Part shown: piece after piece, positions 1 through 42,940 of the stretch
How positions within the stretch are numbered: the stretch's first letter is position 1
Layout of the letters: every line of letters begins with the position of its first letter
NCBI GenBank assembly: GCA_013152435.1
Contig: JAADGJ010000079.1
Span: forward strand, 1-42,940
Direction of reading: 5' to 3'
DNA: 42,940 nt
Source: Chloroflexota bacterium
Lineage (GTDB): Bacteria; Chloroflexota; Anaerolineae; DUEN01
Notes under the pieces: model-generated
Databases searched by the model: none
What the model was told of the DNA's origin: nothing
Seen by the model: the letters and a program-made list of their open reading frames with translations, nothing else
Program-made: the position numbers and the translations under genes

Positions 1-77
1 GAAGAGGTCAGGCGGTTTAGGAGATCAGGGTTGACGGGTTGTCCGTCCAGGAACCACACGCCGACGATGCCGCTCAT
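1..77 (-). CDS. Asparagine-synthetase-like protein, N-terminal fragment (cut by window edge)
   Basis: Only the first 25 codons are inside the window. They read MSGIVGVWFLDGQPVNPDLL and continue off the edge. The start looks like the class II glutamine amidotransferase domain of asparagine synthetases (normally Met-Cys-Gly-Ile), but the catalytic Cys2 is replaced by Ser. Such a protein could not release ammonia from glutamine in the usual way. This is seen in asparagine-synthetase homologues that use the C-terminal AMP-forming domain for other chemistry, including lasso-peptide cyclases. The ATG lies 26 bases after the HprK-like stop, so the two are probably co-transcribed. A 6-codon ATG reading just upstream is ignored. 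The family call rests on a short stretch and is moderate. Confidence 0.6.
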   Translation of the reverse strand, partial: MSGIVGVWFLDGQPVNPDLLNRLTS

Positions 78-103
78 GCGCCCATGCCGTTCATGCGGGC
101 CGC

Positions 104-991
104 TTATCGCGTGCCTTGGAGGATGTGCTCCTCCACCTGGGTGGCGAGTTCAGGCAACGAGGGGAGGGAGAGAGGCCGCGTGATCCGGTAGAAGGGCACC
201 TGCTTTGCCAGATGGCCGCACTGCAGGAAATGGGATGCTCCTCCATCCTGGAGCAACCGGGTGGGGTAGGTGTGGCGGATCAGCTCGATGACGGCTTCCT
301 GAGGGCGGATCGGCTCAATCGTCTGGGGGGCATCTTGAGCGAGCACGTAGATCCGCTCGAGCGGTCGTGTGACCTGGGAGAATCGCTCCGCCACGCGACA
401 GCCCAGCTTCTCCTCCTCTGGATGGAGCAGGAATAACGAGTTGGCATCGTATCCCAACGCTGCTGCCGCCTCCTCGCTGAGCTTGAGTTGAGGGAATCCG
501 GGGAATACCAGAGAAGCCTTGGGTTCCACCTTCACCGCGGTTACATCGTCAGCGATGATGGCGTGCCCACGAGCGCAAAGTGCGGCTGCCATGGATGATT
601 TGCCCGCCCCCGATCCTCCCAGGAAGGCCACGGCGTGCCCGTCCACCTCCACCGCGCTGGCGTGCAGCACCAGCAGCCCCCTTTGGTAGAGCAGGATGGC
701 CATGATGTTCCCTACCAGATAAAGCCGGAGCAGGCTTTCCTCCGCCCCGGGCGCCGGGATCACGATGATCTCCCGTCCCTCCCGGATCAGGAAAACTCCC
801 ACATCTTTGAGGGAGAGGACGGCGTCGTCGCTGGAGATCCTCCAATACCACTCCTGGCCGGCTACCTCGGAGGGGATCCCATCATCGCCTTGTAGCCGAA
901 TCACGACATCATCGCCGGCCTGGGCGGGTATCAACTCAGGCAATGGCAGATCGGACTGGATGCCCAGGCCGTACGCAAAGTAGGAGAACAT
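104..991 (-). CDS. HPr-kinase-like (HprK-related) P-loop kinase
   Basis: 295 residues. A P-loop GGSGAGKSS lies at about residues 125-133, preceded by LVLHASAV (107-114) and followed by an IADDV acidic motif (146-150). This is the layout of the HPr kinase/phosphorylase C-terminal domain. The N-terminal half lacks the normal HprK regulatory domain and is unrecognised. True HprK phosphorylates HPr of the sugar phosphotransferase system. Stand-alone relatives sit beside PqqD-like and asparagine-synthetase-like genes, either in lasso-peptide loci, where one such kinase phosphorylates the precursor, or in exopolysaccharide loci (the 'HPr-rel-A' type). Here it lies 26 bases after the PqqD-like gene and 26 before an asparagine-synthetase-like gene. 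The kinase fold is well supported; the substrate is unknown. Confidence 0.82.
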   Translation of the reverse strand: MFSYFAYGLGIQSDLPLPELIPAQAGDDVVIRLQGDDGIPSEVAGQEWYWRISSDDAVLSLKDVGVFLIREGREIIVIPAPGAEESLLRLYLVGNIMAILLYQRGLLVLHASAVEVDGHAVAFLGGSGAGKSSMAAALCARGHAIIADDVTAVKVEPKASLVFPGFPQLKLSEEAAAALGYDANSLFLLHPEEEKLGCRVAERFSQVTRPLERIYVLAQDAPQTIEPIRPQEAVIELIRHTYPTRLLQDGGASHFLQCGHLAKQVPFYRITRPLSLPSLPELATQVEEHILQGTR

Positions 992-1017
992 GGGGATTAA
1001 GACCTTTCTGGTGTCAG

Positions 1018-1314
1018 CTAGAGGGTATCCTCTCGGACCTCTATCAGCTCCTTCGCCGCGAGGTCCTCGAGCAGCGCTTGCAGTTCGCGAGCACAGCGAT
1101 CTGGTTCAACGTCGTACTCTTGGAGAAGGGTCTCCAGGATTTCCTTCAGCGTCTTGGGCTCTTGAATCAGCTCCCAGACGCGAGCTCCCACGGTCTCCAG
1201 GCCATAGTACACCCCATCCTTAAGGTTCAGGATGACGACCTCCCCGTCCAGATCGACGGAGACTTGATCCTGGGCTGCCGTGATGATAGATCGTTCTGTG
1301 ATCATCGGGCTCAT
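1018..1314 (-). CDS. PqqD-family peptide-binding protein (RRE-like)
   Basis: 98 residues that match the PqqD fold. A beta segment around DGEVVILNLKDGVYYGLE is followed by GARVWELI, a helical stretch (TLKEILETLLQEYDV) and a terminal LLEDLAAKELIEV winged-helix-like strand. PqqD-type domains bind leader peptides of ribosomal peptides and hand them to the modifying enzyme; lasso-peptide B1 proteins are stand-alone versions. The gene leads a trio with an HprK-like kinase and an asparagine-synthetase-like protein, starting about 115 bases after the Wzc-like gene. No precursor peptide is convincing in that gap: the only ATG frame gives 16 residues. A weak -10-like TATATA lies about 20 bases upstream. 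The family call is firm; the role is inferred. Confidence 0.82.
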   Translation of the reverse strand: MSPMITERSIITAAQDQVSVDLDGEVVILNLKDGVYYGLETVGARVWELIQEPKTLKEILETLLQEYDVEPDRCARELQALLEDLAAKELIEVREDTL

Positions 1315-1429
1315 AGTTGTCGTGCTCTCTCTATATATGCTGGGGATGTCTGGTTTTTCAGCCGGTTCTGGTGTGTTCTGTGGCTCGCACCAGGAAGGCC
1401 TGCCTCATATTTCCGAGGACCTCTTGCTG
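1315..1429. other. Short intergenic gap before the PqqD-like gene
   Basis: The gap was read in all three minus-strand frames for a ribosomal-peptide precursor. The Wzc frame reopens after its stop and contains an ATG followed by 16 codons (MRQAFLVRATEHTRTG). Its length and lack of a clear ribosome site make it a poor precursor. No strong hairpin was seen. AT-rich TATATA near 1333-1338 could serve as a -10 element for the PqqD-like gene, without a good -35. Confidence 0.4.
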
Positions 1430-3034
1430 CTATTCCGTGTCGTGCCTCTTGGTTCCATCGTGGCTGTAATAGTAGTAGCCATATCCGATCTCGCGCGGCG
1501 GCACGCGGTTCAACAGCGCCCCGATCACCCGGGCGTTGACCTGGCTCAAGCTCTCCGTCGCCTTTCTCGCCGCATCCCGGCGGGTCACGCCTGCGTCCAA
1601 CACCAGCAGCACGCCGTCGACACGGGTGGCCAGGATGATCGCATCCGATAGAGCCGTGACAGGCGGGCTGTCCAGCAGCAGGATGTCCGCTTGATCACGG
1701 AGCTGTTCCAGTAAGCGTTGCATGCGCTCCGAGTCGAGTAGCTCGGCGGGATTGGGGGGAAGCGGCCCCGACGTAAGAACCCACAGCCCGGGCACGGCGG
1801 TCTCCCTCAGAGCGTCGTCCAGACGCGGCTGGTCATCGAGCAACATGCTGGTCACCCCGACGTTATTCCGCAATCCGAAGAGGCGATGCAGTTGCGGTCG
1901 GTGCAGATCCGCGTCGATGAGGATGACCCTCCGGCCAGATTGGGCCAGCGCGATGCCCAGGTTGGCTACGGTGAGGGATTTGCCCTCCGTGGGGAGAGGG
2001 CTCGTGATCAATAGCGAGCGCAGTGGCTGGCTCACAGCCATGAATTGCAGGTTCGTGCGCAGCACGCGATAGGATTCCGCGATGGCCGATTGCCCGTTGG
2101 ATAGCAGGGGCAGCTGATCCTCAAGTGAGGCGTTATGCTTCATCTTGGGGACCATGGCCAGCGTCGCGAGCCCGAGGGTCTTCTTCACATCCTCGGCGTT
2201 CTTCAGCGTGTCATCCAGGTATTCGAGCAGATAGGCGGCTCCCGCGGCCAGAACGAAGCCGAGGGCCGCTGCCATCAGGATGGTCGCCTTCTTGTTAGGG
2301 CCGATAGGTCGTGTGGGTAGCGAGGCCGGCTCCAGGATGCTGATGGCGTTTGTGGCGCCGCTGGGAAGCTGTGCCAGCAAGTCCGCGTACGTGCGGCGCA
2401 GCGTGTTGAGCTTGTTCTGCAGGGCCGTGATCTGTCCTTCAAGGTCAGCGATCTGGCGAGCGCTGAACGCCTGGGCCAGCTCGTCCTGCCGTTTGGTGAG
2501 CTCCGCTTCAGTCTCGGCGATAGCCGCTTCGATCTTGGTGAGTTGTTGATTGATGAACTCGCGATGTTCCTCGATAACCCCGTTGGAGTTGGTCGGGCTC
2601 ATCCGAACCAGCTGGTTGGCCAGTTCGCTGGCCACCGCCTGGGCCCGTTCCGGGCTGATGTCGATGACGGTAATCTCCAGCAGGTTCGTGTTGGGAATGG
2701 CTCGCACGTGATACTCCGGCAGCCAGGGCAGCCCCAACGCCTTCATGGTCGCGTTGCGGATCGGCTCGCGCTGGGCGATATCTGCGTAGGCTGCCGCCAG
2801 TTGTCGGGTCAGATACAGCTCGTTGCTGCTCGGGTTGGGATCCTGGATAGGACGCCCCACCATCAGGGTGGTGCGCGCACGGTAAACCGGCGGCTGTTGT
2901 TTTGTGGCCATATAGCTGGAGATCGTGGCCACAAGGGTAGCCGCTACGATCAGCCACCACCATTTGAGCAGGGGGGCAATATACTCTTTCAATTCCATAG
3001 AATCACCCGTCGAGGGGGCGTGAGCATTGGTCAT
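1430..3034 (-). CDS. Wzc/CpsD-type polysaccharide co-polymerase with tyrosine kinase domain
   Basis: 534 residues joining a Wzz chain-length domain to a bacterial tyrosine kinase. Membrane helices lie at about 24-42 and 250-271 and enclose an extracytoplasmic coiled-coil region (about 155-225). After the linker IAESYRVLRTNLQF (318-331) come Walker A SPLPTEGKS (345-353), Walker A' VILIDADLHRP (370-380) and Walker B ILLLDSP (451-457). A C-terminal tyrosine cluster YGYYYY (518-523) is the expected autophosphorylation tail. Such proteins set chain length and regulate Wzy-dependent export. Walker A has Leu-Pro-Thr where Pro-Gly is common. An in-frame Met13 (MELKEYI) is an equally plausible start. 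The gene lies downstream of dispersed repeat copy 1. Confidence 0.92.
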   Translation of the reverse strand: MTNAHAPSTGDSMELKEYIAPLLKWWWLIVAATLVATISSYMATKQQPPVYRARTTLMVGRPIQDPNPSSNELYLTRQLAAAYADIAQREPIRNATMKALGLPWLPEYHVRAIPNTNLLEITVIDISPERAQAVASELANQLVRMSPTNSNGVIEEHREFINQQLTKIEAAIAETEAELTKRQDELAQAFSARQIADLEGQITALQNKLNTLRRTYADLLAQLPSGATNAISILEPASLPTRPIGPNKKATILMAAALGFVLAAGAAYLLEYLDDTLKNAEDVKKTLGLATLAMVPKMKHNASLEDQLPLLSNGQSAIAESYRVLRTNLQFMAVSQPLRSLLITSPLPTEGKSLTVANLGIALAQSGRRVILIDADLHRPQLHRLFGLRNNVGVTSMLLDDQPRLDDALRETAVPGLWVLTSGPLPPNPAELLDSERMQRLLEQLRDQADILLLDSPPVTALSDAIILATRVDGVLLVLDAGVTRRDAARKATESLSQVNARVIGALLNRVPPREIGYGYYYYSHDGTKRHDTE

Positions 3035-3102
3035 CGTTTTTATCTATCACGAATAAGACATAAGGATCGGCGCATATGCCTGAGAATTTACCGGTCAGGT
3101 GT

Positions 3103-3119
3103 CTGAGGGGCTCCCTCAG
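3103..3119. other. Small perfect hairpin at left end of repeat copy 1
   Basis: CTGAGGG, a 3-base loop, then CCCTCAG: a 7-bp perfect stem. It overlaps the first bases of repeat copy 1 but has no counterpart at copy 2, and there is no U-tract on either strand, so it is not a standard terminator. It lies about 70 bases upstream of the Wzc-like start and would be in its leader RNA. Confidence 0.5.
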
Positions 3120-3316
3120 CTATCAGCTCCACAGGGGGAGGTGTGGAAGGGGATCTCCCCTCCACGGAAACCCCGCTTTTCCGGCCTGCACTGCCCTTCC
3201 CGGCTCTTTCCACAGAGGCCTGGGTCGAGGCCGGATAGGTCGAAGGCGGAAGAAAGGCTTTTCCGGAGGGGATCCCCATAGCAGAAGCAATGGCATTTCT
3301 CAGACACGCTCTTAGG
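3117..3316 (-). repeat. Dispersed intergenic repeat, copy 1 (about 200 bp)
   Basis: Shares an end-to-end match with 17154-17370 in the same orientation. Both begin CAGCTATCAGCTCCACAG and both end with CATAGCAGAAGCAATG, then CATTTCTCAG, then CTCTTAGG. Identity by eye is roughly three quarters. Internally a stem GTGGAAGGGGA / TCTCCCCTCCAC (about 3142-3165) is kept as a hairpin in copy 2 despite changed bases, which suggests RNA or DNA structure. Length differs by 17 bases, so no frame is conserved and it is non-coding. No target duplication or terminal inverted repeat was found. It could be a MITE-like relic or a structured RNA family. Strand is given as co-directional with the genes and is arbitrary. 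Confidence 0.85.
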
Positions 3317-3541
3317 GATGAGTATCCTCTTCTATACCTCACGTTTCCGTGTGATGTTGCCGACAAGTATCATATGGTCGCCTAACTTTCCGTTCTGGTG
3401 ACGAGACTTCATGGCAAGGCGAGCATGGATTCCGGATATAGGCCTCGAAATATGCATATATCGCTTGAAAGTATACCGGTTTGAAGGGTAGTGGGCAAAT
3501 TGCTCTGCTCTCGCTCCTTCTTGGCTTGGCCCCAAGGGGGC

Positions 3542-5893
3542 TTATTTGACCCAGACCGGGTCCCAATCGTTGTAGGGGGAGTCAAGCAGCCGGCGCTGGT
3601 TGCTTCCGTCCGCGTTCATTATCCATAGTTGGCGCCGCCCCGTTTCCCGGTTGGACCAGAAGACGATTTGGGTGCCGTCGGGTGACCAGGAGGGGTGCTT
3701 GTCCCACTCCCAGCTGTTCACCGTTAGACGGCGCAAGTCGCTTCCATCCGGGCGGATGGTGTAAATCTCGTCGTTGCCGGGCTCCGTGGAGACGAAGGCG
3801 ATGCGGTCGCCGAGCGGTGACCATACGGGGTCGTAGCTCCATCCAGTGGTAAAAGTCAGCTGGCGCGTCGTGTTGAACTGGTTGTCCCGTATGTACACCT
3901 GCGGCACGCGGCTGTCCTCCACCAGGCGCTCCTGCACCAGGAGCGTGAAGCGACCGTCCGGTGATCGGAACTCTTGGGCCCGGGCGGCTTGGTAAAGCCA
4001 TCCCTGGGTGAGATAGGCTAGTCTCCCCGTGGCGGGATCCAGGGCGAAGATCCGAGGTTCGCCGGCGCGGTCGCTGAAGAACAGAATCTTGCCGACCAAT
4101 TCGCGTGGCATGGTGGCCGGAATCGTGGCCGTCGGCGTCGGTGGCGGGGTCGGCGTCAACCTGTCCAGGTATAACAGCAGGGGCAGGGGAGTCGCCGTCG
4201 CCGCGTTGGGCGGCAGGGGGGTGAACGTGCCCGTGGTCATGGCGACCGCCGTGGCGTAGGCCGCGATCGCCCGGGCTGTGGCGGCGTTGGCGGGCGTGGG
4301 CGTGCTGGTGATGACGAAGAGCGTCGGTGTGGGCGTCGCGATCACCGCGTTGTAGGGCAGCGGCGTCGGCGTGCCAAATCGCTTGGCCCTGGCCGTGGCT
4401 GTCACCAGCTGGGCTGCCGCTGTAAGCGCGTTCTGTGGCACGGGCGTGGGCAGAATGATCACCGGCGTGACCGCCCCCTCCGGCGTCGGCGTGAAGGTGC
4501 CCGTTGTGATCGCGATGGCGGTAGCGCGAGCCGCGTAGGCGGTCGCCGTGGCGGCATTGGCGGGCGTGGGCGTGCTGGGCACGATGGGAGGTAATCCCTG
4601 GATCCAGGCCAGGGCCTGGGCTGTGGCCAGGTTGGCCGGGATCGGGGTGGGTGTGACGATGTTCCCCGGGACAGGCGTATAGGTTCCTGTGGTCACGGCG
4701 ACAGCGGTGGCCGTTAGCGCTCGCGCGGCCGCCGTCAGCACGTTGGCTGGTGTGGGAGTAAGCGTGGCCACGATCACGGGTAGGGTGGGAAGCGGCGGTG
4801 GAGTGGCCGGTGCGGGTCCCAGGTTGAGTATGAGCCGTGGTGCCTCACCCAGACTGGCCGGTCCCGCGCCGCTGTCCCAGGCGAAAAGGGTGTCCTGTCC
4901 ACCGGTTGGCCCGATGATCCTGACGATCACCTCGGTGGCGCCATCTGCAATTTGCTGTTCCAGCCACTGAACGGTCGAGCGGTCAAGCGACCAGCTATTG
5001 ATTTTCCCGACCTTCAGGTCCTTGGGTTCGAGAGAAGGAAATAGCGTAACGGCGGCGGGAGCGTTGAATAACTCCTGGAAGTCCGCGCGGGCGAAGTCCG
5101 CCAGGGCATCAACGGCCAGCATCTGCACGGACCATGTGCCGGGAGCTCCCCTGTCCAGCCTGTCCGCTTGCAACCCGGTCAATTGCAGGATCCCGCCGTG
5201 AATGGGCGCCCCGCGCGGCACGCGACTCAAGTCGAAGCGAATCGCGGAGACGAAGACCTGGCCGTCGAAGTATCCGGCATAAAGGAAGGAGTCGCCCAGG
5301 TGGTTGTGCCGACGATCGTTGCTGGCCCACCAACCCACGTCTCCCGACCGGGGGGTGATGCTCAGGATCTGGCCGCCGGGTTCGGGTGTAGGTGTGGTGG
5401 GCCGGGTGGCTGTGGAAGTGAAGGTGGGCGTGGATGTTGGCGTGAATGTAGGAGTGGGCGGGACTTCAACCGGCGTTGGCGTAGCGGCCTGAGCTGGATT
5501 GGAGGAGGATGGCCCCATAGGTGTGATGGGAACCGTGGTGATGGCGGGCGTTGCCGTTGGTAGAAGGGCGGTCAGCCCGGGCGTCGCCCATCCTTGTCCG
5601 TAGACCAGGACAGCGGCAGCTATGAAAACCGCCAGAAGGGCGGCGAGGAAGGTGAACGCCTGGGGACGGCGTCGGGTAGGAGGCGTCTGCGGGTTGATCT
5701 CCTCTGGCGAAACATAGTACGGGCAATCGGTATGAGCTCGCGCCAGACAGTAAGCCTGCTGGTGCGATTCATCCGGTGTCCCGGGAGGTGTCTGTGCATA
5801 GCAGCGATGCGCCGCATCCGGTGCGGCCCACGCCAGCGTTCGATCAGATACCAGCCCCAAATGGGGACAGGTGGATGGAGCGATTCGAGGCAT
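3542..5893 (-). CDS. Membrane-anchored surface protein: Cys/His N-terminus, DNRLRE-like domain, Thr/Pro repeats, TolB-like propeller
   Basis: 783 residues. Residues 1-60 are cytoplasmic-looking with ordered Cys/His (C9, H11, H29, C31, H44, C49, C57), which could bind metal. One membrane helix follows at about 79-98, so the rest is probably outside the cell. About 175-340 resembles a DNRLRE/CBM-like beta domain (DSFLYAGYFDG, VSAIRFDLSRVP). About 370-590 is an unusual low-complexity array of Ala/Thr helices (TPTPANAATATAYAARATAI) alternating with TTGTxTPxP. The last 190 residues are TolB/PD40-like propeller blades (DPVWSPLGDRIAFVS, HPSWSPDGTQIVFWS). Function is unknown; surface or matrix binding is likely. 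It is transcribed divergently from the small lipoprotein at 6010. Confidence 0.82.
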   Translation of the reverse strand: MPRIAPSTCPHLGLVSDRTLAWAAPDAAHRCYAQTPPGTPDESHQQAYCLARAHTDCPYYVSPEEINPQTPPTRRRPQAFTFLAALLAVFIAAAVLVYGQGWATPGLTALLPTATPAITTVPITPMGPSSSNPAQAATPTPVEVPPTPTFTPTSTPTFTSTATRPTTPTPEPGGQILSITPRSGDVGWWASNDRRHNHLGDSFLYAGYFDGQVFVSAIRFDLSRVPRGAPIHGGILQLTGLQADRLDRGAPGTWSVQMLAVDALADFARADFQELFNAPAAVTLFPSLEPKDLKVGKINSWSLDRSTVQWLEQQIADGATEVIVRIIGPTGGQDTLFAWDSGAGPASLGEAPRLILNLGPAPATPPPLPTLPVIVATLTPTPANVLTAAARALTATAVAVTTGTYTPVPGNIVTPTPIPANLATAQALAWIQGLPPIVPSTPTPANAATATAYAARATAIAITTGTFTPTPEGAVTPVIILPTPVPQNALTAAAQLVTATARAKRFGTPTPLPYNAVIATPTPTLFVITSTPTPANAATARAIAAYATAVAMTTGTFTPLPPNAATATPLPLLLYLDRLTPTPPPTPTATIPATMPRELVGKILFFSDRAGEPRIFALDPATGRLAYLTQGWLYQAARAQEFRSPDGRFTLLVQERLVEDSRVPQVYIRDNQFNTTRQLTFTTGWSYDPVWSPLGDRIAFVSTEPGNDEIYTIRPDGSDLRRLTVNSWEWDKHPSWSPDGTQIVFWSNRETGRRQLWIMNADGSNQRRLLDSPYNDWDPVWVK

Positions 5894-6009
5894 ATCTATA
5901 TATCTCCACGACAGCGCCTGTCTGGACTGTAGTACTCCTGGCCTAGTCCATAATCGGTGAGAAAGCGTTATCTTGGTAGTGAGAGTTGAAAGAATGAAGG
6001 AGCTTCGTC

Positions 6010-6195
6010 ATGATCTTATGGATCCTCTTGTTCACGCTTCCCACCCTGTTTCTGGCATCATTTGCAGTCTCGGCTTGCATGTTGTCATCCGACATCAGCC
6101 GGGCAGAAGCCGCATCTGGCTGCGACGTTCAGCCCGCGGCTGCGCCGGCTGGCCTGCCTGTCGTGCCATCGACTCCCACGGTGGTCGTTGAATAG
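6010..6195 (+). CDS. Small putative lipoprotein (61 aa)
   Basis: The only supported plus-strand gene. AAGGAG lies 7 bases before the ATG, an excellent ribosome site. The protein opens with a hydrophobic segment (residues 1-22, MILWILLFTLPTLFLASFAV) and a lipobox Val-Ser-Ala-Cys at 20-23, then a 38-residue tail rich in Ala, Pro and Val with a second Cys at 38. A strong intrinsic terminator on the same strand follows at 6349. Ribosome site, lipobox and terminator together make it a likely real monocistronic gene. The tail matches nothing I recognise. Alternatively it is a secreted peptide cleaved at a later Ala site. It is divergent from the TolB-like gene, 116 bases away. Confidence 0.6.
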   Translation: MILWILLFTLPTLFLASFAVSACMLSSDISRAEAASGCDVQPAAAPAGLPVVPSTPTVVVE

Positions 6196-6233
6196 CGATG
6201 ATGCTGTGCCGTAGCAAGTCCGCGGCGCAAATT

Positions 6234-6247
6234 GAGCGATATCGCTC
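6234..6247. promoter_or_regulatory. 14-bp perfect palindrome in the 3' region of the small lipoprotein transcript
   Basis: GAGCGATATCGCTC is a perfect dyad without spacer, 39 bases after the lipoprotein stop. It could be a dimeric regulator site or an RNA stem. No second copy was seen nearby, so a regulatory role is only possible. Confidence 0.3.
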
Positions 6248-6348
6248 GTTACCGGGTATTCTAAACCTTCACATAACGATGCATGCTCATCAACTTCAGC
6301 CCTGATAGGAACACAACGCAGTGTTCATGGCTGTGTCTTGAGAGAGAC

Positions 6349-6387
6349 GAGAGGGATCGGTGCTCAGGCCGATCCCTCTCGTTTTAT
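6349..6387 (+). terminator. Intrinsic terminator for the plus-strand small gene
   Basis: A 12-bp perfect stem GAGAGGGATCGG / CCGATCCCTCTC with an 8-base loop TGCTCAGG, followed directly by GTTTTAT. The T-tract is on the plus strand only, so it terminates transcription coming from the lipoprotein gene at 6010-6195. Confidence 0.88.
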
Positions 6388-6761
6388 ACTTCTATATCCA
6401 GGCCCAGAGCCATTGCAGTAGCCTCCCTGCCGGGGATCGGGCCTGTTCCATAAAAGTAGACGTCAGAAGATCGAGAAAGATGCGATTTGCCATCTCCGGG
6501 GCGATCCGGGCCTGGCCCTTTTGAGAACGGCTTCGCCCTGGGTTGCGCTTAGGAAGCGCGAGCATGCCCCGCTTATGGCGATGTCTTGTTTCACCGGCGC
6601 CACGCGCACGCGTGGCGCCGCTCTTTCCTCGCCCATTATGTCATTATACGCATTTCGCGAGACGGACTCTGGCCTGCTGGTATCCGCCAGCTTTCAATTC
6701 GCTTACAGTGCGGCACTATGTCAAGTCCACCTTGGTAAAAGTGATGTGGGGAGTGGGGGAA
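6388..6761. other. Intergenic region with one GC hairpin
   Basis: No gene is supported in these 374 bases. One near-perfect dyad lies at 6596-6619 (GGCGCCACGC, loop GCAC, GCGTGGCGCC), followed on the plus strand by GCTCTTTCCTC, a poor U-tract. Plus-strand frames crossing the region run into the coding region on the other strand and lack ribosome sites. Confidence 0.5.
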
Positions 6762-6798
6762 GGGGAGTTGTCTGGTGGACGTTCTCAGACAACTCCCC
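6762..6798 (-). terminator. Strong hairpin after the glycoside-hydrolase gene
   Basis: A 13-bp perfect stem GGGGAGTTGTCTG / CAGACAACTCCCC with an 11-base loop, lying 22 bases past the stop of the 6820-10818 gene. On the minus strand it is followed by TTCCCCC rather than a clean U-run, so it is either a weak intrinsic terminator or a 3'-end-stabilising hairpin. It probably closes the long minus-strand unit coming from upstream. Confidence 0.6.
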
Positions 6799-6819
6799 GA
6801 AAGCACCTGACAAGGACGG

Positions 6820-8190
6820 TCAGTTTTGGACCGCCGGGAGATAGGACCGGTATCGGGCCCGCATGGCCGTCAGGCGGATCTCTTGGGCCCGTGCCAGTAC
6901 GGAGCGTCCCTGATAGGTCACGTCGCTGCGATATGGTTTGAAGGAGCTCAGGGTGATCCTCATATCCGGCGTGGCCTGAATCACCTGGAAGGTGATACGC
7001 GCCAGGGTGAAGGTGCCGGAGGCGGTGCTGTCCAGGAGCCCGGCGGCGTAGTGTACGCGCCCATCGGCGTTGTCGAACTCGTTCTGGAGGATCGTGCCGA
7101 GGGCGGTGCCCGGCGTGACCGACAGGACGCGTAGAGCGCTGGGGTCGAAGACGAGATAGGCTGCTGCCGCATCCACCGGCTGGGCGCCAGCCTGCACCTG
7201 GAGGATGAGGTCGAAGACCTGCCCGGCCACCAGATGGCGGACCGTGGGGATCGCCGCCAGGGTTACGCTGGGTTCGGGAATGCTCGTCTGTCCGCTGCCC
7301 ACATCCTCCACGAGCTGATCGCCGGATTCGCCGAAGTTCATCGCCAAAAGCGAGAAGTCCAGCAAGTCCACGCAAGCGTCCTCGTTGAGATCCGCTCGAT
7401 CGTCGAACCCGGACACGTTCTGACATTTTGCGAAGGCGGCGGCCAGGAGGGAGAAGTCCAGGATGTCGATCGCGTTGTCATCGTTGATATCTCCCTCTTG
7501 TAGCTCACCCAGGTATACGAGGTTCACCCCGCTGGTGAGCGTGACCACACGCCGGTTCCGCAGGGTGTGGCGATTCTTCACCCGTATGTCGTAGGTGCCC
7601 GGAAGCAAACCCGTCAGGGTGAGCTGGCCTCGATCGGAGGCGGTGGAAGCGAAGGTGTAACGAGGGCTGGACTCCCCTGGGACGGTGAGGCTGATGGAGA
7701 GATGGGCACGCCAGCGCTCATGAGGGGCGGGTGGGCGGCCTTGCAGCTGTATCTGCCCCTGGAGGGTGGCATCGCCGATGGCGATGGTTGCGCCCGCCGT
7801 GCGCTGGAGGACGGAACTGCCGTGCAGTGTGATGTCGCTGCGGCGGGGGTCTTGGGTGGAGAAGGTGATGGATGTCCCCGTTGTCCCGCTGGTGGCCTGG
7901 AAGGCGATCTGTGCCAGGGTGAAGGTACCGGATGTGGTGCTGCCCAGGAGCCCGGCGGCGTAGTTGATCCGGCCGTTGGCGTTGTCGAAGTCATTCTGAA
8001 TGGTGGTGTTGAGGGTGGATCCAGGAGTGATGGATACCACCTGGAGCACGGCGGGATCGAAATCCAGGTAAGCGGCGGCGCCGTCCACGAGTTGGGCGTT
8101 GGCTCGGACCTGCACGGTGAGGGTGAACGTCTCCCCCGCGGTCACGGTGAGGCTCGTCGGTGTGACGATAAGGGCGACCTGGGAGCCGTC
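6820..8190 (-). repeat. Duplicated C-terminal coding module, copy A
   Basis: The 3' end of this gene from the Thr/Pro linker onward parallels 10880-12270 domain for domain and is very similar in DNA. For example, the stretch near 7714-7772 differs from 11806-11864 at only about six positions. This indicates duplication of the linker/cohesin/dockerin/cohesin tail, perhaps kept similar by gene conversion. Similarity drops toward the second cohesin. Confidence 0.75.
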
Positions 8191-10818
8191 GATCGTAGGC
8201 GTGGGCGTGGGTGTAGGCGTGGATGTAGGAACAGGCGTTGGGGTGGGGGGCGAAGTGGGCGTGGAGGTAGGCGTGGGCGTCGGCGTTGACGTCGGGGTCG
8301 CCGTCGGTGTAGGAGTAGGGGTGGAGATCGCCGAGGTCGATCGGTAGATCTTCACCGCCATGTCTGTCCCCAGGGCGTTGACGGTGAAGGAGAGCGTTCC
8401 ATCGGCGCCCACGGTGTAGGTGCTTGTGCCCGTCACTGTGCCGGTGTATGTGTCCCACCACTCGGCCGTGTAAGTGCCCTGCGGCAACCCCTGGATCGTC
8501 AGATCGCCGCTCACAGGGGAGATCGAGGCCCCGTTTGCCACGTTCCGCCATGTGTGATTGGCATTGTCGATCCAGAGCAGCACGCGACCCGTCTGGGCGT
8601 CTCGCACGCCCCATGCGCGCAGCCTGCCCGTGGGATCCCCCGTCACCAGTACCTGGGCGCTTCCTTGCAGGTCCGTGCCGATCTCTTCGTAGCTCCCGTT
8701 GTTCAGCGGCTCCCCTTGCATGAAGCGCTCATAGGTGCCGTAGATGGCCCAAAGTGCCTCATTCTCGCCGGTGTTCGTGGACAGGAAGAGCCGCGGGTAC
8801 CACTCGCCGTCGCATGTATATCCGAGCGATCCCACATGGGCCCATAGCTTCTTGTGGTAATAAACGACCTTATGCTCATAGCTCCCCTGCGGCGTGTCGG
8901 AGGAGAGATCGGGATGCTGGGGTTGGGTGCTGGATTGTGCGACCCCTCCCTCCCCGCGCAGGATCGGCTTGTTGTAGTTGAACTGTTGCTTGTATTCTCG
9001 GAATCTCTGCCAGCATTCCCGTACGTATGCGGCGGAATCCGTCCATACGTTGCTGATCAGCTCACAGGATGATCCGCTATCGTTGCAGGACGCCCCGGTC
9101 TCATTGGCGTACCAATGTTTATCCGCATAGTCCAGCAGGTGCCCTCGCTGTGGATCGGTCCAGAAGCTCTCGACGAACCAGCCCCAGAAGGAGTTGGACA
9201 CCAGGAGGGGGCGAGGGGATATCTGGTGGACGAATTCGGCGAAGGCAAACCCCGCCTCGTAGCTCTCCGTGGTCAAGTGGTTCTCGTTGGCCAGCTCCAC
9301 GGAGTGTAGGGCTGTTGAGTAAGACCATCGGGCGATGAAGTAACGCGTATATGCCCGCTGATACCAACGAGATGCCTGCCCATCGGCCGAGTAGAAGTTC
9401 CTGCTGTACGAGGCGGGATCTCCGATCGTCCCGTCCGGCTGGAAGCGATTGAGCACCGCATCGTTCTTATGGAAGAGCGGAAGCTTATGGTAGACGCCAT
9501 ATTGCTCGGAGAGTCGGAAGATCTCGTCGAGCTTCGCCGCGTCTACCTGATCTACATAATTGTAGGTGTCGGGATCGGACCGGCTGAGGAGGTTGGGCCC
9601 CCATCCGCCGTTCCCCGTCTCGTCCCGTTGGAGTCGGATGGAGTGCATCCGGATGCTGCCGGGCTGCACGTTGTTGTAGGGGCTCTTGGCGTCCGTGCTG
9701 ACGTATAGGCCTCGCAGGTAGACCGAGATCGTAGGGGCGTTCACGGTGTTGGTGTACGTCAGCGTATAGTCGTGCCATCCGTCTTGCTTATAATCGCAGG
9801 AGTCGTTGTTGCCGTTCGACTCGTGATAGGTGCTCGTGCTGGAGCAGATGTCGATCCTCGTCCCGTTGATCTCCGCGCGCAGCACTCGTTCTCCGGTGAC
9901 TTTCGCCCGGAAGGTCAGCCTGTACGTCGCCCCCGGCACGGCGGGGATGGTTTGCCCGCTATAGTAGTAAGGGCGGAAACTGAATCGTTTGCCGGATGCC
10001 GTATCCACGTCGTCGGTAAAGATGTTCGACGCTCCGAACTTCCAGGACACGCGGAGGGTATCGCCAAAGGGGATGACGAAGTAATTCGCCCCCTCGCCGG
10101 TGGGGAACCAACGGACGAATTTGATCCCGTTCTCCCCCATCTTCCGGATGTTCGTCCGGATGCGATACAGGCTGTTGAAAGGGTTTCCCTGTTCGATGTT
10201 GATCAGGGGATAGGGGAATGGCGACCCGTCGGAGAACTCGAAGGATTGCGGCTCCGTGGCGCTCACACGGACGAAGCCCTTGCGGTTGGAGTCCACGCAG
10301 GTGAACTCATAGGTGGGCGTCTCGGTCGTGCCGCCGGCGTCGGTGGCGCGGATCTTATATTGCCAGGTGCCGACGATGTCCGGTGTGAATCGGCATCGCC
10401 ACTCCGGTTCGCCTACGGGCAGCAGGGCGATATTGGATCCGCTGCCCACTTCTTCAACCGGTTGGTAGTAGAAGCACGGTAGGACCCTGGCGTTTGCCCA
10501 GTTCGTTTCCCCCGGGGCGAGGAATAGCGCGTCCACGGTGATGCCGGTCCCGCTCTCGACCCCGGGAGGCGTGTTTTCGTCATACGGGAAGTACATGTTC
10601 GTGGCGGTCGTATTGGTGATATCAAAAGAGATCTCGAACTTGGCGTACTTCTCGATCGGGCCAGGTGTTTGAATGGTGACCGTGCTGATGGTGGGGCCTG
10701 CGGCGATGGCGTTCGTTGGCGTGTCCTGCGCAGGGGCCGCCGGAGCGGCCTCAACCAGCCCCATGGTGATGATACCTATGATCAGTACTCCTAGTGTGAG
10801 TACCTGTATTCGTCTCAT
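6820..10818 (-). CDS. Secreted DUF5060/GH-like protein with cohesin, dockerin, cohesin tail
   Basis: 1332 residues. Signal peptide about 1-28. Residues 42-185 resemble DUF5060, an N-terminal domain of some clan-A glycoside hydrolases. The next section looks like a TIM-barrel hydrolase interrupted by a carbohydrate-binding-like beta domain (about 280-400). VELANENH (507-514) gives an Asn-Glu acid/base candidate and PILRGEGG (618-625) a Glu nucleophile candidate. A Thr/Pro linker (about 830-875) leads to a cohesin-like domain (880-1010), a beta domain, a dockerin with two intact Ca loops (GDINDDNAIDILDF and ADLNEDACVDLLDF, about 1107-1164), a second cohesin-like domain and the ending YRSYLPAVQN. 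It probably acts on an extracellular polysaccharide, perhaps the locus's own. Substrate unknown. Confidence 0.82.
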   Translation of the reverse strand: MRRIQVLTLGVLIIGIITMGLVEAAPAAPAQDTPTNAIAAGPTISTVTIQTPGPIEKYAKFEISFDITNTTATNMYFPYDENTPPGVESGTGITVDALFLAPGETNWANARVLPCFYYQPVEEVGSGSNIALLPVGEPEWRCRFTPDIVGTWQYKIRATDAGGTTETPTYEFTCVDSNRKGFVRVSATEPQSFEFSDGSPFPYPLINIEQGNPFNSLYRIRTNIRKMGENGIKFVRWFPTGEGANYFVIPFGDTLRVSWKFGASNIFTDDVDTASGKRFSFRPYYYSGQTIPAVPGATYRLTFRAKVTGERVLRAEINGTRIDICSSTSTYHESNGNNDSCDYKQDGWHDYTLTYTNTVNAPTISVYLRGLYVSTDAKSPYNNVQPGSIRMHSIRLQRDETGNGGWGPNLLSRSDPDTYNYVDQVDAAKLDEIFRLSEQYGVYHKLPLFHKNDAVLNRFQPDGTIGDPASYSRNFYSADGQASRWYQRAYTRYFIARWSYSTALHSVELANENHLTTESYEAGFAFAEFVHQISPRPLLVSNSFWGWFVESFWTDPQRGHLLDYADKHWYANETGASCNDSGSSCELISNVWTDSAAYVRECWQRFREYKQQFNYNKPILRGEGGVAQSSTQPQHPDLSSDTPQGSYEHKVVYYHKKLWAHVGSLGYTCDGEWYPRLFLSTNTGENEALWAIYGTYERFMQGEPLNNGSYEEIGTDLQGSAQVLVTGDPTGRLRAWGVRDAQTGRVLLWIDNANHTWRNVANGASISPVSGDLTIQGLPQGTYTAEWWDTYTGTVTGTSTYTVGADGTLSFTVNALGTDMAVKIYRSTSAISTPTPTPTATPTSTPTPTPTSTPTSPPTPTPVPTSTPTPTPTPTIDGSQVALIVTPTSLTVTAGETFTLTVQVRANAQLVDGAAAYLDFDPAVLQVVSITPGSTLNTTIQNDFDNANGRINYAAGLLGSTTSGTFTLAQIAFQATSGTTGTSITFSTQDPRRSDITLHGSSVLQRTAGATIAIGDATLQGQIQLQGRPPAPHERWRAHLSISLTVPGESSPRYTFASTASDRGQLTLTGLLPGTYDIRVKNRHTLRNRRVVTLTSGVNLVYLGELQEGDINDDNAIDILDFSLLAAAFAKCQNVSGFDDRADLNEDACVDLLDFSLLAMNFGESGDQLVEDVGSGQTSIPEPSVTLAAIPTVRHLVAGQVFDLILQVQAGAQPVDAAAAYLVFDPSALRVLSVTPGTALGTILQNEFDNADGRVHYAAGLLDSTASGTFTLARITFQVIQATPDMRITLSSFKPYRSDVTYQGRSVLARAQEIRLTAMRARYRSYLPAVQN

Positions 10819-10879
10819 TTCAAGAACCTCTCGCCTCAGGATCTTCCGTTGGGTTGTCCTGAAGGTGTTGCTTTGCGTG

Positions 10880-12270
10880 TTACCGCCCGATGGCGGGCAG
10901 GTAGGATCGGTATCGGATTTGAGCCGTCGTCAGGGTGCCATCCTGGGCTTGTGCCAGCACGGACCATCCCATCGAGCTTACATCGGTCTCGTGGGAATCC
11001 GTGGCTGTGAGCCGGATGGCGGTATCGGCGGCCTCACCGACCACTCGGAATGTGATATGCGCCAGAGCGAACCGGCCGGATGTCTGTTCGCCTAGCAGGC
11101 CGGCCGCGTAGCGCGCCCATCCGGCTGTGTTGTCGAACTCGCTCTGGATCACCGTGCTCAGCGTTTCCCCGGGTGTGATAGACTCCACCTGGAGCACGTC
11201 GGGGTCGAACTGGATGTAGGCCGTTGCCCCATCGATCGGCTGCTCGTTCGCCTCCACAGCGATCGTGGCCCCGATGGTCTGCCCCACCCAGGCGAATGGC
11301 GCGTCCGGCACGATGGACAGGCGAGCCGTTCGCGACGGGAGATCCATCCGATCGGCCGAGCGGCCTTGCCCTGTCGCACCGGACTGGCCACTGCCGGAGT
11401 TTTGCACCACGATATCACCGGTCTTTCCGAAGTTCATGGCCAGCAGCGAGAAATCGAGCAGGTTGGTGCATCCATCCTCGTTAAAGTCGACCTGGCTGTT
11501 GTATCCTGTGTCACCCTGGCATTGGGCAAAGGCTCCTGCGAGGAGCGAGAAGTCCAGGATGTTCACAGCGTTGTCGTTGTTGGCATCCCCTTCTGACAGC
11601 TCGCCCAGATGCAAGACGTTTACCCCCGGATTCAAGGTGGCCGTGAGCAGGTTCTGCAACGTATGGGTGTTCTTGACCCGTATCTCGTAGGTTCCCGGCG
11701 AGATGCTGCCGATCGTGAGGCCTCCCTGATCCGAGGTGGTGGTCGTGAAGGTGTAACGCGGTGTGGTTTCACCAGGGATCGTCAGCTTTACGGACAGGTT
11801 GACGCGCCAGCGCTCGTGAGGGGCGGGCGGGCGTCCTTGCAGTTGGATCTGCCCCTGGAGGGTGGCCGTGGCGACGGTGATGGTGGCCCCTTCGGCGGCC
11901 TGGAGAACCGAGGTCCCTTGCAGCGTGATGTCGCTGCGGCGCGGGGCCTGGGTAGCGAAGGAGATGGTTGTAGAAGCCGCCTCCTGGATCGCCTGGAAGG
12001 CCACCTGTGCCAGTGTAAAGGTGCCCGAGGCTGTGTTGCCCAGCAGCCCAGCGGCGTAGTTCACCTGGCCGGTCGCGTTATCGAAGTCGTTCTGGATGAT
12101 GGTGCTCAGGGTTGTGCCGGGCGTAATCGATACCACGCGCAGGATGGAAGGGTCGAAGTCCAGAAATGCCGCTGCGCCGTCCACGGGCTGTGGGCCTGCC
12201 TGGATCTGCACGGTGAGGGTGAATACCTCGCCGGTGGCAACGGTGAGGGAAGCCGGTACGATGGCAAGCG
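10880..12270 (-). repeat. Duplicated C-terminal coding module, copy B
   Basis: Partner of 6820-8190. Shared landmarks in both proteins are NYAAGLLG, RRSDITL, LQGQIQLQGRPPAPHERW, RVKN.HTL, NILDFSLLA or DILDFSLLA, LLDFSLLAMNFG and RYRSYLPA. The N-terminal catalytic parts are unrelated, so the tail is a swappable cassette. Confidence 0.75.
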
Positions 12271-14965
12271 TTACCGGGACGTCCGTAGGTGTTGGCGTAG
12301 GCGTTGGTGTGGGCGTAGGCGGCGGTGTCGGTGTGGCCGTGGGCGTCGGCGTATTCGTCGGCACAGGCGTGGGTGTGGGCGTGGGCAGGCTGACGCCATT
12401 GAAGATGGGAAGTGTGACCCAACTGTAGCCTCGATATGCTTTAATGGTCTCCGCGAGCTTGTGGATGTAGTACAGGTCGCCACGCTCCATCCATGGGATA
12501 TCCAGGTAGGAGGCCAGCGCATCGGGAGACTCGTGGAGGATCCAGGCCCGGGCGAGGAAGATCTGATAGGACATCTCAGGGATGGCGTAATTGTTCTCCT
12601 GCCCGAGCGTTTGTCGGCCGAACGCGAGATACCAGTCGGGCATGTTCTCGGCCACCCGATCCACGAATGTGCGGGCCCAAAGGCGGCTCTCCGGCCGGTC
12701 GGAGAGGAATCGGGCCAGTTCCGGCACCAGGCCGATATAGGGGAGCACCCCCTGGCCGTACCCCGGATGGATGATGTCATCGAAGCGGACCCCGAACTGG
12801 TTCAGATTGGCCACGCTGCGGACGTCGTGTTCCGGCCCCGTCCAGTTGTAGGTGTACAGGCGCCCGATCCAACTTCTTTCGAGATATCGCACCATCCAGT
12901 CGGCGCGACCCGCGATGTAGTCGGCTCTGCCGTACTGGTCGAAGGGCACGGTGCGGCCGTTCGCGTATCTTCGATACATGACCCGGCCGTACTGATCAAG
13001 CCATCCGCTTTCCGTGGGCAAAACGATGAAGTCGCGATTGTGGAGATAGAAGGAGTATCTCTCCAGGGCATATCGGAAGATGGCAGCTTTTGCAAATGTG
13101 CCCCATAGCAGAGGGATCCCTTCGACATCGTTGGCCTGATAGGCCAGCCTGAGGGCGCCTACGAGCCCCGCGAAGTGTTTGTTCGCGTCGATGATCCCTC
13201 CCCATCCATCGAACAGGCCGGTGCGATTCCCCGGGCATGTTCTCAGATCGCCATTGGGCCATTGATACCATCCAAGCGTGGCCCAGTCTTGTTGATAGAG
13301 ATAGGGGTAGAGGATCGTCCTGATGGTAGACCAATTCTGTGCGACGGAGGTATCTCCGGTCTCCCTCGCGTATTCCGAGAGGTAGTAAAGGGTCTCCTCT
13401 GGGATAAGGTTGTTGACTTTGTAATGATTGATCCGATCAACGCAGGTGTTATGAGCCTGGACGACCTGCTGCATCTCCTCCTGATCGATTTTCCAGCGCT
13501 CTCGCCTGCTCCCCTCGTCGCTCCTCAAGACGGCGATCGATTCGGGTGGATAGTTCGTGCGCTCTTGGGTCAGGTAATTGATGAGGGCCGTTTTCTGTTG
13601 GCTGTCCAGTACGGGCAGGGCCTCGCTGAGGAAGAACAGCGTCTCGCCCGGGTGACCCCACGTGAGTCGGCCCTTGTGGAACCAGTACAGCGCGAAGCCG
13701 TTGGTCGCTGGATACCAGGGGGCGAGGTGCCCCGCGTCTAGCACCTTCTGCGTCTCGTTGCGGAGCCTTTGCGCGATCCAGGAAGGCTCTCCCGTCCCTG
13801 AGCTGGTGACTCTGGCCTCTTTGACGTATTTCCCGAGCCCTGTCACGGAGTACGTGTATTGGTCGGCTCCCTCAAATCCCACGTAGGGTCCGATCGCGGT
13901 GAACAGGTTTGTAGAGACCGGCTCTGTGGGGGTCTGGATGGGGAAGCCTTCCTCCCTGGCCAGGGCGAGCATGGGGGGCAGGGGGGCCAGCCTTGTACCC
14001 CCGCTTCGGATCGTGACGTAGTTCAAACGCCCCGTGACGGTGATCGTGTCCGTGGTCTCGTCGTAGGCGTAGGTCTCCGTAGCGGAGACGGGGACCTCTG
14101 CGAGGTGCCCGGCCCACCAGTTTGCCCTCGCGATGACGCTTTGAGGAAGCCCCGAAGTCCACTGATCCGTCTCGCCGACCAGCGGATATTTGTCCCCAAA
14201 GAGGGGAAGGATGGCGATTCGGCCCGCCTGTGAGGAGAATCGCACTTCAAGCCCGCTCGATTGCGGTGTGATGCTTACAGGAGACCGCTCAAAGATGAAC
14301 AGAATTGGTGAGTCCACAGCATACACGGGCACGGGCAGGCCGAACTGTGAGTTCCAAGGGAAGTTCGTTGACTCGAATCCTGCGCCCGAGCCGAACCAGA
14401 CGAGAAGCCAGGAACTGTTCAGACCGTCAAGCGGCAGATTCGCGATCTCAGATTGCGATACCACGCGATCCGGAGTGGCGAAGTAGCGGGGCTGTGGAGC
14501 CCCTCCGCCGAAGAACGTGATCGTCTGTGAGGTGGTCTCCGCGACCAGGGCGGGGGTCAGACGGCTGATGTAGAGCCTCAATGTGGAGGCGAAATCGACA
14601 GTGACATGTGACCAGTCGTTTTCCACCACGGTATAACCGGATGAGGAGGCTCCCGTGTATATGGTGCCAAAATCCAACGGCGGATTTTGGGGTGGAATCT
14701 GCGCTCCTGTAGTGCCGAAGGGAACGATGGTGTCGTATATGCGCGCGTTCTTCTGCAACCTGGGCCAATCCTGCAAGAGCACTTGGAATCCCAGGCCTGC
14801 GGCCTGATCGTTAAAGATGCCTTTCCCCTGTCCGTCCGCCTGGAAGTCCGGCCATCCTTGCGCGTGCGTTACGGCGTTTCCTGTCGGAAAATACCAGAAA
14901 ATGGAGCCCGCCATGAACGCCAGCAAGAAGAGCCAGATGGTCCCCTTCTTCGTTTTTCCCATCAT
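10880..14965 (-). CDS. Large secreted protein of unknown catalytic type with cohesin, dockerin, cohesin tail
   Basis: About 1361 residues. A signal peptide ends near THAQG. The first 800 residues are not assigned to a family: a beta-rich part is followed by an aromatic, helix-rich part (for example ALYWFHKGRLTWGHPGETLF and FDGWGGIIDANKHFAGLVGA) that could be an alpha/alpha toroid as in polysaccharide lyases and some hydrolases. A Thr/Pro linker then leads to a cohesin-like domain, a beta domain, a dockerin with two Ca loops (GDANNDNAVNILDF, VDFNEDGCTNLLDF), a second cohesin-like domain and the ending YRSYLPAIGR. I chose the ATG at 14965 (or the next ATG at 14962) because AGGTGG sits just upstream; a GTG at 14977 overlaps the previous stop. 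Role in extracellular polysaccharide handling is inferred. Confidence 0.8.
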   Translation of the reverse strand: MMGKTKKGTIWLFLLAFMAGSIFWYFPTGNAVTHAQGWPDFQADGQGKGIFNDQAAGLGFQVLLQDWPRLQKNARIYDTIVPFGTTGAQIPPQNPPLDFGTIYTGASSSGYTVVENDWSHVTVDFASTLRLYISRLTPALVAETTSQTITFFGGGAPQPRYFATPDRVVSQSEIANLPLDGLNSSWLLVWFGSGAGFESTNFPWNSQFGLPVPVYAVDSPILFIFERSPVSITPQSSGLEVRFSSQAGRIAILPLFGDKYPLVGETDQWTSGLPQSVIARANWWAGHLAEVPVSATETYAYDETTDTITVTGRLNYVTIRSGGTRLAPLPPMLALAREEGFPIQTPTEPVSTNLFTAIGPYVGFEGADQYTYSVTGLGKYVKEARVTSSGTGEPSWIAQRLRNETQKVLDAGHLAPWYPATNGFALYWFHKGRLTWGHPGETLFFLSEALPVLDSQQKTALINYLTQERTNYPPESIAVLRSDEGSRRERWKIDQEEMQQVVQAHNTCVDRINHYKVNNLIPEETLYYLSEYARETGDTSVAQNWSTIRTILYPYLYQQDWATLGWYQWPNGDLRTCPGNRTGLFDGWGGIIDANKHFAGLVGALRLAYQANDVEGIPLLWGTFAKAAIFRYALERYSFYLHNRDFIVLPTESGWLDQYGRVMYRRYANGRTVPFDQYGRADYIAGRADWMVRYLERSWIGRLYTYNWTGPEHDVRSVANLNQFGVRFDDIIHPGYGQGVLPYIGLVPELARFLSDRPESRLWARTFVDRVAENMPDWYLAFGRQTLGQENNYAIPEMSYQIFLARAWILHESPDALASYLDIPWMERGDLYYIHKLAETIKAYRGYSWVTLPIFNGVSLPTPTPTPVPTNTPTPTATPTPPPTPTPTPTPTPTDVPVTLAIVPASLTVATGEVFTLTVQIQAGPQPVDGAAAFLDFDPSILRVVSITPGTTLSTIIQNDFDNATGQVNYAAGLLGNTASGTFTLAQVAFQAIQEAASTTISFATQAPRRSDITLQGTSVLQAAEGATITVATATLQGQIQLQGRPPAPHERWRVNLSVKLTIPGETTPRYTFTTTTSDQGGLTIGSISPGTYEIRVKNTHTLQNLLTATLNPGVNVLHLGELSEGDANNDNAVNILDFSLLAGAFAQCQGDTGYNSQVDFNEDGCTNLLDFSLLAMNFGKTGDIVVQNSGSGQSGATGQGRSADRMDLPSRTARLSIVPDAPFAWVGQTIGATIAVEANEQPIDGATAYIQFDPDVLQVESITPGETLSTVIQSEFDNTAGWARYAAGLLGEQTSGRFALAHITFRVVGEAADTAIRLTATDSHETDVSSMGWSVLAQAQDGTLTTAQIRYRSYLPAIGR

Positions 14966-14973
14966 GGTCCACC

Positions 14974-16476
14974 TCACTGTGACGTCCAGGCCGCGATTTG
15001 ATGAAACACGATATGGTAGAAATATCCATTTGCGATCGACACGCTGTTGTTCGCGTTGTTCACGTTATCTGTCAACTGCCACCACCGTCTAGGTACATCA
15101 TTGGAGGAGAACGGATAGAACTGTCTGGTTCTCCAGTCGAATACGCCGGTCCACTGGGCGTTTGCCTCCTGGGTGTGGAAGAGATACAGGAGATCCCCTC
15201 CCACGCTGGCATTCACGTTTTCCGTGGCGTTCCCACCGCTGAAAGGTGGCGGCGGCAGGATGATGTCATCGATGAGCTGTGTCTGCAGGTTCAGCCGTCC
15301 CCATCCATAGCCGATGAAAATCCAGGGGATCACCACGCCTCCCTTCCCGTCCGCCACGGGAGGCGGCGGTGGCCCGGGAAGGGTCATCGCGTGGAAGTGC
15401 GGCGGGATAAAGGCTTGCCGCCCGTCGGATTCATTGAGGATAAATAGACTTTGCTCGTACGGATGGTCCGTGAAGTATTGGACCACGTTACTCTGGGCGT
15501 CACGGAGCTCTTGTGGCATGGGAGATCCGCCATACAGGAAATCGTTGTACTGCTGGATACGAGAGCTGTATTCCCCAGCGTTCCAGGTCCTGTTGAAGGG
15601 GGCGATGCCCTCGATGATGTTCGTCGTATGCGTCATCATCGGACGGATCATCACATATCCCTGATAGACGACCGGGTGATATTGTCGGCAGCTTTGGCCA
15701 TACAGCTTCTCGCTTCTCCACACCTCCGCGCCCGTCTGGGAGTTCAAAGCGTGTACGTACATCGCCTCGTCGCAGAAGTAGACCCGGCCGTTGTTATAGG
15801 CGGCCGTGTTCAGGATAGGCGCTCCCGCGTCGAAGCTCCATTTCTGACTTCCCGTCTCCAGGTCCAATGCGTAGAAGATGCCTGCTCGTTCGCCTATGAA
15901 GACGGTGCTCTCGGCGATCAGAGGGGCGCTTGAGAATCCGGTGTGCCCTCCCGCCTGGAATCGCCATACCAGGGCCCCCGTTGCCGTGGCGACCGCATGC
16001 ACGCTCCCGTCCAGGGTCGCGATGATCACTTTCCCGGCCTCACAGGCAGCGGTATGGAGAACCGCGCTACCGGCGTTGTATCGCCAGAGCTCCTGTCCGT
16101 TTGTCGCGTCGAGCGCGTAGAGGTTACCAGCCTCCGTCGGGACGAAGACCTTGCCGTCACAGACGATGGCCTGCACGTTGGGGCTAACCCGTTCCGGCTG
16201 GAAGTTACGGTACCAGGCCAGCTGGAAGGGGGGATTTACCGTCTCCGGTGTGTATCCCGTGCGTTGTGGATCATGTTGCAGTTGGGGCCACTCGCCCGGG
16301 GCCGCGATCTGGGTGATGCTTGTATCCGGGACGTCGGAGGCGGTCGGGGTGGCTTCTGCGTGAGCGGTGACGACGGCCTGTGTGGTGCTTGTGCTGGCGA
16401 TCGCTTGCGTGAGCGTGATCGTCAGCAAGGTCAGAATCAGGACGATCAGGAGAACGGATCGTTTGGATCGTTTCAT
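14974..16476 (-). CDS. Secreted PQQ-type beta-propeller protein
   Basis: About 500 residues. The ATG at 16476 is chosen because GAGGAG precedes it by about 8 bases and it starts a classic signal peptide (MKRSKRSVLLIVLILTLLTI). The mature protein has repeated PQQ-like blades: GNLYALDATNGQELWRYNAG, GSVHAVATATGALVWRFQAG, GIFYALDLETGSQKWSFDAG and YVHALNSQTGAEVWRS. The C-terminal 200 residues are less regular. Such propellers in secreted proteins usually bind other proteins or sugars, not PQQ itself. Its stop overlaps a GTG of the next gene, so it is probably co-translated with the cohesin-dockerin protein. Exact function unknown. Confidence 0.83.
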   Translation of the reverse strand: MKRSKRSVLLIVLILTLLTITLTQAIASTSTTQAVVTAHAEATPTASDVPDTSITQIAAPGEWPQLQHDPQRTGYTPETVNPPFQLAWYRNFQPERVSPNVQAIVCDGKVFVPTEAGNLYALDATNGQELWRYNAGSAVLHTAACEAGKVIIATLDGSVHAVATATGALVWRFQAGGHTGFSSAPLIAESTVFIGERAGIFYALDLETGSQKWSFDAGAPILNTAAYNNGRVYFCDEAMYVHALNSQTGAEVWRSEKLYGQSCRQYHPVVYQGYVMIRPMMTHTTNIIEGIAPFNRTWNAGEYSSRIQQYNDFLYGGSPMPQELRDAQSNVVQYFTDHPYEQSLFILNESDGRQAFIPPHFHAMTLPGPPPPPVADGKGGVVIPWIFIGYGWGRLNLQTQLIDDIILPPPPFSGGNATENVNASVGGDLLYLFHTQEANAQWTGVFDWRTRQFYPFSSNDVPRRWWQLTDNVNNANNSVSIANGYFYHIVFHQIAAWTSQ

Positions 16477-16573
16477 TTTCGGTGCTCCTCGTACCACAAA
16501 GTTCTCGGCCGGCGTCCGATTTTTTACGCGAGACTTATGTGTGGACGAGGCCATCCATGCAACGCAATGATAA

Positions 16574-16631
16574 TAGCGACTAGTGGTGATTGGGACTGGT
16601 TCTCTTGTCCTAGTGAGTGGATTAGTCGCTA
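16574..16631. promoter_or_regulatory. Spaced inverted repeat upstream of the PQQ-propeller gene
   Basis: TAGCGACTA at 16574-16582 and TAGTCGCTA at 16623-16631 are perfect inverted copies 40 bases apart, about 100 bases upstream of the ATG at 16476. They could be operator half-sites or a loop-forming pair. A TATTAT on the minus strand overlaps the inner arm. Evidence is limited to symmetry. Confidence 0.3.
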
Positions 16632-17063
16632 GTACTGAACACCCAGAATGGCGTCAGAGACGTTTGATTCGCTGCCGATGGGGCCTCGCGGGACGAATAG
16701 GGTGGCTTGCACACCTCGATTTAGAAACGGCCGGGTACACAGGTAAGATGCGGAAGGAAGCGATCCGTCGCCTTACGGGAACCCGCCGATCACTATTCGG
16801 TTGGATGTTAGCAGATGGGTCTCTAGCATACGGTCTTTTCTTGGAGGAGTCAAAGGGGAGGAGGCGCGTGGAAGTTCCATGTTGCGGGGGCGATCGGGGG
16901 GACCTGTGGAGGGTGATGGAGCTGGGCTTTGACGCCCTGACTCGTGAGGGCGGCTACCGCCGGAGGGGATCTCATAATCCCGCCACTGCCTTCTCTAGGA
17001 CGGCGGGGGTATGGCGATCGCATTCCCTCTCTCGATTCTTTGCAATGGATCACTGTGCTTACA

Positions 17064-17098
17064 GAAAGAGGCGTAGCCGATTGGGCTACGCCTCTTTC
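17064..17098. terminator. 15-bp perfect hairpin, possible bidirectional terminator
   Basis: GAAAGAGGCGTAGCC, loop GATTG, GGCTACGCCTCTTTC. The stem ends in CTCTTTC on both strands, giving short U-rich arms either way. It lies between repeat copy 2 and the PQQ-propeller gene, so on the minus strand it could end transcripts of the glycosyltransferase operon (17403 upward). Confidence 0.6.
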
Positions 17099-17153
17099 CG
17101 TCGCGGTCGCATCGTGCTGGAGCGTGGGGTATGGGAGAGAATCTTATAACCGC

Positions 17154-17370
17154 CAGCTATCAGCTCCACAGTGGGAGGTGTGGAGGGAACCTCTCCTCCA
17201 CGAAAACCCCACTTTTCCGGCCCCTACCTGTCTTTCTCAGGCCTTTCCGCGAGGGGCTGGGGCGAGGCCGGGCAGGTCGAAGGCGGGAGAAGGGCTTTTT
17301 TCCGAAGGGGTTTTGTCCCTTGGGCCTCCCCATAGCAGAAGCAATGACATTTCTCAGGCACACTCTTAGG
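17154..17370 (-). repeat. Dispersed intergenic repeat, copy 2 (about 217 bp)
   Basis: Second copy of the element at 3117-3316, same orientation, also between a minus-strand stop and the next minus-strand start. The hairpin GTGGAGG / CCTCCAC (about 17179-17201) corresponds to the copy 1 stem with different bases. Copy 2 has a 17-base net insertion near GGGGTTTTGTCCCTTGGG. No coding frame is conserved and no flanking target duplication is evident. Confidence 0.85.
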
Positions 17371-17402
17371 ACGCGCTATGGGGGATGTGGCGGAGCGGGG
17401 AA

Positions 17403-18818
17403 CTACGGTTGGGATGGGCTCCAGCGTTGGAGCCCTTTTTGAGCGAGGTGGATCAAGGCCAACGCTGCAAAGGGGAGCAGGACCGCATCGACCGGCAGCC
17501 GATAGCGGATCATAGCCCAGGTGAGGATGTGAAGCGTGGAATAGTATATGGCGAAGATCAGAATCAGGGCCGGGGGAGTGGTCGCGAACTGTACCCATGT
17601 TTTGGGCTCGCGGGATAGACCGTTTCGCCTCAGGCCCAGCCAGAGCCCATAAAGCATGAAGGGGAGGAGGAGGCCAAAGGAGCCAACTCTCCCAATATTG
17701 TGGAGCAGGGTGGTGTCTGGCGCGGGCCAGAACTTGAAGTAATCGCCCACCCGGCTCAGACAGAGCAGCACGTAGCGTCGGGGATCTGCGAGTATAAAGC
17801 CGATGCCCCGACGCATAAGCTCGCGATCGAGTTGCGCCTCATTCAGTCCCCGTCCTCGCAGATCCTCCGGGATGGGAGCCGCAGCGAACTCCTGGAAATG
17901 CGTTCCGTGCATAGGGTGTTGCGCGGAGTACATGGCGTACCCGGCGTTGGAGTTAAGCAGCAGGAATTGCCCGTAGACACGATAATTTCGGATCGTGAAG
18001 GGCAAGATGCATAGGGCCAAGACCAGGGCAGCGATGGCGAGGGTGACAGCGACCGTCCGTAGCCGTTTCATGCGCCATCCCAGCCAGAGTAGCCAGATGA
18101 ATAGCACGGGAACCCAGGGCAAGAAGGACTGGCGCAACAAAGTCGCGATGCCCAGGCTGAGGCCGAGATAGAGACCCTGGCGGGGGGCTCGCAGACGCCC
18201 TTTCTGAACTAGCGTCGCTCGCAGGGCCAGCGTCCGCTCAAGCGACCAGACCACGGCGATCAGGTAGAGGCTCTCGGTCATCAATGTGGCGGCGTAGAGG
18301 ACGAAATAGGCATAGACGGCCGCCAACAGGGCGGTGACGAGGGATAGCGCAGGGGATGCCCCTTCGAATATCCATTTTGCCAGGCGGTATAGCATCCAGG
18401 GGAGCAGCGCTCCTGCCAGCACCGCCTGCGTCAGACGGACAGCCAGAGGGTGGACGCCAAAGACGGAATAGACGGCGGCGATGAAAAGGGAGTAGAGGAA
18501 GGACCAATGAGCCGTGGGGGTGTCCGGAGGAGTGAATGGATACCAACCGCGGTCGAAGCTGAAGCCGTGTCCTGTGATCAGCCGGACCGCCAGGGAGTGA
18601 TACGAGATCTGGTCCTTTAAGAGCGGTGGAACCACCACTTCATTGCCGAGGAGAAATGCCACGAGGACGCGCAAAGATATCGACAGCAGGAGGATGCCGA
18701 TCAACAGAGCGCTCTCGTGCTGATCCACGAGGGCCTGGAGGCGGGGAATCCAGGAGCGCGGGGCATGCCTTGCCCCAGATGGAGGAAGTGAGTCGGGTCG
18801 AGATGGGATAGCGTTCAC
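17403..18818 (-). CDS. GT39/ArnT-like integral membrane glycosyltransferase
   Basis: 471 residues with about a dozen hydrophobic helices, as in the dolichyl-phosphate-mannose mannosyltransferase/ArnT superfamily (PMT_2). The first extracytoplasmic loop has the acidic-residue region expected for catalysis (LLKDQISYHSLAVRL, about 67-81). These enzymes transfer a sugar from a polyprenyl-phosphate donor on the outer face of the membrane. It starts with GTG overlapping the preceding GT4 stop (GTGA), so it is translationally coupled. It ends the glycosyltransferase block, and its 3' end contains a plus-strand terminator-like hairpin. The acceptor is unknown: polysaccharide decoration or protein glycosylation are both possible. 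Confidence 0.82.
   Translation of the reverse strand: MNAIPSRPDSLPPSGARHAPRSWIPRLQALVDQHESALLIGILLLSISLRVLVAFLLGNEVVVPPLLKDQISYHSLAVRLITGHGFSFDRGWYPFTPPDTPTAHWSFLYSLFIAAVYSVFGVHPLAVRLTQAVLAGALLPWMLYRLAKWIFEGASPALSLVTALLAAVYAYFVLYAATLMTESLYLIAVVWSLERTLALRATLVQKGRLRAPRQGLYLGLSLGIATLLRQSFLPWVPVLFIWLLWLGWRMKRLRTVAVTLAIAALVLALCILPFTIRNYRVYGQFLLLNSNAGYAMYSAQHPMHGTHFQEFAAAPIPEDLRGRGLNEAQLDRELMRRGIGFILADPRRYVLLCLSRVGDYFKFWPAPDTTLLHNIGRVGSFGLLLPFMLYGLWLGLRRNGLSREPKTWVQFATTPPALILIFAIYYSTLHILTWAMIRYRLPVDAVLLPFAALALIHLAQKGLQRWSPSQP
17416..17440 (+). terminator. Antisense-oriented intrinsic terminator inside the GT39 3' end
   Basis: GGGCTCCA, loop GCGT, TGGAGCCC, then TTTTT on the plus strand. It lies within the last codons of the minus-strand gene at 17403-18818. 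It would stop plus-strand transcripts from the repeat copy 2 region before they run antisense through the glycosyltransferases. Confidence 0.6.
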
Positions 18819-20053
18819 GATGGGATTGTGTTCATCAAACGATTATAGATACGATCGACCTGCCGATAAACGGATCGCCAGTGGTAATGCTGCTCTACCC
18901 ACTCGCGGCCATTGCGGCGTAGTCTGCGATTGAGCTCCTCATCGGTGATCAGACGCGTCACGGCCGCGGCAAAGGTCTCCGCTTGGTCGGCGATCAGGAT
19001 GTTCTCTTCGGTGCGCACGCGAATCCCCTCAACCCCCACAGTGGTGGAGACGATGGGAATGCCCCATAGCCACGCATCCAGGATCTTCACGCGCATGCCG
19101 CCGCCCGCGTGAACAGGCACGATGAAGACATCGGCTTGGGCTAGGAAGGGGGTCAAATCGGCCACGTAGCCGGTGACCTCGATGCGAGGGTCCGTAGCCA
19201 GGGATTGGACCTCGGGAGGAGGCTTCTTGCCGATGATCACGAGCCTGGCCTCCGGTATCTGTTGGTGGATAAGTGGGAGCACCTCACGGGCGAACCAGAG
19301 CACGCCGTGCACATTTGGAGGCCAGAACATGGTGCCGATGTGTACGATCGTGGGCGCGGAGCCCGGGATGCGTTCAATCAAGGGCACTTGGCGCGGTTCG
19401 ATGCAAATCGGGACGACAGTGAACTTTTGCGCCAGGGCGCTCCGTTGCTCGGGGGGATAAAGGGCGAGCAGGTGCTCTTTGTCCTCTTCCGTCACCGTAA
19501 GCACGGCATCGTACGCCCGGCACATCGCGGCCTCATAGCGGGCGAACGCCTCGGCCTCTCGATGCACGATCACGCGTCGCAGCGCGTTCGTTTCCGTATC
19601 CGCCATACGGCGCGCGAGCAGATAGACCGCGTTATGCTCGTCCAAAAGGGTGCGCGGCGCCCCATTGCGCGCCGCGATCCGCCCATATGCTGCCATGGAT
19701 AGCTGATCAGCGTGAATGATGTCATATGTATCCATCTGCGTCACCTGACGCAGTGTGGCTCTCATCTCCCCGATCTCATCCCGGGCCACGACCATGGGAA
19801 GCCCGGTGAGAAGCCCTTTTACCCCTGCCCGGATGTTACGCCACAGGGAGCGACGCATCAGGACGGTATATACTCTGTGACAGATTCCCTCCAGGTGTTC
19901 AATGGCCTCCCGGCTGTCATCTGGGCGTATAAAGGAGACCAGCGTGACCTGGTGCTGCTCTGCCAGGTAACGTAGCATGTAATAGGCCCGCACTTTGGGG
20001 CCGGCGTTCAGTGGGTATGGCAGCACCTGGGTCAGGAAAAGCACCCTCGCCAT
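18815..20053 (-). CDS. GT4-family glycosyltransferase
   Basis: About 412 residues, GT-B fold. It begins MARVLFLTQVLPYPLNAGPK, the typical first Rossmann strand and Gly loop of GT4 enzymes. The C-terminal domain has PTIVHIGTMFWPPNVHGVLW, a nucleotide-sugar-binding region (EVTGYVADLTPFLAQADVF) and a GGGMRVKILDAWLWGIPIVS loop typical of GT4 enzymes in exopolysaccharide clusters. It should add one sugar from a nucleotide donor to the lipid-linked repeat at the inner membrane face. I prefer the ATG at 20053; a GTG at 20062 overlaps the previous stop. It is coupled to the initiating transferase upstream and to the GT39-like gene downstream. Confidence 0.85.
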   Translation of the reverse strand: MARVLFLTQVLPYPLNAGPKVRAYYMLRYLAEQHQVTLVSFIRPDDSREAIEHLEGICHRVYTVLMRRSLWRNIRAGVKGLLTGLPMVVARDEIGEMRATLRQVTQMDTYDIIHADQLSMAAYGRIAARNGAPRTLLDEHNAVYLLARRMADTETNALRRVIVHREAEAFARYEAAMCRAYDAVLTVTEEDKEHLLALYPPEQRSALAQKFTVVPICIEPRQVPLIERIPGSAPTIVHIGTMFWPPNVHGVLWFAREVLPLIHQQIPEARLVIIGKKPPPEVQSLATDPRIEVTGYVADLTPFLAQADVFIVPVHAGGGMRVKILDAWLWGIPIVSTTVGVEGIRVRTEENILIADQAETFAAAVTRLITDEELNRRLRRNGREWVEQHYHWRSVYRQVDRIYNRLMNTIPS

Positions 20054-20058
20054 GCAGG

Positions 20059-21528
20059 TCACTGCCCCTTGAGCTGGAGCATCACGGGCAACGTCTGAAG
20101 CATGATGAGTATGTCCAGGTACAGGGAGGCATGCTTGACGTAGTACAGGTCGTACTCCAGCTTGATGCGGCTGTCCTCAACGGAGTTCCCATACCGGTAG
20201 CGGATCTGAGCCCAGCCGGTGATGCCCGGCTTGACCGCGTGACGCGCGCGATAGATGGGCAGCTCGCGAGCCAGCCGGCCGACGAAGTGCGGTCGCTCGG
20301 GTCGTGGGCCCACGATGCTCATCTCGCCGCGTAGGACGTTCCAGATCTGCGGCAGTTCGTCCAGCCGTGTCTTGCGCAGCCATCGCCCCACGGGTGTCAC
20401 GCGATCGTCGTCCTCTCCGCTCCACACGGGGCCGGTATCCTGCTCAGCGCTCGGAACCATGGATCGGAACTTGATGAGCACGAAGGGCTTGCCTCCCTGC
20501 CCCACTCGCTGCTGTCGATAAAACAGGGGGCCCGGTGACCAGATCGCGTTGCACACAGCCACGATGGCAGCGACCAAGGCCAGAGTGGGCAACGCTGCCA
20601 GCGCGATGACCAGGTCCATGAATCGTTTGACGGCAAAGTACAATCGTGTTGATGGCCCGTCGAGCGGCCCCAGCAAGATCTGCAAGTCCCGGCGGGCGTA
20701 TTCCACCGGCAGACGGGCCGTGAGTCGTTCGTATATGTCCTCTAGCGTGCGAACCCGTAGGCCGACCTCTCGGCAGTCCAGCAGGGCTTCATACACATGT
20801 GGGGGCAGCTTTTGCGCCCCATCCAGGGCTACGATGATCTCGTTCGCGTCATGCTGGCGGGCCAGCTGCACGAGTTTCTGGACCTCACCCAGGATGGGGA
20901 TCTGGTTATCATCGAGGCCCTGCGGCGTAGATTCCGCCGTGACCAGCCCCACGATCTGGTATCCGGTCCCGCGGAAGGGGTTCGCGTTGTCGGCACGGCT
21001 GGCCTGGTAGAGGGCCGGTATGAGCGCTCGCGCCGATTCCGATGCGCCCAAGATGATGGCGCGTTCTCGGAAGGCCGGCTGGTTGAGCGCCCGGGCGTAG
21101 AAAACGCGCCAGCTCAAGACGGCCCCCATGCTGAGCAACAGGAACCCAAACGCATAGCTGCGGGTGGAAATGGGCGGGGTCAGCCATGGGATAGACAGAT
21201 ACGTAAACCACGTAAGCAGCGTGGTGGTCCCTGCGCTGGCCAGGATCGTGGTCGTGCTGGCCGCGCGCGCCAGATTGTAAATGTCGAGGACCAGTCCGAA
21301 GCCGAACCACAAGCTAGATAGCGTGGCAAACCATTTGATGTGAGCCCATACCACAGGGATGGATAGCGGGAACCCGCTCCAGAGCGTCACCGCGGCGATC
21401 AGTGCCCCGTTGATGAGAAGCAAATCCATGAAGATCAACAGGAGCCTGCGTTCTGCGACGGTTAGCCGTAATCCCAGTTTGATTCGCCACAGCCTCTGGC
21501 GACGGATTGCTGGGGAAACTAATTCCAT
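20059..21528 (-). CDS. Polyprenyl-phosphate sugar phosphotransferase (WbaP/WcaJ type)
   Basis: About 489 residues. The N-terminal half has four to five membrane helices and a CoA-binding-like Rossmann domain (REVGLRVRTLEDIYERLTAR). The C-terminal half is the bacterial sugar transferase domain: KRFMDLVIALAALPTL, SPGPLFYRQQRVGQ, FVLIKFRSM, TRLDELPQIWNVLRGEMSIV, GPRPE and KPGITGWAQI. It moves a sugar phosphate from a UDP-sugar to undecaprenyl phosphate, the first membrane step of exopolysaccharide synthesis. The start at 21528 is fixed by AGGAGGAG about 7 bases upstream, dropping 13 codons of open frame. The donor sugar cannot be read from the sequence. Confidence 0.93.
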   Translation of the reverse strand: MELVSPAIRRQRLWRIKLGLRLTVAERRLLLIFMDLLLINGALIAAVTLWSGFPLSIPVVWAHIKWFATLSSLWFGFGLVLDIYNLARAASTTTILASAGTTTLLTWFTYLSIPWLTPPISTRSYAFGFLLLSMGAVLSWRVFYARALNQPAFRERAIILGASESARALIPALYQASRADNANPFRGTGYQIVGLVTAESTPQGLDDNQIPILGEVQKLVQLARQHDANEIIVALDGAQKLPPHVYEALLDCREVGLRVRTLEDIYERLTARLPVEYARRDLQILLGPLDGPSTRLYFAVKRFMDLVIALAALPTLALVAAIVAVCNAIWSPGPLFYRQQRVGQGGKPFVLIKFRSMVPSAEQDTGPVWSGEDDDRVTPVGRWLRKTRLDELPQIWNVLRGEMSIVGPRPERPHFVGRLARELPIYRARHAVKPGITGWAQIRYRYGNSVEDSRIKLEYDLYYVKHASLYLDILIMLQTLPVMLQLKGQ

Positions 21529-21629
21529 GTTATCGCTCCTCCTACATCTCGCTTCCCCGACCCACACCTGGGAGATGAGCTGATCGCTCTATGTGAGATA
21601 TCATCCTTAATCCTTATATGGACTCTAGC

Positions 21630-22805
21630 TCACGAAGCGTGAGTTCGGTATGCTCCCGGCGCGACCGTGAACGAAGAAGGGGTGTGATGAATATTCGTTG
21701 TAGCCACGAAGTCGTACATCTGGAAGAGCATCCGGGTCTCGACGATCCGGCGCGTGTCGTACCAGGCCCGTCCAGCTTCCCCCATCGCCTTCAGACGATC
21801 GGGGTCTCGCAGCATTTCCTCCAATGACCGGGCCAGCATGGCCGGATGTCTCGGCTCCACGATCTGCCCTGTCACCCTGTCCTCTACGTATTCCGGCAGA
21901 GCCCCCACGCGGGTAACGAGAACGGGCTTGTGGAAATAGTAGGCTGCCGAGATCAAAGCGGACTGAGTGGCGTCCGTGTAAGGGAGCACCACAAGCCCAC
22001 ACCGGCGGAACAGGTCGATTGCCTCCTCATCATCGATGAGACGGTTCCGGACCTCGAGTTGTTCCGGCAATGGCCCGGCCCACAGGTTTGAGATATTCCC
22101 CGGCCCGGCCAGGACGACCTTAGGGCCATTCGGGGAGATATTTTCCATCATCTCGCAGGCGGTGAGTAGATCGTCTATGCCTTTATATCGCTCCAGGCGT
22201 CCGAAGAAGAGAGCCCACGGCTCGTATCTCACCGCGTCGGCCTGATGGGATAAGGCGGTGAGGTGTGTGTGGCTGAGGAAGAGGTGCAAAAGCGGTGTGA
22301 ACGTGATGCGAGACCAGGGCACCCCCCAATCCAGCAGCCGGTTCCGATAACTCCGATTATGTACGAGAACGTGGTCGACGGCCCGGATGGTCAGCCAGTT
22401 CCAGAACTTGAGCAGGAATCCGTAGCGCGCGTAAGAGGTGCCGGAGTGTGGATCTAGATCGTGTAACGTGTGGATCGTAGGGATGTTCTGGTCGGTCAAC
22501 GCGCGGGCCAACAGGGTATTCCACAGATGGGGCCCGGTGAAGTGTACCAGATCTGGGTGGATATGGCGGACCGTGCGATGGACGGCCGTCAATCCACGGC
22601 CATTTAACCCCTCTCGGGAGAGTCCTGTGTTCGTTGTCAGCACAGGCGTGTGAATGATCACCTGAGGGGCATAGCGATCGCGCGGCACGCGCTTTGTGGT
22701 CACGAGGTGGACCTCGTGACCCGCGTCGGCCGCCCGATTGGCCAAATCAGCCGTATATTGGTGCATTCCAAATGTTGGAGATAGCAAGATGTAACAGATG
22801 CGCAT
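21630..22805 (-). CDS. GT4-family glycosyltransferase
   Basis: About 391 residues. It starts MRICYILLSPTFGMHQYTAD, a first GT-B strand with a substrate loop, and continues with HPDLVHFTGPHLWNTLLARA. The C-terminal domain has WALFFGRLERYKGIDDLL (the strand leading to the donor site), VVLAGPGNIS and an SALISAAYYFHKPVLVTRVG loop, followed by LPEYVED. The start at 22805 is chosen over an upstream frame because homology begins there; the ribosome site is weak. Role: adding a sugar to the lipid-linked oligosaccharide. A sigma-70-like promoter lies about 140 bases upstream, so this gene may begin a transcript including 20059-21528 and beyond. Confidence 0.85.
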   Translation of the reverse strand: MRICYILLSPTFGMHQYTADLANRAADAGHEVHLVTTKRVPRDRYAPQVIIHTPVLTTNTGLSREGLNGRGLTAVHRTVRHIHPDLVHFTGPHLWNTLLARALTDQNIPTIHTLHDLDPHSGTSYARYGFLLKFWNWLTIRAVDHVLVHNRSYRNRLLDWGVPWSRITFTPLLHLFLSHTHLTALSHQADAVRYEPWALFFGRLERYKGIDDLLTACEMMENISPNGPKVVLAGPGNISNLWAGPLPEQLEVRNRLIDDEEAIDLFRRCGLVVLPYTDATQSALISAAYYFHKPVLVTRVGALPEYVEDRVTGQIVEPRHPAMLARSLEEMLRDPDRLKAMGEAGRAWYDTRRIVETRMLFQMYDFVATTNIHHTPSSFTVAPGAYRTHAS

Positions 22806-22942
22806 AGTTTCGTCCGTAACGATAGTTTGTGTTCTATCTTTATGGAATCCTGGGGAGAGCAGAGTTCCCTGACACAAATGAACCCCGTGTCATGTTTCGA
22901 CGTCGACGCGATAAAGGCAAGCTATTTTGTGTGGCTGAGTAT

Positions 22943-22971
22943 AAGGTATTGTATTGTGTGCGCTCTGTCAA
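22943..22971 (-). promoter_or_regulatory. Candidate sigma-70 promoter upstream of GT4 gene
   Basis: On the minus strand a perfect TTGACA (22966-22971) is followed after 17 bases by TACCTT (22943-22948), a weak -10 match; AT-rich TATACT lies a little further on. It falls in the longest gap inside the glycosyltransferase block, consistent with an internal promoter. Confidence 0.4.
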
Positions 22972-23038
22972 TGGGTGATGGCTTACGGGTGGCTTACAAT
23001 GCACGGCGCGAGCGAGTGGGCTTTTGGCCGGCAGTGTG

Positions 23039-23959
23039 TCACATGTCGGGGAGTGCTTTCAGTAGAGCCCGGTACGTTTGGGCTCGAGTGGCCAGCTTCG
23101 GGGAGAACGCGGAGCCTATGGTGGCCGCCAACCATCGTGGCCAGTAGGCCAGCCGTAGGAACCACTTGAATCGGCTGGCCCGGCGATCCCCGCCAAATTT
23201 ACGATAGAATTGGATCTTGCTGCGGTATAGCTGGATATACATGGCTTGGGCAATCTGAGAGGAGCTGGCCTCTCCGTGATGAATCACCACTGCTGTCGGC
23301 ACCCACCATAGCTCCCATCCTGCCCGGGCCAGACGGTAGCACAGATCCACTTCCTCCGTGTACATGAAATAGGACTCATCGAGCAACCCAATCTGATTCA
23401 GCGCTTCCCGTCTGAGTAGTAAGCAGGCGCCCTTGATGACCTCGACCCGCCTGGGGGTCGTGTCGTCCCACCGGTGCATGGGATAGGTCGCCCTCGCCCG
23501 AACACGCTCCAGGAATAACAGCCGCCACAGCTCACGGCCGGGGGTTAACATCGGGTGGCAGGAGGGCTGCAGACTCCCATCAGAGTTCAACAGCCGAGCC
23601 CCAGCCGCCCCGGCCCTTGGATGGGACTCCATAAAGGCCACCAGTTCCTCCAGGGCTCCAGGGAGCACTTCCGTGTCGCTGTTCAAGAGGAGGATGTACT
23701 GTCCCTGGCATTGTCGGATGGCCTGGTTATTGGCGCGGGCGAAGCCCACATTCTCCTGGTTCTCGATGAGATGAACCCAGGCGAAGCGTTCTCGGACCAT
23801 CTGAGCGCTGCCGTCGTCTGAGGCATTATCCACCACGAGCACCTCGAAGGCGCTCTCGGGTGGATGGGCAGCTATGGACTCCAGGCACTTCGCCAGCAGA
23901 TCACGAGTGTTCCAGTTGACGATGATGATGGATAGATCTACGGGTGGCATAAGCGGCAT
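23039..23959 (-). CDS. GT2-family glycosyltransferase (rhamnosyltransferase-like)
   Basis: About 306 residues, GT-A fold. Motifs in order: LSIIIVNWNTRD, VLVVDNASDDGS, VGFARANNQAIRQ, LLLNSDTEVLPGALEEL (metal-binding acidic region), KGACLLLRREAL and LDESYFMYTEEVDLCYRLAR, then WWVPTAVVIHHGEAS. This is the usual form of GT2 enzymes annotated as rhamnosyl- or mannosyltransferases in polysaccharide loci; the sugar is not predictable. The start is the ATG at 23959, with a GTG directly before it; the ribosome site is poor. The gene lies 43 bases after the Wzy-like gene. Confidence 0.86.
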   Translation of the reverse strand: MPLMPPVDLSIIIVNWNTRDLLAKCLESIAAHPPESAFEVLVVDNASDDGSAQMVRERFAWVHLIENQENVGFARANNQAIRQCQGQYILLLNSDTEVLPGALEELVAFMESHPRAGAAGARLLNSDGSLQPSCHPMLTPGRELWRLLFLERVRARATYPMHRWDDTTPRRVEVIKGACLLLRREALNQIGLLDESYFMYTEEVDLCYRLARAGWELWWVPTAVVIHHGEASSSQIAQAMYIQLYRSKIQFYRKFGGDRRASRFKWFLRLAYWPRWLAATIGSAFSPKLATRAQTYRALLKALPDM

Positions 23960-24002
23960 CACGAAGGGGGAATAGGCGCGCCTGGCTATACAGAGGCGAG
24001 GG

Positions 24003-25406
24003 TCATATCTTCTGCCCGCGAGATACCATCTGTTCGATCGACACGAGGCCCCCGAGGAACAGCCATACCAGCACGCTGGCCTGAAAGCCTGGGAAGCCGA
24101 TGTTGTATACGAAGGGAAGGATCCAGTCGGCGAACATCATCAAAGTCAGTGCTCCCGCCCAGGCGGCCAGCATCCCGTTCGTGAATCCCTGGATAAACCC
24201 GCTGGTGGCCTGAGAGCGCAGATGTAATGCCAGCCGGATGACCTCGACGGCGAACCAGAGGAACAACCCCAATCCCAGCAGCCCGACGTGTGAGAAGAGG
24301 TCCACGTAGTTGTTGTGGGAGGAGACGTTCGGCTCCAGCCAGTAGGCACCCCCGTATGCCAGCGGCTCCATCCGGGCGTATCGGCGGTACGCGGCGGGGC
24401 CCAGCCCGGTGATCGGATTACGCAAGGTGACCTGGACGACCCGGCTGATCAGGGCCAGGCGAGAGCCCCCACTCTCTTCCCACTCCGCGCTTCCCCCCGC
24501 GAAGTTGTAGATCGCTGGAAAGAAGATGACCAGAAGGATCAGCGCGAGTCCCACCAGGAGCCACCGCCAGCGTGTCCAGCGCAGCCAGGCCAGGACACAG
24601 AGCGCCGCCGTCACCCCCGCCCAGTTGGAGATCGTCTCGCGCTGGAGCTGGAAGGAGTACACCAGCACGGATGCCAGCGTTGCGATCAGGAAGAGCCGCC
24701 ATCCCAGGGAAAGGTTCCGATTGAAGAGGAGCTGTCCGCCAGCCAGAGCGCTCAATAGCATCCAGAAGGGGGCTCGGGTCAGGGCGATCGTGGTGGTCCG
24801 GTGCACAATTCGAGCCCCTTCCGGGATGACCCGCAGAATGGCTAGCATGCCTCCAATGGCCAGGAAGGTGAAGGTCAAGCGTCGCAACGTCGCCTCATCA
24901 CGTACCCAGTTCCCCGTCAGCCAGAAGATCCCGGCTGAGAACGCGAAGAGGGCCCATTGTGCCAACTGCACGATAGTGAAGTGAAAGGAGTAGGGCACTA
25001 GGGGATCCCACAGCGCGACGCCTATTCCTAGCGAGAGCAACCCGGTTGCCAGAAAGAGAGCCAGGGGTTTGGTCGTGCGCGATGGGAACAGATGCAATGT
25101 CCGCTCGCGGATCATCCTGAGCAGCCACACGCCCAGCAGCGCTGGCACCAATAAAACGGTCGGGTTCAGGACCACATCGGTGCCGGTTCCCAGGGCGTAG
25201 CGGGCGAGCAGGGCGCTGGGGATCACGGCGGCGAGGCCGACGACAGGATGCCGCAGCAGGACGAGAGCACCGAGAGCCCCGACGAGTAAGATGAACACGA
25301 AGGGGGAGGGATGCGCGCCGATGTAGAAGGCTCCCAAGAGGGTGAGGAGGGTTCCCCAGATCTTGAGCCGCCGGATAGCGACGGGACGCTCCGCGATCGC
25401 TCTCAC
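24003..25406 (-). CDS. O-antigen ligase / Wzy-type polymerase family membrane protein
   Basis: 467 residues, about 11-12 hydrophobic helices. A large periplasmic-loop segment carries RNPITGLGPAAYRRY and NVSSHNNYVDLFSHVGLLGL, the signature of the Wzy_C/O-antigen ligase family including the conserved His before the last helices. Such proteins either polymerise lipid-linked repeat units (Wzy) or ligate polymer to an acceptor (WaaL type). In this gene set, with a Wzc-like co-polymerase but also an ABC exporter, either is possible. It sits between two GT2 genes with short gaps (43 and 57 bases), so it is probably in the same operon. A true start other than the ATG at 25406 is unlikely. Confidence 0.85.
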   Translation of the reverse strand: MRAIAERPVAIRRLKIWGTLLTLLGAFYIGAHPSPFVFILLVGALGALVLLRHPVVGLAAVIPSALLARYALGTGTDVVLNPTVLLVPALLGVWLLRMIRERTLHLFPSRTTKPLALFLATGLLSLGIGVALWDPLVPYSFHFTIVQLAQWALFAFSAGIFWLTGNWVRDEATLRRLTFTFLAIGGMLAILRVIPEGARIVHRTTTIALTRAPFWMLLSALAGGQLLFNRNLSLGWRLFLIATLASVLVYSFQLQRETISNWAGVTAALCVLAWLRWTRWRWLLVGLALILLVIFFPAIYNFAGGSAEWEESGGSRLALISRVVQVTLRNPITGLGPAAYRRYARMEPLAYGGAYWLEPNVSSHNNYVDLFSHVGLLGLGLFLWFAVEVIRLALHLRSQATSGFIQGFTNGMLAAWAGALTLMMFADWILPFVYNIGFPGFQASVLVWLFLGGLVSIEQMVSRGQKI

Positions 25407-25463
25407 TGTTATCCAATCACCTCTCGAATACTTGTGGGACGTCTGGACGCTTGCTTGCGTGTT

Positions 25464-26465
25464 TCACGCGTTGCTGGGGGAGGGAGCAGGAAAGCGCCGG
25501 TATTCGGGCACGAGGCCATAGTCATTTCGATGCCGCCGGATACGCCTCAGGTAGTTCAATGTCTGTGACGAAATGGGCTGGCGCGTGGAAGCGAATCGCG
25601 GCCAGCCGAGGAAGGCGTCGATCGTGGCTTTGGCCAGCAACCGCAGTGAGGCCGGGCGCCTCCACGTGAGCTTGAGCCGGCTGCCGAGGAAATGCAGTGT
25701 CTCCTGAATCCAATACGGCCAGGGATAGAACGTCCATACATACCAGAGGTAGTTACGCAAGCCATAATAAGTGACCGGGCGGTAGACGGATCCCGTGGGA
25801 CGGCAATGCCATACCTCCAACGAGGGGAAGTATCGGACCTGCCATCCGGCCTCGATCAGGCGCGTGCATAGATGAAGCTCTAGCCAGGAGCGGAAGAAGT
25901 GAAACGGGTAGTATCCCACCTGACGTAGGGCCTCCATCCGGAGGCCGGCCCCGGTCCCGTTATATGCGGCGGTAGGAAATCCTCTGGCCGGATCCCCCTC
26001 CGGAATGAATTGGGGGCTATCGTACGCGATGCGCCCGGTGTCCTTCATGCGGATGGTGCATGCCACGGCCCCCAGGGATGGATCGGACTCGAACCGATCG
26101 ACGATCTGCGAGATCCAGTCCGGGCTGGCGGGCAAACCATCGTCGTCGATGACGATCACGTACTCTCCATTGGCGTTCGCCAGGCCGAAGTTGTAGGACA
26201 CCATGCCGAAGTTCTGGGGGCATCGGAGCACTTTGACATCCGGGTATCTGGAGCGGACGATCTCTACGGTGTTATCCGCGGAGTTGTTGTCCACCAGAAT
26301 GACTTCATAATGAGCGTAATCCTGAGCGGAAAGCGCCTCCAGGAGCTCCAATACGCTCTGGCAGCGATTGTAAGTCAATGTGACGACGCTAACCAGGGGG
26401 GGCAAGGGGCTCTCCTCTGGGCGCCGATCGCCCCTGGTCGGCCGAGGTGACGGTGCCCTACTCAT
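25464..26465 (-). CDS. GT2-family glycosyltransferase
   Basis: 333 residues. The GT-A domain has VSVVTLTYNRCQSVLELLEA, EVILVDNNSADNTVEIV, FGLANANGEYVIVIDDDGLP (metal-binding Asp cluster) and a Gly-rich acceptor segment YNGTGAGLRMEAL. A basic C-terminal tail (about 270-333) is likely to lie on the membrane surface. It overlaps the upstream GT2 gene by 8 bases (ATGAGTAG), which indicates translational coupling. It resembles the neighbouring GT2 enzymes at 26458 and 23039 in layout and may transfer rhamnose- or mannose-type residues; the donor is not decidable. Confidence 0.85.
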   Translation of the reverse strand: MSRAPSPRPTRGDRRPEESPLPPLVSVVTLTYNRCQSVLELLEALSAQDYAHYEVILVDNNSADNTVEIVRSRYPDVKVLRCPQNFGMVSYNFGLANANGEYVIVIDDDGLPASPDWISQIVDRFESDPSLGAVACTIRMKDTGRIAYDSPQFIPEGDPARGFPTAAYNGTGAGLRMEALRQVGYYPFHFFRSWLELHLCTRLIEAGWQVRYFPSLEVWHCRPTGSVYRPVTYYGLRNYLWYVWTFYPWPYWIQETLHFLGSRLKLTWRRPASLRLLAKATIDAFLGWPRFASTRQPISSQTLNYLRRIRRHRNDYGLVPEYRRFPAPSPSNA

Positions 26466-27372
26466 ATCCTTGTCCCGTTCTCCCGCGGAAAAAGTCGATG
26501 ATGCCTCGAATCAGGGCATCTCGCTCCGCCTTTTTCCCTCGCCATTTCGGCCTCAGCGTCCAGGTCAATGCGGTCAGTAGATGACGTAGCAGGACCGCGC
26601 TGAGGCGCGCGATCCCGCCGCGGTGCTTGGCGATGAGCATCAGCGAGTTCCGGGTCATGTAATACGTCGTGCGGGGCAATTCGTCGGCGCGAACGTGATG
26701 ACTGCGGTGCCATACGCGAGCTTGCGGAACGTAGAGGATCTTATATCCCAGGCGTCTCGCCCGGAGACACCAATCGACGTCCTCGCGGTATAGGAAGAAT
26801 CGATCATCCAGAAGCCCAACCTGGCTCAGCGCCGCGGCTCGGATCAGCACCGCGGCCCCGATCACGTAGTCGACCTCCTCTAGCTTGTCGAACTGTCCCT
26901 CGTCCGGCTCGTCCAGGCCCCGTTGGTGAGAGCGCCATAAAAGGTCGAGGGTGGCGCCAGCCGACTGAATTCGGTCGGGATGGTCCAAATGATAGATCTT
27001 GGGGCCCAGAAAGGCTGCTTCCGGGTGTTGCTCTGCGGCGGTGACGAGATGTCGCAGCGCGTCCGGCGCGATGGTCACGTCGTTGTTGAGCAAGAAGATG
27101 TACCGAGGAGACAGGCCCAGCGCATGTTGGATACCCGCGTTGTTGCCTCCTGCGTATCCCAGATTCCTCTCCAGCGCCAGCAGATGGACTTGCGGATATC
27201 GTTCCCGGATGGCCGCCACCGAGCTGTCTGTGGATCCATTGTCCACGACGATGATCGTGAGGTCCGGATACTGCGCCTCCGTCACTGAGCGCAGGCACCT
27301 TAAGGTATAAGCGGCGTTGTTCCAGTTCAGGATGACGACGCAGACCGGGGGGAGCCTATCGGGGCTGCTCAT
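26458..27372 (-). CDS. GT2-family glycosyltransferase
   Basis: About 304 residues from the ATG at 27372 (an upstream ATG at 27417 would overlap the previous gene by 62 bases). Motifs are PVCVVILNWNNAAYTLRCL, IIVVDNGSTDSS, LGYAGGNNAGIQ, FLLNNDVTIAPDAL, VIGAAVLIRAAAL and LDDRFFLYREDVDWCLRARR, then ILYVPQARVWHRSHH. This is the same GT2 subtype as 23039-23959. The C-terminus has membrane-associated helices (TRNSLMLIAKHRGG onward). It adds one residue of the repeat unit, sugar unknown. It overlaps both neighbours, so it lies inside a tightly coupled operon. Confidence 0.86.
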   Translation of the reverse strand: MSSPDRLPPVCVVILNWNNAAYTLRCLRSVTEAQYPDLTIIVVDNGSTDSSVAAIRERYPQVHLLALERNLGYAGGNNAGIQHALGLSPRYIFLLNNDVTIAPDALRHLVTAAEQHPEAAFLGPKIYHLDHPDRIQSAGATLDLLWRSHQRGLDEPDEGQFDKLEEVDYVIGAAVLIRAAALSQVGLLDDRFFLYREDVDWCLRARRLGYKILYVPQARVWHRSHHVRADELPRTTYYMTRNSLMLIAKHRGGIARLSAVLLRHLLTALTWTLRPKWRGKKAERDALIRGIIDFFRGRTGQGYE

Positions 27373-28732
27373 AGGCGATTTCCCCGACCGGGACCCGGGG
27401 AGTGATGAGCTGTTCATAGATGGCCGTTAGCTCGCGTACCTCCTCCTCGATCCGCCTGACCGGTGGGATGCCCTCCCGTAGCCTGTCTAGCAAAGCGGGA
27501 GTTTGCAGGATCCTGCGGATTTGGCGGGCCAGGTCTGGCACACTGGCGCGCTCAAAGAGCAATCCGTTGACCTCGTGACGAACGAATTCGCTCATCCCGC
27601 CCAGATTCGTCGCGATGACCGGGGTTTGGGTGGCAAAAGCTTCCTGGATAACCAAGGGGTTGTTTTCATACCAGAGTGACGGCACGACCAGTACGTCGAT
27701 CTGAGACAGGACCTCCCCCAGCCGGTCATGGTCAAATGCTCCCATGAATTGGATACCCGGATGATGGGCGGCCATCTCCTGGAGCTGAAGGGAGTAAGCG
27801 GGCGATTTCCCCAGGGCACCGAAGATGCTCAAGCTGGCCTCCTCACCTGAGACCGCCTCCCTGAACGCCTGAACGAGAACGTGAACCCCTTTGATGAACG
27901 AGATCTGCCCAATATACCCGAACCGGATCTTCCCTGAGGGCGTCTTTCCCGGATAACCCTGGAGCCATGACAGATCATGGCCATATGGAAGAACCTGGAT
28001 GGGGAAGGAGAACCCATTCAGGTGGAAGATGTCTTTCAAGAAGGAAGAGGGAGCGATCACGTGGTCGGCCAGCGCCAATGTGGAGCGCAAGAAGGCTTTC
28101 CGGTGCGTTATGTTGATCCCCATACCGCGCAGCCCTCGCCATCGCGTCAGGCTGGGATAGCGGCTGAGCATGGATAGAAAGCGGGTCACCACTGGCTGTG
28201 GCAACACCTTCGAGGGGAAGGAGTACACCTTGGCATTTCGCAGCATGCAGCGCAGGCACTCCTGATCCGTCGTGCGCCCATCGCATAACTCGCCATCGCT
28301 TCGCAATAGATTCAGGCGGGGACAGAGAAACCAGAAGTCCGTCAGCGTGATAACCAGCGGGATATTCGCTTCTTTTACAACATGTATGGCGCTCGCGGAA
28401 AGCGTGTAACACGATGTGATGTGTACGATGTGCGGCCGGAATCGCTTCAGGTAGTCGCGCAGGTGTTGCGCGACGACTGGATTGTCGTAGAGGTATCGGT
28501 TCGGGTCGGGGGCCTTGGTCCAGTTCAGATGTAACCTGCGTATGGGGACATCGTTGTACATGTCCTCGCTGTACCCGTTCCAATGTTGTGGACCCTCGTC
28601 CCACTGTCCGGCACACAGGACGCGAACGGCGTGTCCCGCTTGCAGAAGGGCGTGTGCAATGCCATACGTGTAATTCTCGGTTCCCGCCGTGTGTGTGGGC
28701 GGGAAGAAATTCGATATGAAGAGGATTTTCAT
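27356..28732 (-). CDS. GT4-family glycosyltransferase
   Basis: About 458 residues from the ATG at 28732, which overlaps the preceding stop as ATGA. Open frame continues 57 codons upstream but is the antiparallel tail of the previous gene. It starts MKILFISNFFPPTHTAGTEN, then HIVHITSCYTLSASAIHVVK. A Cys-bearing insert (CPRLNLLRSDGELCDGRTTD, ECLRCMLRN) follows; such inserts occur in a GT4 subgroup of polysaccharide loci. The C-terminal donor site is IRFGYIGQISFIKGVHVLVQ, then ENNPLVIQEAFATQTPVIAT. The Glu in NNPLVIQEAF is the usual catalytic-site residue. Donor sugar unknown. Confidence 0.88.
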   Translation of the reverse strand: MKILFISNFFPPTHTAGTENYTYGIAHALLQAGHAVRVLCAGQWDEGPQHWNGYSEDMYNDVPIRRLHLNWTKAPDPNRYLYDNPVVAQHLRDYLKRFRPHIVHITSCYTLSASAIHVVKEANIPLVITLTDFWFLCPRLNLLRSDGELCDGRTTDQECLRCMLRNAKVYSFPSKVLPQPVVTRFLSMLSRYPSLTRWRGLRGMGINITHRKAFLRSTLALADHVIAPSSFLKDIFHLNGFSFPIQVLPYGHDLSWLQGYPGKTPSGKIRFGYIGQISFIKGVHVLVQAFREAVSGEEASLSIFGALGKSPAYSLQLQEMAAHHPGIQFMGAFDHDRLGEVLSQIDVLVVPSLWYENNPLVIQEAFATQTPVIATNLGGMSEFVRHEVNGLLFERASVPDLARQIRRILQTPALLDRLREGIPPVRRIEEEVRELTAIYEQLITPRVPVGEIAYEQPR

Positions 28733-29952
28733 GAGTGTTTCAGTCTCAATGCAGCGCGCTGCTCCTTTAAGGCATCCAGAAGGCGACGCCCCAGGAGTGA
28801 TTTGAGGAACTTGGAGACGACCTGTCGATGCCGGAGCGCCACGGGAGGATAGGCCATGATGGCCCGTAACAGGAAGCCTCGGGTTTGCCCCATGTGCCGA
28901 CATCCATAGGCCAGAAGCCCCAGGGCCAGATAGGCATGTCCGTAGGCCTCGGAGCGTATCCTCTGAAGCTCTGTAGGCAGAACGTCGTCCTCGAACACCG
29001 CCTGCAGGCTTCCCAGCATGTCTTGGACGCTTCGATTCAGGTCCAGATGGCTGAAGACCCCGTGGAATCCGGGCGGTTGATGGGCGCAGCCGATCTCATA
29101 GAAAGCATCCAGCTTGCTCGCGAGCTGTGGATATACGGTGAAGGCTCGCCTCAGGTATTCCTGTGCCTGAAGCCTGTGTCCCTGTTGCAGGTGGGCCAAC
29201 GCCATGTTCAGATAGAGTCCCCCGTAAGCGCGGCGCCGAATTGGAGGCCAGGTGGCGGGATCCCCCTCTTCTGGGCCGAAGTGCTTTTGGACCACGGCGC
29301 GCCTGGCCGTCGCCATACGCTCCAGGTCCGCCGTCATGTTGCGCCCGTGGATCCGATATCGAACCAATGCCTGGGGCACGCCGACCATCTGGTATCGGGG
29401 CAGGATCCGCAGCCACATATCCCAGTCCTCGCAGGCACGCAGGCTTTCATCGAAGAGCCCGACATGGTCGAAGCAAGCCCGGCGCACGATCACGCCGCAA
29501 ACGTTCAGAAAGTTCGAATAGGCGAGTGTGGCATACAGTTGATCCGGCGGCACGGTCTTGATGGCGATCTGGGGGAGTTCCTTCCCGTGGGCGTCCACGT
29601 AGCGCCATCCGCAATAGGCGGCTCCGATCGATTCGTCGCTTTGCAGGGCCGGGACCATCGTGGCCAGGTATTCAGGCGCCCACTTATCATCGGCATCCAG
29701 CAGGGCGATGATCTCGCCCTCGGCGATGCGGATACCTGTATTGCGCGCCGCGGAGAGCCCACGGTTCTCCTGCCAGACGTAGCGCACCCGATCCCCGAAG
29801 GTGCTCACAACCTGGGGGGTGGAATCCGTCGACCCGTCATCGATCACGATGATTTCGAGATCCTGGTAGGTCTGATCCAGGGCGCTTTGAATGGCCTCCC
29901 CCAGGTAGCGGGCGTGGTTGTATGTGGGGATGATCACGCTAACTTTCGGCAT
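28729..29952 (-). CDS. GT2 glycosyltransferase with C-terminal helical (TPR-like) extension
   Basis: 407 residues. The first 220 form a GT-A domain: PKVSVIIPTYNHARYLGEAI, LEIIVIDDGSTDSTPQVV, NRGLSAARNTGI, EIIALLDADDKWAPEYLATM, then RACEDWDMWLRILPRY. The last 170 residues are helical and TPR-like (LYLNMALAHLQQGHRLQAQE, AYGHAYLALGLLAYGCRHMG). The same extension appears in the next gene (29939-31186), so the two are paralogues. The extension may bind partners or the membrane-linked acceptor. It overlaps its upstream neighbour by 14 bases and its downstream neighbour by 4. Confidence 0.87.
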   Translation of the reverse strand: MPKVSVIIPTYNHARYLGEAIQSALDQTYQDLEIIVIDDGSTDSTPQVVSTFGDRVRYVWQENRGLSAARNTGIRIAEGEIIALLDADDKWAPEYLATMVPALQSDESIGAAYCGWRYVDAHGKELPQIAIKTVPPDQLYATLAYSNFLNVCGVIVRRACFDHVGLFDESLRACEDWDMWLRILPRYQMVGVPQALVRYRIHGRNMTADLERMATARRAVVQKHFGPEEGDPATWPPIRRRAYGGLYLNMALAHLQQGHRLQAQEYLRRAFTVYPQLASKLDAFYEIGCAHQPPGFHGVFSHLDLNRSVQDMLGSLQAVFEDDVLPTELQRIRSEAYGHAYLALGLLAYGCRHMGQTRGFLLRAIMAYPPVALRHRQVVSKFLKSLLGRRLLDALKEQRAALRLKHS

Positions 29953-31186
29953 ATCGCGTCTCGGTCGGATAAATGCGTGCCAGTCGCTTCAGCCGTTGGA
30001 TATGTCTGCGTCCCAGGATGGCGCGCACAAGCCACAGGACCCAGTCCGTGTGCCACAGGACAGGGGGCCACGCGGCGAGGCCGCTCAGCAGGAATCGACG
30101 TGTGGACGCCATGTCCTGGAGCACGGAGTAAGCCAATCGGGCGAGGGCCAGGTAGGCCCATCCATAGGCGCTGGCTCGCTGATCCCGTACAGCGACCGGG
30201 AGATCCCCGGCCGAGAACAGAGCATCCAGGGATCGGATGACCGTCCGCTCGGCCACGTCGAGGTTCAGATTCCGGGCGCTTCCCTCGTCTATCCGGCTCT
30301 GATGTGCACAGGCGATCCGGGTGTAGAAGTCCAGATCCCGCAGATATCTCGGATTTGCCCGGATCGCGCGCACGAACTCCGCCAGCGCGTCATCGGGACG
30401 GTTCACGCGCCAGGCAAGCACGGCGAAGTAGAAGTGTTGGTTGGCGTAGGCTTCGTCGCGCCTCCGGATCGCCGTAGCTGGGAGGTTCGGCTGGCGATAG
30501 AACGTGTCCAACGTGGCGAAGTGGATCTTTCGTCTCTTGGCCCAATCCAGGTGAAAGTTCCGATCGTGGATCCGGTAGAGGACGCGAGGGCGCGCGATGC
30601 ACTTGAACCGGCATCCGTGGGCCGCCCATCGCAGCCACATCTCCCAATCGTCCAACCCTGGCGTGAACATCCCCCATCGCTCAAAGCACCTGCGTCGGAT
30701 CAGGGCGGAGGAGGGAAGGATCGGGAACCCCATAAGCAGTGATTCCAGGAGATCCCCTTCCTTGGGCTCGGGGGCGGGCGGGATGGGGACCACCTGTCCC
30801 TCCGCATCCATAATCCGGAATTGCGTGTACACCACATCGGCGTCCGGGTGTGATTCCAGAACGGCCACGCACTCCCGTAGCATGTCCGGATGCCAGAGGT
30901 CGTCCGAGTCCAGGCAGATGATGTATCGCCCTCTGGCCTCCCGGATCCCCGTGTTTCGAGCTACCGCATTTCCTTGGTTGGGCTGCCGGATGATCGTGAT
31001 TCGCTCGCTGGCGTAGCGCTGCAATGCTTGGGAGGTTTCCTCCTCCGATCCATCGTCAACGATCGTGATCTCCCAATGGGGGTACGTCTGGCCCAAGACG
31101 CTCTGGATCGTATCGTCGAGATAGGCGATCCGATTGTACACGGGAATCACGACGCTGACCAGAGGGGCGGAAGGTGTGTGCGACAT
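29939..31186 (-). CDS. GT2 glycosyltransferase with C-terminal helical extension (paralogue of 28729-29952)
   Basis: About 415 residues. The GT-A domain has PLVSVVIPVYNRIAYLDDTI, WEITIVDDGSEEETSQAL, NQGNAVARNTGI, GRYIICLDSDDLWHPDMLRE and GLDDWEMWLRWAAHG. The C-terminal region repeats the pattern of the neighbour (QRASAYGWAYLALARLAY, TRRFLLSGLAAWPP, LGRRHIQRLKRL), which supports tandem duplication with divergence. The ATG at 31186 is chosen; a GTG at 31192 overlaps the preceding stop. Such enzymes add residues to the lipid-linked repeat at the cytoplasmic face; donor unknown. Confidence 0.87.
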   Translation of the reverse strand: MSHTPSAPLVSVVIPVYNRIAYLDDTIQSVLGQTYPHWEITIVDDGSEEETSQALQRYASERITIIRQPNQGNAVARNTGIREARGRYIICLDSDDLWHPDMLRECVAVLESHPDADVVYTQFRIMDAEGQVVPIPPAPEPKEGDLLESLLMGFPILPSSALIRRRCFERWGMFTPGLDDWEMWLRWAAHGCRFKCIARPRVLYRIHDRNFHLDWAKRRKIHFATLDTFYRQPNLPATAIRRRDEAYANQHFYFAVLAWRVNRPDDALAEFVRAIRANPRYLRDLDFYTRIACAHQSRIDEGSARNLNLDVAERTVIRSLDALFSAGDLPVAVRDQRASAYGWAYLALARLAYSVLQDMASTRRFLLSGLAAWPPVLWHTDWVLWLVRAILGRRHIQRLKRLARIYPTETRYAES

Positions 31187-31188
31187 GA

Positions 31189-32850
31189 TCACTCGATATA
31201 CCCCAGCATGCGGAGCCGATCGACCATGGCGGCGGCTTCCTCTTTTGAGAGGGCGTGGGGATCGTGCGGATCAGGGCTGCTGATCGGCTCCTCGTTCAGG
31301 ATAGGATGATCTTCCACGAATTCAGGAAGGAAGATCTCGGTAAGGACCCGCCCGTCCAGATCCGCGGGGATGGGAAGGCCGAGCGCGTACAGGAGCGTGG
31401 GGGCGATGTCGATGAGGCGGGCTGACTCAACCCGATATCTCGATCGGATAAAGGGGGCCTTGGCGATGAGGATCCCCTCCATGGTATGTATCCCGCTCCA
31501 GCTTTTGGTGTCGATCGGCAGGGTGGGATAGATGATGGATCCCTCCAAAGCGTTGGACAGATGGTATCGCCTTGCCACCCGGAACAGGATGTCGGGGGCT
31601 GATTCCATGTGAGGACCCGTGTAGATCTCCTCGCGACGCCATATCTGCTCTACGACCGCCTGCCCCGTGGTGGGGTCCACCAGCGTGCTCAGATCGTGGA
31701 TGATCTGCTGGCGCACCGCCTCATACTCCTCTGGCCTCACGATTCCCTTGGGGTTCCGTCCCGTCAGATTGATGACGATGCCGCCGATTGGGTCGGCCAA
31801 GGGAAAAAAGGAGGCGATCGTGTGGGACCACTTGATGCCTCCAGAGGAGAACTGGGCGATCGTCTGTCGGGCCTGGGTAGGTAGCTCACCGATGAGCCTC
31901 TGGCGCAGCGGAGAGGGAAGAAGGGACTTGGCGCGACGATACATGGTGCGGAGCAGGCCTTCGCCGTCGGATTGCCCCCACGTGGTCTGGTATCCTCGCA
32001 TCTGGAGCCACACGTTCACGCACAGTTCCGTGGATGGTCGTGGCATGGCGCCGTGATCTGAGATTACGTATACCAGGGTGTCTGGCCCTACCCGGTCTAG
32101 CAACAACCGGACTCCTTCATCCGCCAAGCGATATAAATGATTGATCGCGTCGGCGAGCCACGTTGGCTTATCTTTTGCGCCTTGCGTCGTCGCCTCCGCG
32201 TAGCGCCAAAAGCGATGTTGAACGCTGTCCAGGCTGTGCAGATGGAACCAAAACAGGTCGAACGGCCCTTTCTGCTCCAGGAGCCGCGCCCCGATACGGA
32301 AATGGGTCTCCGTATTCCAGATCAGCTCCTCTAAATATGCCTCGTCGTCAAAGCCCTCCAATTGTTCCGGGCCTTGGTGACGTGCGAGGGGGCCGATCTC
32401 CTCGGATAGATCCGGCGGGTACGTGTAGGCGCGTCGATGATCGGGGGTGACGGGGCCGGATATCATGATGCCGTTGATCGGCCAGGCGGGGTAGGTCAAC
32501 GGGATATGGAAGGCTCCCACTCGCATCCCTCGCTTCCCCAGATAGTCGAAGATCGTCATCCCCGCGTATTCCGTCGCGCTGGCCAGCGTTTCCTTGCGTC
32601 CGTGAGGGGCGTTCAGGTCGAGATGGCGAAAATCGAAGATGCCGTGCTTTCCTGGATTCTTGCCCGTGATCGCCGATACCCACGCGGCCGGCGACAGGGG
32701 CGGGATGGTCGATTGCAGCACCCCATGCGAGCCCTCTTCCATCAGCCGCGCGAGCGTGGGCAATTGCCCCGCCTGCAACAAGGGGGTGATCACGTCGAAC
32801 GTCGCCGCATCCAATCCAATCACCAAAGCTCTCGCTTGACCGAAACTCAT
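31189..32850 (-). CDS. Alkaline-phosphatase-superfamily (type I phosphodiesterase/nucleotide pyrophosphatase-like) enzyme
   Basis: About 553 residues. It opens with ALVIGLDAATFDVITPLL (metal-binding Asp), then IPPLSPAAWVSAITGKNPGK around the position of the Ser/Thr nucleophile, then HGIFDF, and later VYVISDHGAMPRP with the Asp-His metal pair; HTMEG further on may supply the third-site His. This is the PF01663-type layout. No signal peptide is seen, so it may act inside the cell. Enzymes of this group hydrolyse phosphodiesters or pyrophosphates and frequently occur in glycosyltransferase clusters; a role in phospho-substituent or lipid-carrier recycling is an inference. The ATG at 32850 is preceded by AGAGGTGG, so the GTG three codons upstream is rejected. 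Confidence 0.82.
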   Translation of the reverse strand: MSFGQARALVIGLDAATFDVITPLLQAGQLPTLARLMEEGSHGVLQSTIPPLSPAAWVSAITGKNPGKHGIFDFRHLDLNAPHGRKETLASATEYAGMTIFDYLGKRGMRVGAFHIPLTYPAWPINGIMISGPVTPDHRRAYTYPPDLSEEIGPLARHQGPEQLEGFDDEAYLEELIWNTETHFRIGARLLEQKGPFDLFWFHLHSLDSVQHRFWRYAEATTQGAKDKPTWLADAINHLYRLADEGVRLLLDRVGPDTLVYVISDHGAMPRPSTELCVNVWLQMRGYQTTWGQSDGEGLLRTMYRRAKSLLPSPLRQRLIGELPTQARQTIAQFSSGGIKWSHTIASFFPLADPIGGIVINLTGRNPKGIVRPEEYEAVRQQIIHDLSTLVDPTTGQAVVEQIWRREEIYTGPHMESAPDILFRVARRYHLSNALEGSIIYPTLPIDTKSWSGIHTMEGILIAKAPFIRSRYRVESARLIDIAPTLLYALGLPIPADLDGRVLTEIFLPEFVEDHPILNEEPISSPDPHDPHALSKEEAAAMVDRLRMLGYIE

Positions 32851-32895
32851 CTCATCCACCTCTCAACGCTCTCTTCACTTCCCGGGATGACGACT

Positions 32896-34173
32896 TCACT
32901 TATGCCTGCTCGCGAGGGGGGTAGGCATCGGGGATGGGGGCTCCCAAATGCGGCCGTTCACCTCCCATGCGGTATAAGGGACGTAGATTCCAAGCCGCTC
33001 GTTGGCGATGTCGATGTTCCCAGGGCCATCCACCTGAAACCAGGGGGAATGTCCTCTCGCCATTACGGAGGCATTCGATCGATCGGTGATGGCCACCTGT
33101 GCCCGGTATGCCCCACCGTATAGCTGCAGTGGTTCGATCCGCAAGGCGAACTCCCCCTCTCCTGCGAGCGTGATGTCGGTGAGCTGTGCGTTAGGCTGAT
33201 TCGATCGAACCGTAAAACATGCTACCCCATCATCGCGAAAGAGGCGTATGTGGAGTATAGGCCTTTCGACAGGGGTATGCGCCCGATAGCGCACCTGGAT
33301 TTTGGCGCCATCGAAGTATTCAAAGGCCTCTCGATGGCGTCCTTGTAGGTCGAGAACGGAGATGTCCGTGATCTCTAAGGCTTCCGATGAGACGTCATCT
33401 GCCTCATGCGTCGTCTGGGCAGCGATCGTCCGGGCTCGGCGAAGATCGTGCTCATACATGCGCAATACGGCGCTGGATTCTCCATCCTTAATCAGTTTTC
33501 CCCCGCGCAGATAGATGGCCCTTTGGCACACGGTCTGCACCATGTGCGAGCTGTGGGAGACGAACAGCAGGGTCGTCCCCGCCTGGAGCAGCTCGGCCAT
33601 CCGATCCATGCATTTTTGGCGGAAGCCCGCGTCGCCCACGGCCAGGACCTCATCGACCAGCAGGATGTCGGGATACACATGGGCGGCCACGGCGAACGCT
33701 AAGCGCACGTACATCCCGGAGGAGTACCGTTTCAGCGGCGTGTCCAGGAAGCGCTCGAGCTCCGAGAAAGCCACAATGCTATCGAAGGCCTTTTGGACCT
33801 CCCGACGGCTGAGCCCTAGGATCGACCCGTACAGGAAGATATTCTCTCGACCTGTCAGCTCCGGATGGAATCCAGCGCCCAGCTCGAGCAGCGTGGATAC
33901 GCGCCCGTTCACGGAGATCTCGCCAGAGGTGGGCCGAGTGATCCCCGCAATCAGCCTGAGCGTGGTGGATTTGCCGGCTCCGTTGGGGCCCACCAGGCCC
34001 ACGGACTCTCCCGGAGCGATCTCAAAGGATACGTCCTTGAGCGCCCAGATGTTGGTGGTTCCCTCCTCTCTGTTTCGCGAAAGCAAGCTTGCTAACGTGG
34101 ATCGTAGGGAACCTGTGTAGACGCCCAGACGGTAACGTTTGTGGACATGGTGAAATCGGATTGCGTGGCTCAT
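32896..34173 (-). CDS. wzt: Polysaccharide ABC exporter ATPase with C-terminal carbohydrate-binding domain (Wzt type)
   Basis: 425 residues. Walker A GPNGAGKST at 62-70, followed by LLELGAGFHPELTGRENIFL, signature YSSGMYVRLAFA, Walker B ILLVDEVLAVGD and the switch His in LLFVSHSSHM. After about residue 250 comes a separate beta-sandwich (EITDISVLDLQG, YFDGAKIQVRYRAH, GGAYRAQVAI), as in Wzt proteins that recognise the capped end of an O-polysaccharide. It pairs with the permease 5 bases upstream. With a specific C-terminal domain, export would depend on a terminal modification; the acyltransferase at 37672 is one possible modifier, which is inference. Confidence 0.93.
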   Translation of the reverse strand: MSHAIRFHHVHKRYRLGVYTGSLRSTLASLLSRNREEGTTNIWALKDVSFEIAPGESVGLVGPNGAGKSTTLRLIAGITRPTSGEISVNGRVSTLLELGAGFHPELTGRENIFLYGSILGLSRREVQKAFDSIVAFSELERFLDTPLKRYSSGMYVRLAFAVAAHVYPDILLVDEVLAVGDAGFRQKCMDRMAELLQAGTTLLFVSHSSHMVQTVCQRAIYLRGGKLIKDGESSAVLRMYEHDLRRARTIAAQTTHEADDVSSEALEITDISVLDLQGRHREAFEYFDGAKIQVRYRAHTPVERPILHIRLFRDDGVACFTVRSNQPNAQLTDITLAGEGEFALRIEPLQLYGGAYRAQVAITDRSNASVMARGHSPWFQVDGPGNIDIANERLGIYVPYTAWEVNGRIWEPPSPMPTPLASRHK

Positions 34174-34178
34174 GGTCC

Positions 34179-34961
34179 TCAGATAATATCGGCAAAGATC
34201 GGTTCAACGCGTTTAAAGAACGCGTAACCGGCGAGAAGCAGGATCGTGGTCGAGAGCGCCCCCGTGGCCAGCAGGGTCCAATCGGGGGGGCGTCCGTGTA
34301 GAAAGATATTGCGATAAGATTCGATGATCCCCACCATTGGGTTCAACGCGTAGAGCGTGCGCAGGTGTGCGGGCACCAGGCTGGAGGGGTATACGATGGG
34401 GGTCGCGTACATCCAGATCTGGACCGCCAGCGGGATGACGAACCGGATGTCCCGGAAGAACACGTTCAAGGCGGATCCGATGAGCGTGACCCCGACGGCC
34501 AGTCCCGTTTGCAACAGGACGAGGAGGGGGAGCCAGAGCATAGTGGCGCTCAAAGGGTAGCGATAGACCAATAGCATGCCGATGAAAACCCCGAAGGCGA
34601 AGCAGAAATCCACCAGACTGGCCCCGATCGCCCCCAAGGGGAGAATTTCCTTGGGAAAGGCCGCCTTCGTGATCAGGTTCATCTGATTCACCAGGCTGGG
34701 AATTCCCTGGTTGAGCGATGTGGCAAAGAAGCTCCAGGGGACTAAAGCCGCGTAAGCGAATAACGGGTATGGGATCCCGTCGGAGGGAACCCGAACGAGG
34801 ACGGAAAATACCAACGAAAATATAGCGGCCAGCGCGGCCGGCTGCAGGATGGCCCAGGCGATGCCGAGGATGGATTGCTTGTAACGCACTCGTACCTCGC
34901 GTTGAATCCAGAACCAGAGCAACTCGCGGTGTGTCCATAGCGTGGTCAGGTGTTGCCTCAT
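34179..34961 (-). CDS. wzm: Polysaccharide ABC exporter permease (Wzm type)
   Basis: About 260 residues with six hydrophobic helices, ABC-2 type. Hallmarks are FWIQREVRVRYKQSILGIAW (amphipathic entry into helix 1), LFAYAALVPWSFFATSLNQG, ITKAAFPKEILPLGAI, a NVFFRDIRFVIPLAVQIWMY segment, then TPIVYPSSL and ALNPMVGIIESYR. It forms a dimeric membrane pore with the ATPase just downstream and exports complete lipid-linked polysaccharide. The ATG at 34961 is 11 bases past the previous stop; 47 upstream in-frame codons overlap the previous gene and are rejected. No strong ribosome site is seen, so translation may be coupled. Confidence 0.92.
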   Translation of the reverse strand: MRQHLTTLWTHRELLWFWIQREVRVRYKQSILGIAWAILQPAALAAIFSLVFSVLVRVPSDGIPYPLFAYAALVPWSFFATSLNQGIPSLVNQMNLITKAAFPKEILPLGAIGASLVDFCFAFGVFIGMLLVYRYPLSATMLWLPLLVLLQTGLAVGVTLIGSALNVFFRDIRFVIPLAVQIWMYATPIVYPSSLVPAHLRTLYALNPMVGIIESYRNIFLHGRPPDWTLLATGALSTTILLLAGYAFFKRVEPIFADII

Positions 34962-34972
34962 TGTGAAGGAAA

Positions 34973-36409
34973 CTAACCCCTTTTCCGCCTTGATAGTTGC
35001 CATATGACTGCACATCCGATGACTAACAGGCTGGATGTCGCCCCGATGAGCAGTGTGAGCGAGGGGGGGATCTCGTTCGCTTGTGGCCGGGTGGTCTCCC
35101 AAGAGCCGGCAGGTGTGATGGTCGGTTGAACGGGCGTTGGGGCGACCTCCGTCGGCATGATTATGGGAGTGGGTGTGGGTTTCATTGTCGGAAGGGGGAC
35201 GAACGTTTGTACAGGGATCATCGGGGCGGAGGTTTGTCCCTCCGCATACCAGATGTCACGATGATCGGCCTCCCATACCGCGTGTAACTCGGCTCCTCGC
35301 GTGATCTCCAGGGTCATCCCCTCCAGGCCGCCAGGAACCCCCTGGGCGATGTTCCGCCATCGGCTCCAGGGACCGCCGTCCCATTGGCTGTAGGCGATGA
35401 TGCGGTTCGTCCCCAATCCAAAGACGGCGTGCACCCTGCCGGATGAATCCATCGCCAGGTCACCGCCGCTTAATCCGGATCCTTCCGCGGGGGATGAGAG
35501 TGGCAGAGGGCTGGACCAGGTTCGCCCGGCATCTGAGGACCAGCGATGGTATCTACCGCCCACTCCAACGCGCCCGGTATACAGGATATGTACCTGTCCG
35601 TTTCCGTCGGTCAGGATGGCGGTAACCATGTGGTCGGGAGGGGCGATCTCCACGGGCTCCGACCAGCTCTGGCCGTCGTCCGTGGATCGCGCGTAGAAGG
35701 CTCCGAGCGGAGGATATCCACCCGGCTGCGCCACCACGTTCCAGACCAGGTGTAAGGTGCCGTCTGGGGAGCTCCTCAGGAAGACCCCGCCGGGGGCGAT
35801 CGTCGCATCCGGAAAGGAGGATGAGATGGCCAGATCAGGAGCGCTCCAGGTTCGCCCCCAGTCGGTGGAGGTCAGATGGTAGATCAAGCCGGAGGGCATA
35901 CCGTACGCGACGTGAAGCTCGTCCTCCACCCCTAATGTGATATCGCCACCCACCTGTGGTGGTTGTGCCAGAGATAGGGGGGGCGTCCAATCCTGGGCGG
36001 ATCGAGGGTCGGTGCTTCGGCTGTGACTGTAGGTGAGAAATTCACTGAGCCCGCCGTACAGGATGTGAATGCGCCCGTATGGATCGATGACCCCTCGGGG
36101 AAAGTCCATCCGACCCTGAGGTTGGGTGAGCACATCGATCGGCTTGGACCACTGGTCTCCGTCCTTGACCATGTAGAAGATGGCGGGACGGCTCTGGTCT
36201 GCGTCCTCCGACTCGATCTCGTTCCAGAACAGGTGCAGGCGTCCCATCCTGTCGCTTAGCAGAAGCGGGCGCAATCCCACCTCTCCATCGGAGCTATATA
36301 ATCGGGTGGGAGTACGCCAGGTGCTTTGTTGGGCTTGTGACGGCCTCGGTGCGACCTGGAGCATATAGGCGGTTCCCCACAACAGCAGCACGAGAAAGTA
36401 TCTCATCAT
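34973..36409 (-). CDS. Membrane-anchored sialidase-fold (BNR/Asp-box) protein
   Basis: 478 residues. An N-terminal signal peptide (MMRYFLVLLLWGTAYMLQVA, cleavage near SQAQ) is followed by about 350 residues of six-bladed propeller with three clear Asp boxes: STDWGRTWSAP, STDDGQSWSEP and SSDAGRTWSSP. A Pro/Thr linker (PTMKPTPTPIIMPTEVAPTP) leads to a single C-terminal helix and a basic tail RRKRG, so the propeller is displayed outside and tethered. The catalytic Arg triad, Tyr and Glu of true sialidases cannot be confirmed, so hydrolase activity is not claimed. It lies 11 bases before the exporter permease and may bind or trim the exported glycan. Confidence 0.8.
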   Translation of the reverse strand: MMRYFLVLLLWGTAYMLQVAPRPSQAQQSTWRTPTRLYSSDGEVGLRPLLLSDRMGRLHLFWNEIESEDADQSRPAIFYMVKDGDQWSKPIDVLTQPQGRMDFPRGVIDPYGRIHILYGGLSEFLTYSHSRSTDPRSAQDWTPPLSLAQPPQVGGDITLGVEDELHVAYGMPSGLIYHLTSTDWGRTWSAPDLAISSSFPDATIAPGGVFLRSSPDGTLHLVWNVVAQPGGYPPLGAFYARSTDDGQSWSEPVEIAPPDHMVTAILTDGNGQVHILYTGRVGVGGRYHRWSSDAGRTWSSPLPLSSPAEGSGLSGGDLAMDSSGRVHAVFGLGTNRIIAYSQWDGGPWSRWRNIAQGVPGGLEGMTLEITRGAELHAVWEADHRDIWYAEGQTSAPMIPVQTFVPLPTMKPTPTPIIMPTEVAPTPVQPTITPAGSWETTRPQANEIPPSLTLLIGATSSLLVIGCAVIWQLSRRKRG

Positions 36410-36421
36410 CGATGGAAGGTT

Positions 36422-37447
36422 TTATCTCAATACCATGATGTCGTAGATCTCTGTGCGATGAGGCAGGAAGTCATATTCTTTGACCAGTTCGTACGTTTCC
36501 GTCTCCTTGGAATGTTGAAAGATGGAGACCTTGCAAACGGGCTCCAGGAGTCCTGGGTCCGCTATGTTATTCACGATGTGGGTGCTCCTAGACTTTCTCC
36601 TGCCCGTACTCGACCCGACTATAATGTGTCCATTCTCTACGCACAAGCCGCGCGTATATCCGCTGTTCAGGATAATCACGTCTGTTTGGTGGTTTTTGAT
36701 TTTTCTTCTAGCCGACTCGCAGTAGAAAACCCCGTGATCTGACACGATCAACGAGTGTGGATGGTATATTCCGTTTAATATCTTTGTCCCTTTCGTAATG
36801 TTATAGACGTATCCGTTTGTTGCCGTGCTTTTGAGCTTGCCCTTTTGTGGCCCGAATGCGGATATGTAAATGTCTCCTTTGTGTATGGCAATTGAATTGA
36901 TGTGATGGCTGCTGGTTGTGTTTCTACAGGCGACAGGGCTGCAGATCGAACGATCCAGGATCATGCGCATGAGGGTTCGTATTTTGGGTCTTTTGTGTGC
37001 TAGGAGCCTTCCTGTTGTCGTGATGATTACCCCAGCCTTATCTTTATATGAATATGGTTGCCATATGCTTTTTACAAAAGTGATCTTCCGGGATTTTGTG
37101 TCTACGTGATACAGAATGATCTGCTCCGTCCCTGTGGAGGCGACGTACAGGTTGTTGCGTCCATCTAGAAATATGGAGTGGACATCGCTTGCTTCCGGCA
37201 GCCTGGCGACCCATATAGGCTCCATTGTGTCCTTTCGGATCACGGTTATAGCCGGCTTCTCTTGACGATCATCTTCCGGTTGATTCGCTGCGTATATATG
37301 CTCGTCATCTTGTGTGATCCCTGTAAACCCCCTGTTTCTGATGAGGCTGGGTATCCACGATTGTTGTCCGTTCGTTGTGTCCAACACTACGAGATTCGAT
37401 TCTGTGGTGTGAGGTGGCTGGTTGCAGAATGAGATGACCAATCTCAC
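36422..37447 (-). CDS. Beta-propeller-like protein, possibly DUF4915/TIGR03032-related, GC-poor
   Basis: 341 residues, GTG start with AAGGAGAA about 12 bases upstream. Repeating short strands suggest a propeller: HSIFLDGRNNLYVASTGTEQ, INSIAIHKGDIYISAFGPQK, HPHSLIVSDHGVFYCES and YTRGLCVENGHIIVGSSTGR. The HSL and TRGL..G..IVG.S pattern recalls DUF4915/TIGR03032 proteins, found near glycosyltransferases. No signal peptide is evident. Its DNA is much AT-richer than the neighbours (two sampled 60-base lines give 43% and 45% GC against about 60% around), with more Ile, Lys and Asn, which suggests recent acquisition. Family assignment is tentative and function unknown. Confidence 0.6.
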   Translation of the reverse strand: MRLVISFCNQPPHTTESNLVVLDTTNGQQSWIPSLIRNRGFTGITQDDEHIYAANQPEDDRQEKPAITVIRKDTMEPIWVARLPEASDVHSIFLDGRNNLYVASTGTEQIILYHVDTKSRKITFVKSIWQPYSYKDKAGVIITTTGRLLAHKRPKIRTLMRMILDRSICSPVACRNTTSSHHINSIAIHKGDIYISAFGPQKGKLKSTATNGYVYNITKGTKILNGIYHPHSLIVSDHGVFYCESARRKIKNHQTDVIILNSGYTRGLCVENGHIIVGSSTGRRKSRSTHIVNNIADPGLLEPVCKVSIFQHSKETETYELVKEYDFLPHRTEIYDIMVLR

Positions 37448-37597
37448 TTTGGAAAGGTTCTCCTTCTGTGATGGTCGTGAAGCGATTCTGTAACGTCCAC
37501 GGGGCAGAATGGAAAGGAGCTCTGTTGCCGCCCCAATCCACTCTTTGAGAGGATCGGGAGCGTTGAATCCCCCAGAAGGTTCCTTTCCTCGCTGCCG

Positions 37598-37652
37598 CTT
37601 GTTTGTCCGGGCTCGCCCCGGATCTCACCTGGACCGAGCCCGGACAAACAAG
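37598..37652 (-). terminator. 18-bp perfect inverted repeat after the acyltransferase gene
   Basis: CTTGTTTGTCCGGGCTCG and its exact inverse enclose a 19-base loop, 20 bases past the acyltransferase stop. There is no U-tract on either strand, so classical intrinsic termination is unlikely. A transcript-stabilising hairpin, partial terminator or mobile-element remnant is possible. It separates the 37672-42940 group from the GC-poor gene. Confidence 0.5.
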
Positions 37653-37671
37653 GAGGTGGGGGAGAGATCTC

Positions 37672-38781
37672 CTACCCGAACAGAAGGTGGTAGAAACGGC
37701 GCAGGGATGATTTGGTAACGGCCGTCATGAACAGCGACGGAACACTCACGCCCAGGATGATCAGTATCGGCTGATAAAGGATCTGGTGTCCGAGCAACCA
37801 GGGAGCAACCTGCCGAATTACCCGGGCGAAGAACTCCAGCACTTTGGGATGGAGGAGATATATGCCGAAGGATTTACGCCCGAGCTGGTGAAACAGGTTG
37901 GAAAAGGGGGCGAGGACGTTTCCCATCGTTGCGAAGCACAGGATAAAGTAGAGGGCGTATAAGCCCCCGGAGATGGCGAGGGGGGTTCCCCGCCAATCGC
38001 GTCCTGTAAGTCGGTAGATAAACTCGGGCTCTACAATGACGAGCAGCGTAAGGACGGCGAGGAGGGCCAGGGCCTTCCTTTTAGATGGAAGCACCAGTGG
38101 AAGGATGCGTTCACGATGGAAGCTGAAAACGACCCCGAAGACGAAGAAGAAGATCCATCCGGGAAACAGCCATGGTGATGTGATATGCCTGATAAGGGTG
38201 GCGTGAGAGATCTTATCCGAAAATAAGAGAAGATACTTGAGGGCTATGACGGCTATCTGGACTATGGCCGCCCCGATCAGAGCAAGCTGCCATCGGGCTT
38301 TTACGGTGCGTACGACGAAAGGGGACAAGAGGTAGAATTGGCAAAGCAGGGGGACATAAAAATACGCTGATGTGGCTTGCCCCTGAATCAGGCGAACGAG
38401 ATATTCGGTGAAGGGATACGTTTGCCCCTGGATCGCGTCTCCTATGAATATGACGATGGACCAAAGAAAGTAAGGAATCAGCAGGTTGGAGACTCGGCGC
38501 CTGATCATCCTCCAGTTGAGCATATTCTGCGTCCCGCGCGCGGCGTAGGCAATAAAAAAACCCGATACAAAAAGGAAAGCGGGCACGCTAAACACGGTCA
38601 GTTGTTTGGCTGCTAGTAATCCATAGTAAGGCAGGCTGCCAACCTGATCGAAGTTGGGAGGAGGCACATGCCGGTAGCGATCCACCCACCAGAACATGGC
38701 TGTATATCCCCATGATGCCGCGTGGTTGATGACGACGGCCAGGATGGCCAGCCCATTGAGAAACAACAGCCGGTTCTTCAC
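37672..38781 (-). CDS. Acyltransferase family 3 (OafA/YrhL-like) membrane protein
   Basis: 369 residues with about ten hydrophobic helices. The opening NRLLFLNGLAILAVVINHAA has the conserved His of acyltransferase-3 proteins. Later features include FVSGFFIAYAARG, RRVSNLLIPYFLWSIVIFIG and a final FGIYLLHPKVLEFFARV segment. These enzymes O-acetylate or otherwise acylate sugars of surface polysaccharides across the membrane. The start is GTG with GAGGA about 8 bases upstream. In this locus it could acylate the exported glycan, possibly creating the mark read by the Wzt-type ATPase; that link is inference. A strong inverted repeat follows the stop. Confidence 0.88.
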   Translation of the reverse strand: MKNRLLFLNGLAILAVVINHAASWGYTAMFWWVDRYRHVPPPNFDQVGSLPYYGLLAAKQLTVFSVPAFLFVSGFFIAYAARGTQNMLNWRMIRRRVSNLLIPYFLWSIVIFIGDAIQGQTYPFTEYLVRLIQGQATSAYFYVPLLCQFYLLSPFVVRTVKARWQLALIGAAIVQIAVIALKYLLLFSDKISHATLIRHITSPWLFPGWIFFFVFGVVFSFHRERILPLVLPSKRKALALLAVLTLLVIVEPEFIYRLTGRDWRGTPLAISGGLYALYFILCFATMGNVLAPFSNLFHQLGRKSFGIYLLHPKVLEFFARVIRQVAPWLLGHQILYQPILIILGVSVPSLFMTAVTKSSLRRFYHLLFG

Positions 38782-38797
38782 TACGAGATCCTCATTG

Positions 38798-40273
38798 TTA
38801 CAGTTGGATGATCTGGTAGTTTATCTGGTCATATCCACTGCCCCATGGATCACCACGCTCAAAGATCCCGATCCCAGCCTGGTAAGCCAGGTGGAGGTAG
38901 TCATCGGCTTCCGAGGGGATCGACATCTCGGCTGCCAGGAAATCGCACATGACGCAATCGATCGCTACCGGGTCAACAGCGAAGAACAGGCTGTTGGGCA
39001 TCTGTCCCCCAAACGTCGACCACGGCGAGGGGGGGATATTGAACTCCTTGGCTCCAAACAGTCCATCCCCGATGGTTAGGATGGTCTTGTTTTGGATATG
39101 AGGGTTCTGGAATAGATCAACCAATGGGTTGTAGGTGGATGAGAAGTAGTCCCCTTTCGGATCGATATACGCGTGAAAATTCCCGGGCTTGTTCACGCTC
39201 CCAAGGTGATTCTTAAAGCCCAGAGAGATCCCGGCAAGGCTGTGGCGCTTTAGGATGGGCATGTTGATCACGTAGGTGGCGCGAATCAGGACGTCTGTGA
39301 TCCTCGTTGGCGGCGGAGCTGGCGTTCCGGCGGGCGGTGAGAACGTGATGTAGGCCGCCGGGTCGCTGCTGCTAAATCCCGCGGTCTCCCGGCAGTGGGC
39401 ATCGAAGAATCGCACGCCGTTGTATAGACATCCGTTCACAAATCGATCGGGCATCCACCGGATAGCGTCGTAGACCCAGATATCGGACTCCGCCACGCCT
39501 CGCTTCTTTAAGCCCCGGATAACGGCGTTTACGGGCTGGATCAAGGCGTCGATCTTACCGCTGGTGTTGTCACACACACGTTGGGCATTGTTGAAATTCA
39601 CCTTGATGGCGATCCCCTGACCTGGGCGGTAGGAGGGCAGCAGGGCGGCCCACGCGTCGGCGACGGTAGACGTCCCGGTCAACGCCATAAGCCCTTGGTC
39701 AACCATCGCATCGACGACGTCCTGATCCACGTAATTCCAGTATTGGCTGTCCGTTCTATCCCAGTACGTGGCGTCGTTGCTGTGGACATGGACGACCGTG
39801 CCCGTCGTCGGCGGTGCGGCCGATGTGGCTGTCGGGCTGGGTGTGTCGGTTGGTGTTGGCGTGTCCGTAGCCGTGGGCGTCTCGGTCGGCGTGGGCGTAT
39901 CCGTCGGTGTTGGCGTGTCCGTGGCTGCGGGCGTGTCGGTCGGCGTCGGTGTGTCGGTTGCCGTGGGCGTGTCCGTCGCGGCAGGTGTATCCGTGGCTGT
40001 CGGCGTATCGGTCGGAGCGGGCGTGTCCGTCGCCGTAGGTGTCGCTGATGGGGTGGATGTGGCCGAAGGGGTGCTCGTGGCCGTCGGACGGAGAGGCGTC
40101 ATGGAGGGCGTGACGGATGCGTCCGTATGGTGCCAGATGTCTGGAAAATACCGGGTCTCCTCCGCACGGAAGGACAACACGCGGGCGATCGTTCCGGGGA
40201 TGCCGACCACCCCGGCGGCGCCAGCTAACAGCTTTAGCAATCGCCTGCGTGAGATCCGGGCGTTCATATCCAT
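38798..40273 (-). CDS. Tat-exported DUF362 protein with long Thr/Pro/Asp linker
   Basis: About 491 residues from the ATG at 40273, with AAAGGACG about 8 bases upstream. Open frame continues upstream but only antiparallel to the NAD-synthetase-like gene, so it is rejected. The N-terminus has a twin-arginine motif SRRRLLK before a hydrophobic stretch. Residues about 65-140 are a linker of TPTPTDTPTATDTPAATD-type repeats. The rest is DUF362: GQGIAIKVNFNNAQRV, VYDAIRWMP, VINMPILKRHSLAGISLGFK, GSVNKPGNFH, LTIGDGLFG and FFAVDPVAIDCVMCDFLAAE. DUF362 proteins are thought to be redox- or metal-associated, but their role is unsettled, so no function is assigned. Confidence 0.85.
   Translation of the reverse strand: MDMNARISRRRLLKLLAGAAGVVGIPGTIARVLSFRAEETRYFPDIWHHTDASVTPSMTPLRPTATSTPSATSTPSATPTATDTPAPTDTPTATDTPAATDTPTATDTPTPTDTPAATDTPTPTDTPTPTETPTATDTPTPTDTPSPTATSAAPPTTGTVVHVHSNDATYWDRTDSQYWNYVDQDVVDAMVDQGLMALTGTSTVADAWAALLPSYRPGQGIAIKVNFNNAQRVCDNTSGKIDALIQPVNAVIRGLKKRGVAESDIWVYDAIRWMPDRFVNGCLYNGVRFFDAHCRETAGFSSSDPAAYITFSPPAGTPAPPPTRITDVLIRATYVINMPILKRHSLAGISLGFKNHLGSVNKPGNFHAYIDPKGDYFSSTYNPLVDLFQNPHIQNKTILTIGDGLFGAKEFNIPPSPWSTFGGQMPNSLFFAVDPVAIDCVMCDFLAAEMSIPSEADDYLHLAYQAGIGIFERGDPWGSGYDQINYQIIQL
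39830..40090 (-). repeat. Tandem 6- and 18-base coding repeats (Thr/Pro/Asp linker)
   Basis: The DNA of the DUF362 linker is a degenerate minisatellite built from GTGTCGGTCGGC-type units on the plus strand. It encodes TDTPTPTDTP-like repeats and is expected to vary in length between strains by slippage. Similar shorter arrays occur at 8195-8330 and 12273-12400. Confidence 0.75.
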
Positions 40274-40340
40274 GAATGTCGTCCTTTTGCCCTCGGTCCT
40301 TGAGTCGGCCATGCGGGAGTGGCCAGGAATCGCCACTGTA

Positions 40341-41345
40341 CTATTTGGAGAGACGCATGACCGGCATACGAAGATACGCTGTGGTGCGCTGTTTCCGTCC
40401 GATATCGGTGGCGATACGAGCGACTTGCTCTGGCGTAAGCTCCAGCGCCTGGGCGATGACTTCCATAGGGACGCCTGCCTCGCGTCCCGCCCAGACCACA
40501 TCCAGCACCTCAAACGGCACCCGGAAGAAGAACTCCTCCTGGGTCCCGCCGGCGCTGTACGTATCCGTGGTGGGCTTTCGTGCCCGGATCTCCTCCGGCA
40601 CGCCCAGGTGCTGTGCCAGCTGGTAGACCTGTGTCTTGAACAAGTGCGCGATCGGGCTGACGTCCACGCCGCCGTCGCCGTGTTTGACGAAAAATCCCAG
40701 ATCGTGTTCGTCTCGGTTGGCCGTGCCGACGACGGCGTAATTGCGTAATTCCGCATGGTAGTAGAGCATCGCCATGCGGGTGCGCTGCTTGAAGTTGGAC
40801 GCGGCGACGATCTCGTAGTATTCACGCGGGGGGAGCCGCTTGCTGTATTCCTGCCCGTCTGGGCTGGTCACCTTCAATAGGAAAAAGTTCAGTGTCTCCT
40901 GTTCCAGCAGGTTCCCCGGCAGGACGATCCTGGCCTTCCAGCCGGGGCCGTATTCGGGAAACACGCGCCGGATCGCCTCGTCTCGACGGCGGTAGCAGCC
41001 GAATCCCTCCAGCGCCGCCGTGATGTCCTCCGTGACCGTCTGCACACCGTAGTGTTGCGCGACCTTCAACGCCAGTTGGGTGCTATCCGGGCTGGACTCC
41101 CTCTCCGGGAGGAGTATGCCGACGACGCGGTCGGTCCCGAAGGCTTTGACACATAGGGCCAGCACCACGGAGGAATCCACCCCGCCGCTGATGCCTACCA
41201 CGGCTCCTTTGCGGCGGAGCCTCTGATGTACGGCCTGCCGAAGCCAGGTCGTGATGCGTTCCGTCTCCGCTGCGACATCCAGATCGAGAGCGCTTTTGTC
41301 GAAGTTTGCAATGGGCTGATGGGCGCTATGACTGTGACCGTTCAT
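40341..41345 (-). CDS. NAD-synthetase-like ATP pyrophosphatase, divergent
   Basis: 334 residues, longer than ordinary ammonia-dependent NadE (about 275). The ATP pyrophosphatase loop SGGVDSS lies at 53-59. NadE-type segments follow: NFKQRTRMAMLYYHAEL, GTANRDEHDLGFFVKHGDGG (207-226) and SPIAHLFKTQVYQLAQHLGV. But the usual GTGNKSE reads GTANRDE, and the KPPSA substrate loop becomes KPTTDTYSAGGTQEE. Residues about 130-180 contain an insertion. It probably adenylates a carboxylate and amidates it, but perhaps not deamido-NAD. It lies 70 bases after an asparagine-synthetase-type gene, suggesting the two share an amide-forming pathway. Annotating it as plain nadE would be risky. Confidence 0.75.
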   Translation of the reverse strand: MNGHSHSAHQPIANFDKSALDLDVAAETERITTWLRQAVHQRLRRKGAVVGISGGVDSSVVLALCVKAFGTDRVVGILLPERESSPDSTQLALKVAQHYGVQTVTEDITAALEGFGCYRRRDEAIRRVFPEYGPGWKARIVLPGNLLEQETLNFFLLKVTSPDGQEYSKRLPPREYYEIVAASNFKQRTRMAMLYYHAELRNYAVVGTANRDEHDLGFFVKHGDGGVDVSPIAHLFKTQVYQLAQHLGVPEEIRARKPTTDTYSAGGTQEEFFFRVPFEVLDVVWAGREAGVPMEVIAQALELTPEQVARIATDIGRKQRTTAYLRMPVMRLSK

Positions 41346-41415
41346 TTTTTCACTCTGTTGAGGCAGATAGTGCGGGCGATCCCGCCGGCGATCTCGACGG
41401 GGATGCCGTTGTGGA

Positions 41416-42940
41416 TCACCCGGCGGCGCGCTCGCTTGCCGCCGCGATGGGCTGCGTGTGATCGACGACCTTGAGCCGATCCCAATCGTTGAAATTCGCC
41501 GGACGGAATCTCTTGACGAACTGTTCGTACACCAGCTGGGTCGATAGGATCCCCACCAGGGCCATGTCCTCGATCTCGCTGAGCGGCCGGCCTTGTTCGG
41601 CCTTGCGTACCAGCTGAGCCACTGCGGCGGGATGGAAGAGGTGGCTCTCCTTCAACGACCGGTCCGAGAGCAGCTCACGCACGTACTCGGGCGTGGAAGG
41701 GGCGAAGAAGCTCGGGTGGATAGGGGCCCGGTAGGGTTGTTTGGGACGTTTCCAGATGTCGTCGGGCAGAAGCTTTCTCCCCAGCTGCTTTAATAGCCAT
41801 TTCTCCGTCAGCCCTCGCAGCTTCAGCCGGGGCGGCAACCGGCTGCAGAATTCGACCACCCGATGATCGAGGAAGGGGAAGCGTCCCTCGACCGAGTGGG
41901 CCATCGCCATTCGGTCTCCCTGTGAGGAGAGCAGATATGGGGAGAGGAAGGTGACGATCTCCAGGTATTGCGCTTGCCCCAGGTGAGACCAGGATGAAAA
42001 AGATGGAGGAAGGGGGATGGGATATGTGCCCCCGTCGCCCGCGTGTGCGTCCCGTCGGTGTTGTAAGAGAAATCGACGCGCACGTCTCATGTTCATCCAG
42101 CGGATGGCATGCGAGTAGAAGGGTGAGTCGGTATCTGTCAGCCCCTTCCTGAAGAAGGCGGCCCGATAGGCGCGGCCCCCGCGGTGGAGATCGGGCACGT
42201 AAGGATAGAGGCGATCCAGCAACAGCGGGCGCATGCGGGAGTCGGGAGCTTTGGCCCAGAAGCGACGGACCTTCATCTCCTTGAAGATGTTGTATCCCGC
42301 CAGGAATTCGTCGGCGCCCTCCCCGGTGAGCACGACCTTCAGCCCGTGTTCGCGCACGAGCTGCGAGAGGAGGAACATCGGGGCTGGCGACGTTCGGAGG
42401 ATCGGGGTTTCCGTGTGCCAGATCACGTCGGGAAATACGCGCGCGATGTCCGCATACGAGCAGCGGGTGATCCGGTGGTGAGTGCCCAGGAACCGGGCCA
42501 TCGCCTCTTGATATGGGCTCTCGTCAAACGCCGGATCATCGAAGGCGATGGAGAACGTATCCAGCCGGTTATCCGTGTAATTCCGGATCAGCGCCGCCGT
42601 CACCGACGAGTCCAAACCGCCGCTCAGATAGGCGCCGACGGGCACATCAGCCCGCAGTCGGATCCGGGTGGCGTCGATGAGCAGGTCTTCGAATTCATCC
42701 AGGTACTCCTGATCGGTGCGCTGGGGGGCGTTCCCTGGCGCGAAATCGAGCTCCCAGTATGGGTGGAGGGTAAATTGCCCGTCTCGCACCTGCAGGTAAT
42801 GGGCGGGTGGGACCTCATAGATATCCCGAAACACCGTATACGGGGACAGCGTGCTCCAGAAGGTGAACACCTGCTCCAGAGAGGAGGGGGCGATCTCGGC
42901 GCTCGTGTCCGGATGGGCCAACAGCGCCTTGATCTCGGAG
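41416..42940 (-). CDS. Asparagine-synthetase-type amidotransferase (N-terminus beyond window)
   Basis: The reading frame is open to the window edge. Its first visible residues are SEIKALLAHPDTSAEI-like, the end of a glutaminase domain, so the true start is outside. The synthetase domain has SGGLDSSVTAALIRN (PPi loop), a conserved LTGEGADEFLAGYNIFKEMK, YLLSSQGDRMAMAHSVEGRF and PFLDHRVVEF, then a C-terminal KWLLKQLGRKLLPDDIWKR. These are the marks of AsnB-family enzymes that adenylate a carboxylate and transfer ammonia. In surface-polysaccharide loci such enzymes may amidate sugar acids or build other amides rather than make asparagine. Whether Cys2 is present cannot be seen here. Confidence 0.88.
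   Translation of the reverse strand, partial: SEIKALLAHPDTSAEIAPSSLEQVFTFWSTLSPYTVFRDIYEVPPAHYLQVRDGQFTLHPYWELDFAPGNAPQRTDQEYLDEFEDLLIDATRIRLRADVPVGAYLSGGLDSSVTAALIRNYTDNRLDTFSIAFDDPAFDESPYQEAMARFLGTHHRITRCSYADIARVFPDVIWHTETPILRTSPAPMFLLSQLVREHGLKVVLTGEGADEFLAGYNIFKEMKVRRFWAKAPDSRMRPLLLDRLYPYVPDLHRGGRAYRAAFFRKGLTDTDSPFYSHAIRWMNMRRARRFLLQHRRDAHAGDGGTYPIPLPPSFSSWSHLGQAQYLEIVTFLSPYLLSSQGDRMAMAHSVEGRFPFLDHRVVEFCSRLPPRLKLRGLTEKWLLKQLGRKLLPDDIWKRPKQPYRAPIHPSFFAPSTPEYVRELLSDRSLKESHLFHPAAVAQLVRKAEQGRPLSEIEDMALVGILSTQLVYEQFVKRFRPANFNDWDRLKVVDHTQPIAAASERAAG

Follow-up and report, generated by a model that had tools for sequence, protein, structure and literature searches.

Two adjacent genes of an uncultured Anaerolineae bacterium, P0001 and P0002, encode proteins with the same C-terminal domain order, Cohesin - X-module - Dockerin - Cohesin (Coh-X-Doc-Coh). 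The preferred reading, given a probability of about 0.5, is that this cassette docks P0002 and P0001 to each other outside the cell, replacing fusion non-covalently. The features of the window, meaning the whole stretch of 42,940 nucleotides analysed, are listed in Table 1.

P0003, P0002 and P0001 lie in an operon-like run of genes within an exopolysaccharide cluster. The earlier note had placed the pair next to a polysaccharide operon, but P0001 and P0002 lie inside the exopolysaccharide gene run and not beside it. P0002 starts at GTG 14977 or at the in-frame ATG 14965, the end point given in that note. A signal-peptide-like stretch at the N-terminus and a Pro/Thr linker were read directly from the sequence in both P0001 and P0002, and these proteins and P0003 are predicted to be secreted. 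No cohesin or dockerin was found in P0003 and no SLH module or CBM in P0001 and P0002 by Pfam search. Matches of window proteins to SslE and internalin were discarded as artefacts of the Pro/Thr linker. The C-terminal YLPxxx tail was not clearly enriched as a genome-wide signal (56 pattern matches compared to 42 for the permuted pattern).

Table 1. Positions of genes, domains and putative catalytic residues in the window.
Feature	Position	Strand	Description
Wzc-like kinase gene	1430-3034		Part of exopolysaccharide gene run
P0001	6820..10818	-	Complete ORF, ATG, 1332 aa; tail YRSYLPAVQN; GH5-like enzyme + C-terminal Coh-X-Doc-Coh
P0001 cohesin 2	6883..7266	-	aa 1185-1312; whole-genome profile search
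P0001 dockerin	7324..7494	-	aa 1109-1165; loops DINDDNAIDILD + DLNEDACVDLLD; Pfam
P0001 X-module	7504..7764	-	aa 1019-1105; X-Doc profile vs 2b59_B, 4wi0_B
P0001 cohesin 1	7795..8178	-	aa 881-1008; Pfam
P1N	8341..10683	-	aa 46-826 of P0001; fold match + PDB profile match
E623 of P0001	8950..8952	-	Putative nucleophile in LRGEGG
E512 of P0001	9283..9285	-	Putative acid/base in ELANENHL (ANENH)
P0002	10880..14977	-	Complete ORF, 1365 aa from GTG; tail YRSYLPAIGR; N-part + C-terminal Coh-X-Doc-Coh
P0002 cohesin 2	10943..11326	-	aa 1218-1345; profile search, fold search of model
P0002 dockerin	11420..11590	-	aa 1130-1186; loops DANNDNAVNILD + DFNEDGCTNLLD; Pfam
P0002 X-module	11600..11860	-	aa 1040-1126; X-Doc profile
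P0002 cohesin 1	11891..12274	-	aa 902-1029; Pfam, fold search of model
P2N	12410..14872	-	aa 36-856 of P0002; conserved family
P0003	14974..16554	-	PQQ-type beta-propeller, putatively secreted; 4-nt overlap with P0002 start
Glycosyltransferase genes	from 17403 on		Part of exopolysaccharide gene run

Pfam search of P0001 and P0002 gave two Cohesin (PF00963) stretches per protein, with E-values of 1.9e-18 and 1.2e-16, above the curated cut-off. Dockerin_1 (PF00404) was matched at 7.6e-6 and 4.7e-6 (26.5 and 27.1 bits, above the curated cut-off of 22.9 bits). In the whole-genome search the four cohesins and two dockerins of the window each matched separately, and the four cohesin stretches scored one by one reached 28.9-46.7 bits (curated cut-off 24.1 bits). 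Cohesin and dockerin on the same chain, twice, in adjacent genes, as the earlier note had described, were borne out by these matches. Its order of cohesin, dockerin, cohesin was right for those domains but missed the X-module of ~87 aa located between cohesin 1 and the dockerin in both proteins. It was also correct that both dockerins keep two full calcium loops, with D or N at ligand positions 1, 3, 5, 9, and 12 in all four loops (20/20 positions). The X-Doc profile A6 was matched in the PDB to 2b59_B (1.8e-9), 4wi0_B (5.5e-9), and also 4u3s_B, with matches spanning both modules. This suggests that X-module and dockerin are a type II-like pair of the CipA/ScaA kind, as in cellulosomal scaffoldins.

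The P0001 and P0002 cassettes are 68% identical in cohesin 1, 67% in the X-module and 65% in the dockerin. The putative recognition stretches ILDFSLLA and LLDFSLLAMNFG are common to both dockerins. P0002 cohesin 2 is divergent, with 44-45% identity to the other three window cohesins, and its specificity may differ from theirs. The similarity of the cassettes would be equally expected from a recent duplication and would not alone prove mutual binding.

The P0002 cassette was modelled with AlphaFold from an alignment of two rows. Confidence was usable for the cohesins and unusable for the X-module and dockerin. The best 50 Foldseek matches of this model against the PDB were all cohesins (top match 3l8q, 5.5e-9), in agreement with the earlier note, which had named the cohesin fold as one test of its reading. 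By VIA, P0002 cohesin 2 aligned to 4uyq_A (Z 12.2, rmsd 2.8, 117 residues) and cohesin 1 to 3ul4_A (Z 10.2, rmsd 3.0, 117 residues). The VIA list was taken up by cohesin 2 matches, which makes the lack of other folds there uninformative. The model shows a cohesin jelly-roll fold for the P0002 cohesins.

P1N is made up of a DUF5060-type beta domain, a TIM barrel into which a further beta domain is inserted, and a C-terminal beta domain. The top five Foldseek matches of its model (pTM 0.64) against the PDB were the GH5 mannanase ManDH5 (9gpg, E 1.2e-27), with a TM of 0.70-0.73 over the target. The P1N profile matched 9gmj at 6.5e-14. Pfam search gave no GH5 profile match, only DUF5060 below the cut-off. 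The glutamate pair expected of clan GH-A (NE motif, later E) is present in P1N and invariant in relatives. The roles assigned to E512 and E623 follow this clan motif. E512 is invariant in alignment A1, and at this site E473 of alignment A4 is invariant across 6 rows; E623 is invariant in both alignments. P1N is probably a GH5/mannanase-like hydrolase with predicted catalytic activity.

P2N is probably helical in its second half. When its profile was searched against PDB and Pfam, the sole matches were to the PQQ propellers that some family members carry as a fusion. The N-terminal domains of the two proteins had been described as unrelated. This holds in sequence (no blastp similarity between P1N and P2N, best E 3.8) but not in function, and functional unrelatedness was rejected because homologs are adjacent or fused elsewhere. 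P2N and P1N homologs are adjacent genes on one strand in four other genomes (L153, L154, L155, and L156). In a fifth genome (L019) they are fused in one ORF of 1511 aa, in which the P2N homology is distant (~30% over two collinear segments). In L153, L154, L155, and L128, P2N-like domains carry a P0003-like propeller fused at their N-terminal side. Propeller, P2N, and P1N appear to be a conserved three-part set, putatively secreted. The cassette is absent from the pairs found elsewhere, so the pairing does not depend on it.

Cohesin/dockerin domains are present in approximately half of the 199 genomes sampled from the class, whereas none were reported by a 2016 study of six Anaerolineae genomes (PMC4877987). 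Both domains are on one chain at 14 of 29 dockerin-selected loci of the class. Cohesin is linked to dockerin at 16/29 loci compared to ~0.4% by chance, and chance co-occurrence was rejected on this basis. The mixed chain, which the earlier note took to be abnormal, is common in the class. It is also found in Acetivibrio scaffoldins, one of which carries a GH9 and others of which carry a peptidase (PMC3413522, PMC5590126). Orthologous X-Doc-Coh and Coh gene pairs are kept in three genera of the family. When viral contigs were scanned for the cassette, the only match was a distant X-Doc (L165). The host genome contains six cohesins at an E threshold of 0.001, with at most two per chain. A multi-cohesin scaffoldin was not seen in this genome, which is ~96% complete so that a missed one is not fully excluded. 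The many-cohesin scaffoldin with separate dockerin enzymes that marks a cellulosome was thus not found. At each dockerin locus of this genome a cohesin is encoded either in the dockerin gene itself or in the one next to it, and the maximum per chain is two cohesins; binding partners therefore appear to be encoded in cis.

In the preferred reading the operon-like run would encode a secreted polysaccharide-processing set of PQQ-type propeller, P2N, and GH5/mannanase-like P1N. P0002 and P0001 would be held together extracellularly via calcium-dependent cohesin-dockerin docking, and other cellular proteins with a dockerin or cohesin might be docked too. The cassette would be the non-covalent counterpart of the covalent P2N-P1N fusion in L019. 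Since each polypeptide has one dockerin and two cohesins, chains or branches would be possible, but a dimer would suffice. The substrate could be the cluster's own polysaccharide or one met by the cell. Cross-linking of the proteins into an extracellular lattice had been proposed. Cross-linking is possible in principle, but a lattice goes beyond the data and the evidence points to the holding together of partners; any chain or lattice would depend on the binding specificities of the modules. Secretion, binding, heterotypic partner choice, stoichiometry, substrate, and lattice formation are all points that we infer.

The cassette may also serve a purpose unrelated to that of the gene pair, for example anchoring. 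The modules may recruit or anchor other proteins, with the dockerin inserted into a cell-surface cohesin elsewhere, the cohesins taking third proteins, and P0001 and P0002 not directly bound. We consider this rather unlikely, though the best of the alternatives. A candidate third protein is the X-Doc protein of contig C9, whose dockerin shares 60-61% identity and the ILDFSLLA stretches with the P0001 and P0002 dockerins; the gene of this protein adjoins a cohesin gene. In cellulosomes the scaffoldin dockerin usually docks to an anchoring protein and not to its own cohesins (PMC3413522). The absence of SLH from the pair, the lack of a dedicated multi-cohesin scaffoldin among the genes seen in the genome, and the own cohesin at every dockerin locus argue against this reading. 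Self-closure, in which the dockerin binds a cohesin of the same chain, is less probable again. Such a compact C-terminal unit would stabilise or mask the enzyme, or open with a change in calcium or competitor. The linker from dockerin to cohesin 2 has ~20 residues in P0001 and 31 in P0002, the dockerin is connected to cohesin 1 through the X-module, and Doc-Coh on one chain recurs; however, cis and trans binding give an identical local domain order. It is very unlikely that the modules are binding-dead and serve as generic spacers and beta-sandwich repeats in secreted proteins of Anaerolineae, as might be suggested by their presence in the class on a large number of unrelated proteins and by a G007 cassette with a degenerate first calcium loop, given the intact calcium ligands of the window dockerins, the gene pairs kept in three genera, and the cohesin-dockerin linkage above chance.

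As a tentative and rather doubtful extension, Anaerolineae may have a scaffoldin-free docking system, with enzymes that each bear both cohesins and a type II-like X-dockerin polymerising into mixed chains in the exopolysaccharide; the operon would then encode a self-assembling remodelling complex in which docking replaces fusion. Most knowledge of cohesin/dockerin pairs comes from cellulose breakdown, yet in the sampled Anaerolineae genomes the two domains are widespread and often both on one chain. The window offers a concrete test case, with the same docking cassette on both of two partners that occur as a single fused protein in a relative. It raises the question of whether bacteria can replace covalent fusion by self-complementary docking without a scaffoldin. 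The modules may also serve as compact parts for designed enzyme assemblies.

ManDH5, a Dictyoglomus DUF5060-containing GH5 beta-mannanase (9gmj, 9gpc), has the same fold as P1N, but identity is ~15% and P1N has the inserted beta domain and the extra cassette. In Clostridium perfringens, secreted glycoside hydrolases assemble through cohesin-dockerin binding (2jh2, 2vo8, 2w1n). As is predicted for P0001, these cohesin/dockerin proteins are secreted glycoside hydrolases, and the window cohesin model aligned to 2jh2_B (Z 12.2, rmsd 2.9, 115 residues). To our knowledge they have no Coh-X-Doc-Coh cassette and no X-module has been described in them. Cohesins and dockerins are also known outside cellulosomes from ANME archaea (PMC9012536) and from the 'planctosome' adaptor Doc-HYR-Coh (PMC6461901). 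These and Archaeoglobus fulgidus, to which the P0002 cassette model gave a fold match (2xdh), resemble the window in having mixed cohesin/dockerin chains outside cellulose degradation. The accompanying domains and phyla differ, and in the literature surveyed a duplicated cassette on two operon partners is undescribed for them. A likeness in domain content is also seen with Acetivibrio cellulolyticus ScaA and ScaO/ScaP (PMC3413522; ScaO/ScaP also PMC5590126), which similarly combine cohesins, a dockerin, and a catalytic module on one chain. Among solved structures, the ScaA X-dockerin belongs to the best matches of the window X-Doc, and the window cohesins match ScaB cohesins best. The Acetivibrio proteins belong to cellulosomes, in which a scaffoldin bears many cohesins and the dockerin enzymes are separate. 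In the window each of the two chains bears two cohesins and the setting is an exopolysaccharide gene cluster, and no multi-cohesin scaffoldin was seen in the genome. While the docking modules themselves are known and occur commonly in the class, their placement on two partners encoded by one polysaccharide operon is new.

The two ORFs described in the earlier note, P0001 and P0002, were present as claimed. Direct reading of the sequence showed a signal-peptide-like stretch at the start of both and a Pro/Thr linker preceding the C-terminal cassette. P0003 lies upstream of P0002 with an overlap of 4 nt, and P0002 and P0001 are separated by 61 nt. Because of this overlap and spacing the three genes look like a single operon. 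The ending (Y/F)LPxxx(R/N/K), possibly a sorting tail, is shared by many secreted proteins of this organism and its relatives. About a dozen credible cases were found in the window's genome, across which the pattern was not clearly in excess. The gene cluster of the window is of the exopolysaccharide type and contains glycosyltransferases, a sugar transferase, a Wzy-like polymerase/ligase, a Wzt/Wzm-like ABC exporter, an acyltransferase and a Wzc-like chain-length/kinase gene. In clusters of this type, enzymes often act on the polymer itself by trimming or processing it.

Coordinates of features in the window and at related loci
Location	Positions	Strand	Feature
Window	104-991		HPr-kinase-like protein, cluster end
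Window	3542-5893	same strand run as P0001	Thr/Pro-rich protein downstream of P0001, bearing TolB-like propeller repeats (PD40)
Window	6820-10818	-	P0001, 1332 aa
Window	6820-6852	-	(Y/F)LPxxx(R/N/K) tail of P0001
Window	7324-7494	-	P0001 dockerin
Window	10880-14977	-	P0002, 1365 aa
Window	10880-10912	-	(Y/F)LPxxx(R/N/K) tail of P0002
Window	11420-11590	-	P0002 dockerin
Window	14974-16554	-	P0003, PQQ-type beta-propeller
Window	41416-42921		Asparagine-synthase-like protein, cluster end
L014 (contig C9, same genome)	2290-4714		Cohesin-protein gene adjoining X-dockerin-protein gene
L012 (contig C101, same genome)	1092-3188		X-dockerin-cohesin gene, then lone-cohesin gene; also at L109 and L111, kept in three genera of the family
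L019 (Thermoflexales)	2-4537		Single ORF, 1511 residues
L165 (IMG/VR viral collection, 67-kb contig)	3713-4129		X-module and dockerin, 34% identity

The cassette is a type II-like cohesin, X-module, dockerin, cohesin array, as identified by profile and fold matches. Pfam Cohesin and Dockerin_1 scored above their curated cut-offs in both proteins, and the four cohesins and two dockerins were each recovered singly by whole-genome search. An extra module of approximately 87 residues lies between cohesin 1 and the dockerin in both. A profile of this module plus dockerin matched the X-module-dockerin pairs of CipA and Acetivibrio ScaA across both modules (2b59_B 1.8e-9, 4wi0_B 5.5e-9, 4u3s_B 5.8e-9). 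The best match of the cohesin profile was to ScaB type II cohesins (3l8q, 6.3e-12). The P0002 cassette model was weak overall (pLDDT 45), with values of approximately 70-80 over much of both cohesins; its 50 best Foldseek matches were all cohesins. VIA-align matched cohesin 2 of P0002 to 4uyq_A (Z 12.2, rmsd 2.8, 117 residues) and cohesin 1 to 3ul4_A (Z 10.2, rmsd 3.0, 117 residues). Identity between the two cassettes was 68% for cohesin 1, 67% for the X-module and 65% for the dockerin.

Cohesins were found in 97 and dockerins in 90 of 199 genomes of the class, which is taken to be Anaerolineae. With window-grown profiles, the recurring architectures, counted with the window and hand-picked loci included, were Coh-X-Doc-Coh (8), Coh-Doc-Coh (9), X-Doc-Coh (8), Doc-Coh (8) and Coh-Doc (12). 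Among 29 loci selected on dockerin only, a cohesin was present in the same ORF in 14 and in a neighboring ORF (within about 1.5 kb) in 2 more, compared to approximately 0.4% expected. The presence of both modules on one chain, noted earlier as an oddity, is thus a regular feature of the class and no surprise. The full cassette also occurs in other families, joined to different N-termini. Contig C43 of the same genome encodes it on a predicted peptidase, a call based on the HEIGH motif only.

P1N, the N-terminal region of P0001 (aa 46-826), gave a model (pTM 0.64) matching ManDH5, a DUF5060-containing GH5 mannanase, at 1.2e-27. The expected glutamates E512 (ELANENHL) and E623 (LRGEGG) of P0001 are invariant among relatives. 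P2N, the N-terminal region of P0002 (aa 36-856), could itself be assigned to no family in Pfam or the PDB; 50 of 396 class genomes encode relatives. At L153, L154, L155 and L156, P2N and P1N homologs adjoin on the same strand. In the L019 ORF a P2N-like domain and a P1N-like hydrolase are joined, along with two similar repeats of no recognised type; blastp aligned P0002 to this ORF in two collinear segments (7e-10 and 4e-8), of which the second lies partly in the linker. A PQQ-type propeller precedes the P2N-like domain on the same chain at L153, L154, L155 and L128, and P0003 matched L153 and L155 by blastp (7e-42 and 9e-38). Just upstream of the P2N ortholog at L158 lies a distinct gene whose C-terminus, judged by eye, resembles that of P0003. 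From these adjacencies, fusions and the L158 neighbor it follows that P0003, P2N and P1N are a three-part secreted set and belong together. The cassette is absent from all these P2N/P1N pairs and fusions. At L150 (G153:C42) a P1N homolog is followed by a cohesin and an X-module before the contig ends, which gives another family its own example of this kind of enzyme joined to the cassette.

In this organism the same docking cassette is carried by two set members whose domains relatives fuse or simply keep as neighbors. Its simplest use would be to dock P0001 onto P0002 in trans in a calcium-dependent manner. This was given a probability of about 50%, as common origin of the cassettes would explain their similarity without any binding. 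In the window's genome a cohesin is encoded at every dockerin locus, either by the dockerin gene itself or by the adjacent one, and chains carry at most two cohesins; this agrees with partners being encoded in cis. A less likely role of the cassettes is to recruit or anchor third proteins; the C9 X-dockerin protein is a candidate third partner, its dockerin having ILDFSLLA stretches in common with those of the window. Closure of a cassette on itself, dockerin to cohesin within one chain, is less likely again. Loss of binding is the least probable; the two full calcium loops claimed for each dockerin are present, and in all four loops each ligand position is occupied by D or N. Each window dockerin has a cysteine in the stretch joining its loops and another within loop 2, a pair absent from the C43, C101 and C9 dockerins. 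A disulfide might lock this second calcium loop.

The observation in the earlier note stood, and its interpretation was partly supported. The case makes it testable whether self-complementary docking, with no scaffoldin, can take the place of gene fusion between partner proteins. The sole paper found for Anaerolineae reported no cohesins or dockerins in the genomes it surveyed (PMC4877987). Mixed cohesin/dockerin chains are known from Acetivibrio (PMC3413522), ANME archaea (PMC9012536) and Planctomycetes (PMC6461901).
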